From NCBI GenBank assembly GCA_017307915.1, contig JAFKGG010000373.1:8484-59352 (forward strand): 50,869 nt of DNA. The letters are read 5' to 3'. The translations under genes and the position numbers were made by a program. This stretch comes from Burkholderiales bacterium (GTDB lineage: Bacteria > Pseudomonadota > Gammaproteobacteria > Burkholderiales > Burkholderiaceae_E). Below the pieces are notes generated by a model. It was not told the origin of the DNA. It made no database searches and saw only the letters and a program-made list of their open reading frames with translations. This document shows positions 1 through 50,869 of the stretch, in pieces; position 1 is the stretch's first letter; every line of letters starts with the position of its first letter.

Positions 1-1179
1 CTTGCGGCGCAGCTTGCACAGCGCGCCGGCCGCGCGCGCGTCGTCGGCATCACCGGCGTGCCCGGCAGCGGCAAATCGACGCTGGTCAGCGTTTTGCTCG
101 GTGCCTGGCTGGCGCGCGGCGAGAGAGTGGCCGTCGTGGCCATCGACCCCTCCAGCCCGCTGACCGGCGGCGCCGTGCTCGGTGACCGCATCCGCATGGG
201 CCAGCACGGTGCCCATCCGAACGCGTTCATCCGCTCATTTTCGGCGCGCGGCGAGCTGGGCGGCCTGTCGCGCGCCACGCGCGCGGCGGTCGATGCTTTC
301 GATGCGGCCGGCTTCGATCGCGTGGTCATCGAAACGGTGGGCGCCGGGCAGTCGGAAACCGCGATCGCCGCCATGGCCGACACGCGCATCGTCGTCTGCC
401 CGCCAGGCCTGGGCGACGACGTTCAGGCGATCAAGGCCGGCATCCTGGAAATCGCCGATCTGCTGGTCGTCAACAAGGCCGACCTGCCGCACGCCGACGA
501 TACGCAGCGGGAACTGCAGGACATGCTCGGCCTGCGCCGCGCGGCGGCCGGCACATGGCGCCCGCGCGTGCTGCTGGTCAGCGCCACGCAGGAGCGCGGT
601 ACCGATGAACTGGTCGCCGTCATCGACGAGCACCGCGCGACGCTGTCTGCCGCGCGCCGCTTGACGCCGGATGGCGCCGGCATCAGCTCGCCATCGACAC
701 CGGCGCGAGCGCCGTCTTCGACCGGCCCCCGCGCCCCCGACATCCCGGTACCCGCCGACCCGCACGACAGCGCCGCCTGGCTGGCCCGCCTGCGCGCGCT
801 GGCCGGGCGCGACGGCCTGTGCGCCGCGCTCGGCTTCGAAGTCACCGCCGGCGGCCCGGGTCGCGCCGAAGTGCAATTGCTGGTCGAGGCGCGCCACCTG
901 AACTTCAACGGCGGCTGCCACGGCGGCACGATGTTCGCGCTGGCCGACACTGCTTTCGGCCTGGCCTCGAACTCGCACGGCCCGCTGGCCGTCGGCATCG
1001 ACACGCACATGACCTTTCAGGCGGGCGTGTTCGCCGGCGACCGCTTGATCGCGCGTGCCGTCGAAGATTCACGCAGTCGCCGCATCGCGGTCTATCGCGT
1101 CGAACTGGTCGTGCGTTCGATGCAGACTGCGCAGGAAACGCGCGTGGCGAACTTTACCGGCACCGTCTACATCAAATAG
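1..1179 (+). CDS. MeaB/ArgK-type GTPase fused to PaaI-type hotdog thioesterase (5' end missing)
   Basis: The frame is open from base 1, so the start lies upstream; 392 residues are visible. Residues about 15-215 form a MeaB-family G3E GTPase: Walker A GVPGSGKST at 19-27, the GDRIRM and RGELGGLSRAT segments, ETVGAGQSE, and NKAD at 158-161. MeaB proteins protect and load cobalamin on methylmalonyl-CoA-type mutases. A Pro/Ala/Ser-rich linker (about 220-255) then leads into a complete PaaI-like hotdog domain (about 256-392) with HLNFNGGCHGG and LADTAFGLASNSHG; the Asp in LADTAF (residue 316) matches the catalytic Asp of PaaI acyl-CoA thioesterases. The C-terminal helical arm by which MeaB normally dimerises seems to be replaced by the thioesterase. 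Domain calls are secure; the joint role (mutase chaperone plus removal of dead-end acyl-CoA) is inference. The mutase would lie upstream, outside the window. Confidence 0.88.
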   Translation, partial: LAAQLAQRAGRARVVGITGVPGSGKSTLVSVLLGAWLARGERVAVVAIDPSSPLTGGAVLGDRIRMGQHGAHPNAFIRSFSARGELGGLSRATRAAVDAFDAAGFDRVVIETVGAGQSETAIAAMADTRIVVCPPGLGDDVQAIKAGILEIADLLVVNKADLPHADDTQRELQDMLGLRRAAAGTWRPRVLLVSATQERGTDELVAVIDEHRATLSAARRLTPDGAGISSPSTPARAPSSTGPRAPDIPVPADPHDSAAWLARLRALAGRDGLCAALGFEVTAGGPGRAEVQLLVEARHLNFNGGCHGGTMFALADTAFGLASNSHGPLAVGIDTHMTFQAGVFAGDRLIARAVEDSRSRRIAVYRVELVVRSMQTAQETRVANFTGTVYIK

Positions 1180-1212
1180 CCGGTTTGGCGGCGGCCGCAC
1201 CCGTGTTGCGTT

Positions 1213-1887
1213 TCAGTCCTCGAACAAGCGCAAGCCTTGCAGCGACACCACCGTCACCGAGCCGTAGTCCACCTTCACCAGGCCGACGCGCTCCAGATGC
1301 TGCAAGGCCTGGTTCACCCGTTGCCGCGACAGCCCGGTCAGGTAACCCAGCTCGTTCTGCGAGATTTCCAGCTTCGGTCCGATGCCCGGATATAGCTGAG
1401 GATTGAACAATTGTTCGAGGCAGCGCGCCACGCGCGCATCCGGGCCCAGCAAGCGGTCGAACTCGACGGTGCCGATGAATTGGCCTAGCCGCTCGTTCAG
1501 CTGCCGCAGCAGATAGCGATTGAACGCGATGCTGTTGTCGAGCAGGGACTGGAACAGCGGCCTGGGCATCAGCGCGATACAGCTTTCGCGCAAGGCGATC
1601 ACGTCGTAGCGCCGCGGCTCGTCCTTGAGCAGTGAGCCTTCGCCGAACCAGCCGCCCGAGGGCACGCCGGTGAAAGTGACGCTCTTGCCTTCGGGCGACA
1701 CGTTGCTGATCTTGACCAGGCCTTCGATCACGCCGAACCAGTGATCGACCGGCTCGCCCTTGCGGCAGACGAAACCACCCGCGGGCACCGCGCGTTCGAT
1801 CACCCCTTGCAGCACGTCGCTTTGCTGCGTCGCATCAAGACTTTGCATCCATGGTGTCTCTTCCAATAGGTCTTTGAGCGCACGCAA
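1213..1887 (-). CDS. Crp/Fnr-family transcriptional regulator
   Basis: Cyclic-nucleotide-binding beta-barrel (about residues 10-125, with GxxVCRKGEPVDHWFGVIEG and a GGWFGEGSLL segment) followed by a Crp-type winged helix (about 145-224, ISQNELGYLTGLSRQRVNQAL). There is no N-terminal Cys cluster and the recognition helix lacks the ExxSR signature of true FNR, so it is not an oxygen-sensing FNR. The longest frame begins at a TTG at 1929, but I prefer the TTG at 1887: it has AGGGGA seven bases upstream and gives 224 aa, the usual family length. The longer start has no Shine-Dalgarno and would bury an 18-bp inverted repeat (1912-1929) in coding sequence. Divergent from the CoA ligase/ABC operon and convergent with the GTPase gene. 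The effector is unknown. Confidence 0.88.
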   Translation of the reverse strand: MRALKDLLEETPWMQSLDATQQSDVLQGVIERAVPAGGFVCRKGEPVDHWFGVIEGLVKISNVSPEGKSVTFTGVPSGGWFGEGSLLKDEPRRYDVIALRESCIALMPRPLFQSLLDNSIAFNRYLLRQLNERLGQFIGTVEFDRLLGPDARVARCLEQLFNPQLYPGIGPKLEISQNELGYLTGLSRQRVNQALQHLERVGLVKVDYGSVTVVSLQGLRLFED

Positions 1888-1911
1888 GGGTTGTCCCCTG
1901 TTTTGCCGACT

Positions 1912-1929
1912 TTGTCGGATGGACGACAA
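1912..1929. promoter_or_regulatory. CRP-type inverted repeat TTGTCG-N6-CGACAA
   Basis: A perfect 6+6 bp inverted repeat with a six-base spacer, the spacing of CRP-family operators, lies 25 bp upstream of the preferred start of the regulator gene. A possible minus-strand -10 (TATAGT, 1931-1936) sits beside it, so occupancy would block transcription of the regulator, which suggests autorepression. It may also act on the divergent operon. Binding is inference. Confidence 0.5.
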
Positions 1930-2059
1930 CTATACCGCTGCATCTCGCCTAGACTGCCCTGCGCCTGGCGAGTGAGATCGCACGACGCGGCGTTAGGGGT
2001 AAGTCCGAGATTCCGGATTCGCTGCAGCGCTCCCAGAATTCATGCAGGAGACCAGCATC

Positions 2060-4039
2060 ATGACCGACCCCACGGTCACGGTTGAGGCGTCAAGCAGCGG
2101 GCTCACCTTTCCGCGCCTGCTGCTGCGCCATGCCGCCGAGCGGCCCGCGGCGCCGGCGCTGCGCGAGAAGGATCTCGGCATCTGGCAGACCTGGACATGG
2201 TCGCGGCTGCGCGATGAAGTCGAGCTGCTGTCAGCGGGGCTGGCCAGCCAGGGGTTCCAGCGCGGCCAGACGCTGGCGCTGATCGGCGAGAACCGTCCGC
2301 GCCTGTATGCCGGCATCATCGCCGCGCAGGTGCTCGGCGGCGTTCCGGTGCCGCTGTATCAAGACGCCGTGGCGCAGGAAATGGTCTACGTGTTCCAGAA
2401 CGCCGAGATCGCGTTCGCGATCGTCGAAGACCAGGAGCAGGTCGACAAGCTGATGGAAATCCACGAAACCTGCCCGGCTCTGACTCACGTCTATTACGAC
2501 GACCCGCGCGGCCTGCGCAACTACGACGACCCGCTGCTCGTCTCCTACGATCGGCTGATCGAGTTCGGCCGCCAATGGCTGGCGCAGCATCCGGGCTTTT
2601 TCGAAGCCGAGGTCGCCAAGGGGCGCCCCGACGACATTGCCGCCATCTTCTACACCTCGGGCACCACCGGCCATCCCAAGGGCGTGCTGCACGGCCACCG
2701 CAACCTGATCGAGATGTCGGGCATCGCCTCGCGGCTGGAAAATCTCGGCCCCGACGAAGAAGTGCTCGCCTACCTGCCGATCGCATGGATCGGTCAGAAC
2801 ATCTTTTCGTATGCGCAATGGCTGGTCAGCGGCTTTACCGTCAACTGTCCCGAATCGGCCGAGACCGTCAGCGCCGACATGCGCGAGATCGGCCCCACTT
2901 ATTACTTCGCGCCGCCGCGCGTGCTCGAAGCACTGCTCACGCAGGTCACCATCCGCATGGAAGACGCGGCGGCACCCAAGCGGGCGCTGTTCAATCATTT
3001 CATGGGCGTGGCGCGCAAGGTCGGCGGGCGTCTGCTCGACGGCGATCGCAACGTGCCATTGCTTGACCGGGTCAAGTATTGGCTCGGCAATCTGCTGATC
3101 TATGCGCCCTTGCGCAACAGCCTGGGCATGAGCCGCGTGCGCGTGGCCTATACCGCCGGCGAGGCGATCGGCCCCGACCTGTTCGTGTTCTATCGGGCGC
3201 TGGGCATCAACCTGAAGCAACTGTATGGGGCGACCGAAACCGCCGTGTTCAGCTGCGTGCAGCCCAACGGCCAGGTAAAACCCGATACCGTCGGCCCGCC
3301 GCTGGCCGGCGTCGAGCTGAAGATCACCGACGACGGCGAAGTGCTGATCCGCAGCCCCGGCCTGCTGCTGGAGTACTACCGCAATCCGCAGGCCACCGCC
3401 GAAGTGAAGGACGGCGAAGGCTGGTACCACACCGGCGACGCCGGCTACTTCGACACCGACGGCCACCTGAAGATCATCGACCGCGCCAAGGACGTCGGCC
3501 GCCTCGCGCAAGGCGCGTTGTTCGCGCCCAAGTACATCGAGAACAAGCTGAAGTTCTTCCCGTACATCAAGGAAGCGGTGGCCTTCGGCAACGGCCGCGA
3601 CCGCGTGATGACCTTCATCAACATCGATTACGAGGCCTGCGGCAACTGGGCCGAGCGCCGCAATATTCCCTATACCGGTTACATCGATCTGGCCGGCCGC
3701 GCCGAGATCTACCAATTGGTGGCCCAGTGCATCGAGCAGGTCAACGCCGACCTGGCGGCTGACCCGATGATGGCCGATTCGCAGATTCACCGCTTCCTGG
3801 TGCTGCACAAGGAACTCGATCCCGACGACGGCGAACTCACGCGCACGCGCAAGGTGCGCCGGCGCGCCATTGCCGATAAATACGCGCCGCTGATCGAGGC
3901 GCTGTACGACGACCGCGCCTCATGCTTCATCGAAACGCAGGTGCGCTTCGAAGACGGCCGTGTCGGCTCGGTATCGGCCGACCTGCGTCTCGTCGATGCC
4001 AAGACCTTTCCGGCCGCCGCGGCCAGGCGCGCGGCATGA
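2060..4039 (+). CDS. Long-chain-type acyl-CoA synthetase (AMP-binding)
   Basis: ATP-dependent acid:CoA ligase of the ANL superfamily, 659 aa. Visible motifs are the adenylate loop TSGTTGHPKGV (about residue 200), the acyl-pocket/A5 segment LYGATETA (about 388), the GWYHTGD hinge region (about 453) and the LTRTRKVRR tail found in bulky-acid/long-chain synthetases. The frame allows an ATG at 2042, but the ATG at 2060 has AGGAG nine bases upstream and is preferred. It is first in an operon with a complete Liv-type ABC importer, only 28 bp from livG. The arrangement suggests that imported carboxylates are trapped as CoA thioesters on entry. The substrate (fatty, alicyclic or aryl acid) cannot be read from the sequence. 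Confidence 0.9.
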   Translation: MTDPTVTVEASSSGLTFPRLLLRHAAERPAAPALREKDLGIWQTWTWSRLRDEVELLSAGLASQGFQRGQTLALIGENRPRLYAGIIAAQVLGGVPVPLYQDAVAQEMVYVFQNAEIAFAIVEDQEQVDKLMEIHETCPALTHVYYDDPRGLRNYDDPLLVSYDRLIEFGRQWLAQHPGFFEAEVAKGRPDDIAAIFYTSGTTGHPKGVLHGHRNLIEMSGIASRLENLGPDEEVLAYLPIAWIGQNIFSYAQWLVSGFTVNCPESAETVSADMREIGPTYYFAPPRVLEALLTQVTIRMEDAAAPKRALFNHFMGVARKVGGRLLDGDRNVPLLDRVKYWLGNLLIYAPLRNSLGMSRVRVAYTAGEAIGPDLFVFYRALGINLKQLYGATETAVFSCVQPNGQVKPDTVGPPLAGVELKITDDGEVLIRSPGLLLEYYRNPQATAEVKDGEGWYHTGDAGYFDTDGHLKIIDRAKDVGRLAQGALFAPKYIENKLKFFPYIKEAVAFGNGRDRVMTFINIDYEACGNWAERRNIPYTGYIDLAGRAEIYQLVAQCIEQVNADLAADPMMADSQIHRFLVLHKELDPDDGELTRTRKVRRRAIADKYAPLIEALYDDRASCFIETQVRFEDGRVGSVSADLRLVDAKTFPAAAARRAA

Positions 4040-4067
4040 ACGCCCGACCAGTCAAGACGAACGGAAG

Positions 4068-4853
4068 ATGACAGACAAGCGAATCGGCGACGTCACGCTC
4101 AGCCTGGAGTCCATCTCGCTGTCGTTCGGGGGCGTCAAGGCGCTCACCGACATCTCGTTCGATGTGCGCGAGCACGAGATCCGCGCCATCATCGGCCCCA
4201 ACGGCGCCGGCAAGAGTTCGATGCTGAACGTGATCAACGGCGTCTATGCGCCGCAGCGCGGCCGCATCGTGTTTCGCGGCCAGACCTTCGAGCGGATGAA
4301 CCCGAACAAGGCGGCGCGCATGGGCGTGGCGCGCACGTTCCAGAACCTGGCCTTGTTCAAGGGAATGAGCGTGCTCGACAACATCATGGCCGGCCGCAGC
4401 TTGAAGATGCGCACCGGCATCCTGGCCCAGATGCTGTACCTGGGGCCGGCCGAGCGCGAAGAACTGGCGCATCGCGAATTCGTCGAACGCATCATCGATT
4501 TCCTGGAGATCCAGGGCCATCGCAAGACCCCGGTGGGCCGGCTGCCCTACGGCTTGCAAAAGCGCGTCGACCTGGGTCGCGCGTTGGCGATGGAACCCAG
4601 CCTGCTGCTGCTCGATGAGCCGATGGCCGGCATGAATGTCGAGGAAAAGCAGGACATGTCGCGCTTCATTCTCGACATCAACGATGAGTTCGGCACCACC
4701 ATCGTGCTGATCGAACACGACATGAGCGTGGTCATGGACGTCAGCGACCGCGTGGTCGTGCTCGACTACGGCCGCAAGATCGGCGACGGCACGCCCGAAG
4801 AGGTGCGCAACAACCCGGATGTGATCGGCGCCTATCTGGGCGTGGCGCACTAG
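4068..4853 (+). CDS. livG: Branched-chain-type ABC transporter ATP-binding protein LivG (operon 1)
   Basis: Cytoplasmic ATPase of an HAAT-family importer, 261 aa. Walker A GPNGAGKSS, Q-loop in ARTFQNLALF, a family-typical divergent signature LPYGLQKRVDLGRAL, Walker B LLLLDEPMAGMN and switch His in LIEHD are present. The GVARTFQN segment and the C-terminal GAYLGVAH are LivG hallmarks. The frame stays open back to 3960 inside the ligase gene, but the ATG at 4068 (after ACGGAAG) fits the family start. Next gene begins 12 bp downstream. LivG-type assignment is firm; amino-acid specificity is not, because this family also carries aromatic and aliphatic acids. Confidence 0.93.
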   Translation: MTDKRIGDVTLSLESISLSFGGVKALTDISFDVREHEIRAIIGPNGAGKSSMLNVINGVYAPQRGRIVFRGQTFERMNPNKAARMGVARTFQNLALFKGMSVLDNIMAGRSLKMRTGILAQMLYLGPAEREELAHREFVERIIDFLEIQGHRKTPVGRLPYGLQKRVDLGRALAMEPSLLLLDEPMAGMNVEEKQDMSRFILDINDEFGTTIVLIEHDMSVVMDVSDRVVVLDYGRKIGDGTPEEVRNNPDVIGAYLGVAH

Positions 4854-4865
4854 GAGCGAGGCGGC

Positions 4866-5795
4866 ATGGGCTTCTTTCTCGAAGTGGTGCTCGGTGGCCT
4901 GATGGCCGGCGTGCTCTATTCGCTGGTGGCGCTCGGCTTCGTGCTGATCTTCAAGGCCTCGGGCGTGTTCAATTTCGCGCAGGGCGCGATGGTGCTGTTC
5001 GCGGCGTTGGCCATGGCGCGGCTGGCCGAATGGGTGCCGCACTGGCTCGGCTTCGAAAGCCTGCTGTGGGCCAACCTGATCGCGTTCGTGCTGGCGGCAT
5101 TGATCATGGTGGCGCTGGCCTGGGTCATCGAACGGCTGGTGCTGCGCCCGCTGATCAACCAGGAAGGCATCACGCTGTTGATGGCCACGTTGGGCGTGTC
5201 CTACTTCCTCGACGGTTTCGGGCAATCGGTCTGGGGCTCCGACATCTACAAGATCGACCTGGGCATCTCCAAGGATCCGATGCTGGTGCTCGAAAACGTC
5301 TTCGAAGGCGGCATCCTGCTCAATCGCGAAGACATCGTCGCCACGCTGATGGCCGCGGCGCTGGTCGCCGTGCTGGCCGTGTTCTTCCAGAAGACCGCCA
5401 CCGGCCGCGCGTTGCGCGCGGTGGCCGATGATCACCAGGCCGCGCAGTCGATCGGCATTCCGCTGAACCGCATCTGGGTCATCGTCTGGTCGGTGGCCGG
5501 CTTCGTCGCGCTGGTCGCCGGCATGGTCTGGGGCGGCAAGCTCGGCGTGCAGTTCTCGCTGGCGGTGCTGGCGCTGAAAGCGCTGCCGGTGGTGATCCTG
5601 GGCGGGCTCACCTCGGTGCCCGGCGCGATCGTCGGCGGCCTGATCATCGGGCTCGGAGAAAAACTCTCCGAAGTCTATCTGGGGCCGCTGATCGGCGGCG
5701 GCATCGAAATCTGGTTCGCCTACATGGTGGCGCTGCTGTTCCTGCTGGTGCGTCCGCAGGGGCTGTTCGGCGAGCGCATCATCGATCGCGTTTGA
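4866..5795 (+). CDS. livH: Branched-chain-type ABC transporter permease LivH (operon 1)
   Basis: Inner-membrane permease, 309 aa, with about eight hydrophobic segments. The opening GGLMAGVLYSLVALGFVLIFKASGVFNFAQGAM is the LivH signature, and the conserved cytoplasmic loop that docks the ATPases is at TATGRALRAVADDHQAAQSIGI. The C-terminal LVRPQGLFGER is also typical. The ATG is preceded by GGAGCGAG. It should pair with the LivM permease 24 bp downstream to form the translocation pore. Confidence 0.94.
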   Translation: MGFFLEVVLGGLMAGVLYSLVALGFVLIFKASGVFNFAQGAMVLFAALAMARLAEWVPHWLGFESLLWANLIAFVLAALIMVALAWVIERLVLRPLINQEGITLLMATLGVSYFLDGFGQSVWGSDIYKIDLGISKDPMLVLENVFEGGILLNREDIVATLMAAALVAVLAVFFQKTATGRALRAVADDHQAAQSIGIPLNRIWVIVWSVAGFVALVAGMVWGGKLGVQFSLAVLALKALPVVILGGLTSVPGAIVGGLIIGLGEKLSEVYLGPLIGGGIEIWFAYMVALLFLLVRPQGLFGERIIDRV

Positions 5796-5819
5796 ATTTG
5801 AGGGTCTCGGGTTCCGACC

Positions 5820-6884
5820 ATGCTCTACAGGGAAAACGGCCAGTTCAAGTCGAGCTATCGAGCCGACCAGCAGATCTTTCCGATCCGGCAGGATCGCATT
5901 GTCGTGGTGCTGTTTCTCGCGGTGGCCTTCATCGGCGTGCCGCTGCTGGCCAGCGACTATCTGCTGCGCGCCATTCTGGTGCCGTTCCTGATCCTGGCGC
6001 TGGCGGCGATCGGGCTCAATCTGCTGGTCGGCTATTGCGGCCAGATTTCGCTGGGCACCGGCGCCTTCATGGCGGTGGGCGCTTACGCGGCCTACAACCT
6101 CACGGTGCGCATTCCCGAGATCAATCTGATCCTGGCGTTCATTCTGGCCGGGCTGGTGTCGATGGTGTTCGGCGTGCTGTTCGGCATGCCCAGCCTGCGC
6201 ATCCGCGGGCTGTACCTGGCGGTGGCCACGCTGGCCGCGCAGTTCTTCGCCGACTGGGTGTTCCTGCGCATTCCCTGGTTCACCAATCACGCTGCATCGG
6301 GCTCGGTGTCGGTGCCCACGCTCGAAGTATTCGGCATCAGCATCGCTTCGCCGGTCGAACGCTACCTGTTCTGCCTGCTGTTCGTGGTGGTGTTCGCGCT
6401 GATGGCCAAGAACCTGGTGCGCGGCCACATCGGCCGCTCATGGATGGCGATGCGCGACATGGACGTCGCCGCCGAAGTGATCGGCATCCGCCCCATGTAC
6501 GCCAAGTTGTCGGCGTTCGCGCTCAGCTCGTTCTTCGTCGGCGTGGCCGGCGCCCTGTGGGGCTTCGTGCATCTCGGCTCCTGGGAGCCGCTGGCCTTCG
6601 ACGTCAACCGCTCATTGAACCTGCTGTTCATGATCATCATCGGCGGCCTGGGCTCGATCCTGGGCGCATTCCTGGGGGCTGCCTTCGTCGTGATCCTGCC
6701 GATCGTGCTCGGCCAGGTGCCGGCAGCGCTCGGGCTGCCGATCTCATCGACCGCGGCGTCGCATCTCGAAATGATGATCTTCGGTGCTTTGATCGTTTTC
6801 TTTCTGGTGGTCGAACCGCATGGCCTGGCGAGGCTGTGGGCGATCGGCAAGGAGAAGCTGCGTCTGTGGCCGTTCCCGCACTAG
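5820..6884 (+). CDS. livM: Branched-chain-type ABC transporter permease LivM (operon 1)
   Basis: Second inner-membrane permease of the importer, 354 aa. LivM hallmarks are AAIGLNLLVGYCGQISLGTGAF near residue 65, the coupling loop LVRGHIGRSWMAMRDMDVAAEVIGI, and GGLGSILGAFLGAAFVVILP towards the end. The soluble N-terminal 30 residues are longer than in E. coli LivM, as in many proteobacterial relatives. The Shine-Dalgarno is weak (GAGGG, about 16 bases upstream), suggesting translation is coupled to livH. A 467-residue frame overlapping this gene in another phase is a shadow. Confidence 0.93.
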   Translation: MLYRENGQFKSSYRADQQIFPIRQDRIVVVLFLAVAFIGVPLLASDYLLRAILVPFLILALAAIGLNLLVGYCGQISLGTGAFMAVGAYAAYNLTVRIPEINLILAFILAGLVSMVFGVLFGMPSLRIRGLYLAVATLAAQFFADWVFLRIPWFTNHAASGSVSVPTLEVFGISIASPVERYLFCLLFVVVFALMAKNLVRGHIGRSWMAMRDMDVAAEVIGIRPMYAKLSAFALSSFFVGVAGALWGFVHLGSWEPLAFDVNRSLNLLFMIIIGGLGSILGAFLGAAFVVILPIVLGQVPAALGLPISSTAASHLEMMIFGALIVFFLVVEPHGLARLWAIGKEKLRLWPFPH

Positions 6885-6956
6885 GCGGGCGGCGGCTGCG
6901 GTGGCGGCAACGAACCAGGGCTTCGCGGCCCGATCCCAACCCTGACGGAGGTGGAG

Positions 6957-8303
6957 ATGAGAAAGTCGATACGCAACACGCTGGCGGCGCTGACGGTGGC
7001 CGTCTGCGCCGGTGCGGCCCTGCTGCCGCAAGCGCCCGCGATGGCGCAGGCCAAGGAACAGTTCTTTCCCTTGCTCGTCTACCGCACCGGTCCTTATGGC
7101 CCGAACGGCACGCCCTGGGCCAATGGCAAGCTCGACTACATCAAGCTGATCAATTCTCGCGACGGCGGCATCAACGGCGTGAAGATCACCTATGAGGAGT
7201 GCGAGTTCGGCTACCTGACCGATCGCGGCCTCGAATGCTACGAGCGCCTGAAGACCAAGGGCCCGACCGGGGCCACGGTGATCGATCCGCAGTCCACCGG
7301 CGTTGCGTTCGCGCTCACCGACAAGGCGCCGGCCGACAAGATCCCGCTGATCACGCTGGGCTACGGCCGTGCTGATACGCGCGACGGCATGGCCTTTCCG
7401 TGGAACTTTCCGATGATGGGCAGCTACTGGACGGGTGCCGACATCCTGATCCAGCACATCGCCAAGAAACTGGGCGGGTTCGACAAGCTCAAAGGCAAGA
7501 AGATCACGCTGGTCTATCACGATTCGCCGTTCGGCAAGGAACCGATCCCGGTGCTGCAGGAGCGATCCAAGATGCACGGCTTCGACCTGAGCCTGTTGCC
7601 GGTCACCGGCGCCGGGGTCGAGCAGAAAGCGGTATGGCTGCAGATCCGCCAGCACCGGCCCGACTTCACGCTGCTGTGGGGCTGGGGCGTGATGAATTCG
7701 ACCGCCTTGAAAGAGGCACAGGCTACCGGCTATCCGCGTGATCGGATGTTCGGTGTCTGGTGGTCGGGGGCTGAGCCCGACGTCAAGGACGTCGGTGCCG
7801 GCGCCAAGGGCTACAGCGCGCTCGCGCTGAACAGCTCGGGCCAGAACCCGAAGGTCATGCAGGACATCCTGAAACTGGTGCACGAAAAAGGCCAGGGCTC
7901 GGGGCCGCGTGACGAGGTCGGCTCGGTGCTGTATACGCGCGGGGTGATCATCCAGATGCTGACCATCGAGGCGGTGCGGCGCGCGCAGGAGCGCTTCGGC
8001 AAAGGCAAGCCGATCACCGGCGAACAGATGCGCTGGGGCCTGGAGAATCTGGCGCTCGATCAGAAGCGGCTCGACGCGCTGGGCTTTGCCGGCGTGATGC
8101 GCCCGATCAGTACTTCGTGCGCCGATCATATGGGGTCTGATACGGCCCGCGTCCACGTCTGGGACGGCACCAAGTGGGTCATGGGCAACGACTGGTACCA
8201 GGCCGACGACGCGATTCTCAAGCCGATGGTGCGGGCGTCGGCGGCGCGCTATTTGGCTGAAAAGAAAATCACGATGCGTACGGCTGCCGATTGCAGCAAG
8301 TGA
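6957..8303 (+). CDS. Periplasmic substrate-binding protein of Liv-type ABC transporter (operon 1)
   Basis: 448 aa, type 1 periplasmic binding fold (receptor family ligand-binding region). A Sec signal peptide is clear: MRKS, a hydrophobic stretch, then PAMAQA before KEQFFPLLVYRTG. The mature domain shows GPYGPNGTPWANG, SRDGGINGVKI and VIDPQSTGVA, the usual ligand-pocket region. The ATG at 6957 follows GGAGG by five bases; the GTG at 6951 in the same frame lies inside that Shine-Dalgarno and is rejected. At about 420 mature residues it is longer than LivJ/LivK and belongs to the long variant often found next to acyl-CoA ligases. It is followed by two strong RNA hairpins. The ligand is unknown. 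Confidence 0.92.
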   Translation: MRKSIRNTLAALTVAVCAGAALLPQAPAMAQAKEQFFPLLVYRTGPYGPNGTPWANGKLDYIKLINSRDGGINGVKITYEECEFGYLTDRGLECYERLKTKGPTGATVIDPQSTGVAFALTDKAPADKIPLITLGYGRADTRDGMAFPWNFPMMGSYWTGADILIQHIAKKLGGFDKLKGKKITLVYHDSPFGKEPIPVLQERSKMHGFDLSLLPVTGAGVEQKAVWLQIRQHRPDFTLLWGWGVMNSTALKEAQATGYPRDRMFGVWWSGAEPDVKDVGAGAKGYSALALNSSGQNPKVMQDILKLVHEKGQGSGPRDEVGSVLYTRGVIIQMLTIEAVRRAQERFGKGKPITGEQMRWGLENLALDQKRLDALGFAGVMRPISTSCADHMGSDTARVHVWDGTKWVMGNDWYQADDAILKPMVRASAARYLAEKKITMRTAADCSK

Positions 8304-8330
8304 TCGTCGCGCCGCCATGCGGCAGGCAGC

Positions 8331-8360
8331 GGGCGCGGGCGGCTGACGCCGCCTGCGCCC
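8331..8360. other. RNA hairpin downstream of substrate-binding protein gene
   Basis: A 13-bp stem (GGGCGCGGGCGGC against GCCGCCTGCGCCC, one G-U pair) closed by TGAC. No T-run follows. In the gap between the binding-protein gene and livF it more likely stabilises the upstream mRNA or attenuates readthrough than fully terminates. Confidence 0.55.
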
Positions 8361-8363
8361 AAG

Positions 8364-8390
8364 CGCGCGGCATGCCTTGCGTGCCGCGCG
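8364..8390. other. Second hairpin between substrate-binding protein gene and livF
   Basis: A perfect 9-bp stem (CGCGCGGCA / TGCCGCGCG) with a nine-base loop, three bases after the previous hairpin and 25 bases before the livF start. Together the pair fills most of the 112-bp gap. Confidence 0.5.
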
Positions 8391-8415
8391 ACTCGATCAG
8401 GCAAGGATTCGTCTC

Positions 8416-9249
8416 ATGACTCAGGCCCAGGCCACGGCGGCCACGCCAGCGCAAGCGCTTCTGTCGATCAACGGCATCGAGGTCATCTACAACCACGTGA
8501 TCCTGGTGCTCAAGGGGGTGTCGCTGTCGGTGCCCGAAGGCGGCATCGTCGCGCTGCTGGGCGGCAACGGCGCCGGCAAGACGACCACGCTGCGCGCCGT
8601 TTCCAACTTGCTCAAGGGCGAGCGCGGCGATGTCACCAAAGGGTCGATCCACTACCGCGGCGAACCGATCGAACGGCTCACGCCGGCCGATCTGGTCAAG
8701 CGCGGCGTGGTGCAGGTGATGGAAGGCCGGCATTGCTTCGCGCATCTGACGATCGAGGAAAACCTGCTGACCGGTGCCTATACGCGCAGCCTGTCGCGCG
8801 CGGCGATGGCTGCCGAGCTGGAAAAGGTCTATCACTACTTTCCGCGCCTGAAGCAGCGGCGCGGCTCGCAGGCCGGTTATACCTCGGGCGGCGAGCAGCA
8901 GATGACGGCGGTGGGTCGCGCGCTGATGGCCGACCCGAAGATGATCCTGCTCGACGAGCCGTCGATGGGGCTGGCGCCGCAGATCGTGGCCGAGATCTTC
9001 GAGATCGTGCGCGATCTGAACCGCAAGGAACGAGTCAGTTTCCTGCTGGCCGAGCAGAACACCAACGTGGCGCTGAAGTATGCCGACTACGGCTACATCA
9101 TGGAGAACGGCCGCATCGTGATGGACGGCCCCGCCGGCGAACTGGCCGAGAACGAAGACGTGCGCGAGTTCTACCTCGGCGTATCCAAGGAAGGGCGCCA
9201 GTCGTTTCGCAACATCAAGTCGTATCGCCGGCGCAAGCGCTGGCTGTGA
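8416..9249 (+). CDS. livF: Branched-chain-type ABC transporter ATP-binding protein LivF (operon 1)
   Basis: Second ATPase of the importer, 277 aa. Walker A GGNGAGKTTTLR, the LivF-type VQVMEGRHCFAHLTIEENL, signature TSGGEQQM, Walker B MILLDEPSMGLAP and LLAEQNT (Gln replacing the switch His region layout typical for LivF) are present. The ATG at 8416 has AAGGA nine bases upstream; upstream in-frame codons lie in the hairpin region. The protein carries a 20-residue Arg/Lys-rich C-terminal tail (KSYRRRKRW) beyond the usual end, as in other ligase-linked LivF proteins. Confidence 0.92.
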   Translation: MTQAQATAATPAQALLSINGIEVIYNHVILVLKGVSLSVPEGGIVALLGGNGAGKTTTLRAVSNLLKGERGDVTKGSIHYRGEPIERLTPADLVKRGVVQVMEGRHCFAHLTIEENLLTGAYTRSLSRAAMAAELEKVYHYFPRLKQRRGSQAGYTSGGEQQMTAVGRALMADPKMILLDEPSMGLAPQIVAEIFEIVRDLNRKERVSFLLAEQNTNVALKYADYGYIMENGRIVMDGPAGELAENEDVREFYLGVSKEGRQSFRNIKSYRRRKRWL

Positions 9250-9308
9250 ACGGCGAGCCGCCGGGCGGCTTGTTGCACGCGCGGCGGCGATCGATCATGG
9301 GAACCACG

Positions 9309-10568
9309 ATGAGCGCTTTCTACGACGAACTCGAGACGCGGCCGGCCGAAGCTCGCGAAGGCGCGCTGATGGCGCGCCTGCCCGGGCTGGTCAGCCATGC
9401 CATGGCGCAGGCGCCCGGCTGGGCCCGGCGGCTGGCCGGCGTCGATGCGCGTGCGATCAGTTCACGCAAGGCATTGGCCATGCTGCCGGTGCTGCGCAAG
9501 AGCGACCTGAGCGCATTGCAGCAGGCCGATCCGCCGTTCGGCGGGCTCACCACCGTGCCGCCGGGCCGGCTCGGGCGGCTGTTCATGTCGCCGGGGCCGA
9601 TCTTCGACCCCGAAGGCACGGGCTCCGATCCCTGGCGCGCCGCGCGCGCGCTGTACGCCGCCGGCATCCGTCCGGGGCACGTCGTGCAGAACTGCTTCGG
9701 TTATCACCTGACACCGGGCGCCTGGATGCTCGACGGCGCCGCGCGCAAGCTCGGTTGTGCCGTGATCCCGGCCGGCATCGGCCAGACCGAGCAGCAGATC
9801 GAGCTGATCCGCAGCCTGCGGCCCGATGCCTATGCCGGCACGCCGTCGTTCCTGCGCATCATCGTCGAACGCGCCGACGAACTGGCGCTCGACATCTCTA
9901 CGCTCAAACGCGCACTGCTGGCGGCCGAGGCCTTGCCGCCGGCGCTGCGCAGCTGGTTCCATTCGCGCGGCATCGACGTCGTGCTGCAGTGGTATGGCAC
10001 CGCCGACATCGGCTTGATCGCCTACGAATCCGAAGCGATGGAAGGCATGATCCTCGATGAAGAGCTGATTCTCGAGATCGTGCGCCCCGGCACTGGCGAG
10101 CCGGTGGCCGACGGCGAAGTGGGTGAAGTGGTGGTCACCAGCTTCAACCCCGATTACCCGATGATTCGCTTCGGCACCGGCGATCTGTCGGCCGTGTTGC
10201 GCGGCATCTCGCCCTGTGGCCGCACCAATGTGCGCATTCGCGGCTGGCTGGGCCGTGCCGACCAGACGACCAAGGTGCGCGGCATGTTCGTGCACCCCGG
10301 CCAGATCGCCGAGGTGGCGCGCCGCGTACCGGAAGTCGGCCGCCTGCGGCTGGTGGTCGAAGGCGAGATGGCCCAGGACCGGATGACGCTGCACTGCGAG
10401 GTGGTGCCCGATGCCGTGCAGGCGGCTGGTGGCGAGCAGGCATTCAAGCAGCGATTGGCCACGGTCGTGCGCGACGTCACCAAGCTGCGCGGCGAGATCG
10501 AACTGGTCGCACCGGACAGCTTGCCGAACGACGGCCGGGTGATCGTCGATGCGCGCAAATATGACTGA
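9309..10568 (+). CDS. Phenylacetate-CoA ligase (PaaK)-like AMP-dependent enzyme
   Basis: 419 aa, PaaK-type ANL fold: the YGTADIGLIAYES acyl-adenylate segment, a TSFNPDYPMIRFGTGDLS hinge, the GRADQTTKVRGMFVHPGQI loop typical of phenylacetate-CoA ligases, and a C-terminal ferredoxin-like domain. The normal Ser/Thr/Gly-rich ATP loop is replaced by FMSPGPIFDPEG, a variant that may change nucleotide handling. Start: the ATG at 9309 (GGGAA upstream) is preferred over the ATG at 9297. It ends operon 1, so the importer is flanked by two different CoA ligases. The aryl or acyl substrate is unknown; a regulatory or non-ligase role cannot be excluded. Confidence 0.82.
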   Translation: MSAFYDELETRPAEAREGALMARLPGLVSHAMAQAPGWARRLAGVDARAISSRKALAMLPVLRKSDLSALQQADPPFGGLTTVPPGRLGRLFMSPGPIFDPEGTGSDPWRAARALYAAGIRPGHVVQNCFGYHLTPGAWMLDGAARKLGCAVIPAGIGQTEQQIELIRSLRPDAYAGTPSFLRIIVERADELALDISTLKRALLAAEALPPALRSWFHSRGIDVVLQWYGTADIGLIAYESEAMEGMILDEELILEIVRPGTGEPVADGEVGEVVVTSFNPDYPMIRFGTGDLSAVLRGISPCGRTNVRIRGWLGRADQTTKVRGMFVHPGQIAEVARRVPEVGRLRLVVEGEMAQDRMTLHCEVVPDAVQAAGGEQAFKQRLATVVRDVTKLRGEIELVAPDSLPNDGRVIVDARKYD

Positions 10569-10614
10569 GCCAGGCGCTTGAACGCAGTGCCGCCGGCGCG
10601 CCGTGCCGGTATTC

Positions 10615-10632
10615 CCCCTGCGCCCGCAGGGG
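10615..10632. terminator. Possible terminator hairpin after operon 1
   Basis: Perfect inverted repeat CCCCTGCG-CC-CGCAGGGG in the 100-bp gap between the ligase gene and guaC. No T-tract follows, so intrinsic termination is uncertain. Confidence 0.4.
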
Positions 10633-10668
10633 CTCGTATGATCGGAGTTTTCCGTTGCAGGGTCCGCC

Positions 10669-11643
10669 ATGGAAATCTTCGACTACGAGAACATCCTGCT
10701 GTTGCCGCGCCGCTGCGTCGTCACCAGCCGGCGCGAATGCGACCCCTCGGTGGAGTTTGGTGGCCGGCGCTTCCGCATTCCGGTGGTGCCGGCCAACATG
10801 AAGACCGTCGTCGACGACTCGATCTGCGAAACGCTGGCACGCGGCGGCTGGTTCTACGTGCAGCACCGCTTCGACATCGACGCGCTGGCGTTCGCGCGCT
10901 CGATGCGCAGCAAGGGCTTGTTCGTATCGATTTCGCTGGGCGTGAAAGCCGATGACTACCGGCTGGTGGACGAACTGGCTGCCAGCGGCATCGGCGCCGA
11001 CTACATCACGATCGACGTGGCGCACGGCCATGCCGACACCGTGCGCGCCGTCATCGAACACATCAAGCAGCGGCTGCCGAAGGCTTTCGTCATCGCCGGC
11101 AACGTCGGCACGCCCGAAGCGGTGATCGACCTGGAAAACTGGGGTGCTGACGCCACCAAGATCGGCATCGGCCCCGGCAAAGTCTGCATCACGCGGATGA
11201 AAACCGGCTTCGGCACCGGCGGTTGGCAGCTCTCGGCCCTGAAATGGTGCGCGCGCGTGGCCACCAAGCCGATCATTGCCGACGGCGGTATCCGCGAGCA
11301 TGGCGACATCGCCAAATCGATCCGCTTCGGTGCATCGATGGTGATGATCGGCTCGCTGTTCGCCGGGCTGGAAGAATCACCGGGCCAGAAGGTCGAGGTC
11401 GACGGCCGCATCTTCAAGGAGTATTACGGCTCGGCTTCTGAATTCAACAAGGGCTCGCGCAGCTTCGTCGAAGGCAAGCGCATCCTGGAGCCGGTGCAGG
11501 GCCGGCTGGCCGACAAGCTGCAAGAAATGGAGGAAGACCTGCAAAGCTCGATTTCATATGCTGGCGGCCGCAGATTGTTCGATCTGCGCCGCGTGAACTA
11601 CGTGATATTGGGGCACGATAACGCGGCCGAGTATCTGATCTGA
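10669..11643 (+). CDS. guaC: GMP reductase
   Basis: Converts GMP to IMP and ammonia with NADPH, linking guanine to adenine nucleotide pools. 324 aa, a single TIM-barrel without the CBS pair of IMP dehydrogenase, matching the shorter type-2 (Bacillus-like) GMP reductases. Seen: [11 protein letters not shown] at the N-terminus, [15 protein letters not shown], the active-site loop [15 protein letters not shown] with Cys173, [10 protein letters not shown], and the C-terminal flap with [12 protein letters not shown] dehydrogenases carry TGVGVPQ-like sequence after the Cys; the TGFGTGGWQ here supports GuaC. Probably monocistronic, with its own 100-bp upstream region. Confidence 0.85.
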
Positions 11644-11676
11644 GCCCGGCCAAGTCGCGAGTCACCGCAACCGTCT

Positions 11677-11685
11677 TGCTATGCT
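11677..11685 (+). promoter_or_regulatory. Possible extended -10 promoter element
   Basis: TGCTATGCT in the 111-bp gap before the beta-barrel gene reads as an extended -10 (TG-N-TATNNT). No convincing -35 is visible. Confidence 0.3.
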
Positions 11686-11754
11686 GCGTGCGGGGGCTGC
11701 GGGCCGGTGCGGCACGAAGACCTTCGAATACACGTGTGAGCAGAAGGGGAGCGC

Positions 11755-12411
11755 ATGGACATTCCTGCAGACATTTTTACCGAACCCGACGACGTCGATC
11801 CGAACACCTTGTCCCATCTCGGGCCCTTGCGCCGCCTGGCGGGCGTCTGGGAAGGGCGGCGCGGCGTTGACGTCAACCCGAAGGCCGATGGGCCGGAACA
11901 GCGCGACTATTTCGAGCGGATCGAGATGCAGCCGATCGACGCTCAGGCCAATGGCCCGCAGCTTTTCTACGGGTTGCGCTATCACGTCCACATCAACACT
12001 GAGGAAGAGGATACGACCTTCCACGACCAGGTCGGCTATTGGCTCTGGGAGCCGGCGACCGGGCTGATCCTGCAATCGCTGTCGATTCCGCGTGGGCAAG
12101 TGGCGCTCGCCGCCGGCCACGCCGATGCCAACGCGACCAAACTGGTTCTGGAGGCAGTGCGCGGGAAAACCGACTACGGCATCTGTTCGACCACTTTTCT
12201 CGAACTGGCCTTTCGCACGGATGCCTACCGCATCGAGGTCGAATTCCACGACGACGGTTCATGGAGCTACGTGTCCGATACCACCTTGCAGGTGCGAGGC
12301 CAGGACGAACCCTTCCGGCATCGCGATCAAAACACCCTGGTCAAGGTGGGCGAGCCCGATCTGAATCCGTGGGCGCAGATCCTGCGCGGTAAGAGCGGGG
12401 GGCATAAATGA
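11755..12411 (+). CDS. Nitrobindin/FABP-like heme-binding beta-barrel protein
   Basis: 218 aa, no signal peptide or membrane segment. It shows the layout of the nitrobindin/DUF1794 lipocalin-like barrel: a LRRLAGVWEGRRG opening strand, FYGLRYHV, HDQVGYWLWEP and a LQSLSIPRGQVALAAG strand, then a C-terminal RHRDQNTLVKVG strand. Family members bind heme b and can sense or scavenge NO or fatty ligands; heme binding here is inferred from family only. The ATG follows AGAAGGGGA. It converges with the diguanylate cyclase gene 28 bp away. Confidence 0.7.
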   Translation: MDIPADIFTEPDDVDPNTLSHLGPLRRLAGVWEGRRGVDVNPKADGPEQRDYFERIEMQPIDAQANGPQLFYGLRYHVHINTEEEDTTFHDQVGYWLWEPATGLILQSLSIPRGQVALAAGHADANATKLVLEAVRGKTDYGICSTTFLELAFRTDAYRIEVEFHDDGSWSYVSDTTLQVRGQDEPFRHRDQNTLVKVGEPDLNPWAQILRGKSGGHK

Positions 12412-12439
12412 ACTGTAGGCGACCCTTCAGGAGTCTGCC

Positions 12440-13630
12440 TCAGACCACCGGCGCAATCTCCACCGCTCCAAACCGGACCACCCGATTGCGTCCCTCGGTC
12501 TTGGCCCGATACACGCACTGATCGGCCTGCACCAGCGCGCGTTCCAACGAATCGGGCCCGGCGATCGGCACGGTGCCGATGCTGGCGGTCAGGCGCAATT
12601 GCTTGTCGCCGATCGAAAGCGGCGCCGCTTCGAGTGCCTGGCGCATTCGCTCGACGATGTATTCGGCGCCGACCGGGCCGGCGCCGACGATCAGCGCGCA
12701 GAACTCCTCGCCGCCGTAGCGCCCGAGCAGACCCTGGCTGCCGAGCGTGTTCTGCAATACGCGGGCCGCGTGCTGCAAAGCCTGGTCGCCGACCGAATGA
12801 CCGTGCAGATCGTTGATCGACTTGAAATGGTCGAGGTCGATCATCAGCAGGTAGCGCAGGCGGCCGCTGTTCGATGGCCGCTGCAGTTCCTCGCGCACCA
12901 GGTCGAAGAAGTGGCCGCGCGACAGCAGCCCGGTGAGATCGTCGGTGGTGGCGCGCCGGTGCAGTTCACTCGAGATGCGTGCGTGCAGCACCATCTGAAC
13001 CAGCAGCGCCAGCGTGATCGGCGTCAGCGCCAAGCACACGACCAGGGCCAATTGCAGCGGGTTGTTGGTGAATACGCTTTCGCGCAGCACCTGGGTATCG
13101 AACGAGGTATGCAGGGCGCGTGCCAGATTCAAGCTGCCGAAAGCGACGAAGACGGCAAACAGCGCTCTGACGTAGCGCAACTGGCCGAACTCGCCGGCGC
13201 GCATGACGACGACCGCTGCGCCCGCGGAAAACACGGCGTGCAGCAAGGCCATCGTGATGACGCGCTGCCGTACCCCGGCGGGGTCGCTGCCGAGCCAGAT
13301 CCACAGCAGCGTAGTGGCGGCGATCAGTACGGCCAGCCAGGCCTGCGGCGTGGATTTGCCGAACAGCCGCCGCGTGCCTTCGAACACCAGAATGCTGCCG
13401 ATCGATACCAGCGCATTGCTGGCGACGAAGCCGGCCCATACCGGCATCATGCTGCGCAGGACGGTCAACCCCACCCCCATGGCCACGCACAGCGTCGCCA
13501 GGGCATAGGCATGCAGCGCCGGCAGCGCGCGGGCGTACATTCGATGCAGCGCGACGAACGTCGCTGCAGCAAGCAGGGTGGTGCAGGCACCCACCAGATA
13601 GACGGTACGCAGATCGAAAGGCTCGGTCAT
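12440..13630 (-). CDS. Membrane diguanylate cyclase, copy 1 of a tandem pair
   Basis: 396 aa. Seven hydrophobic segments (about residues 8-30, 36-58, 63-85, 97-115, 123-143, 151-172, 189-214) precede a GGDEF domain (about 225-390) with DDLTGLLSRGHFF, DLDHFKSINDLHGH and active-site GGEEF at 306-310. It should make cyclic di-GMP from two GTP. The inhibitory I-site RxxD that normally sits upstream of the active loop is absent (Gly at both positions), so product feedback is probably lost. The frame extends to a GTG at 13657, but the ATG at 13630 (GGAA just upstream) matches the equivalent start in copy 2 and gives identical length. Confidence 0.92.
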   Translation of the reverse strand: MTEPFDLRTVYLVGACTTLLAAATFVALHRMYARALPALHAYALATLCVAMGVGLTVLRSMMPVWAGFVASNALVSIGSILVFEGTRRLFGKSTPQAWLAVLIAATTLLWIWLGSDPAGVRQRVITMALLHAVFSAGAAVVVMRAGEFGQLRYVRALFAVFVAFGSLNLARALHTSFDTQVLRESVFTNNPLQLALVVCLALTPITLALLVQMVLHARISSELHRRATTDDLTGLLSRGHFFDLVREELQRPSNSGRLRYLLMIDLDHFKSINDLHGHSVGDQALQHAARVLQNTLGSQGLLGRYGGEEFCALIVGAGPVGAEYIVERMRQALEAAPLSIGDKQLRLTASIGTVPIAGPDSLERALVQADQCVYRAKTEGRNRVVRFGAVEIAPVV

Positions 13631-13735
13631 TTCCGGGAGTATCCCCAGTCTCGTCACTCGTTGGGGGTTCCACCGTCATGTGGCTGACGAGCGGTCAGGC
13701 CGGGCAGAGGAGCGCCGGCGGCCACTCGGGCGGCC

Positions 13736-14926
13736 TCAGACCACCGGTTCAGCCTCCGTCACCCCGAACCGCACGACCCGGTTGCGCCCCTCGGTCTTGG
13801 CTCGATACACGCACTGATCGGCCAGCACCAGCGCGCGTTCCAGCGAATCGGGGCCGGCCACCGGCACGGTGCCGATGCTGGCGGTGAGCCGCAGCCGGGC
13901 ACTGTCGATCAGCAGCGGCGCGCTTTCGAGCCCCTTGTGCATCCGCTCGACGACGTATTCGGCCGCGGCCGGGCTGTTGCTGACGATCAGCGCGCAGAAC
14001 TCCTCGCCGCCGTAGCGGCCCAGCAATCCATGGTGGCCGAGGGCGTCCTGCAACACGCGTGCGGCGTGTTGTAGCGCCTGGTCGCCGGCCGAATGGCCGT
14101 GCAGATCGTTGATCGACTTGAAGTGATCGAGATCGATCATCAGCAGGTGCCGGACGCGGCCGCCGTTGGAGGGCCGTTGCAGCTCTTCACGCACCAGATC
14201 GAAGAAATGGCCGCGCGACAGCAATCCGGTGAGATCGTCGGTGGTGGCGCGCCGGTGCAACTCGCTCGAGATGCGCGCGTGCAGCACCATCTGGATCAGC
14301 AGCGCGAACGCGATCGGCGACAAGGCGAAGAACACGCCGAAGGCGAGCTGCAGCGGGTTGGGGGCGAACACGCTGTCGCGCAGCACTTGCGCGTCGAACA
14401 AGGCATGCAGGCCGCGCGCCAGGTTGATGCTGCCGAAGGCGGCGAAGAACACGAACAAGGCCCTGACGTAGGGCAGCCGGCCGAATTCGGGGGCGCGCAG
14501 GATGATGAGTGCGATCGCTGCAGAAAACGCGAACTGCATCGCCGACATGGTGATGACGCGCTGTCGTACCTCGGTCGGCTCGTTGCCGAACCAGATCCAG
14601 AGCAGGGCGCCCGCCGCGATCAGCGCGGCCAGCCAGGCCTGCGGCGTGGATTTGCCGAACAGCCGCCGCGTGCCTTCGAACACCAGGACGCTGCCCACCG
14701 ACACCAGCGCATTGCTGGCGACGAAGCCGGCCCATTCGGGCAGCGAGTTGCGCAGTGCGCCCAATGCGAGCGCCGTGGCCGTGCACAGCATCGCCAGGGC
14801 ATAGGCGTGCAGGGCCGGCAGCGCGCGGGCATACATTCGATGCAGCGCGACAAACGTCAGTACGGCCAGCATGGTGGTGCATGAGCCCACCAGAAAGACG
14901 GTGCGCAGATCGAAGGGGGCGGTCAT
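13736..14926 (-). CDS. Membrane diguanylate cyclase, copy 2 of a tandem pair
   Basis: 396 aa, exactly the length of copy 1 and very similar throughout, including the seven-helix sensor region, GGEEF at 306-310, missing I-site and the final GRNRVVRFG segment. Differences cluster in the membrane region (for example positions 40-60 and 125-200) and just before the active loop (LGHHGLLGR versus LGSQGLLGR). The sensor halves may therefore have diverged in ligand while catalysis is kept. The frame begins further out at 14974, but the ATG at 14926 is preferred by symmetry with copy 1. The upstream 75 bp are also duplicated. Confidence 0.92.
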   Translation of the reverse strand: MTAPFDLRTVFLVGSCTTMLAVLTFVALHRMYARALPALHAYALAMLCTATALALGALRNSLPEWAGFVASNALVSVGSVLVFEGTRRLFGKSTPQAWLAALIAAGALLWIWFGNEPTEVRQRVITMSAMQFAFSAAIALIILRAPEFGRLPYVRALFVFFAAFGSINLARGLHALFDAQVLRDSVFAPNPLQLAFGVFFALSPIAFALLIQMVLHARISSELHRRATTDDLTGLLSRGHFFDLVREELQRPSNGGRVRHLLMIDLDHFKSINDLHGHSAGDQALQHAARVLQDALGHHGLLGRYGGEEFCALIVSNSPAAAEYVVERMHKGLESAPLLIDSARLRLTASIGTVPVAGPDSLERALVLADQCVYRAKTEGRNRVVRFGVTEAEPVV

Positions 14927-15049
14927 TCCGGGAGTATCCCTAGCCGTGTCGCGTGTTGGGGTTTCCACCGCCATGCGGCCGACGAGCGGTCAGGCCGGGC
15001 GGAGGAGCGCGGGTCGAGACAGGCGGCAACAACGCAGTAAGATCACGGC

Positions 15050-15634
15050 ATGCAAGCCACCGTCTATTCCTTCGAAGGCGTCACGCCGGTCATCGACCCC
15101 AGCGCCTATGTGCACCCCACGGCCGTGCTGATCGGCGACGTGATCATCGGCGCCGGTTGCTACGTTGGCGCCTGTGCCGTGTTGCGCGGCGATTTTGGCC
15201 GCATCGTGCTCGAGCGCGACGCCAACCTGCAAGACAATTGCGTCGTGCATTCGCTGCCCGATTTCGATTGCGTGATGCAGGAACGCAGCCACATCGGCCA
15301 CGGCGCGATCATCCACGCGGCGAACATCGGCCGCGATGCGCTGGTCGGCATGAACGCCGTGGTGATGGATCGCGCCAGCGTCGGCGAGCAGGCGATCGTG
15401 GCGGCAATGGCCTTCGTCAAGGTCGGCGGCGTGATTCCACCGCGCGTGCTGGCGGCCGGCGTGCCGGCTCGCGTGATGCGTGAGCTGAGCGAAAACGACG
15501 TCGCCTGGAAGCGCGAGGGCACCGACCTGTACGTCGAGCTGGCGCAGCGCTGCCGCGCCGGGCTGGTGGCGGTGCCGCCGCTGGCGGAGGTCGAGGCCGA
15601 TCGGCCGCGCACGCGCTGGTCGTTCGGTCGTTGA
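15050..15634 (+). CDS. paaY: PaaY-like hexapeptide-repeat thioesterase/gamma-carbonic-anhydrase-fold protein
   Basis: 194 aa, left-handed beta-helix made of hexapeptide repeats (DPSAYVHPTAVLIGDVIIG and LVGMNAVVMDRASVGEQAI regions). The sequence follows E. coli PaaY closely: VHPTAVLIGDVI, LRGDFGRIV, LQDNCVVHSLPD, HIGHGAI, ALVGMNAVVMD, FVK, and a C-terminal AWKREGTDLY. The metal-binding His set (VVHS, HIGHG, IIHA) is present. PaaY hydrolyses stalled hydroxylated phenylacetyl-CoA ring adducts; CaiE is the closest alternative. It stands alone here and no paa operon is nearby, so a general CoA-thioester proofreading role is possible. Confidence 0.8.
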   Translation: MQATVYSFEGVTPVIDPSAYVHPTAVLIGDVIIGAGCYVGACAVLRGDFGRIVLERDANLQDNCVVHSLPDFDCVMQERSHIGHGAIIHAANIGRDALVGMNAVVMDRASVGEQAIVAAMAFVKVGGVIPPRVLAAGVPARVMRELSENDVAWKREGTDLYVELAQRCRAGLVAVPPLAEVEADRPRTRWSFGR

Positions 15635-15649
15635 GACGTGAGCCTGCCG

Positions 15650-15662
15650 GGCGCGTCGCGCC
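15650..15662. terminator. Possible bidirectional terminator hairpin
   Basis: GGCGCG-T-CGCGCC lies in the 38-bp gap between the convergent paaY and metallo-hydrolase genes. The stem is short and lacks a T-run. Confidence 0.3.
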
Positions 15663-15672
15663 TGATGCCGGC

Positions 15673-16767
15673 TTACACGTTCATCAACCAGCGGCCGTCG
15701 CGCTGCAACTGGCCCTGGTCGACCAGTTCGTCGATCGCCCAGCGCAGCGCCGCATCGTATTGCAACCCGAGCAGCGCGGCACTGTCGCGCAGCAGATGGG
15801 CACCGCGCAGGTTCGCCGCCAGGCGCTCGGCTTCGATGCGCTCCACATCGAGCATCAGGAACTTCACCAGCACTTTCAGCGCGTGCCGCGCATGCCGCGC
15901 CGGGTCGCTGCGCATGGCTTGCAGCCGCGCCTGCGCGCGCGCTAGCGCTGCCGGCACGTCATCGATCATCGGGCCATGGCCGGGTAGCGCGCGGTCGACC
16001 GGCAAGGTGGCGATCAGGTCGAGCACGGCCTGCTGCTCGGCAAAGCCCGATTCGCCCTGCAATTCGGGAAACAGCACGCCGAAACCGCTGGCCCACAGCG
16101 CGTCGGCGCTGATCAGCAAGCGCGCGTCGGGGCAATGGAAGATCAGGCTTTTCGGGTCGTGGCCCGGTGCCGCCAGCACGCGCCAGTCGAGTTCGCCCAG
16201 CCGCAAGGTATCGCCGGGCGCGAGCACTGCGTCGAACGAAAAGCGCGGGCAGCGCTGGCCGGTGCCGACGAAGGTGAGCACGGCTTCGTCCCAGGCGGCC
16301 ACTTCGGCGGCGCTGGCTTGCGGGATGGTGGTCGTGCAGCCGAAGGCGTCGGTCAGCGCGCGGTTGCCGCCGCAGTGGTCGGAGTGCAGATGGGTGTTGA
16401 CGATGCGTCCGAGCCGGGCGCCGCCGGCTTCGCGCAGCACGCGTTCGATCAGCAATACCGTCAGCGGCGCGTGCTTGGCGTAGCCGGTATCGACCACGGT
16501 GGCGATGCCGGCGTCGAAGCCGACGATCTGGTTCGACGACAGCCAGTCGCGTTCGATGAAGCGCAGCGTCGGCGGCAGCTTGCCGCCGGCGAGCGTCGTG
16601 CGGCGCTCGCCGATCGAAGCCCAGGTGCGCCGGCGACTGTCGTCATCGAGGCTGCCCCAGGCGGCGATTTCGTCGAGCGTGCGCAGACAGCCTTCGCACC
16701 AGCCGGTGGTGTCGTCGATGCGGCACACCGAGATGCACGGCGACGGCACCGGGGCTGACGCGCGCAT
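15673..16767 (-). CDS. DUF1289-metallo-beta-lactamase-fold hydrolase fusion
   Basis: 364 aa. Residues 8-55 are a DUF1289 module: CISVC and CEGCLRTLDEI with Cys 11, 15, 24 and 27, a probable metal site. From about residue 65 a metallo-beta-lactamase fold follows, with H126-x-H128-x-D130-H131, AAPGHD, LISADALW and LPGHGPM supplying the di-zinc ligands. A helical C-terminal domain (about 270-364) resembles glyoxalase-II-like or RNase-Z-like tails but I cannot assign it. The ATG at 16767 lies seven bases after the hmgL stop, so it is the last gene of the leucine operon. It may hydrolyse an acyl-CoA or another thioester from that pathway (inference). Confidence 0.82.
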   Translation of the reverse strand: MRASAPVPSPCISVCRIDDTTGWCEGCLRTLDEIAAWGSLDDDSRRRTWASIGERRTTLAGGKLPPTLRFIERDWLSSNQIVGFDAGIATVVDTGYAKHAPLTVLLIERVLREAGGARLGRIVNTHLHSDHCGGNRALTDAFGCTTTIPQASAAEVAAWDEAVLTFVGTGQRCPRFSFDAVLAPGDTLRLGELDWRVLAAPGHDPKSLIFHCPDARLLISADALWASGFGVLFPELQGESGFAEQQAVLDLIATLPVDRALPGHGPMIDDVPAALARAQARLQAMRSDPARHARHALKVLVKFLMLDVERIEAERLAANLRGAHLLRDSAALLGLQYDAALRWAIDELVDQGQLQRDGRWLMNV

Positions 16768-16774
16768 GGGCGGT

Positions 16775-17731
16775 TCAGGCCGCGGCCGCCTCGGCCTGCT
16801 GCCGTTTGGCCGCCATTGCATTGCCGGCGCGCGACATGCTCTTGCGGCCGAGTTGCGCCGAGATCCATTGGCCGGTGTCGACCAGCTTGCCCAGATCCAG
16901 GCCGGTGTCGATGCCCAGCCCTTGCATCAGGAACACGACGTCTTCGGTGGCGACGTTGCCGGTGGCGCCTTTCGCATACGGACAGCCGCCCAGCCCGGCG
17001 ATCGACGAATCGAAGCGATACACGCCGGCCTCCAGCGAGGCCACGATGTTGGCGATCGCCTGGCCATAGGTGTCGTGGTAGTGGCCGCACAGGCGATCGA
17101 GCGGCACCACACGCGACACCGCGTCAAACACCTGCACGACCTGGCGTGCCGTGCCCACGCCGATGGTGTCGGCGATGCTGATCTCATGCGCGCCCAGATC
17201 CATCAGCCGCTTGGCCACGTCGACCACCGATTCGACCGGCACCGCGCCCTGGTAGGGGCAGCCGAAGGCCACCGAAACCGACGCGCGCAGCCGCAGCCGG
17301 TGGGCATGCGCAGCCTCGGCCACCGGCCGGAAGCGCTCGATGCTCTCGCTGATCGAGCAGTTGATGTTGCGCATCGAGAAGGCTTCGCTGGCGGCGGCGA
17401 AGATCACCACTTCGTCGGGATTGCTGGCCAGTGCCGCGTCGAAGCCTTTCATGTTCGGCGTCAGCACCGAGATGCGGCTGCCGGCCGGGCGCGGCAGCGC
17501 CGCCATCAGCTCGGCGGCGTCGGCCAGTTGCGGCACCCATTTCGGCGACACGAACGAGGTGGCTTCGAGCTGCAACGCGCCGGCATCGAGCAATCGTTGG
17601 CACAGCTCGATCTTGACGGGCGTGGGGATCGGCTGCTTTTCGTTTTGCAGCCCGTCGCGGGCGCCGACTTCGGTGATGAAGACGCGTGCCGGCAGCGCGC
17701 CGGAACCAATGGAAGAGTAGGTTTGGGTCAT
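16775..17731 (-). CDS. liuE: Hydroxymethylglutaryl-CoA lyase
   Basis: Cleaves 3-hydroxy-3-methylglutaryl-CoA to acetyl-CoA and acetoacetate, the last step of leucine breakdown. 318 aa TIM barrel: EVGARDGLQNE with catalytic Arg25 and metal ligand Asp26, metal His pair in GHYHD (217, 219), and the signature GLGGCPYAKGATGN with catalytic Cys250. The frame is open to 17788 but the ATG at 17731 fits the family N-terminus. Also known as mvaB/hmgL. It is 97 bp downstream of the carboxylase alpha gene, with a strong hairpin in between. Confidence 0.95.
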   Translation of the reverse strand: MTQTYSSIGSGALPARVFITEVGARDGLQNEKQPIPTPVKIELCQRLLDAGALQLEATSFVSPKWVPQLADAAELMAALPRPAGSRISVLTPNMKGFDAALASNPDEVVIFAAASEAFSMRNINCSISESIERFRPVAEAAHAHRLRLRASVSVAFGCPYQGAVPVESVVDVAKRLMDLGAHEISIADTIGVGTARQVVQVFDAVSRVVPLDRLCGHYHDTYGQAIANIVASLEAGVYRFDSSIAGLGGCPYAKGATGNVATEDVVFLMQGLGIDTGLDLGKLVDTGQWISAQLGRKSMSRAGNAMAAKRQQAEAAAA

Positions 17732-17797
17732 GGTGCTCGCAGAATAAACCAGTCGGGCAGCGCCTGCCAGAAGACCGCGCCGCGGCATCTGCCCGTT

Positions 17798-17817
17798 GGC
17801 CGGCGGCGGCGCCGGCC
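17798..17817 (-). terminator. GC hairpin between liuD and liuE
   Basis: Perfect 8-bp stem GGCCGGCG/CGCCGGCC with a four-base loop, just after the liuD stop in transcript direction. No T-run follows on the minus strand, so partial attenuation or RNA processing is more likely than full termination. Confidence 0.4.
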
Positions 17818-17828
17818 GTGCATCTTTT

Positions 17829-19862
<2,034 letters not shown>

Positions 19863-19884
19863 GTCTGCTCCCTGCCCAGGCGGC

Positions 19885-20679
19885 TCACGATTGGTCCGGC
19901 ACCCAGGCCGGTTTGCGCTTTTCGAAGAACGACGCGATGCCTTCCTGGCCTTCGTCGCCGGCGCGCACGCGGGCGATGCGCTCGGCCGTGTCGGCCAGCA
20001 GGGCATCGTCGATGGCGCGTCCGCTGACGTCGCGGATCAGCCGCTTGGTTTCGCGCAGCGCCTGCGGGCCGCCCTGCACCAGATGGCCCAGCACTTCGTT
20101 GACCTTGTCATCCAGCTCCACTGGCATCGAAAGATCGTGTATCAGGCCGATCCGGTAGGCCTCGGCGGCCTCGATCACTTCGGCGGTGAGGAAGTAGCGG
20201 CGCGCAGTGCTCTCGCCCATCGCCTTGATCACGTAGGGACTGATCATCGCGGGAATCAGGCCGAGCTTGACTTCCGACAGGCAGAACTTGGCGTCGGTGC
20301 TGGCCAGCGCGATATCGCAGGCCGTGACCAGGCCCATGCCGCCGGCGAAGGCCGGGCCGTGCACGCGCGCCACGGTGGGCTTCGGGCTTTCATAGATCGT
20401 GCGCAGCAGCCTGGCCAGCGCGGCGGTGTCGGCGCGATTCTGTTCGGGCGTGAAATCGCGTGCGCGCTTCATCCAGTTCAGGTCGGCGCCGGCGCAGAAG
20501 GCCTTGCCGTGACCGGCCAGCAGGATCGCGCGCACCGAGTCGTCGTCGATCGCGCTTTCGAACGCGTCGGTCAGTTCGGCGATCAGCGTTTCGTTCAGCG
20601 CATTGCGCAGCTCGGGGCGGTTCAGCCAGATCAGCGCCACGCCCTCGTTCAATGCAGTTTCAATGGTTTGGTAGCTCAT
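19885..20679 (-). CDS. liuC: 3-Methylglutaconyl-CoA hydratase (enoyl-CoA hydratase family)
   Basis: 264 aa crotonase-fold enzyme that hydrates methylglutaconyl-CoA to HMG-CoA. The oxyanion-hole segments are GKAFCAGADLNWM and HGPAFAGGMGLVTACDIALAS. The AGADLNWM form is typical of LiuC/AUH rather than general crotonases. The start at 20679 (MSYQ) is preferred: GGAACCGGA lies directly upstream, while the ATG at 20691 has no Shine-Dalgarno. The open frame reaches 21141 but that part only overlaps liuB. It lies between liuB (59-bp gap) and liuD (22-bp gap). Confidence 0.92.
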   Translation of the reverse strand: MSYQTIETALNEGVALIWLNRPELRNALNETLIAELTDAFESAIDDDSVRAILLAGHGKAFCAGADLNWMKRARDFTPEQNRADTAALARLLRTIYESPKPTVARVHGPAFAGGMGLVTACDIALASTDAKFCLSEVKLGLIPAMISPYVIKAMGESTARRYFLTAEVIEAAEAYRIGLIHDLSMPVELDDKVNEVLGHLVQGGPQALRETKRLIRDVSGRAIDDALLADTAERIARVRAGDEGQEGIASFFEKRKPAWVPDQS

Positions 20680-20738
20680 GTCCGGTTCCATCGGTTCGGT
20701 GATCTGTCGCGCGGCAGGCTGGTGCCTGGGCTCGCCGC

Positions 20739-22346
20739 TCAGACGCGGAATACGCCGAAGCGCGTGTCGGCGATCGGTGCGTTCAGGCTGGCCGACAGGC
20801 CCAGCCCGAGCACCTGGCGCGTATCGACCGGGTCGATCACGCCGTCGTCCCACAGCCGTGCCGTCGAGTAATACGGATGGCCCTGGCGTTCGTATTGTTC
20901 GCGGATCGGTGCCTTGAACGCGGCTTCGTCTTCCGCGCTCCAGGTGCCGCCGCGCGCCTCGATGCCGTCGCGGCGCACGGTGGCCAGCACCGAGGCGGCC
21001 TGTTCGCCGCCCATCACGCTGATGCGCGCGTTCGGCCACATCCACAGGAAGCGCGGCAAATAGGCGCGGCCGCACATGCCGTAGTTGCCCGCGCCGAACG
21101 AGCCGCCGATGATGACGGTGAACTTGGGCACCTGTGCGCACGACACCGCGGTGACCATCTTGGCACCGGCGCGCGCGATGCCTTCGTTTTCATATTTGCG
21201 CCCGACCATGAAGCCGCTGATGTTCTGCAGGAACACCAGCGGGATCTTGCGCTGCGTGCACAACTCGATGAAGTGCGTGGCCTTGTTGGCCGATTCCGAG
21301 AACAGGATGCCGTTGTTCGCGATGATGCCCACCGGCATGCCGTACAGCCGCGCAAAGCCGGTGACCAGCGTGGTGCCGTAGCGTGCCTTGAACTCGTCGA
21401 GCGCCGAATCGTCGACGATGCGCGCGATCACCTCGCGCACGTCATACGGCTTGCGCGTGTCGGTGGGAATGATGCCGTACAGCTCTTCGGCCGGGTAGCG
21501 CGGTTGCACCGGTTCGGCGATGTCCATCTGCGGTGTCTTGCGCCGGTTCAGATTGCCGATGATGCGCCGCGTGATCGCCAGCGCGTGCGCGTCGTTGCTG
21601 GCCAGGTGATCGGCCACGCCCGACAGGCGCGTGTGCACGTCGCCGCCGCCCAGGTCTTCGGCGCTGACCTGCTCGCCGGTGGCGGCCTTCACCAGCGGCG
21701 GGCCGCCCAGAAAGATGGTGCCCTGGTTGCGCACGATGATCGCTTCGTCGCTCATCGCCGGCATGTAGGCGCCGCCGGCGGTGCACGAGCCCATCACCAC
21801 GGCGATCTGCGCGATGCCCTGGCTCGACATCACCGCCTGGTTGTAGAAGATGCGGCCGAAGTGGTCGCGGTCGGGAAACACCTCGTCCTGATTGGGCAGG
21901 TTGGCACCCCCGGAGTCGACCAGGTAGATGCACGGCAGATTGTTTTCCTTGGCGATCTCCTGCGCGCGCACGTGCTTCTTGACGGTGATCGGGTAGTAAG
22001 TGCCGCCCTTGACCGTGGCGTCGTTGCACACGATCACGCATTCGATGCCGGCGACGCGGCCGATGCCGGTGACGAGTCCCGCGCAGGGCGCATCGTTGTC
22101 GTACATGTCGAACGCCGCCATCGGCGACAGTTCGAGAAACGGTGTGCCGGGGTCGAGCAGCAACTGGATGCGATCGCGCGGCAGCAGCTTGCCGCGCGCC
22201 GTATGCTTGGCGCGCGCCGCTTCGCCGCCGCCGACGGCGATCTTCTCCATCTTGGCGCGCAGATCGTCGACCAGCGCGCGCATCGCCTGCGCGTTGCTGC
22301 GGAACTGCTCGTCGCGCGGGTTCAGGCGGGATTCGAGGATGTTCAA
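20739..22346 (-). CDS. liuB: Methylcrotonyl-CoA carboxylase, carboxyltransferase beta subunit
   Basis: 535 aa, the standard length for MccB. It transfers CO2 from biotin to 3-methylcrotonyl-CoA. Visible: the N-terminal helix region with [51 protein letters not shown], and the second-half ISGFMVG and [14 protein letters not shown] loops that form the acyl-CoA and biotin sites. No ATG is available at the family start; a TTG at 22346 with AGGAG seven bases upstream gives the expected [10 protein letters not shown] beginning. This TTG overlaps the stop of the upstream tetR gene as TTGA, implying translational coupling. Confidence 0.94.
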
Positions 22347-22984
22347 GCGGATCTCCTGTCGGCTGCCTTGCGTTGCGCCGGGGTGGCGGCGATGCGCGCC
22401 CCGACGCATTGCAGGACCATTTGCGTATAGATGTCGACCAGCTCGCGCTTGCCGAGCCGGCCGCTTTCATTGAACCAGGTGCCCACGCCGGTCAGCATGG
22501 CCAGCACGGCGAAGGTGGCGATGCGCGCGTCGGGCACGTGAAACGCGCCGGTGCGCATGCCGTCTTCGAGGATGCCGGTGAGGATGTCTTCATAGCGCCG
22601 GCGCAGCGCCACCACGCGGCGGTAATCGGCCGGCGCCAGGCTGCGCAGCTCCATGTTCGCCACGAACACCTCGCGCCGGCGCAGCGTGTGCGAACGGATG
22701 TGGAAATCGATGAAGGCGCGCAGCCGCAGCAGCGGGTCGGCGGCATCCGGCTGCTCCTGTTCCCAGCGGTCGAGCAGGAAATTCAGATGCTCGACCAGCA
22801 GCGCCACCAGCATGCCGCCCTTGCTGGGGAAGTAGCGATAGATGGTGCCGGGCTGGATGCCCACGCGCTCGGCCAGTTCGCGCAGCGTCATCGCCTCGAA
22901 GCCGCGCTGGGCGATCAGGTCGATCGCCGCCACGCGGATCGCTTCTTCGGTCTTTGCGCCGTCGGAACCCAGTCGTCGCGCCAT
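22343..22984 (-). CDS. TetR-family regulator of the liu cluster
   Basis: 213 aa. The N-terminal helix-turn-helix is clear ([36 protein letters not shown], about residues 19-53), and the all-helical C-terminal half resembles TetR_C ligand domains that bind acyl-CoAs. It is the first gene of the operon and overlaps liuB by four bases. Pseudomonas uses a MerR-type LiuR at this position, so a TetR protein is an alternative control scheme. A palindrome 60 bp upstream is the likely operator. The inducer may be isovaleryl- or methylcrotonyl-CoA (inference). Confidence 0.9.
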
Positions 22985-23179
22985 GGGCGGTGTCTCGTGC
23001 CGGGAAGGGATGGATCGAGGTGTCGAGTATAGCTTAGGAATTGAACGGTTGTCCGTTTATTTATTGGGCATAGGCCGAAGGGAGGGCTATTGCCGGGAAT
23101 CCTTCGGATCTAGCATCGACGCCTTGTCATTGGCCAGCACGGTCACCGGCGTTGTCCCGCATTCAGCGGCAGCCGGCCA
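22985..23179. other. Intergenic region between the liu operon and higBA
   Basis: This stretch and the first bases of the higBA promoter form a 230-bp divergent gap. Apart from the liu promoter/operator (23026-23057) I see nothing definite here. The part around 23040-23075 is markedly AT-richer than the surroundings. Confidence 0.5.
23026..23057 (-). promoter_or_regulatory. Promoter and candidate TetR operator of the liu operon
   Basis: On the minus strand, TATACT (23026-23031) forms a good -10 with CGGACA (23050-23055) as -35, spaced 18 bp. The inverted repeat AACGG-TTGT-CCGTT at 23044-23057 covers the -35, so a bound regulator would block RNA polymerase. Promoter and operator are inferred from sequence only. 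Confidence 0.55.
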
Positions 23180-23209
23180 TTGCGGAGAGTCCCAATTTGG
23201 GACTAAAAT
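23180..23209 (+). promoter_or_regulatory. higBA promoter with 17-bp palindromic operator
   Basis: The perfect palindrome AGTCCCAATTTGGGACT occupies 23188-23204, between a possible -35 (TTGCGG, 23180-23185) and -10 (TAAAAT, 23204-23209; spacer 18). This is a classic autoregulatory arrangement for a toxin-antitoxin pair. If the -10 is right, transcription would begin at or next to the higB ATG, giving a leaderless message. Confidence 0.6.
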
Positions 23210-23214
23210 GAATC

Positions 23215-23523
23215 ATGCGTGTGATTGCCGTCACGACGCTGCGCGCGTTCTGGGAAAGACCTGCACATAAGAATACCGAGGGGCCACTGAAGGCCTGGTA
23301 TGCAGAGGTCATGAAGGCCAGGTGGTTGCAACCCGCCGATATCAAGGCTCAGTACGGCACGGCAAGCATTCTGCGAAACAACAGAGTGGTGTTCAACATC
23401 AAAGGCAATGACTATCGGCTGGTTGTCTCGGTGTCATACAAACTGCAGATCGTCTACGTGAAGTTTGTCGGAACCCATAGGGAATACGATGCCGTTGATG
23501 CAGAAACCGTCGACATGACCTGA
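23215..23523 (+). CDS. higB: HigB-family mRNA interferase toxin
   Basis: 102 aa. It matches the HigB_toxin family throughout: MRVIAVTTLRAFWE at the N-terminus, PLKAWYAEVMKARW, ASILRNNRVVFNIKGNDYRLVV, and the terminal FVGTHREYDAVDAETV. These RelE-fold proteins cut mRNA at the ribosome. Toxin precedes antitoxin, as is normal for hig loci. No Shine-Dalgarno is visible at proper spacing. The locus looks somewhat lower in GC than its flanks, and sits between two unrelated minus-strand operons, both consistent with an acquired module. Confidence 0.9.
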   Translation: MRVIAVTTLRAFWERPAHKNTEGPLKAWYAEVMKARWLQPADIKAQYGTASILRNNRVVFNIKGNDYRLVVSVSYKLQIVYVKFVGTHREYDAVDAETVDMT

Positions 23524-23542
23524 GCGATCGCCGAGGTAAACC

Positions 23543-23920
23543 ATGGAAATCCGACCGATCCGCAGCGAACGCGACTACAGGGCGACTCTGAAGGAAGTTG
23601 CTGCCTTGATGGAGCTCGATCCTGACCTTGGTACGCCCGACGGCGATCGCCTGGACGTGCTGGTCACCCTGGTGCAAGCCTATGAAGCCAAGCGCCATCC
23701 GATGACGCCGCCGGATCCTATCGACGCCATCAAGTTCCGGATGGAACAAGAGGGAATGACGGTGAAGGATCTGGAGCCGATCATCGGCAAGGCCAACCGC
23801 GTTTACGAAATCCTGAATCGCAAGCGGCCGTTGACCTTGTCAATGATCAGGCGTGTGCATAAACGAATGGGCATTCCGGCAGAAGTGCTGATCCGCGAGC
23901 AGCATGATCTGGCGGCTTGA
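23543..23920 (+). CDS. higA: HigA-family antitoxin
   Basis: 125 aa. An N-terminal toxin-binding segment (IRSERDYRATLKEVAALMELDPDLGTPDGDRLDVL) precedes a Cro/CI-type helix-turn-helix (about residues 65-120: GMTVKDLEPIIGKANRVYEILNRKRPLTL). It neutralises HigB and should bind the palindrome upstream of higB. The ATG has GAGG seven bases upstream, 19 bp after higB. It ends five bp from the convergent Bug gene. Confidence 0.92.
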   Translation: MEIRPIRSERDYRATLKEVAALMELDPDLGTPDGDRLDVLVTLVQAYEAKRHPMTPPDPIDAIKFRMEQEGMTVKDLEPIIGKANRVYEILNRKRPLTLSMIRRVHKRMGIPAEVLIREQHDLAA

Positions 23921-23925
23921 GCCGC

Positions 23926-24894
23926 TCACTCCGGCTCGATCCCCGCCTCGCGAATCCGCTGCCCCCACACCTTGTACTGCTCGGCCACCATCGCATTCAT
24001 CTGCGACAGCGGCAGTGGCGCCGGTTCGGTGGCCATGTCGCGCAGCTTGGCGATCAGGTCCGGCTGCTTCACCGCCGCGGCGACGTTGCGGCTCCACCAT
24101 TCGACGATCGGCGGCGGCAGGCCGGCCGGGCCTGAGACGCCGGTCCAGCCCTGCAGCTCGACGCCGCTGATGCCCAGCTCGGTCAGCGTCGGCACGTCGG
24201 GCAGCACCGCCGAGCGCTTGCTGGAGGCTACCGCCAGCGGCCTGAGCCGGCCGGCCTTGGCCTGCGGCAGGCCGACGGCCAGGTCGGCCATCACGAAGTT
24301 GGTCTGGCCGCTGATCAGGTCGGTGAGTGCCGGCGGCTGGCCTTTGTACGGCACGCCGCGGATGCTCACGCCAGCGGCGCGCACGAAGGTGGCCGACACC
24401 ACCTGCGCGGTGGCCGAGCCGTAGCCGTAGGTGAGCTTGTCGGGATTCTTGCGCGCATCGGCCAGCAGGTCGTTGACGCTGCGATGCGGACTGTTGGCCG
24501 CCACGAACAGCGCCACGTCGAAGGTCAGCAGCCGCGCCATATGCGTGAAATCGCGCTGCGGGTCATAGGGCAGCTTCTTGACCAGGTGCGGGCCCGACGA
24601 ATGCGTCGCGCTGCTGCTCATCATCACCGTGTAGCCGTCGGGCGCCGATTTGGCCACGTGATCGGAGCCGATCTGCCCCAGCGCGCCCGGCCGGTTCTCG
24701 ACCACGAAGGTGGCGCCGGTGGCCTTGCGGATTTCTTCGAGCAGCATGCGCGACATCGTGTCGGTGCCGCTGCCGGCCGGGAACGGCACGATGAAGCGCA
24801 CCGGCCTGCTGCCGGGATATTCCTGCGCCTGTGCCGCGGGCTGCCATGCCAGCCCCACTGCCATCAGGGCGGTGATCACTGCCTTGAACTTCAT
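23926..24894 (-). CDS. Bug/TctC-type periplasmic solute-binding protein
   Basis: 322 aa. A Sec signal peptide (MKFKAVITALMAVGLAWQPAAQAQ) is followed by the tripartite tricarboxylate transporter receptor fold: RPVRFIVPFPAGSGTDTMSRML, FVVENRPGALGQIGSDHVAKSAPDGYT and VPYKGQPPALTDLISGQ are the usual ligand loops. These proteins bind carboxylates and are greatly expanded in Burkholderiales. GAGGAG lies just upstream of the ATG. It is the last gene of the GntR operon, 30 bp after the CoA transferase, so the ligand may be the pathway's dicarboxylate. No TctA/TctB membrane partners are present, as is common for orphan Bug proteins. Confidence 0.92.
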   Translation of the reverse strand: MKFKAVITALMAVGLAWQPAAQAQEYPGSRPVRFIVPFPAGSGTDTMSRMLLEEIRKATGATFVVENRPGALGQIGSDHVAKSAPDGYTVMMSSSATHSSGPHLVKKLPYDPQRDFTHMARLLTFDVALFVAANSPHRSVNDLLADARKNPDKLTYGYGSATAQVVSATFVRAAGVSIRGVPYKGQPPALTDLISGQTNFVMADLAVGLPQAKAGRLRPLAVASSKRSAVLPDVPTLTELGISGVELQGWTGVSGPAGLPPPIVEWWSRNVAAAVKQPDLIAKLRDMATEPAPLPLSQMNAMVAEQYKVWGQRIREAGIEPE

Positions 24895-24924
24895 CGTTCT
24901 CTCCTCGTTAGCATCAGAGCACTA

Positions 24925-26157
24925 TCAGGGCGTGGAGTCGGTATCCAGGCCGACTTCGCGCAGAACCTCGGCGGTATGTTCGCCGAGCCGTGGCGCATGC
25001 CGCCGGATGGTGGCGGGCGTCTCGGAAAAACGCATCGGAATGCCGGGCATGCGCAAGCGGCCTTCGCTCGGGTGTTCGACCGATTGCCAGAACCCGACCG
25101 CGCGCAGGTGCTCGTCGTCGAGCAAGGCCTGCAAGTCCTTCACCGGCGCGAACGGAATGTCGGCCTGCCCGAGCAAGGCCTCCCATTCGGCATTGGTATG
25201 CTGCGCCAGCGCCTGCTCGACGAGTTGATACAACTCATCGAAACGGCGGCTGCGTTCGGTGAGCGTGCGATAGCGTGGGTCGTCGGCCAGCTCGGCGCGC
25301 CCGGCCATTTCGAAGAAACGCCGCCATTGCGCATCGGTGTAGGGCACCACGGCCATGAAGCCGTCTTGCGTGCGAAACGGTTTGCGCCACGGGTTCAGCA
25401 GCCGGCCGTAGCCGGCGCCGCCCAGCGGCGGATCGAAGCTCAGGCCGGCCAGATGTTCGACCGACATGAATGCCACCATCGTTTCGAACATCGGCACCTC
25501 GACGGCCTGGCCGCGGCCGCTGCGTTCGCGCGCCAGCAGCGCGGCCATGATCGATTGCGAGACGTACTGCGCCAGGATCTTGTCGGCGACGACGCTGTTG
25601 ACGAAGCGCGGCTCGCCGCTGCCGCCTTGCAGATCGGCCAGCCCGCACAGCGCCTGAATGGTGTCGTCGATACCGGCGCGGCCGGCATAGGGGCCGCCTT
25701 CGCCATAACCGAAGCAACTGCAATGCACCAGCCGCGGATTGGCCGCCAGCAGCGTCTGCGCATCCAGCCCGAGCCGACGCAGCGCCTGCGGGCGCACGTT
25801 AGAGACGAACACGTCGGCCGTTTGCAACAGGCGCAACAGCGCTTGCTTGCCCGCCGGTTCCTTGGCGTCGATCACCGCACTGCGCTTGTTGCGGTTCAGG
25901 TTCAGGAACGTGTGGCTCATCGCCGTGTGCCGCTGCGGCGTCACGTGCCGGAAGATGTCGCCCTCGCGCGGCTCGATCTTGATCACGTCGGCACCGAGGT
26001 CGCCGAGCATTTGCGTGGCCATCGGGCCCATGCCGACGGTGGTCATGTCGATCACGCGGATGCCGGTCAGCGGGCCGTCGCGCAAGGATGTGTCGGCGCC
26101 GCGCGGATCGTCGTTCGCGCGCGCGCCGGCCGCTGGTTTCGGCATCGTCGCGCTCAT
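24925..26157 (-). CDS. Class III CoA transferase (CaiB/BaiF family)
   Basis: 410 aa. Visible: LTGIRVIDMTTVGMGPMATQMLGDLGADVIKIEP at the start, LNRNKRSAVIDAK, and the active-site region GPYAGRAGIDDTIQALCG, where Asp164 aligns with the catalytic Asp of formyl-CoA transferase. It moves CoA from a donor thioester (commonly succinyl-CoA) to a carboxylic acid. Its ATG overlaps the CitE stop as ATGA. With the MaoC and CitE genes it gives activation, hydration and cleavage of a C5-dicarboxylate such as itaconate or mesaconate. The frame extends to 26577 but only as an overlap. Confidence 0.9.
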   Translation of the reverse strand: MSATMPKPAAGARANDDPRGADTSLRDGPLTGIRVIDMTTVGMGPMATQMLGDLGADVIKIEPREGDIFRHVTPQRHTAMSHTFLNLNRNKRSAVIDAKEPAGKQALLRLLQTADVFVSNVRPQALRRLGLDAQTLLAANPRLVHCSCFGYGEGGPYAGRAGIDDTIQALCGLADLQGGSGEPRFVNSVVADKILAQYVSQSIMAALLARERSGRGQAVEVPMFETMVAFMSVEHLAGLSFDPPLGGAGYGRLLNPWRKPFRTQDGFMAVVPYTDAQWRRFFEMAGRAELADDPRYRTLTERSRRFDELYQLVEQALAQHTNAEWEALLGQADIPFAPVKDLQALLDDEHLRAVGFWQSVEHPSEGRLRMPGIPMRFSETPATIRRHAPRLGEHTAEVLREVGLDTDSTP

Positions 26158-27011
26158 TGCTCGCGTCCCAGCAAGCGCAGCGCGGCGCGCAGATGCGGCC
26201 GGTCGATCATCTTGCCGTCGAGGCGGAACGCGCCGACCGCTGGATTGGCGTCGAACACCGCGACGATGCGGCGCGCGAATTCCAGCTCGGCGGCGTCGGG
26301 CGTGAATGCTGCGTTGATCGGCGCAAGCTGGGCAGGATGGATGGCGATCTTGCCGGTGAAGCCGTCTTCGCGCGCCTCTTTCGATTCGAGCGCGATCAGC
26401 TCGGCATCGTCGATTTCGACCGACACGGTGTCGATCGCGCGCACGCCGGCGGCCGCGGCGGCGAACAGGCACCCCGAGCGGCAACTGCGAATCGGCTCGG
26501 TGTAGCGGCCGTTGCGGCGGTTGACCGAGGCGCCCAGATCGGCGGCGATGTCTTCGCCGCCCCAGGTCAGCGCCCACAGCCGTGGGCTGCTGCCGGCATA
26601 GCTGTGCAGGCCGAACATTGCCTGGCCCAGCTCGGTGGCGATCGGCATGATGCGCACGCTGCCCGGCGGCACGTCGGCGGCACTTTCGAAGGCGTCGAGA
26701 TAGTGGGCAAGGCGCACCACGTCGGCGCCGCCGCGCGACTTCGGCAGCGCGATGCCGAACGGGCGCGAGCCCACCACCGCGCGCAGATCATCGAGCGCCC
26801 AACCCGAATCGAGCGGATTGATGCGTACCCAGACGGCCTTGTCGCCGCGCGGCGCGGCCAGCATCTGCCGGATCGTGTCGCGTGCCTGCGGTTTGGCTGC
26901 CTCGGAGACCGAGTCTTCCAGATCGAGGATCAGCGCATCGGCCGACGATTGCAGCGCGCGTTCGAATTTGCGCGGGCTGTCGGCCGGCACGAACAGGAAT
27001 GAGCGGCTCAT
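26154..27011 (-). CDS. CitE/HpcH-family acyl-CoA lyase
   Basis: 285 aa TIM-barrel lyase. SRSFLFVPADSPRKFERA, LILDLEDSVSEAAKPQAR (metal-ligand Asp/Glu region), WVRINPLDSGW, IMPIATELGQA, and GFTGKIAIHPAQLAPIN are all typical of citramalyl-, malyl- or beta-methylmalyl-CoA lyases. It should split a hydroxylated dicarboxyl-CoA into acetyl-CoA plus pyruvate, or propionyl-CoA plus glyoxylate; sequence alone does not decide. ATGA overlaps at both ends tie it tightly to the MaoC and CoA transferase genes. Confidence 0.9.
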   Translation of the reverse strand: MSRSFLFVPADSPRKFERALQSSADALILDLEDSVSEAAKPQARDTIRQMLAAPRGDKAVWVRINPLDSGWALDDLRAVVGSRPFGIALPKSRGGADVVRLAHYLDAFESAADVPPGSVRIMPIATELGQAMFGLHSYAGSSPRLWALTWGGEDIAADLGASVNRRNGRYTEPIRSCRSGCLFAAAAAGVRAIDTVSVEIDDAELIALESKEAREDGFTGKIAIHPAQLAPINAAFTPDAAELEFARRIVAVFDANPAVGAFRLDGKMIDRPHLRAALRLLGREQ

Positions 27012-27460
27012 GATGGGCGCTTGCGCATGAAGGCCGAGCGGCGGCAGATCGCCACCAGCGTGCCGTGCTGGTTGATCGCCGTGTGTTCGAACTCGACGAT
27101 GCCGGCATCGGGCCGGCTGCTGCTCACGCGCTTGGACAGCACCTTGGTGCGCGCGCGCAGCGTATCGCCGGCGAACACCGGCGCCGGAAAGCGCACGTCG
27201 CTCATGCCCAGATTGGCGATCGTCGTGCCCAGCGTGGTGTCGTTGACCGTCATGCCGATCATCAGTCCCAGCGTGAAGATGCTGTTGACCAGCGGTCGGC
27301 CGAACTCGGTGCGCGCGGCGAACTCGGCGTCGATGTGCAGCGGCTGCACGTTCATCGTCAGGCTGGAGAACAGCAGGTTGTCGGTTTCGGTGGCGGTGCG
27401 GCTCCACTCGTGCTGGAACTCGCGTCCGATCTCGAAATCTTCGTAATAAAGACCAGCCAT
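27008..27460 (-). CDS. MaoC-family hydratase
   Basis: 150 aa single hotdog. The catalytic region TETDNLLFSSLTMNVQPLHID (Asp27, His42) is the mesaconyl/methylfumaryl-type variant of the MaoC hydratase motif, with a longer Asp-His spacing than crotonyl-CoA hydratases. It would add water to an unsaturated dicarboxyl-CoA before cleavage by CitE. The ATG at 27460 follows the GntR stop with no gap; GGAGG in the end of gntR supplies the ribosome site. Confidence 0.9.
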   Translation of the reverse strand: MAGLYYEDFEIGREFQHEWSRTATETDNLLFSSLTMNVQPLHIDAEFAARTEFGRPLVNSIFTLGLMIGMTVNDTTLGTTIANLGMSDVRFPAPVFAGDTLRARTKVLSKRVSSSRPDAGIVEFEHTAINQHGTLVAICRRSAFMRKRPS

Positions 27461-28249
27461 TCATGCCTCCTGTGCGATCGACGCGGCCGGGTCGGCTACC
27501 GCGCCTTGGGAACCGTAAGACACCTTGCCGGTGATGTCGTGTTCATAGCGGAAGCGATCGCCGCGATAGACGTTGAAGCCCGCGTAGACGATGCGCTGCG
27601 TTTCGTCGGCCAGCAAGCGCGTGACGCGTGCCACCGGCATGCCGATCGGGTAATCCAGCCGTTGCGCCTCGGCTTCGGATGCCTGGCCCACTTCGAGCAG
27701 CTCGTAGCCGCTGCGTACGTGCACGTGCGGCGCTTCGCCCAGCAGCGTGGCCAGCCGCAGCCGATGTTCGGCGCCCTTGGGCCAGCAGCGATAGACGTCG
27801 GTGGCCACGTAGATTTCCATCCAACCGCACGGGGTGCCGTCGAGCAGATGCCGTTTTCGGATGCGCATGTAGCGCTGCGCGGGCGTGCCGTGTTGCTTGA
27901 AGATTGCGGGCGCCTGCCTGACCGGTTCGGAGGATTCCAGCTCGATCGTGAAGGCCTCGCGATCGGTGCGGTACAGGTCGAGTGCCGCGTTCAGCGTGGC
28001 GTCTTTGGGCGAGCGCGCCACGAAGGTACCCTTGCCGGGCTGGGCGCGCAGCAAACCTTCTTCGGCCAGGATCTGGCAGGCCTGGCGCACCGTGATGCGT
28101 GCCACGCCGTATTCGGTGGCCAGGGCCTCGATCGTGGGAATGCGCGAACCCTCGGGCCAATCGCCTGAACTGAGCCGCGTACGCAAGCTGCCCGCGACGC
28201 GGCCGTACAGCGTGATGCCTGATTTGCGCGCCACGGCGGATGTGCGCAC
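27461..28249 (-). CDS. GntR-family (HutC-like, UTRA domain) regulator
   Basis: 262 aa. An N-terminal winged helix (LYGRVAGSLRTRLSSGDWPEGSRIPTIEALATEYGVARITVRQACQILAEEGLL, about residues 14-68) is followed by a UTRA ligand domain ending in VYAGFNVYRGDRFRYEHDI. The start is GTG at 28249, with GGGGGACGA upstream. First gene of the dicarboxylate operon, so most likely its ligand-responsive repressor and self-regulated. Divergent from the AsmA gene across 179 bp. Confidence 0.9.
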   Translation of the reverse strand: MRTSAVARKSGITLYGRVAGSLRTRLSSGDWPEGSRIPTIEALATEYGVARITVRQACQILAEEGLLRAQPGKGTFVARSPKDATLNAALDLYRTDREAFTIELESSEPVRQAPAIFKQHGTPAQRYMRIRKRHLLDGTPCGWMEIYVATDVYRCWPKGAEHRLRLATLLGEAPHVHVRSGYELLEVGQASEAEAQRLDYPIGMPVARVTRLLADETQRIVYAGFNVYRGDRFRYEHDITGKVSYGSQGAVADPAASIAQEA

Positions 28250-28266
28250 TCGTCCCCCGTCATTGA

Positions 28267-28288
28267 ATCTATTTCTAGGATATTAGAT
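28267..28288. promoter_or_regulatory. AT-rich inverted repeats between gntR and the AsmA gene
   Basis: ATCTA-N12-TAGAT, with an inner TCTA-N6-TAGA, in a short AT-rich patch immediately upstream of gntR. This is a candidate operator/promoter region. The arms are short, so the call is tentative. Confidence 0.3.
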
Positions 28289-28428
28289 CTGATGAGTTAG
28301 AGTGGGCAAGGCAAATTGGTGGCCTCTTGGGCATGCGGTTTGCTGCGGAACCATGGCCGAGCAAGCCGCTGGGTTGGCGGCCATCGCACCATCTCTTTTT
28401 CTTTCGATCCGTTACTGAGGAACCGCCG

Positions 28429-30792
28429 ATGTCCGAGCCGCCCGCGTCTTCCCCTTCGGCAGCGGCGCCGGCAGCGCGCGTCGCGCGTCGCGGCAGGCGG
28501 CGCTGGCCCTTGATCACGCTGGGTGTATTGCTGGCGCTGGTGGCCGGACTGGCGGCCTGCGAATGGGCCGGTTGGCCATTCGTGAAAGGGCCGGCCGAGC
28601 GCTGGCTGAGCCAGCGCTTGCAGCGCGACATCGCGTTCGGCGATCGCTTCGCCTTGCGGCTGCTGGGCCGGATCCGATTGGCCAGCGATGCCTTCGTGAT
28701 CGGGCCGCCGGTCGGCGAGGCGGCGCTGGCCGAGGCGCCGAGCCGCTTCGTCGATGCCGGCGACGTGCGGCTGGAGGTGCCCTATCGCACCGTGTTCGGC
28801 GCCTTGCGTTCGAACGGCTCGGAACCGGTGGCGGTACGCATCAGCGCGCTCGAAGTGGGCCGGCTCGATGCGCACCTGTGGCGTGATGAACAGGGGCGGG
28901 CCAACTGGCAGTTCGGCGGTGCGCAAGACAATGCCGACACGCCGCCGCCGGCTTTGCCGCAGTTCGATCGGCTGGTCGTGCACGACGGCCGCATCCGCAT
29001 CGACGATGCACCCGCCAAGCTCAAGCTCGATACCGAGGTGCGTACCGATGAAGGCCAGGCGGCGCCGCAGGGCGCCGGCCTGCAAGTGTCGGGCAAGGGC
29101 AGCTATGAGGGCCGCGCGCTGAGCTTTCGCGCGACGTCGAGCGGCGCCATGCCGATCGCCGCTGCCGATGCCCAATCGCCGCCGCTGCCTTTGACGCTGG
29201 CCGGCAGCATGGGCCAGGCCCGGCTCGAGTTCGATGGCCACGCTGCCGACATCGTGCATCTGCGTTCGCTCGACGGCGACTACACGCTGTCGGGCCCGTC
29301 GCTGGCGGCGGCCGGCGATGCCGTCGGCGTCACGCTGCCGACCACCGCCGCGTTCGAGATGAGAGGCAAGCTGCGCAAGGCCGATCAGGTATGGAGTACC
29401 GAGGTGGCTTCGCTGTCGGTCGGCGCGAGCCGGCTGGCCGGCGAGTTCAGCTACGATCCGCGACCCGAAGTGCCGCTGCTCAACGGCAGCCTGCATGGCG
29501 AGCGGCTGGTGCTGGCCGATCTGGCGCCCGCCATCGGCGCGCCGCCGCGGCCGACGCGCGCCACCGGCGCTGCCGCCGCGGCACGGCGAAATGGCGACGA
29601 GCGCAGCGCGGCCGATCGGCGCGACAAAGACGCGGTGCGCGAAAACGCCCGTGCCCAAGGCGGTGAAACCGGCAGCGGCAAGGCCTCATCGCAAAGCGCC
29701 ACGCCTGAACGCGGCGGCGCTGCCGGCGCGCGTGGCAACCGCTTGCTGCCGCAGCGCGAGTTCGACATTCCGTCGCTGCGTGCAATGAATGCCTCGGTGA
29801 AGATCGCCTTGCGTGAACTGGACCTGAGCACCGAGGCGCTGGAGCCGCTGCGGCCGCTCGAAGGCATGCTCACGCTGAACAATGGCCTGCTCAAGATCGA
29901 TGAACTGCGGGCAGGCGCCGCGGGCGGCCGCGTCAGCGGCATGCTGTCGCTCGATTCGCAGCCGGCGGCGCCGGTGTTTGCCACCGACCTCAAATGGTCA
30001 GGCGTGGATCTGGATCGCTGGTTGACGGTGCGCAACCCGAATGCCAAACCGCAAGCCGAGCAGGCGACTGCCGCCGACGGCAAGCAAGCCGGCACCGGCA
30101 CCGCGGCGAAGCCCGCTGCGAGCGGCCGTGCCGGGCGCGCCGCCGGGGCCAAAGGCGCGGCAGCGGCGCGCCCCCAAGCCGGCAGCCAGGCACGCTCCAC
30201 GCCCAGCGGCTACCTGAGCGGCAGCCTTGGCGGCCAGGCGCAGTTGCGCGGCGCGGGGCGCTCGACGGCGGCTATCCTGGCGTCGCTCGACGGTTCGGCG
30301 GCGGCGTGGATCCGCGACGGCAGCGTGTCGCACCTGGCGGTGGAAGCGCTGGGGCTCGACATCGCGCAAGGGCTCGGCCTGCTGGTGGTGGGCGACGAGC
30401 AGTTGCCGCTGAACTGTGCGGCCATGCGCTTCGTGGCCAAGCATGGCGAACTGCATAACGAAGTGGGCGTGTTCGACACGCGCGACAGCACGATCTTCAC
30501 CAGCGGCTCGCTGTCGCTGGCCGACGAGCGGCTGGCGCTGGTGCTGACCGCGCGCCCGAAGGATTTCTCATTGCTGACCTTGCGCGCGCCCTTGCGCGTC
30601 GAGGGCTCGCTGGCAAATCCCGAGGTGCGGCTCGACGGCAAGACGATCGGCCTGAAGGTGCTGGCCGCCGCGGCGCTGGCCGCCATCAATCCGCTGGCGG
30701 CGTTGATCCCGCTGATGGATCTGGGCGATGCCGAGCAGCGCAACTGCCGCGAGGCGCTGGCAGAACGGCAGTTCCGGGGGCGGCGGCGCTGA
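28429..30792 (+). CDS. AsmA-family membrane-anchored protein
   Basis: 787 aa. A basic N-terminus (VARRGRRRW) leads into one transmembrane helix (about residues 26-46) and a long periplasmic region of AsmA type, with the C-terminal AsmA_2 segment showing YLSGSLGGQAQLRGAGRST, LASLDGSAAAWIRDGSVSHLAVEALGLDI and FDTRDSTIFTSGSLSLADERL. AsmA/TamB-like proteins are bridge-like lipid-transfer or outer-membrane biogenesis factors. Two low-complexity Ala/Arg/Gly-rich inserts (about 395-455 and 565-620) interrupt the domain. The frame opens at 28327, but the ATG at 28429 with TGAGG upstream is preferred. Confidence 0.85.
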   Translation: MSEPPASSPSAAAPAARVARRGRRRWPLITLGVLLALVAGLAACEWAGWPFVKGPAERWLSQRLQRDIAFGDRFALRLLGRIRLASDAFVIGPPVGEAALAEAPSRFVDAGDVRLEVPYRTVFGALRSNGSEPVAVRISALEVGRLDAHLWRDEQGRANWQFGGAQDNADTPPPALPQFDRLVVHDGRIRIDDAPAKLKLDTEVRTDEGQAAPQGAGLQVSGKGSYEGRALSFRATSSGAMPIAAADAQSPPLPLTLAGSMGQARLEFDGHAADIVHLRSLDGDYTLSGPSLAAAGDAVGVTLPTTAAFEMRGKLRKADQVWSTEVASLSVGASRLAGEFSYDPRPEVPLLNGSLHGERLVLADLAPAIGAPPRPTRATGAAAAARRNGDERSAADRRDKDAVRENARAQGGETGSGKASSQSATPERGGAAGARGNRLLPQREFDIPSLRAMNASVKIALRELDLSTEALEPLRPLEGMLTLNNGLLKIDELRAGAAGGRVSGMLSLDSQPAAPVFATDLKWSGVDLDRWLTVRNPNAKPQAEQATAADGKQAGTGTAAKPAASGRAGRAAGAKGAAAARPQAGSQARSTPSGYLSGSLGGQAQLRGAGRSTAAILASLDGSAAAWIRDGSVSHLAVEALGLDIAQGLGLLVVGDEQLPLNCAAMRFVAKHGELHNEVGVFDTRDSTIFTSGSLSLADERLALVLTARPKDFSLLTLRAPLRVEGSLANPEVRLDGKTIGLKVLAAAALAAINPLAALIPLMDLGDAEQRNCREALAERQFRGRRR

Positions 30793-30809
30793 GCGCCGCT
30801 GCGCATCGT

Positions 30810-31922
30810 CTACGCTGACGTTTCGCCGGGCCGCAGCGCCGGCTCATTGGCGCCCGCGGCGGCAGGTGGCGACTGCCCGTGCCCGCGCACCGGCCGCGCC
30901 CCACACGCCGGGCAGAAATGGAAGAACGCGTTGTGCCGCGTCGAGCAGGCATGGCAGCGTTCGAACAGCAGCAGCCCGCAATGCATGCAGAAGTCGGGAT
31001 CGCCGTCGTTGCCGAAGCGCACGCTGCGCTCGCAGCTCGGGCACACGCCCTTGCGCATGTGCTCGAGCGCCTGCTCGTAGCGGATCTGGTCGCGGCGATC
31101 GGTTTGCGGCTGCGTCTGCTCGGCCTGCTTCTGCGCCAGATAGCGTTGCATCGCGCGGATCAGGTAGGTGCCGGCCAGCAGCGTGAGCACGATGCCGACC
31201 ACGTAGCGCACGTAGCCGCCATAGCTGGGCAGGTAGGGCACCAGCTCGACGAAGAACGCAAACGCAGCGAAGAAGATGAAGCCCCAGACGAACGGCCAAT
31301 AGGTGCCGTGCCGCTTCTTCACGAACAGCCAGCCGGCCAGCAACAGCAGCGGCAGGGTCAGCGCCAATCGCAGGCCGAACACGCGCAGTTCCTGATGAAA
31401 CGATGCGCGCTCGAAGCGTTCCTGGGCGGCGCGCTGCAGCTCGAAGAGTTGCTGGCTGTTGGCTCTCAACGCCTGCCGGTTGGCCGTCATCCGGGCGTCC
31501 AATGCTTCCAGCTCGGTCTGGCGCGCGCGCTCGGTGGCTTTCAGGTCATCGAGTTCGCGTGTGCGTTGCAGCAGTTCCGGATCCTGCGCCGATTGTTCAG
31601 TGGCACGCCGCGTCGAAATCCAGTTGTTCAGGCTGTCGCGCGCCGAGCGATAGGCGTTGACGGCGGCGGTGTAGGCTAGGCCGGCGCGTTCGCGCTGATC
31701 GGCAAGCTGGTTCTGTTCGCTTTGCAGCCGCTTGCTCGCTTCGCGCAGCGGTTCGGCAGCGGCCTTGTCGATGAACTGTTCGGTCGACAGATTGTCTTCG
31801 AGCCGCGGCAGATCGCCGATGACCAGGCCGCCCAAGCCGGTCAGGAAGGCAGCGAACAGAACCGCCACGATCCATAGCACGAAGCGGAACAGGCGTTCGC
31901 GGACTCTCAGGCTCTTCGACAT
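30810..31922 (-). CDS. Membrane protein with coiled coil and double zinc ribbon
   Basis: 370 aa, function not recognised. Order: one TM helix (about 12-36), a long charged coiled coil (about 55-175), three TM helices (about 182-202, 209-228, 238-257), then a cytoplasmic C-terminus with four Cys pairs (294/297, 312/315, 323/326, 337/340) forming two zinc ribbons. The Cys pattern resembles ribosome- or RNA-associated ribbons and chaperone-type rubredoxin-like knots. The ATG at 31922 has GGGGAAAA about ten bases upstream. It converges with the AsmA gene over 17 bp. A role in envelope stress or membrane-protein quality control would be a guess. Confidence 0.8.
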   Translation of the reverse strand: MSKSLRVRERLFRFVLWIVAVLFAAFLTGLGGLVIGDLPRLEDNLSTEQFIDKAAAEPLREASKRLQSEQNQLADQRERAGLAYTAAVNAYRSARDSLNNWISTRRATEQSAQDPELLQRTRELDDLKATERARQTELEALDARMTANRQALRANSQQLFELQRAAQERFERASFHQELRVFGLRLALTLPLLLLAGWLFVKKRHGTYWPFVWGFIFFAAFAFFVELVPYLPSYGGYVRYVVGIVLTLLAGTYLIRAMQRYLAQKQAEQTQPQTDRRDQIRYEQALEHMRKGVCPSCERSVRFGNDGDPDFCMHCGLLLFERCHACSTRHNAFFHFCPACGARPVRGHGQSPPAAAGANEPALRPGETSA

Positions 31923-32005
31923 CGATGGTTTTCCCCGGCTGGGCCGACACCCTGCAGGCGTGCCGATCGTTCCATGATTGCCCAATCCGAAACGAGTTTT
32001 GGGAT

Positions 32006-32020
32006 CCGCTATGATAGCGG
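32006..32020. promoter_or_regulatory. 15-bp palindrome upstream of iclR
   Basis: Perfect CCGCTAT-G-ATAGCGG about 105 bp before the iclR start, in the 202-bp gap divergent from the zinc-ribbon gene. It includes a TATGAT that could serve as a -10. A likely operator for the IclR protein or another dimeric regulator. Confidence 0.45.
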
Positions 32021-32124
32021 CGCGCTGTCGCAGTGTACCGGCCCGGCCGATCGCGGCCCGACCGAGCATCGAGGCGCTAGCGGGGCGTTACTGAACCATC
32101 GAAGTCGGATCGGCAAGGAACAGT

Positions 32125-33003
32125 ATGGAGGCTGCGAGCAAGCGCAAGCGCAAACCAGCGGCGCCACGTCGCGGCGTGCAATCGATCGAGGTGGGCGCGT
32201 GCCTGCTGAGAGCGCTGGCCTCGCATGCGGGACCGATGCACCTGCGCGATCTGGCGGCCGCCACGCATATGCCGGCGAGCAAGGCGCATCGTTATCTCAC
32301 CAGCTTGATCAAGGCCGGCCTGGCCGAGCAGGAGCCGCTCAGCGGCCGCTACGATCTCGGCGCGATGAGCCTGCGCCTGGGGCTGGCGGTGCTCAGCCGG
32401 CGCAATGCCGTCCAGTATGCGATGCAGGAACTGATCGAGTTCAACCAGAGCCATGACGCCACCGTGGCGCTGGCCGTCTGGGGCGAGCGCGGTCCCACCT
32501 TGATCGCTTGGTATGACAACAGCCAGCCGGTGTTGTGCAATCTGGGCGTGGGCTCGATCATGGAGTTGTTGCGCTCGGCGACCGGGCGCCTGTTTCTCGC
32601 CTATCAGCCGCGCGCGGTCACGCGCAGCATGGTCGAGCGCGAGCTCGTCGTGATCAATTCCTATCTGCCCAGCGAGTCGGTGCGCACGCGTGACGACGTC
32701 GATGCGCTGATTCAGCAAGTGCGCGCGGCGCGCATCGGGCTCACGCATGACGAACTGGTGCCGGGCGCCAGTGCGGTGGCCGCGCCGGTCTTCGATCATC
32801 AGGGGCGCATCGTTGCCGCGCTGGTGCAGATCGGTTTGTCGGCGCAGATCCATTCGCGCACGCGGCCGGCCGCCGACAGGCTGTTGCAGCTTGCCGACTC
32901 GATCTCGATGCGACTGGGCTTCGATCCTTCGTCGAATCCCAGTTTCGCCGAGCAGGTGGAACTCAAGGCCAGCGGCGGCGAATCGGCACGCGCTGCTAAG
33001 TGA
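32125..33003 (+). CDS. IclR-family transcriptional regulator
   Basis: 292 aa. N-terminal winged helix (VQSIEVGACLLRALASHAGPMHLRDLAAATHMPASKAHRYLTSLIKAGLAEQ, about residues 19-70) and a GAF-like IclR effector domain (about 95-275). AAGGA precedes the ATG. Its 3' end overlaps the convergent amidase by eight bp. IclR proteins commonly control aromatic catabolism, and this one lies next to the heteroaromatic-type gene train, so it is the natural candidate regulator. The basic N-terminal tail (SKRKRKPAAPRRG) is unusual in its charge. Confidence 0.9.
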   Translation: MEAASKRKRKPAAPRRGVQSIEVGACLLRALASHAGPMHLRDLAAATHMPASKAHRYLTSLIKAGLAEQEPLSGRYDLGAMSLRLGLAVLSRRNAVQYAMQELIEFNQSHDATVALAVWGERGPTLIAWYDNSQPVLCNLGVGSIMELLRSATGRLFLAYQPRAVTRSMVERELVVINSYLPSESVRTRDDVDALIQQVRAARIGLTHDELVPGASAVAAPVFDHQGRIVAALVQIGLSAQIHSRTRPAADRLLQLADSISMRLGFDPSSNPSFAEQVELKASGGESARAAK

Positions 33004-34462
33004 GCTTGGGCCGCCCGATCGGATCCGGGCAGGTGGTTTCATACAGATGCGCGGCACCCAGCACGTTTGCATCGGCGAAGCGCGGGCCGGCGATCTGTAG
33101 TCCGACCGGCAGGCCCTCGGCGGTGAGGCCGCAGGGGATGCTGATCGCCGGTTGCTGCGTCAGGTTGAACACTGACGCGAACGGCGTCCATGCGCGCGAC
33201 TCGTTCTCCGGAAAACCTTCGGGAATCCAGCGATCGGCGGTGAATGCCGGCACCGCGCAGGTCGGCGTGAGCAGCAGCGCATAGCGGCGATGGAAATCAT
33301 GCAGCCGGCGCGCGATCGCGCGCCGCGCGTCCTGTGCCGCCAGATATTGGGCGACGCTGATCTGGGCGCCCTGCGCCACCGTGTCGCGCAGGGTCTGGCC
33401 GATGAGCTGCTTCTGCTCGTCGCTGAATCGGCTCAGGGTGTAGGCGAAGCCGGAGCGGAACAAGGTGAGGAAATCGGCCACCGGATTGTCGATGCCGGGA
33501 TCGGCCTCCTCGACGATGAAACCCAGCGACTCGAAATGACGCGCGGCGGCCTGCACCCGTTGCGCCACCTGCGGATCGACCCGCTTGGCGTAGCCCATCG
33601 TGGTGGTGAACGCGATGCGCAGGCTGCCCGGTGAGCTTTGCAGCGACGCGCGCAGATCGTCGAGCGTGTCGGCGTAGCGGATGCCGGCCGGCGGCAGCAT
33701 CTCGGGGTCGCGCAGGTCGGTCTGCGCCATCACGTCGGCCATCAAGGCTGCATCGCGCACCGAGCGGGCAATGGCGCCCGGTGACGACAGCGTGCCGGCG
33801 ACATTCGGCGGATAGGTCGGAAAGCGCCCGCCGGTCGGTTTGAAGCCGACGACGCCGCACAGCGAGGCCGGGATGCGGGTGGAGCCGCCGGCGTCGGTCG
33901 CGAGTGCGGCTGTGCCGATGCCGGCAGCCGTTGCCGCGGCAGCGCCGCCGCTGGAGCCGCCGGAGTTCTTCGTGGTGTCCCAGGGATTGCGCGTGATGCC
34001 GGTCAGCGGGCTGATCGTGACCGGGCCCGAGCCGAACTCCGGCGTCGTGGTGATGCCCAGCAGTACCGCGCCGCTGCCCAGCACGTGATCGACGACCGGC
34101 GCGCTTTCCTGCATCGGCGCATCGCTGGTGGCCAGCGAGCCTCGGCGGAACGGACAGCCGCGCACCATCAAGGTGTCTTTCACCGTCACCGGTATGCCGT
34201 CGAGCGGGCCGGCGGGCGTGCCGGCGCGCCAGCGCTTCTCGGATTCGCGCGCTTCATGGGCGGCCCGTTCGGCGGTGAGGTGGGCGAAGGCATTGAGCGA
34301 GGGGTTGTATCGCTCGATGCGCCGCAATGCCTCGTCGACGGCTTGCACCGGCGACACGCTGCCGGCGCGATAGCCGCGCAGCAGCTCATCGATCGAGAGA
34401 TAGGCAAGCGAGTCGCTCGCGCCGGCGCCGTTGGGCTCAGGGTTCTTGACGGAGTTGCTCAA
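32996..34462 (-). CDS. Amidase-signature family amidase
   Basis: 488 aa. The Ser-cisSer-Lys triad is visible: Lys95 in VTVKD, cis-Ser170 in NSGGSSGG, and nucleophile Ser194 in DAGGSTRIP. It hydrolyses a carboxamide to an acid and ammonia. The only usable start upstream of conserved sequence is TTG at 34462, with a poor ribosome site. Divergent from the importer/oxygenase train across 361 bp and convergent with iclR. It could release ammonia from a ring-cleavage amide or from an amide form of the substrate; both are inference. Confidence 0.9.
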   Translation of the reverse strand: MSNSVKNPEPNGAGASDSLAYLSIDELLRGYRAGSVSPVQAVDEALRRIERYNPSLNAFAHLTAERAAHEARESEKRWRAGTPAGPLDGIPVTVKDTLMVRGCPFRRGSLATSDAPMQESAPVVDHVLGSGAVLLGITTTPEFGSGPVTISPLTGITRNPWDTTKNSGGSSGGAAAATAAGIGTAALATDAGGSTRIPASLCGVVGFKPTGGRFPTYPPNVAGTLSSPGAIARSVRDAALMADVMAQTDLRDPEMLPPAGIRYADTLDDLRASLQSSPGSLRIAFTTTMGYAKRVDPQVAQRVQAAARHFESLGFIVEEADPGIDNPVADFLTLFRSGFAYTLSRFSDEQKQLIGQTLRDTVAQGAQISVAQYLAAQDARRAIARRLHDFHRRYALLLTPTCAVPAFTADRWIPEGFPENESRAWTPFASVFNLTQQPAISIPCGLTAEGLPVGLQIAGPRFADANVLGAAHLYETTCPDPIGRPKLT

Positions 34463-34560
34463 CTTTAATTACTCAATAAGGAATCGATTCTCAATCTTAG
34501 GCCGCATCAAAGAAATCTAGCAAGAGGCTTGTGTGCTTGCCTGGCTGTCGGCAGCGTCTT

Positions 34561-34590
34561 GCCATATACGAAGGATCTGCTTCATATGGC
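34561..34590. other. Bulged hairpin GCCATAT-AC-GAAG / CTTC-ATATGGC
   Basis: Eleven paired bases with a two-base bulge and a GATCTG loop, centred in the divergent region. It may be a leader-RNA structure of either flanking transcript or a protein-binding site. Confidence 0.4.
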
Positions 34591-34756
34591 CGGGGTTTTC
34601 CCTAGGAATAAGCGTGATTCATCGCTGTGAAGTGCTCGCTGGCTGCGCTTGCGCGCATCGGCGTGCCGATGAACCTGATCGATTGGAGATGAAACAGAAA
34701 TGTCTCAATAAAAAAATAATTGCTCTAATACGAATTATCTAATAAATTTCCCGTCA

Positions 34757-34772
34757 CTTGATCCACATCAAG
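34757..34772. promoter_or_regulatory. Perfect FNR-type box (CTTGATCCACATCAAG)
   Basis: TTGAT-N4-ATCAA at 34758-34771 is an exact match to the FNR/ANR consensus and extends to a 16-bp perfect palindrome. It is centred about 60 bp before the livH start codon. No clear -10 follows at the class II distance, so both activation and repression are open. It implies control by oxygen or redox state. Confidence 0.6.
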
Positions 34773-34823
34773 ATAGGTCGCTTCAAGCGGGCTCTTCGGC
34801 CCGGTAGAGATACGGGAGAGCCT

Positions 34824-35696
34824 ATGGGCTTTGCGCTACAGGTGCTGTTCGATTCGCTGCTGCTCGGCGGCCTGCTGGCCGTGGGGGCCTTGGGCTTCTC
34901 GCTCGTGTGGGGCGTGCTCAACGTGCTGAACCTCAGCTATGCCGCCTTCATCATGCTGGGCGGCTACGTCGGTTTCGGCCTGTGGTCATTGGGAATCGAC
35001 TACCTGCTGACGATTCCGTTGACGATGCTGATCATGTTCGCGATCGGCTGGCTGATGCAGCGCTACGTGATCGACTTCGTCGTCAACGGGCCGCATGCGC
35101 TGGGCATCGCGCTGACCTACGGCGTCAACCTGGCGCTGGTGGGCCTGGCCCTGTATCTGTTCACGGCGGTCGATCGCAGCATCTTCACGCCCGCCTACCT
35201 GGACGGCTACTGGGAAATCGCCGGTGCCAAGCTGCCCTACGCGCGTGGCATCACCGTGCTGATCGCGCTCGTGCTTACCGGCGCCGCCTGGTGGTTCTTC
35301 GATCGCACCGAGCTCGGCACCTCGATCCGCGCCACGCGTCTCGACATGGAGGCGGCCCGGCTGATCGGTATCAACGTTCGCAATATCTATGACCTGACGA
35401 CGGCACTGGCCGCCGCGATGGCAGGCGCCATGGGCGTATTGATCGCGCTCACTTACGGCGTCTCGCCGATCACCGGCGATCAGTTCCTGCTGCAGATCCT
35501 GATCGTCACGGTGCTGGGCGGCCTGGGCAGCGTGGTCGGTCCACTGGTGGGCGCTTTTCTGGTCGGCATCGCCACGGCCTTGACTGCGAACCTGTTCGGT
35601 TCGACGTACAGCCTGCTGGTCGGAACGGTATTGGTGCTGATCATGCTGATGACACGTCCGTCCGGCCTGTTCGGCAAGCGTTTCTACGAAGCTTGA
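34824..35696 (+). CDS. livH: Branched-chain-type ABC transporter permease LivH (operon 2)
   Basis: 290 aa inner-membrane permease. The N-terminus LFDSLLLGGLLAVGALGFSLVWGVLNVLNLSYAAFIMLGGY is a LivH signature; the ATPase-docking loop is at LGTSIRATRLDMEAARLIGI and the end is MTRPSGLFGKRF. The ATG at 34824 follows GGGAGAG by three bases; the frame opens earlier at a TTG at 34758, which lies inside the FNR-type box and is rejected. It is the first gene of the 13-kb train. Specificity is expected to follow the catabolic genes downstream. Confidence 0.93.
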   Translation: MGFALQVLFDSLLLGGLLAVGALGFSLVWGVLNVLNLSYAAFIMLGGYVGFGLWSLGIDYLLTIPLTMLIMFAIGWLMQRYVIDFVVNGPHALGIALTYGVNLALVGLALYLFTAVDRSIFTPAYLDGYWEIAGAKLPYARGITVLIALVLTGAAWWFFDRTELGTSIRATRLDMEAARLIGINVRNIYDLTTALAAAMAGAMGVLIALTYGVSPITGDQFLLQILIVTVLGGLGSVVGPLVGAFLVGIATALTANLFGSTYSLLVGTVLVLIMLMTRPSGLFGKRFYEA

Positions 35697-35715
35697 GCAC
35701 AAGGAGCCGGGTTTG

Positions 35716-36777
35716 ATGAGCGGACAGATCGTCAACGATCCGCCGGTGCCTGCCACCAAGGCTGCACACCAGCATGGCGGCAGCGCGCGCGGACTGCTGC
35801 GCGGCTATGGCGCGCTGCTGATTGCGGCGCTGATCGCCGCCTGTGCGCCGCTATTGGTGCTGGATTCCTATTCGCAGCGCGTGGTCGCCACCGCATTCAT
35901 GTACCTGGCCCTGGCGCAGGCCTGGAATCTGATCGGCGGCTATGCCGGCCTGATGTCGCTGGCGATGCCGGCGTTCTTCGGCACCGGCGCAATGCTCACC
36001 GCTGCCCTGGTGGTCGGCGGCATGTCGCCGCTGCTGGCGGTGGGCTGTGGCATCTTGGCCGCGCTGCTGGTCGCGGCGCTGGTGGGCGGGCCGACCCTGC
36101 GTTTGCAGGGGCACTACTTCGTGGTCGCGACGCTGCTCATCACGGAAGCCCTGCGCAACGCGGTGCTGAACATCAATGCCTTCGGCTTTTCGGGCAGCAC
36201 CACCCTCAATCTGTTCAATGCGACCGCGCTGGGCCAGCTCGATGCGCCGCAGTTCAACCTGTTCTTCTATTTCGTGATGCTGGCGCTGGCGCTGGGCGCG
36301 ATGATCATCGTGGCGGCGTTCGAGCGCTCGCGCACCGGCTACGCGCTCAGATCGATCCGCGACAACGAACGCGCCGCGCGGGCACTGGGCGTTGCCGTGG
36401 CGCGGCAGAAGATGCTGGTGTTCCTGGTCAGCGCCGGCATGACGGCCCTGGTCGGCGCGGCCTGGGCGTTCTGGCTCGGCGCCGTCGATACGAACGAGGC
36501 TTTCGGCTTTCGCCTGTCCTTCGACGTGATCGTGATGGTGTTCCTCGGCGGGCGTGGTTCGCTGTGGGGGCCGGTGGCCGGCGTCGCGGTGCTGACGGCG
36601 GTTCACGAAACGATCGGCGTGAGCTTTCCCGAACTGCACATGGTGATATCGGGTGTGCTGGTTGCGCTGATCGTGCTGTTCCAGCCCGACGGCATCGCCA
36701 GCGCGATGCGTGACGGCCTGCGCGCCTTCGCTCCGGCCAGATTGCGCGCCAACCTGCTTCGCTATCGGGTGAAATGA
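35716..36777 (+). CDS. livM: Branched-chain-type ABC transporter permease LivM (operon 2)
   Basis: 353 aa permease, the partner of LivH. Typical segments are LALAQAWNLIGGYAGLMSLAMPAFFGTGAM, the docking loop RSRTGYALRSIRDNERAARALGVAV, and GGRGSLWGPVAGVAVL. AAGGAG lies nine bases before the ATG at 35716; the TTG three bases earlier is less likely. The end overlaps livG as ATGA. Confidence 0.93.
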   Translation: MSGQIVNDPPVPATKAAHQHGGSARGLLRGYGALLIAALIAACAPLLVLDSYSQRVVATAFMYLALAQAWNLIGGYAGLMSLAMPAFFGTGAMLTAALVVGGMSPLLAVGCGILAALLVAALVGGPTLRLQGHYFVVATLLITEALRNAVLNINAFGFSGSTTLNLFNATALGQLDAPQFNLFFYFVMLALALGAMIIVAAFERSRTGYALRSIRDNERAARALGVAVARQKMLVFLVSAGMTALVGAAWAFWLGAVDTNEAFGFRLSFDVIVMVFLGGRGSLWGPVAGVAVLTAVHETIGVSFPELHMVISGVLVALIVLFQPDGIASAMRDGLRAFAPARLRANLLRYRVK

Positions 36778-37586
36778 AGATGGCGTTGCTCGAAGTACGC
36801 GGCTTGAGTAAGCGCTTCGGCGGCCTGCGCGCCGTCGACGGTGTCGATCTGCACGTCGAACGCGGCGAGGTGGTCGGCTTGATCGGCCCGAATGGCGCGG
36901 GCAAGAGCACGCTGGTCGAGTTGTTGACCGGCGGCCAGCAGGCAAGCTCGGGCTCCATCCGGTTCGACGGGCGCGACATCACCCGATTGTCGAATCATGA
37001 GCGTTGCCGGCTGGGCCTGGCGCGCACCTTCCAGGTGCCTCAGCCGTTCGCGGGCGGCACGGTGCTCGAGAACGTGATGGTCGGTGCGCTGTTCGGCAGC
37101 CAGACGCGCACGCTGTCGATCGAGCAGGCGCGCGACCTGGCCGCGCGCACGCTGCAATCGACCGGGCTGGGCGAGCTGTGCGATCGCGCGCCGACCTCGT
37201 TGACCACCGCGGGCCTGAAGCGCCTGGAACTGGCGCGCTGTCTGGCAACGGGCGCGCAGATGGTGTTTCTCGATGAACCGCTGGGCGGCCTGAACCCCAC
37301 CGAAGTGAATGAAGCCATCGAGCTGATCAGGCAGGTGGGCAAGTCGGGCACCACCATCCTGTTCATCGAACACATCGTGCCCGCGGTGCTGTCGCTGTGC
37401 CAGCGAGTCGTGGTGCTGGCCAACGGACGCAAGCTCGCCGAGGGCAGCGGCGAGGAGGTCACGCAGAACCCGCTGGTGCGCAAGGCGTATCTCGGCGACG
37501 TATCGAGCGCTGCCGATCGCTATAGCCGCAAGGGATCGCGCGGCGCAGGCAATCAGCAACCCGTCGCGGAGCGCAGCAATGACTGA
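36774..37586 (+). CDS. livG: Branched-chain-type ABC transporter ATP-binding protein LivG (operon 2)
   Basis: 270 aa ATPase. Walker A GPNGAGKST, GLARTFQVPQPF, a divergent signature TTAGLKRLELARCLA in place of LSGGQ, Walker B MVFLDEPLGGLNP and switch His in FIEHI. The signature change (TTAGLKR) is at the edge of what LivG proteins show. It overlaps livM by four bases and livF by eight, so it is translationally coupled on both sides. Confidence 0.92.
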   Translation: MKMALLEVRGLSKRFGGLRAVDGVDLHVERGEVVGLIGPNGAGKSTLVELLTGGQQASSGSIRFDGRDITRLSNHERCRLGLARTFQVPQPFAGGTVLENVMVGALFGSQTRTLSIEQARDLAARTLQSTGLGELCDRAPTSLTTAGLKRLELARCLATGAQMVFLDEPLGGLNPTEVNEAIELIRQVGKSGTTILFIEHIVPAVLSLCQRVVVLANGRKLAEGSGEEVTQNPLVRKAYLGDVSSAADRYSRKGSRGAGNQQPVAERSND

Positions 37587-38298
37587 GCTGCTGCAGATCG
37601 AGAACCTCGATGCCGGCTACGGCAGCATCCAGGTATTGCGCGACGTCAGCTTGTCGGTGCGAGCGGGCGAGATTCTCGCGGTGGTCGGCGCCAATGGCGC
37701 CGGCAAAAGTACCTTGCTGCGCACCATTTCCGGTCTGATCGCTCCCACGCGCGGGCAGATCCGCTTCGCCGGCCGCGATATCGCTGGCCGTTCCAGCGCC
37801 GAGATCGTCGGATTGGGCCTGACGCAGGCGCCGGAAGGACGCCGCTGCTTCAGCGGCCTGTCGGTGGAGGCGAATCTGCGCCTGGGTGCGCTGCGCCGAC
37901 CCGACAAGAGCAGCGCCGTGATCGATGCCGGCCTCGAACAGGTCTACGGATATTTCCCGCGCTTGCGCGAGCGGCGCAATCAGCTCGCCGGCACCTTGTC
38001 CGGCGGCGAGCAGCAGATGTGCGCGATCGGCCGTGCGCTGATGGCGCAGCCCAAGCTGCTGATCATCGACGAACTATCGCTGGGGCTCGCGCCGATCATC
38101 GTCGCGGAGCTGCTTCACATTCTCGAAGCCATCCACGAATCGGGCTGCACGATCGTGCTGGTGGAGCAGGACATCTCGGTGGCGCTCAACTTCTCCGATC
38201 GCGCCGTGGTGATGCAGTCAGGCCGCGTCGTGCTGACCGGGGACGCCATGTCCCTGCGCTCGGACGACGACATTGTCAGAACCTACCTCGGAGGCTAA
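37579..38298 (+). CDS. livF: Branched-chain-type ABC transporter ATP-binding protein LivF (operon 2)
   Basis: 239 aa ATPase. Walker A GANGAGKSTLLR, TQAPEGRRCFSGLSVEANL, signature LSGGEQQM, Walker B LLIIDELSLGLAP (Glu-Leu instead of Glu-Pro) and VEQDI. Standard LivF length, without the basic tail seen in operon 1 LivF. It ends three bp before the substrate-binding protein gene. Confidence 0.93.
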   Translation: MTELLQIENLDAGYGSIQVLRDVSLSVRAGEILAVVGANGAGKSTLLRTISGLIAPTRGQIRFAGRDIAGRSSAEIVGLGLTQAPEGRRCFSGLSVEANLRLGALRRPDKSSAVIDAGLEQVYGYFPRLRERRNQLAGTLSGGEQQMCAIGRALMAQPKLLIIDELSLGLAPIIVAELLHILEAIHESGCTIVLVEQDISVALNFSDRAVVMQSGRVVLTGDAMSLRSDDDIVRTYLGG

Positions 38299-38301
38299 TC
38301 G

Positions 38302-39546
38302 ATGAAATCTCTCAAGAACGAGCGGCGCGATGCAGTCAAGATGCTGGGCGCGGGCGTGGTGGCGGCCTCCGGCGTACTGCCGGCCCGCAGGGCGGTTGCC
38401 CAGGCACCGGTGCTCACGGTTGCCTCGATCCTGCCTTTGAGCGGCGGCTTCGCGCAGTACGGACAGGAACTTGCGCGTGGCGTCGATCTGGCGGTGGAGG
38501 CGATCAACAAGAAGGGCGTGAAGGTCGGCAACACCGTCTACCAGCTCAAGCTCAACACTTACGACGACAAGACCGACGCCACCACCACCGCGCGCCTGAC
38601 CGAGCGCGCGATGACCGCCGACAACGCCGACATCGCGATCGCCGGCTGCGGCAGCGTGATGGCCAAGTCGGTGATTCCGGTGGCGCAGCGCCTGCGCATG
38701 CCGGTGCTCGCGCAATGGGCACAGGTCGACGGCGTATTCGCCGGCCAGAAGGGCAATCCGTATTTCTTCGGCACCATGCCGCCGTTCAGCAAGATGTACG
38801 ACAACATCTGGCCGCAGGTGGCGAAGTTCAATTCACCGAAGGTGCAGACCGTGGTAATGGTCACGCCCAACGACGAGCTGGGCGTGTTCATGGCGCGCGA
38901 TCTGCCGGCCAAGCTCGCGCAGGCCGGCCTGAAGCATCTGCACACCGAGATGTTTCCGCCGACCAGCCAGGATTTCAGCGCAACGCTGGAACGGTGTTCG
39001 CGCCACAATCCCGACATCTTCCTGATCAATTGCTATACGCCGCAGATCATCGCGGTATTCAAGCAGATGCAGGCGGTGAAGTTCTTTCCGCCCACGGTCA
39101 TCGTCGAGGCGCCGAGCCGGCTGTTCGAGTCGATCGGCCCGGGCATCAACGGCGCGTTCGTGCCCAGCTTCTGGGCGCCGCATCTGGTCGGCACCCGCGA
39201 CGAATACGTCGGCACCAGCACCGACTTCGCGGCCGCCTACCAGGCCAAGTTCAAGGAGGCGCCGCCGGATTTCGTCGCCGCCTGCGGCGCTGCGAATCTC
39301 GTCGTCTATGCGCAGGCCATCGCGCGCACCGGCAACGTCAAGGACAAGAACGCGCTGCTCAATACGCTGCGCAAGTTCGACGGCGAAACCTTCTTCTCGG
39401 CCACGCGCTACGGCGACGATGGCCTGAATCTGAAGGCACCGATCTTCGGCGCGCAATTCCAGGACGGCAAGGTCAAGCTGGTCTATCCGGAAAACGTGCG
39501 CGAGCAGCCGCCCGTGCACCCCTATCCCGGTTGGAAGAAAGCTTAG
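38302..39546 (+). CDS. Periplasmic substrate-binding protein of Liv-type ABC transporter (operon 2)
   Basis: 414 aa. The signal region NERRDAVKMLGAGVVAASGVLPARRAVAQA has a twin-arginine-like RRDAVK before a mild hydrophobic stretch, so Tat export is possible. The mature domain is a type 1 periplasmic fold: VASILPLSGGFAQYGQELARGVDLAVEAIN, then the TTARLTERAMTADNADIAIAGCGS hinge side and a PTSQDFSATLERC motif. GGAGG precedes the ATG. The ligand is unknown; position before the oxygenase genes points to an aromatic or heteroaromatic acid. Confidence 0.92.
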   Translation: MKSLKNERRDAVKMLGAGVVAASGVLPARRAVAQAPVLTVASILPLSGGFAQYGQELARGVDLAVEAINKKGVKVGNTVYQLKLNTYDDKTDATTTARLTERAMTADNADIAIAGCGSVMAKSVIPVAQRLRMPVLAQWAQVDGVFAGQKGNPYFFGTMPPFSKMYDNIWPQVAKFNSPKVQTVVMVTPNDELGVFMARDLPAKLAQAGLKHLHTEMFPPTSQDFSATLERCSRHNPDIFLINCYTPQIIAVFKQMQAVKFFPPTVIVEAPSRLFESIGPGINGAFVPSFWAPHLVGTRDEYVGTSTDFAAAYQAKFKEAPPDFVAACGAANLVVYAQAIARTGNVKDKNALLNTLRKFDGETFFSATRYGDDGLNLKAPIFGAQFQDGKVKLVYPENVREQPPVHPYPGWKKA

Positions 39547-39553
39547 GTCAGTC

Positions 39554-39589
39554 GGCTCGCGCGTATCGCATCGGCGGTACGCATGAGCC
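39554..39589. other. Hairpin between binding-protein gene and Rieske oxygenase gene
   Basis: GGCTC-gc-GCGTA pairs with TACGC-at-GAGCC around a 12-base loop: ten pairs with a 2x2 internal loop. No T-run. It could separate expression of the importer genes from the catabolic genes, as the hairpins after the first binding-protein gene may do. Confidence 0.45.
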
Positions 39590-39614
39590 CGAACTATGAG
39601 GTTTGAAGAAAGAA

Positions 39615-40760
39615 ATGTCGAACATGAGCGAAGCATCGAGCGGATTTGAGCCGCTGCGCAAGACGCTGAGCGAGGCGGCGCATGCGCCGGGTCTGGTCTA
39701 CGGCTCGGAAGACGCATTGCGTCGCGAGATCGACGAGTACTTCATGAAGGACTGGCTGTACGTCGGTCGTGAAGAGGAACTCGCCAAGCCCGGCGACTAC
39801 CTGACCATGCGAATCGTCGGTGAGCCCGTGCTGATCTCGCGCGACACCGATGGCACGCTGAATGCCTGCGTGAACATGTGCGCGCATCGCGGCGTCGAAG
39901 TCGCCTACGGGGAAGGCAATACGCGTGCCTTCAAATGCCCCTACCACGGCTGGACCTACGATCTGAAAGGGCGGCTGAAGGGCGCGGCCCACATGGACAG
40001 CAGCGAGGGCTTCGACCCCGCCAGCTGCCGCCTGCCGCCGCTGCGGCTCGACACCTGGCGCGGCAACATCTTCATCTGCTTTTCGCAGGACACGCGGCCG
40101 CTGCTCGAATACCTGAGTGAATACGAGAAAGACTTCGCGTTTCTGCAAATGGAGAATTGCAGGCTCGGCAACAAGATCGAGCTCGAGCTGAACTGCAATT
40201 GGAAGCTGGTGCACGAGAACCTGATGGATTTCTATCATGTGAACGTGCTGCACGCGAAGTCGTTTGGTGCCCGCTTTTCCTGGAACAACGACGGCGTGGT
40301 TCTGAAAGACAATGGCAGCCTGTCGATCTGGTACAAGGCGGGCCCGCCGACGCCGGGCGGCGAGCCTTTGCTCGGCAAGATGCCGTGGCTGGAAGACCGC
40401 GACTACAGCTTCGCCTGCAAGGGCTTCATGCCGCCGAACTTCACGCTCTTCGGCCGCATCGATTGCGTGCGCCCGATGGTCGTATGGCCGACCGGGGTCG
40501 ACAAGTGCCGCGCCCTGATCTATCACCTGTTTCCGAAAGAGGTGTTCGAGCGCCCGGACATCGAGGAAAAGCTGAAGATCTATCGCGACTATCAGCTGCT
40601 GGTGCTCGGCGAAGACCGGATCATGATCGAGTCACTGCAAAAGGCCATGGTGTCGCGCAACTTCGTGCCCGGGCGCATGTCGGTGCTGGAAAAACCGATC
40701 CACCATTTCCTGAACCGGCACGTCGCGCGCATCTACGGCGAGGGCCAGGCGCATGAGTGA
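39615..40760 (+). CDS. Rieske non-heme iron oxygenase, alpha subunit
   Basis: 381 aa. The Rieske cluster ligands are Cys89-x-His91 and Cys108-x2-His111 (CAH and CPYHGW). The bridging Asp205 with Fe ligands His208 and His213 lie in ENLMDFYHVNVLH, and Asp334 in GEDRIMIES likely completes the triad. It hydroxylates or dihydroxylates a ring using O2 and two electrons. No dedicated beta subunit, ferredoxin or Rieske-type reductase adjoins it; the flavodoxin and flavoprotein genes at the end of the train are the candidates for electron supply. Start: the ATG at 39615 is preferred; a second ATG lies at 39624. It overlaps the next gene by eight bases. Confidence 0.92.
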   Translation: MSNMSEASSGFEPLRKTLSEAAHAPGLVYGSEDALRREIDEYFMKDWLYVGREEELAKPGDYLTMRIVGEPVLISRDTDGTLNACVNMCAHRGVEVAYGEGNTRAFKCPYHGWTYDLKGRLKGAAHMDSSEGFDPASCRLPPLRLDTWRGNIFICFSQDTRPLLEYLSEYEKDFAFLQMENCRLGNKIELELNCNWKLVHENLMDFYHVNVLHAKSFGARFSWNNDGVVLKDNGSLSIWYKAGPPTPGGEPLLGKMPWLEDRDYSFACKGFMPPNFTLFGRIDCVRPMVVWPTGVDKCRALIYHLFPKEVFERPDIEEKLKIYRDYQLLVLGEDRIMIESLQKAMVSRNFVPGRMSVLEKPIHHFLNRHVARIYGEGQAHE

Positions 40761-41793
40761 AGACGTCGCCATGCTCGATCGAGGCGCGGCGGTGATGGCC
40801 GCCGACTACCTCGCGGTGCGCAAAGGCGAGGCCGTGTTGATCACGGCCGATGCGCAGACCGATGCCCGCGCCCTGCGCGCCGTGTTCCGTGCGTTGACGG
40901 CGCTCGAGGCAGTGCCGTCGATACTGACCATTCCGACGGTGCCGTTCCAGGGGGCACTGGCCGATCCTTACGTGCCGCGCTTCGTCGAGCCCGCGGTGCT
41001 GGCGGCCGACGTCTGGATCGACCTGTGCTTTCCGTATCTGGCCGGATCGCACGTCTACGAGGTGGCGATCAAGGCTGGCAAGACGCGTTATCTGCTGGGC
41101 GCCGATCTCGGCGCCGAAGGAATCGGCAGGCTGTTCGGCGCGATGGATCTCGACGGCCATTACGCCGTGCACGAGAAGATGGAAGAGCTGATCATCGGGT
41201 CGGTCGGCAAGCGGGCGCGCATCACCTGCCCGCGCGGCACCGACGTGCTGTTCGAGATCGACAAGCCGCCTTATCGCAAGCCGCGGCGCGCCGAGAAGCC
41301 GGGGCACTATCTGGTACCCGGTTCGGCCACGCTGTTCCCGGTGCTGGAGAGCGTGCGCGGCACGATCGCTTTTACCGCGATCTTCCATGAATACTATGCG
41401 GCGGTCGAACCGGCGCTCATCGTCAAGGTCGACGGCAAGATCCGCGAAGTGCAGGGGCCGACCACGCACCGGCTCACGCTGGATCGCGCGCTGCGCCGCG
41501 CCGGCAACGGCCAGTACGGCAACATCATTCATTTCACGCACGGCATGAGCCCCACCGCGCGCGCGACCGGCCGCTCGTTCATCGAAGACTCGCGGGTCAT
41601 GGGGGTCGACGCGGTCGGCATGGGATTGCCGTGGTGGATCCCCGGCGGCGGCGAGAATCACCCCGACGGCGTGATCTCGGATCAATCGCTGTGGATCGAC
41701 GGCGAGCAGATCGTCAAGGATGGCGTTATCGTGGCGCCGTCGATCGCGCCGATCACGCACCGTCTGGCACCGCGCGTACCGCCGCCGCTCTGA
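40753..41793 (+). CDS. NicX-like ring-cleavage dioxygenase (M29 aminopeptidase-related fold)
   Basis: 346 aa. By comparison from memory with P. putida NicX (2,5-dihydroxypyridine 5,6-dioxygenase), its Fe ligands His265, His318 and Asp320 correspond here to His260 (NIIHFTHGMSPTA) and His303/Asp305 (ENHPDGVISDQ). The flanking order is the same in both, ending in a DG-x5-DGVIV-like strand. This supports a mononuclear iron dioxygenase rather than a dizinc M29 peptidase, whose ligand set is different. Overall identity to NicX looks modest, so the substrate may be another dihydroxylated N-heterocycle. Coupled by overlap to the Rieske gene. Confidence 0.75.
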   Translation: MSEDVAMLDRGAAVMAADYLAVRKGEAVLITADAQTDARALRAVFRALTALEAVPSILTIPTVPFQGALADPYVPRFVEPAVLAADVWIDLCFPYLAGSHVYEVAIKAGKTRYLLGADLGAEGIGRLFGAMDLDGHYAVHEKMEELIIGSVGKRARITCPRGTDVLFEIDKPPYRKPRRAEKPGHYLVPGSATLFPVLESVRGTIAFTAIFHEYYAAVEPALIVKVDGKIREVQGPTTHRLTLDRALRRAGNGQYGNIIHFTHGMSPTARATGRSFIEDSRVMGVDAVGMGLPWWIPGGGENHPDGVISDQSLWIDGEQIVKDGVIVAPSIAPITHRLAPRVPPPL

Positions 41794-41845
41794 ACCGGCG
41801 CGTCGGCTGCGGCGACGTCACAGGAACATCGAAGAAGGAGAGGGT

Positions 41846-42718
41846 GTGAAGCCATCGAAGTTCGAATTCCACGAGCCGCGCAGCCTGGCCGAGGCGATCG
41901 AGACGCTGGGCCGCTACGGCGAGGATGCGCGCATCCTCGCCGGCGGGCAGAGTCTGGTGCCGCTGCTGAATTTCCGGATTCTGCAGCCGCGCGCCCTGAT
42001 CAGCATCAATCATTGCCCGGAGCTCGCCTATCTGCGCGAAGACAATGGGCAGATCCAGTGCGGCGCCGGCACCCGCCAGGTCGACGCCGAACGCTCACCG
42101 GTGGTGGGCGGCCGCGTACCCTTGCTCGCCGCTGCCCTGCCATGGGTGGGCGGCATCGCCAATCGCAACCGGGGCACCGTCTGCGGCAGCCTGGCGCATG
42201 CCGATCCGCTGGCCGAGCTGCCGGCCGTCGCGCTCGCGCTCGATGCGCAGTTCCGCATCAACGGCCTGCAGGGCGCGCGCGAGGTGCCGGCGCGGGATTT
42301 CTTCATCGGTGACCTGACCACGGCGGTCGAACCGGGCGAGATGCTCGAGTCGGTAAGGTTTCCCTGTTGCGGCACGAAAGCCGGTGCGTCCTTCGTCGAG
42401 GTCGGCAATCGCGCGCACGGCTTTGCGGTGGTCGGCGTGGCTGCGCATCTGGAATTCGACGAGCGCGATCGCTGCGGCAGCGTGCGGCTGGCGGCGATCG
42501 GCGTGGGCGGCGTGCCGATTCGGCTGGAAGCCGCCGAAGCGATCCTGCTGCGCGCCGACCGCCTGCCGCAGGCGGCGGCCGAGGCCGCTGCCGTGGCGGC
42601 GTCCGGGGTCGAGCCGATGGGTGGGATTCACGCCGATGCCGAGTACAAGAAGGAGCTGCTGGCGACCCTGGTCGAGCGCGCCGTGCTGAAGGCGGCATCG
42701 GCTGCGCGAGTGAACTGA
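41846..42718 (+). CDS. Molybdenum hydroxylase, FAD-binding (medium) subunit
   Basis: 290 aa, CoxM/xanthine-dehydrogenase medium-subunit type. FAD contacts are in ILAGGQSLVPLLNFRI and NRNRGTVCGSLAHADPLAELP, with the CO_deh_flav_C domain after about residue 180. It passes electrons from the iron-sulfur subunit to an acceptor. The start is GTG at 41846 with AAGGAGAGG upstream; the frame extends to 41720 inside the previous gene only by overlap. First of three subunit genes in the order FAD, 2Fe-2S, Mo. Confidence 0.93.
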   Translation: MKPSKFEFHEPRSLAEAIETLGRYGEDARILAGGQSLVPLLNFRILQPRALISINHCPELAYLREDNGQIQCGAGTRQVDAERSPVVGGRVPLLAAALPWVGGIANRNRGTVCGSLAHADPLAELPAVALALDAQFRINGLQGAREVPARDFFIGDLTTAVEPGEMLESVRFPCCGTKAGASFVEVGNRAHGFAVVGVAAHLEFDERDRCGSVRLAAIGVGGVPIRLEAAEAILLRADRLPQAAAEAAAVAASGVEPMGGIHADAEYKKELLATLVERAVLKAASAARVN

Positions 42719-42734
42719 GATCGAGAGGACCGCG

Positions 42735-43256
42735 ATGGATGATCAGAGGAAGTTGAGCTTGCAGGTGAATGGGAAGCGCTACGAGCGCATGGCCGAGCCG
42801 CGCATGCTGCTGGCCGATTTCCTGCGCCACAAGCTGGGTCTGAAAGGTACGCACATCGGTTGCGCGCACGGCGTGTGCGGCGCGTGCACCGTGCAGATCG
42901 ACGGGCGCGCCGCGCGCAGCTGCCTGCATTTCGCGATCGACGTGCAGGATTGCGAGATCACCACCGTCGAAGGCCTGGCCGGCGACGACGCGCTGCATCC
43001 GATCCAGCAGGCCTTCCACGAATGCCATGCGTTGCAGTGCGGGTTCTGTACACCCGGTTTCCTGATGACGATCGAGGAGTTCTTGCGCGACAACCCCGAG
43101 CCGAGCGAAGCGCAGATCCGTACCGCGCTGGCCAACAACATCTGCCGGTGCACCGGCTACGCGAACATCGTGCAGGCGGTGGCCGATGCGGCGCGGCGCC
43201 TGCGCGAGCAGCCGGCGGCTGCCGCTGATGCGGGAGGATGCCATGCAGGCCAATGA
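42735..43256 (+). CDS. Molybdenum hydroxylase, [2Fe-2S] (small) subunit
   Basis: 173 aa. The N-terminal plant-type cluster has HIGCAHGVCGACTV and a further Cys in RSCLHF; the C-terminal cluster has QCGFCTPGFL and NNICRCTGY. These are the two [2Fe-2S] centres that relay electrons from molybdenum to FAD. The last 14 bases overlap the start of the large-subunit gene. A short Ala-rich tail (about 150-173) extends past the usual end. Confidence 0.95.
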   Translation: MDDQRKLSLQVNGKRYERMAEPRMLLADFLRHKLGLKGTHIGCAHGVCGACTVQIDGRAARSCLHFAIDVQDCEITTVEGLAGDDALHPIQQAFHECHALQCGFCTPGFLMTIEEFLRDNPEPSEAQIRTALANNICRCTGYANIVQAVADAARRLREQPAAAADAGGCHAGQ

Positions 43257-45624
43257 GACCGGCGGTTACATCGGAAAACGGCTGCTGCGCCGCGAAGACG
43301 AGGCGCTGCTGCGCGGCCGCGGCAGCTATGTCGACGACCTGGCCGAGCCGCAGAACCTGCTGCACCTGGCCTTCGTGATGAGCCCGCATGCGCATGCGCT
43401 GATCAAGTCGATCGACACCAGCGCCGCTCGAAGCCTGCCCGGCGTGTTCGCCGTGTACACGGGCGAGGATCTGGCGCCGCTGATGAAGCCGATCCATACC
43501 GAGATCCTGTTTCCCGGATACCAGGCTGCTGATCGCAATGCGCTGGCTTACGGCAAGGTGCGCTTCGTCGGCGAGCAGGTGGCCGTGGTGCTGGCCGAAG
43601 ACCGCTATATCGCGCAGGACGCGATCGATCTGATCGAGGTCGAGTACGAGGTGCTGCCGGCGGCGGTCGACATGGAAGAGGCGCGCAAGCCCGGCGCGCC
43701 GCTGGTGCACGATCATATCGAGCGCAACATCATTTTCGAAGGCAAGTTCGAGACGCCGGAGTTCGAACGCGAGTTCGCCGCCGGCGAGCATCGGATTCGC
43801 GAGCGCTTTCGCACCGGCCGCGTCGCGGGCGTGCCGATGGAGCCGCGCGGCTGCCTGGCGCTGCCCGAACACAGCGACGCCATCGTCTTTCATACCTCCA
43901 CGCAGATCCAGCATCTGGTGCGCGAAGGGCTCGCGCATCATCTGGGCCGTTCGGAGGCCAGCATTCGCGTGGTCGTGCCCGACGTCGGCGGCGGCTTCGG
44001 CACCAAAGCGCAGCTCTATCCGGAAGAGGTGGTTGCGGCCGCGCTGTGCTTCAAGCTGCGCCGGCCGATCAAATGGGTCCAGGATCGCCGCGAAGAGCTG
44101 CTCACCAACATTCATGCGCGCGACCACCTGTACGACCTGGAAGTCTCGTTCTCCAGCGACGGTGTCATTCGCGGCATGCAGCTCGAGCTGCTGACCAATG
44201 CCGGTGCCTATTCGACTTATCCGTTCGGTTGCACGTTGGAAACCACCGGCGGTTCGCGGATGATTCTCGGGCCGTACCGCATCCGCAACTATATGTACCG
44301 CAGCTTCTCGATCGCCACGCATACCAACCCGGCCGGCGTGTATCGGGGCGTGGCGCAGCCGTCGTGCATGATGGCGATGGAGGGCATGCTCGACCGCATC
44401 GGCCGCTACCTCGGCATCGATCCTGCCGAAGTGCGCCGGCGCAACGTGGTGCAAGCCTCCGACATGCCGTGGACCACGGCGGTCGGCGTGCGTTTCGATA
44501 CCGGCAGCTACCAGCAGTGCCTGGACAAGGCGCTGGAGGCGATCGGCTACGACGAGTTCCGCCGCGCGCAGCCGCGCGACCGGCTGGTCGACGGCAAGTA
44601 TCGCGGCGTCGGCATCTGCAACATGACCGAATTCACCGGCATGGGGGCCCCTGCCTGGCGTTCGCGCGGCCTGAAGCGGATGTCGGGCATCGACAGCGCG
44701 GCACTGCGGGTCGAGGCCACCGGCAAGGTCACCGTGTCGATCAGCCATGCGGCGGCCGGCCAGGGGCATCTGACCACCTTTGCGCAGATCGTGGCGGACT
44801 ACCTGGGCGCGAACATCGAAGACGTGCGGATCATCGAAGGCGACACTGCCGTTTCGCCGTACGGCACCAATACCTTCGCGAGCCGCAGCGCCGTCACCGG
44901 CGGGGGCGCGGTGATCCGCGCTTCGACCAAGGTTGCCGACAAGATCCGGCGGATCGCCGCCCATGTGCTCGAGGCATCGCCGCAGGACATCGTGGTGCGC
45001 GACGGCTACGCTCACGTCGCCGGCGTCACCGATCTGCGGCTGAGTTTTCGCGAGGTGGCCGAGATCGCCTACGCGATGTGCGACGTCAGTCTGCCCGAAG
45101 GCGAAGATTTCGGTCTCGAAGCCTCGGAATACTACGACCCGCCGGTGGTGACGGTGGCGAATGCCGCGCATGTGGTGGCGGTGACCGTCGATGCCCGCGA
45201 CGGCCGCGTCACCATCGACCGGCATGTGGTCGTTCATGACTGCGGCCGGGTGATCAATCCGATGATCGTCGACGGCCAGATTCATGGCGGGGCAGCGCAA
45301 GGCATCGGTGAAGCCTTGATGGAAGAGATGGTCTACGACGAGAACGGCCAGTTGCTCAACGCGAGCCTGCTCGATTATCTTCTGCCTACCGCAATGGACA
45401 TTCCGAACTTCGAGATCTCGCATATCGAGACGCCGACCATCGACGGCCTGGGCGGTTTCAAGGGAGTGGGCGAGGGCGGCTTGATCGGCGCGCTGCCGGC
45501 GGTGGTCAATGCGGTGGCCGATGCGCTGTCGGGCATCGGCGTCAACGTCAATCGCGTGCCGATGCGTCCGGCTTATCTGCGCTCGCTGATCCGTTCGGCG
45601 GCGGCTGAAGGTGGTGCGCGGTGA
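43243..45624 (+). CDS. Molybdenum hydroxylase, molybdopterin-binding (large) subunit
   Basis: 793 aa. Seen: GKRLLRREDEALLRGRGSYVDDL at the start, VPDVGGGFGTKAQLYPEEV, the active-site segment GVYRGVAQPS (about 365-373), QGHLTTFAQIVAD, and catalytic Glu744 in FKGVGEGG. The CO-dehydrogenase AYRCSFR loop is absent, so this is a hydroxylase that inserts water-derived oxygen next to a ring nitrogen or aldehyde. The VYRGVAQ form departs from the common AYRGAGRPE, hinting at an unusual substrate. The ATG at 43243 follows GGGAGG; an earlier in-frame ATG at 43228 is less well placed. Confidence 0.93.
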   Translation: MQANETGGYIGKRLLRREDEALLRGRGSYVDDLAEPQNLLHLAFVMSPHAHALIKSIDTSAARSLPGVFAVYTGEDLAPLMKPIHTEILFPGYQAADRNALAYGKVRFVGEQVAVVLAEDRYIAQDAIDLIEVEYEVLPAAVDMEEARKPGAPLVHDHIERNIIFEGKFETPEFEREFAAGEHRIRERFRTGRVAGVPMEPRGCLALPEHSDAIVFHTSTQIQHLVREGLAHHLGRSEASIRVVVPDVGGGFGTKAQLYPEEVVAAALCFKLRRPIKWVQDRREELLTNIHARDHLYDLEVSFSSDGVIRGMQLELLTNAGAYSTYPFGCTLETTGGSRMILGPYRIRNYMYRSFSIATHTNPAGVYRGVAQPSCMMAMEGMLDRIGRYLGIDPAEVRRRNVVQASDMPWTTAVGVRFDTGSYQQCLDKALEAIGYDEFRRAQPRDRLVDGKYRGVGICNMTEFTGMGAPAWRSRGLKRMSGIDSAALRVEATGKVTVSISHAAAGQGHLTTFAQIVADYLGANIEDVRIIEGDTAVSPYGTNTFASRSAVTGGGAVIRASTKVADKIRRIAAHVLEASPQDIVVRDGYAHVAGVTDLRLSFREVAEIAYAMCDVSLPEGEDFGLEASEYYDPPVVTVANAAHVVAVTVDARDGRVTIDRHVVVHDCGRVINPMIVDGQIHGGAAQGIGEALMEEMVYDENGQLLNASLLDYLLPTAMDIPNFEISHIETPTIDGLGGFKGVGEGGLIGALPAVVNAVADALSGIGVNVNRVPMRPAYLRSLIRSAAAEGGAR

Positions 45625-45712
45625 GCGTTCGATCGGCTGCAATCGATCGGTATTTAGATGGGCCGGATTGTGCCCGCGGCAACGAAGCTGTGCTTGAAGG
45701 GATACGACGATC

Positions 45713-46171
45713 GTGCAACTGAACAATGAACATCATCTGGAAGCATCGCGGGCCAAGGTCTGGGAGGCGCTGAACGACCTGGAAACATTGAAGGCCTCGA
45801 TCCCGGGCTGCGAGCAGATGGAACGGATCGACGAACGCACGCTGCGCGCCGTCGTCAAATCGCGCGTCGGGCCGGTGAGCGCGCGCTTCACCGGCACGGT
45901 CGCGTTCTCCGATATCGAGCCGATGTGCGGCTATACGATCACCTTCAAGGGCGAAGGCGGCATGGCCGGTTTCGCAAGCGGCAATGCGCGCGTCGATCTG
46001 AGCGACGACGGCGACGGCACGCTGTTGCGCTATGAGTCGAAGGCGCAGGTCGGCGGCAAGCTGGCTCAGATCGGCTCGCGTCTGATCGACAGCGTCGCGA
46101 GCAAGACGGCAAGCGAGTTCTTCCAGCGCTTCGCCGCTGTCGTCTCACAGGATCAGGCGAAGGCCGATTGA
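45713..46171 (+). CDS. coxG: CoxG-like SRPBCC protein
   Basis: 152 aa. Matches the CoxG family: LNNEHHLEASRAKVWEALNDLETLKASIPGCEQM, VKSRVGPVSARFTGTV, and GGKLAQIGSRLIDSVA. These proteins accompany molybdenum hydroxylases of the CO-dehydrogenase family and are thought to help membrane attachment or cofactor delivery. The start is GTG at 45713 with AAGGGA 12 bases upstream. The 88-bp gap before it has an inverted CGATCG-N8-CGATCG. Confidence 0.9.
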   Translation: MQLNNEHHLEASRAKVWEALNDLETLKASIPGCEQMERIDERTLRAVVKSRVGPVSARFTGTVAFSDIEPMCGYTITFKGEGGMAGFASGNARVDLSDDGDGTLLRYESKAQVGGKLAQIGSRLIDSVASKTASEFFQRFAAVVSQDQAKAD

Positions 46172-46194
46172 GCCGCAGCGGGAATGCGCAAACG

Positions 46195-46659
46195 ATGAAG
46201 GTGACCTTGCTGGTGGTGACCATGACGGGTACGGCTGAAATGATCGCGGAAGATCTGGTCGCGGCCTTCTCGAAAGAACACGAGCTGACGATGGTGCTCG
46301 CCGAACGCACGCAGCCCGAGCTGTTCGATGGCACGCAGCATCTGGTGGTGGTGAGCAGTACTTATGGAGAGGGCGAAGTGCCCGACCCCGGCAAGCCGCT
46401 GTATGAGGGGTTGCGCCGCAAGGACGGCGAGCTCAAGGGGCTGCGCTATGGCGTCGTCTCGCTGGGCGACAGCATCTACAAGGAGACCTTCGCCAACGGC
46501 GGCCGGCTCTGGGACGCGCTGCTGGCCGAACGCGGCGCGACGCGGCTCGCCGAGACGCTGCTTCTCGATGCCTCGGGCAGCGCCGACATGTCGGCGCTCG
46601 CGGTCGACTGGTTCGGCGCCTGGCTGCGCACGGCGGCACAGGCCGAGACGACCGCTTGA
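46195..46659 (+). CDS. Flavodoxin
   Basis: 154 aa, short-chain flavodoxin/MioC-like. The FMN phosphate loop is TMTGTA (residues 9-14) and the isoalloxazine loops are SSTYGEGEVPDPG and GDSIYKETFANGG. A one-electron carrier. The frame begins at a TTG overlapping the coxG stop, but the ATG at 46195 with GGGAA upstream fits the fold. Followed 19 bp later by a ferredoxin-reductase-like flavoprotein, which together form a natural NADPH-to-flavodoxin chain. Confidence 0.9.
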   Translation: MKVTLLVVTMTGTAEMIAEDLVAAFSKEHELTMVLAERTQPELFDGTQHLVVVSSTYGEGEVPDPGKPLYEGLRRKDGELKGLRYGVVSLGDSIYKETFANGGRLWDALLAERGATRLAETLLLDASGSADMSALAVDWFGAWLRTAAQAETTA

Positions 46660-46678
46660 CGGCAGGCGCGCTGCGCCT

Positions 46679-47851
46679 ATGGTGATTGCCATCGTAGGCA
46701 GCGGGCCGGCCGGCTTCTACTGCGCCGATTTCCTGACCCGTGCCTTGCCCGACGCGCAGGTGCACGTCTTTGAGCGCCTGCCCCAGCCTTACGGCCTGCT
46801 GCGCTACGGCGTGGCGCCTGACCATGCCGGTACGCGCGGCCTCAGCCGTCTGTTCGATCGCATCGCGCGGCGTGCGAACCTGCGTTGCTTCGCCAACGTG
46901 GGGGTCGGCGCCGATATCGCGTTCGAGGATCTACGCGTGGCCTACGACGCGGTGATCCTGGCCACCGGGGCTGCGTGCGGGGCGAAGGCAATCTCCTCGG
47001 ATCCCGACCTGCCCTCTTCGTCATCGATCACCGCATTCGATCTGCTGCGCTGCTTCAACGGCCATCCCGACGCGGATGCCCGGCAATTGCCGGGCCGCAC
47101 GCAGGCTGCGTGCATCATCGGCCACGGCAATGTCGCCCTCGACGTGGCGCGCCTGCTGGCGCACCCGAGTGAAACGCTGGCGCGTTGCGGCGTTCCCCGG
47201 GCGGTCGTCGAGTGGCATGCGGGCCTGGGTTTGCAGGAGATCCATCTGTGCGGTCGCGGCCATGCGGGTAACACGCGCTTTTCCGCCGCCGGCCTGGAAG
47301 AACTGGAAAACGTTGATGGTTTGCGGCGGCTGGTGGATCCGGCCGATGTTTCGATGGCAGAGGGAAGCAATCTGCCGGCCTTGGAGGTGCTGCGCCGCTG
47401 GGCAGGCCACGGCGGCGGCGCCGATTCCGGGCCCGGCATGGCGATTCGCTGGCATTTCGAGTGCGCGCCGCTGCGTCATCGCGATCGGGTGCTGGTGGTC
47501 CGCGATCCCTCGCGGGGCATGCGCGAGATCGCGGCCGATGTGCTGATCCATGCAGTCGGCCAGCGGCCCGCGGTGATGCCGGGCGTTCCGGTCGATCCGC
47601 AGACCGGGGCCGTCGCGCATCGCAACGGCAGGGTCGATGGGATGCCGGGCACCTACGTCGTGGGCTGGGCGGCCGGTGGCCGCAACGAATCGATCGCGGG
47701 CAGCCGCGCTGCCGCCGGGGCACTGGCTGAGGTCGTCATCGCCGATTTGCGGCAACGCTCTGTGCTGCTCGATGGGCGTGCGGCCGAGCGCCTCATCCTG
47801 AGCTGCGGGCTCGGCTCGCCGGATCGGGAACCGCCGGCTGAGAACGGCTGA
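46679..47851 (+). CDS. Adrenodoxin-reductase-type NADPH:ferredoxin/flavodoxin reductase
   Basis: 390 aa. FAD motif VGSGPAGFYCADFL, PQPYGLLRYGVAPDH (adrenodoxin reductase/FprA hallmark), NADPH motif GHGNVALDVARLL, and a C-terminal YVVGWAAGGRNESIAGSRA. It is shorter than FprA (about 450 aa), with a compressed middle. It should reduce the flavodoxin encoded next door. Last gene of the train. The weak ribosome site suggests coupling or low expression. Confidence 0.88.
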   Translation: MVIAIVGSGPAGFYCADFLTRALPDAQVHVFERLPQPYGLLRYGVAPDHAGTRGLSRLFDRIARRANLRCFANVGVGADIAFEDLRVAYDAVILATGAACGAKAISSDPDLPSSSSITAFDLLRCFNGHPDADARQLPGRTQAACIIGHGNVALDVARLLAHPSETLARCGVPRAVVEWHAGLGLQEIHLCGRGHAGNTRFSAAGLEELENVDGLRRLVDPADVSMAEGSNLPALEVLRRWAGHGGGADSGPGMAIRWHFECAPLRHRDRVLVVRDPSRGMREIAADVLIHAVGQRPAVMPGVPVDPQTGAVAHRNGRVDGMPGTYVVGWAAGGRNESIAGSRAAAGALAEVVIADLRQRSVLLDGRAAERLILSCGLGSPDREPPAENG

Positions 47852-47922
47852 GCGCGCGGCACTGGGTCGGTTGGATCGCGCGCGGTCGCGTCAATGCGCC
47901 GCCGCGTGCCCGTAGCGAGTCT

Positions 47923-49065
47923 TCAGAATGCCTCGTTGCCCAGCGCGCGTCCGATTAGGATGCGCTGGATGTCACTGGTACCCTCGTAGATCTGGCACAC
48001 GCGCACGTCGCGCCAGATGCGTTCGACCGGATAGTCGTTGACGTAGCCGTAGCCGCCGTGGATCTGGATCGCATCCGAGCAGACGCGTTCGGCGATCTCC
48101 GAGGCGAACAGTTTGGCCATCGCCGCTTCCTTCAGGCACGGCTTGCCGGCGTCTTTCAGCGCGGCGGCGTGCAGGATCAACTGGCGTGCGGCTTCGATGC
48201 GCGTGGCCATGTCGGCCAGCCGGAACTCGACCGCCTGGTGCTCGATGATAGGCCGGCCGAACGCCTGCCGTTCGCGCGCATAGCGCATGGCCGCCTCGAA
48301 CGCGGCGCGCGCCATGCCTACCGATTGCGACGCGATGCCGATGCGCCCGCCTTCCAGGCCCGACAGCGCGATCTTGTAGCCCTGGCCCTCGTCGCCGATC
48401 AGGTTGGCCGCCGGCACGCGGCAGTTGTCGAACACGATCTGCGCGGTATCGGAGGCGTGCTGGCCGGTTTTCTCTTCCAGGCGGGCCACCACGTAGCCGG
48501 GCGTACCGGTGGGCACCAGGAACGCCGAGATGCCGCGCTTGCCGGCGGCCTTGTCGGTGACCGCCATCACGATCGCCACGTCGGCATGCTTGCCCGAAGT
48601 GATGAACTGCTTGACGCCGTCAAGTATCCAGTGATCGCCGTCGCACACGGCGCGCGTGCGCAGCGCCGAGGCGTCGGAGCCGACCTGCGGCTCGGTCAGG
48701 CAGAACGCGCCGAGCATGCGGCCGGCGGCCAGCGGGCGCAGCCACTGTTCTTTCTGCGCTTCGTTGCCCCAGGCCAGCAGGATCGAGCACACCGGGCAGT
48801 TGTTGACCGAGATGATGGTCGAGGTGGCGCCGTCGCCGGCGGCGATTTCTTCGAGCACCAGCGCCAGTGATACGTAGTCGAGCCCGGCGCCTTCCCACTG
48901 CGGCGGCACGGTGATGCCGAAGCAGCCGAGCCGGGCCAGCCCTTGCAAGGCCTGCGCCGGGAACGTCGATTCGCGATCCCAGCGCGCGGCGTTCGGCGCG
49001 ATCTCGGCTTGCACGAACGCGCGCACGGCGTCGCGCGTCATCGTCTGTTCGTCGGAAAGCAGCAT
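47923..49065 (-). CDS. Acyl-CoA dehydrogenase
   Basis: 380 aa flavoenzyme for the first step of beta-oxidation. FAD and substrate loops: CLTEPQVGSDASALRT, WILDGVKQFITSG, RQAFGRPI, QIHGGYGYVNDYPVERIWRD, and catalytic Glu361 in YEGTSDIQR, the position used by short/medium-chain enzymes (isovaleryl-CoA dehydrogenase uses a different site). The ATG at 49065 has GAGG upstream. It follows an SDR gene by 76 bp on the same strand. Short-chain (butyryl-type) specificity is the best guess, so it does not simply fill the missing isovaleryl step of the liu cluster. Confidence 0.93.
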   Translation of the reverse strand: MLLSDEQTMTRDAVRAFVQAEIAPNAARWDRESTFPAQALQGLARLGCFGITVPPQWEGAGLDYVSLALVLEEIAAGDGATSTIISVNNCPVCSILLAWGNEAQKEQWLRPLAAGRMLGAFCLTEPQVGSDASALRTRAVCDGDHWILDGVKQFITSGKHADVAIVMAVTDKAAGKRGISAFLVPTGTPGYVVARLEEKTGQHASDTAQIVFDNCRVPAANLIGDEGQGYKIALSGLEGGRIGIASQSVGMARAAFEAAMRYARERQAFGRPIIEHQAVEFRLADMATRIEAARQLILHAAALKDAGKPCLKEAAMAKLFASEIAERVCSDAIQIHGGYGYVNDYPVERIWRDVRVCQIYEGTSDIQRILIGRALGNEAF

Positions 49066-49141
49066 GGCGGTGCCTCGGGCGTGTGATGGCGATGGACGGG
49101 GGCGCAGGTGCGGCCGGAGGCGAAGGCCGGCCGCGCCCGCG

Positions 49142-49819
49142 CTACCAGGCCAGCGACTGGCCGCGATAGTCGTAGAAGCTGCCGCCCGGATAAGCCGTCG
49201 GGTTGTCGATGATGCGGCGCATGCCGGCGATGCTGGCGGCAACATCGACGTCGGCGTTGGGCCCGCCCATGTCGGTGCGCACCCAGCCCGGATGCAGCGT
49301 CAGCACGCGCACGCCGAGCGTGGCGTATTCGGCGTGCGCGAGCTTGGCCACCATGTTTTCAGCGGCCTTGGAAACGCGATACAGCATGCCGTAGCTGGCG
49401 CCGGCGTCGGCGATCGAGCCCATGCGGCTGGAGATGAACGCCAGCGTGCCGCGTGACGGCCCCAGCAGCGGCGCCACCAGCGGTACCAGCCGCATCGGCG
49501 CCAGCACGTTGGTGCGCATGACCAGATCGAAGTCGTCAGGCGCCGGCGGCTGGTGGATGTTGCTGGCGCGCGGCCCGTAGACACCGGCATTGACGATCAG
49601 CACGTCGAGCTTTTCGCCGTCTAGCTGCCACGACAAGCCGGCCAGATCGTTGGTGTCGAGCACGTCGAACTTCAGCGTATGCGCGCCGAGTTCGCGCAGC
49701 CGAAGGCGGTCGGGTTCGGAACGGTGCGTGCCGAACACGTTCCAGCCTTCGGCCAGATACTGCTTGACGAACTCCAGACCCAGGCCGCGCGAAGCGCCGA
49801 TGACCAGTGCCGTGGGCAT
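49142..49819 (-). CDS. Short-chain dehydrogenase/reductase
   Basis: 225 aa Rossmann enzyme. Cofactor motif GASRGLG (8-14), NAGVYG, catalytic Ser in FISSRMG and the YRVSK Tyr/Lys pair. C-terminal HPGWVRTDMGG is typical of the small CsgA/sniffer-like SDR group. The ATG at 49819 lies two bases after the thiolase stop, so it is co-transcribed. The substrate is not evident; reduction of a carbonyl in a short acyl chain is plausible. Confidence 0.9.
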   Translation of the reverse strand: MPTALVIGASRGLGLEFVKQYLAEGWNVFGTHRSEPDRLRLRELGAHTLKFDVLDTNDLAGLSWQLDGEKLDVLIVNAGVYGPRASNIHQPPAPDDFDLVMRTNVLAPMRLVPLVAPLLGPSRGTLAFISSRMGSIADAGASYGMLYRVSKAAENMVAKLAHAEYATLGVRVLTLHPGWVRTDMGGPNADVDVAASIAGMRRIIDNPTAYPGGSFYDYRGQSLAW

Positions 49820-49821
49820 CG

Positions 49822-50869
49822 TCAGACCAGCTCGATGCCGACCGCAGTGGCCTCGCCGCCGCCGATGCACAGCGAGGCGATGCCGCGGCGCCCGCCGGTC
49901 TTGCGCAGCGCGCCGATCAGCGTGACGATCAGCCGCGCGCCCGAAGCGCCGATCGGGTGGCCCAGCGCCACCGCTCCGCCGTGCACGTTGACCTTGGCAT
50001 GCGGCAGCCCGTGTTCCTTCATCGCCGCCATCGCCACGGTCGCGAACGCTTCGTTGATCTCGAACAGATCCACCGAGCCGCTGTTCCAGCCGGTCTTCTG
50101 GTACAGCTTGGCGATCGCGCCGACCGGCGCGGTGGTGAACCACTGCGGTTCCTGCGAATGCGTGGCATGCGCCACCAGCCGCGCCAGCGGCTTGACGCCC
50201 AGCTTGTCGGCGGTGGAAGCGCGCATCAGCACCAGCGCGGCCGCGCCGTCGGAGATCGACGACGAGGTGGCGGCGGTGACGGTGCCGTCTTTCTTGAACG
50301 CGGCCCTCAGCGTCGGGATCTTCTCGGGATTGGCCTTGAACGGCTGCTCGTCTTTCTCGATCAGCACGTCGCCCTTGCGGCCGGCCACCGTGACCGGGGC
50401 CATTTCCCATTTGAAGCTGCCGTCGTTGTTGGCGGCCACCGCGCGCCGGGTGGATTCGATCGCGTAGGCATCCTGCTCTTCGCGGGTGAAGCCGTATTTG
50501 CTGACGCAGTCTTCGGCGAACAGGCCCATCGACTTGCCGCCGCCGTTGGGCTGCTTGTCGTAGGCGTCTTCCAGGCCGTCGAGCGCCATGTGGTCATAGA
50601 TGGTGCCGTGGCCGTAGCGGTAGCCGCCGCGGCCCTTGAGCATCAGGTAGGGTGCGTTGCTCATGCTTTCCCTGCCGCCGGCTACCACCACGTTCTGGCT
50701 GCCGGCCACGAGCAGGTCGTGCGCGAACATCGCAGCCTTCATGCCCGAGCCGCACACTTTGTTGATCGTGGTGGCGCCGGTCGACGGCGGCAGGCCGGCG
50801 CCGATCGAGGCCTGGCGCGCCGGCGCCTGGCCCTGGCCGGCCGGCAGCACGCAGCCCATGATGACTTCG
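49822..50869 (-). CDS. Acetyl-CoA acetyltransferase/thiolase (5' end missing)
   Basis: 348 codons visible; the frame (EVIMGCVLPAGQGQAPARQAS) continues past the window end, so about 45 N-terminal residues are missing. Catalytic Cys in NKVCGSGMKA, His in GGAVALGHPIGASGAR, and the second Cys in LCIGGGEA are all present. NEAFA and the ISDGAAALVLM segments are also standard. It interconverts two acetyl-CoA and acetoacetyl-CoA, and may use the acetoacetate from the liu pathway after activation. First gene of the terminal minus-strand operon seen here. Confidence 0.94.
   Translation of the reverse strand, partial: EVIMGCVLPAGQGQAPARQASIGAGLPPSTGATTINKVCGSGMKAAMFAHDLLVAGSQNVVVAGGRESMSNAPYLMLKGRGGYRYGHGTIYDHMALDGLEDAYDKQPNGGGKSMGLFAEDCVSKYGFTREEQDAYAIESTRRAVAANNDGSFKWEMAPVTVAGRKGDVLIEKDEQPFKANPEKIPTLRAAFKKDGTVTAATSSSISDGAAALVLMRASTADKLGVKPLARLVAHATHSQEPQWFTTAPVGAIAKLYQKTGWNSGSVDLFEINEAFATVAMAAMKEHGLPHAKVNVHGGAVALGHPIGASGARLIVTLIGALRKTGGRRGIASLCIGGGEATAVGIELV

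Follow-up and report, generated by a model that had tools for sequence, protein, structure and literature searches.

Which compound might be degraded by a putative operon that joins a Liv-type importer to a molybdenum hydroxylase, a Rieske oxygenase, a NicX-like dioxygenase and a flavodoxin, and is this combination of enzymes new? The operon was found in the window, a 50,869-nucleotide stretch of a genome of a Burkholderiales bacterium, and all coordinates refer to this whole stretch. It contains 13 co-directional genes at positions 34758–47851 of the + strand. Gene content, homology, an iron-binding triad and linkage, all read from sequence, lead us to assign a probability of roughly 0.55 to an accessory operon for the catabolism of an N-heteroaromatic compound, whose chemistry is predicted. 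The likely substrate is of the pyridine or quinoline type and bears an acid or amide group. The order proposed in the earlier note, in which the molybdenum hydroxylase acts before the Rieske oxygenase and the NicX-class enzyme, is the best reading of the locus.

The importer is encoded by genes for a livH-type permease (34758–35696; BPD_transp_2, 2.8e-37), a livM-type permease (35713–36777; BPD_transp_2, 5.9e-37), a livG-type ATPase (36774–37586; ABC_tran, 5.7e-27; BCA_ABC_TP_C, 4e-08), a livF-type ATPase (37579–38298; ABC_tran, 2.4e-28) and a periplasmic binding protein of the Peripla_BP_6 family (38302–39546; Pfam, 3.8e-43). They are followed by a single-subunit Rieske non-heme iron oxygenase (39603–40760; Rieske, 3.2e-20; Ring_hydroxyl_A, 6.4e-25) and a divergent NicX-like non-heme iron dioxygenase candidate (40753–41793). 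The molybdenum hydroxylase belongs to the xanthine oxidase family by Pfam and has all three subunits: the FAD or medium subunit (41846–42718; FAD_binding_5, 4.4e-43; CO_deh_flav_C, 3.2e-14), the [2Fe-2S] or small subunit with Fer2/Fer2_2 domains (42735–43256; Fer2_2, 6.1e-33) and a QorL-like large molybdopterin subunit (43243–45624; MoCoBD_1/2). The remaining genes encode a CoxG-type molybdenum hydroxylase accessory protein (45713–46171; COXG, 2.1e-31), a short-chain flavodoxin of the MioC/cindoxin type (46195–46659; Flavodoxin_1, 8.4e-23; PDB 2m6r, 5.9e-22; cindoxin, PDB 4oxx, 1.1e-15) and a reductase of the FprA/adrenodoxin reductase type (46679–47851; Pyr_redox_2; FprA, PDB 1lqt, 3.1e-47; adrenodoxin reductase, PDB 1cjc, 6.9e-40). 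These Pfam, PDB and profile matches uphold the gene identities given in the earlier note, and its description of same-strand genes with several overlapping ends is confirmed by overlaps of 4, 8, 8 and 14 nt. With the start codons chosen in this analysis, the intergenic gaps are, in order, 16, −4, −8, 3, 56, −8, 52, 16, −14, 88, 23 and 19 nt, where negative values are overlaps; the widest is 88 nt. Terminator-like sites, counted on both strands, number 5 against 7.6 expected and thus are not in excess.

The gene divergent from the operon encodes a genuine amidase-signature hydrolase (32996–34462, − strand; NCBIfam NF004815, 540.4 bits, cut-off 506; Pfam Amidase, 3.3e-96), as had been proposed, and a predicted role of this enzyme in the pathway of the operon is plausible. 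Convergent with it lies an IclR-family gene (32125–33003, + strand; Pfam IclR_C, 1.4e-15; HTH_IclR, 8.2e-14), which is an addition to the earlier description. Its product is PcaR/PobR-like according to NCBIfam (TIGR02431, 1.2e-23, below cut-off) and is a candidate regulator of the operon. The operon is carried by an accessory segment of about 25 kb (22985–47930), which is missing between the flanking genes in all five congeners inspected of 17, the comparison rows having been restricted to identities above 45% before reading. Tblastx of the segment against the short intervals of the congeners revealed no convincing common protein, with short pieces only among the first 20 matches listed. Other catabolic genes are also located in the segment.

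The NicX-like protein has no match in Pfam or NCBIfam at E ≤ 0.001 and none in the PDB at E ≤ 1 (phmmer). A PDB search with an eight-row profile of its family did not recover NicX and yielded no direct sequence match to 7cn3. Homology to NicX (PDB 7cn3, 7cnt and 7cup) is based on a profile–profile comparison with true NicX (hhalign, 98.2%, E = 6e-14) and about 24% identity in blastp. By sequence, the protein is a member of a rare family distant from NicX; up to five candidates were scored per genome in the large genome samples, so that copy counts are lower bounds. The 2-His-1-Asp iron triad H260/H303/D305, corresponding to His265/His318/Asp320 of NicX, is kept in 10 of 10 family members. By contrast, the position of Ser302, the fourth iron ligand of NicX, is occupied by Gly in an alignment of 8 members and by a gap in an alignment of 10, and by Ser in neither. 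Glu177 of NicX is replaced by Lys or Arg in seven of the ten members and by Ala in three, and His189 is His in none of them. Because the residues with which NicX binds 2,5-dihydroxypyridine are not conserved, the compound whose ring is opened may be a different one. The AlphaFold model of the protein, calculated from a four-row input (window and L005–L007), is poor, with a mean pLDDT of 49.

The Rieske oxygenase is most similar to GbcA among family models (NF058607, 3.3e-37, below cut-off) and to CntA among solved chains (PDB 6y9c, 4.3e-32). It contains both the Rieske motif and the catalytic domain by Pfam; the Rieske CxH/CxxH motif and the D..H....H and distal ED motifs of the catalytic domain are present in an alignment of seven sequences. 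The enzyme is alpha-only, with no beta-subunit gene in the operon. GbcA and CntA are enzymes of quaternary amines, which would suit an operon that performs Rieske oxidation of an aromatic or betaine-type compound, in which the NicX-like protein would be a hydrolase or a different kind of metal enzyme from the aminopeptidase-like group. The protein is named by no family model, and some plasmid relatives with 22–29% identity are annotated as aminopeptidases. However, the iron triad is fully conserved within the family, whereas Glu replaces its first His in two more distant relatives (L028 and L020), and two unrelated types of ring hydroxylase accompany members of the family. We consider the hydrolase reading improbable.

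These ring hydroxylases provide evidence for the function of the Rieske enzyme. A related Rieske gene adjoins the NicX-like gene or is one gene off in 7 of the 10 full-length loci (window, L005–L007, L011, L012 and L025). In the other three, which have no Rieske match, a NicC-type FAD monooxygenase is encoded, adjacent to the NicX-like gene in L064 and L065 and about 7 kb off in L026. Since the NicC-type enzyme substitutes for the Rieske oxygenase, the latter is predicted to perform, probably, the hydroxylation before ring cleavage. Chance adjacency of the two genes was rejected because the linkage recurs in Burkholderiales-type genomes and in metagenome-assembled genomes of Binatia. In 4 of 10 loci, the gene run also encodes hydrolases that might act on an N-formyl product: alpha/beta hydrolases in L011, L025 and L026, and a peptide-deformylase-like protein in L012. 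The alpha/beta hydrolases resemble each other, yet have no match at E ≤ 1e-4 to the hydrolase in the NicD position of the nicotinate-like cluster of SRS16; that they are deformylases is a guess. Among the genes of the window operon, neither a deformylase nor a maleamate amidase was recognised.

A synteny search for the entire Rieske–NicX–molybdenum hydroxylase set had been suggested in the earlier note; the Rieske/NicX-like linkage recurs, but a molybdenum hydroxylase or Liv importer is in the same operon at none of the nine other NicX-like loci, examined in stretches of 16–25 kb, some near contig ends. Therefore, that linkage rests on one genome. The operon might instead pack independent functions together, with the Rieske and NicX-like enzymes and the importer forming one pathway and the molybdenum hydroxylase, CoxG, flavodoxin and reductase a separate same-strand module. 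The lack of co-occurrence of the modules at the nine other loci, the 52- and 88-nt gaps dividing them and the additional catabolic genes of the accessory segment agree with such a division. Nevertheless, the strand is unbroken, the gaps are short and interspersed with overlaps, there is no surplus of terminators, and molybdenum hydroxylases partner NicX-class enzymes in the nic and pic routes, so we regard two unconnected modules as unlikely.

The electron-transfer genes of the operon are limited to the flavodoxin and its dedicated FprA-type FAD reductase. It encodes no ferredoxin or Fer2 reductase, the sole Fer2 protein being the small subunit of the molybdenum hydroxylase. Among 11 plasmid flavodoxin loci opened, an unrelated Rieske oxygenase is present in five and a P450 in three within the stretch fetched; L039, an FprA-type locus with ferredoxins and a P450 but no flavodoxin, was left out of this count. 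That the flavodoxin/FprA-type pair lies close to Rieske oxygenases of unrelated kind on five plasmids suggests, from gene neighbourhood, that there are flavodoxin-fed Rieske enzymes. Literature matches listed that pair Rieske with flavodoxin include no native system of this kind, and in one published test the Rieske enzyme CAO was not sustained by the flavodoxin and reductase of E. coli. The window Rieske oxygenase could receive its electrons in trans from a Fer2-type reductase encoded next to the C337 paralogue (L012).

In the proposed pathway, the compound would be taken up by the Liv-type ABC system, and an amide might be removed by the divergent amidase. The QorL-like molybdenum hydroxylase, matured with CoxG, would introduce a hydroxyl from water beside the ring nitrogen. 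The alpha-only Rieske oxygenase would add the second hydroxyl, apparently the task of the NicC-type flavin enzyme in the sister loci, with electrons passing from NADPH through the FprA-type reductase and flavodoxin. The NicX-like enzyme, with its plain 2-His-1-Asp iron site, would use O2 to split the dihydroxylated ring, yielding a product of the N-formyl type. Enzymes from outside the operon would then deformylate and deaminate it; candidates are the amidase and, on contig C134, the pic/nic genes. It is a tentative and rather doubtful proposal that a Rieske enzyme fed by flavodoxin and the FprA-type reductase, a pair borrowed from P450 chains, without an iron–sulfur carrier, cooperates with a Ser-less NicX-class enzyme to open an N-heterocycle that is carboxylated and distinct from 2,5-dihydroxypyridine. 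In its boldest form, the flavodoxin would also take electrons from the molybdenum hydroxylase, so that the reducing power for the Rieske step comes from the first oxidation.

If true, the NicX class, a small group of iron enzymes that cleave rings, would have a second branch in the NicX-like family, whose iron site is simpler and whose pocket differs. Whether flavodoxins, rather than iron–sulfur carriers, drive Rieske oxygenases becomes a testable question, with candidates in two unrelated lineages (the window, and an operon of Pseudosulfitobacter, Paracoccus and Nitratireductor) and weaker ones in a third (Pseudooceanicola and Palleronia). Rieske and NicC-type enzymes beside the same ring-cleavage family would allow two solutions for one step to be compared as they occur in nature.

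PicA, the first enzyme of picolinate degradation, is a molybdenum enzyme, and the molybdenum hydroxylase M-S-L genes of the window are of the same general kind as the Mo-type dehydrogenase genes of pic. The leads from homarine and dipicolinate, alongside a putative dipABCD system, provided nothing usable for the operon. The picolinate route proceeds from PicA dehydrogenase to PicB monooxygenase, PicC and PicD 2,5-dihydroxypyridine dioxygenase according to PMC10142695, and PMC9060491, referring to Qiu et al. 2019, assigns hydroxypicolinate 3-monooxygenase to the TphA2 cluster of Rieske alpha subunits, which is the source for the Rieske nature of PicB. The claim that a Rieske enzyme at the middle step was undescribed is not supported, because a dehydrogenase, a Rieske hydroxypicolinate monooxygenase and a dioxygenase of the NicX type are already combined in pic pathways. 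The basic plan is known from picolinate degradation; the NicX-like enzyme and the flavodoxin supply look like unstudied variants. The newness is narrower than claimed: it is the rare NicX-like family, its exchange of Rieske and NicC partners, and the flavodoxin/FprA-type pair near Rieske oxygenases.

The same enzyme classes as in the pic route of PMC10142695 and PMC9060491 could indicate an ordinary pic- or nic-type pathway with diverged genes, degrading picolinate, nicotinate or nicotinamide via 2,5-dihydroxypyridine. C134 supplies lower-pathway candidates: an isochorismatase, an Amdase-type protein and an alpha/beta hydrolase. However, C134 already bears two true orthologues of NicX together with genes resembling pic and nic, including the pic-like set (L013) and an AndAc-like Rieske alpha and beta pair. 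The window NicX-like enzyme lacks Glu177, His189 and Ser302, its Rieske enzyme is nearest GbcA/CntA with no beta-subunit gene beside it, and no PicC-type decarboxylase or PicE/F/G was recognised among the operon and accessory-segment reading frames tested. An ordinary pathway of this type is therefore unlikely.

Compared with the pic cluster of Alcaligenes faecalis JQ135 and Bordetella bronchiseptica RB50, the preferred N-heteroaromatic pathway shares the logic of dehydrogenase, Rieske oxygenase and NicX-type dioxygenase. By contrast, the pic Rieske enzyme belongs to the AndAc/TphA2 cluster and has a beta subunit, and the window has a ring-cleavage candidate with about 24% identity to NicX, a flavodoxin/FprA-type donor and a Liv importer. 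Quinoline 2-oxidoreductase (QorMSL, PDB 1t3q) is the nearest solved relative of the molybdenum hydroxylase large subunit (E = 3.1e-176), a likeness of sequence only, and the quinoline route is not known to include a NicX. Over 362 residues, the window reductase shares 30% identity with a reductase encoded next to the flavodoxin-P450 in Gordonia KTR9; we take this reductase to be XplB. In the cindoxin/P450cin and XplB/XplA chains, an FMN flavodoxin operates with an FAD reductase. The window likewise pairs genes for a flavodoxin and a dedicated FAD reductase; however, the oxygenase of its operon is a Rieske enzyme and not a P450.

The operon is real and presents two testable new variants of a general plan that is already known; an N-heterocycle route is plausible for it. 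The 13 genes described in the earlier note were confirmed on the plus strand at 34758–47851, with intergenic gaps of −14 to 88 nt, as was the divergent amidase gene at 32996–34462. A gene for an IclR-family regulator at 32125–33003 was absent from that account. The source genome measures 6.1 Mb in 521 contigs, of which C143 contains the window. The operon is part of a segment of about 25 kb (22985–47930), the flanking genes of which, for an acyl-CoA dehydrogenase on one side and a TetR regulator or a carboxylase on the other, are about 25 kb apart in the window and about 40 to 3350 bp apart in all five congeners inspected, from 17 searched. The flanking acyl-CoA dehydrogenase is 79–88% identical in 15 of the 17 congeners. 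The contig itself is therefore native to the genus, and the segment either was inserted as accessory DNA or has been lost as a block elsewhere; no integrase was recognized among its tested open reading frames. It holds other catabolic genes besides the operon. Its left end contains a HigB-type toxin gene (23215–23523) and a likely antitoxin gene (23543–23920), the product of the latter without a Pfam match, and a second small catabolic block on the minus strand at 23926–28249 encodes a TctC binding protein, a class III CoA-transferase, a MaoC/mesaconyl-CoA hydratase-like protein and a GntR regulator.

The NicX-like protein of the window has no match in Pfam or NCBIfam, and searches of the PDB gave no convincing match. 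It shares 24% identity with a true orthologue of NicX, the 2,5-dihydroxypyridine (2,5-DHP) 5,6-dioxygenase, from the same genome. When the alignment of the NicX-like family (eight rows) was compared with that of true NicX (three rows) in hhalign, the score was 98.2% with an E-value of 6e-14, and on these two sequence comparisons the window protein is a relative of NicX. The true orthologues match the NicX structure directly (PDB 7cn3; 7.1e-118 for L013:10050-11105 and 3e-121 for L013:3348-4391, on contig C134 of the same genome). NicX binds iron through His265, Ser302, His318 and Asp320, and Glu177 and His189 are among the residues that contact its substrate (PMC7910607). In an alignment of the ten full-length NicX-like members (window, L005, L006, L007, L011, L012, L025, L026, L064 and L065), the two histidines and the aspartate that bind iron are kept in all ten, His189 is kept in none, and position 177 is lysine or arginine in seven and alanine in three. 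Ser302 aligns to glycine in one alignment and to a gap in another. In the alignment of the ten members, all six residues are present in each of the three true NicX sequences. Position 105, a histidine in NicX, does not discriminate, because all three local sequences of true NicX have phenylalanine there. These patterns of conserved and absent residues are read from sequence alignments.

Members of the NicX-like family are rare. Among 74 genomes of the same bacterial family, the only match is in the genome of the window itself. In samples of the order, class and phylum, which overlap and in which at most five candidates were scored per genome, matches were found in 3 of 399, 6 of 369 (profile search) and 2 of 398 genomes, respectively, and the genome of the window was the only one seen to have close copies of full length. 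Another family of the same order gave matches in 5 of 398 genomes, two of them full-length and three with split fragments, and a limited scan of genome contigs revealed copies in three Candidatus Binatia metagenome-assembled genomes. Thirteen plasmid records match: those of Variovorax sp. SRS16 and Agrobacterium sp. T29 encode full-length proteins with 47–48% identity, seven others match at 22–29%, and four Cupriavidus records contain a fragment. In Cupriavidus-type genomes and plasmids (L015, L027, L066) the gene is present only as a short, frame-split remnant. The genome of the window has three copies of the family (window, C187 and C337); in addition, its contig C134 encodes two true NicX orthologues and C156 one more protein of the NicX type.

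Cleavage of a ring after its hydroxylation is supported mainly by the neighbours of the NicX-like genes. A related Rieske oxygenase, 40–50% identical to that of the window in alignment, adjoins the NicX-like gene or lies one gene away in seven of the ten full-length loci (window, L005, L006, L007, L011, L012 and L025); the three Candidatus Binatia copies (L005–L007) are near-identical, and the linkage therefore counts as five lineages. No match to the Rieske oxygenase was found in L064, L065 or L026. A NicC-like FAD monooxygenase of class A adjoins the NicX-like gene in L064 (8706–10980) and L065 (6852–9118), and lies about 7 kb away in L026. Since L064 and L065 are near-identical, this partner counts as two lineages. 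The scores of these enzymes against the models for 3-hydroxybenzoate 6-monooxygenase and the like fall below the cut-off; therefore, "NicC-type" denotes class and context, with orthology unproven. In the nicotinate route, NicD removes an N-formyl group. By analogy, this step could be performed by an alpha/beta hydrolase, which stands in one gene run with the NicX-like gene in L011, L025 and L026 (38–50% identity among the three), or by a peptide-deformylase-like protein. The former gave no match to the hydrolase in the NicD position of SRS16. The latter is encoded in L012, the locus of the C337 paralogue, where genes for a Rieske oxygenase, a Fer2 reductase, the NicX-like protein and the peptide-deformylase-like protein stand in a row (3026–6859), and it is possible that it is a deformylase of an unexpected family acting on an N-formyl product. 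The Rieske/NicX-like pair recurs; no genes for a Mo hydroxylase or a Liv importer were seen in the operon of any of the nine other loci. In SRS16, Mo hydroxylase subunit genes are located about 11 kb from the NicX-like gene, within a nicotinate-like cluster. In L006, genes for HpaB-type and luciferase-like monooxygenases precede the Rieske/NicX-like pair. Each of the three Candidatus Binatia loci has, downstream, another Rieske gene and a gene of the amidase family.

The reductase of the operon is nearest to FprA and adrenodoxin reductase, and cindoxin is the second-best match of its flavodoxin among solved relatives. In known flavodoxin-dependent systems, electrons pass from NADPH through cindoxin reductase and cindoxin to P450cin (PMC9687028), and XplB is the flavodoxin reductase of XplA (PMC8081977). 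Eleven plasmid flavodoxin loci were examined, drawn from overlapping lists of 27 and 22 records, with unequal flanks of 3–11 kb and two extra upstream stretches. A Rieske oxygenase is present in the fetched stretch of five, which represent two operon types (Pseudosulfitobacter, Paracoccus and Nitratireductor; Pseudooceanicola and Palleronia), and a P450 in three (R. pyridinivorans, Klebsiella grimontii and Gordonia KTR9). Neither is among the listed features of L037, L047 and L049, the plasmid gene tables being incomplete; in L037 no FprA-type gene adjoins that of flavodoxin. The Rieske lineages are only distantly alike (20–27% over parts). The case of Pseudooceanicola and Palleronia is weaker, because a Rieske ferredoxin also adjoins the oxygenase in Pseudooceanicola and the Rieske gene of both is opposite in direction to the redox pair. 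An alphaproteobacterial plasmid operon (L040/L036, L041/L038, L044) encodes a Rieske oxygenase, SDR, hydrolase, VOC protein, ThDP enzyme, aspartate dehydrogenase, aldehyde dehydrogenase, FprA-type reductase and flavodoxin.

Other evidence argues against the feeding of the Rieske oxygenase by flavodoxin. The Fer2 reductase gene adjoining the C337 paralogue counts against it. Outside the family, the closest relatives of the Rieske oxygenase (37% identity; Paraburkholderia and Acidovorax plasmids) are accompanied by a ferredoxin and an FAD reductase. When the Rieske enzyme CAO was combined with Escherichia coli flavodoxin and its reductase, no product was formed (PMC9615114). In the passages covered of a 2025 review (PMC12445004), the partners of Rieske enzymes are a ferredoxin or a reductase, and flavodoxin occurs in the reference list only. 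Among the papers listed for Rieske enzymes combined with flavodoxin, from a collection without most subscription papers, no Rieske system naturally fed by flavodoxin was seen.

The claim that a Rieske enzyme between a Mo hydroxylase and NicX is undescribed is not supported, as the picolinate (pic) cluster has a Rieske-type hydroxypicolinate 3-monooxygenase, grouped with the alpha subunits TphA2, NagG and AndAc (PMC9060491). The pic route proceeds from the dehydrogenase PicA through the monooxygenase PicB and the 3,6-dihydroxypicolinate decarboxylase PicC to the 2,5-DHP dioxygenase PicD, and continues with PicE, PicF and PicG (PMC10142695). Contig C134 (L013, 2–17723) carries adjacent pic-like and nicotinate (nic)-like sets with the two true NicX orthologues. 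The first set encodes, in order, an AndAc-like Rieske alpha subunit cut by the contig end, a beta subunit, an amidohydrolase, an Amdase-type protein, a NicX orthologue and an isochorismatase; it is followed by genes for a MarR regulator, an FAD monooxygenase, a Mo hydroxylase around the second NicX orthologue, and a TRAP transporter. It is because of the pic route and these gene sets that the general plan of the operon is regarded as already known; the operon of the window differs from this plan in its Rieske clade, ring-cleavage family, electron chain and importer.
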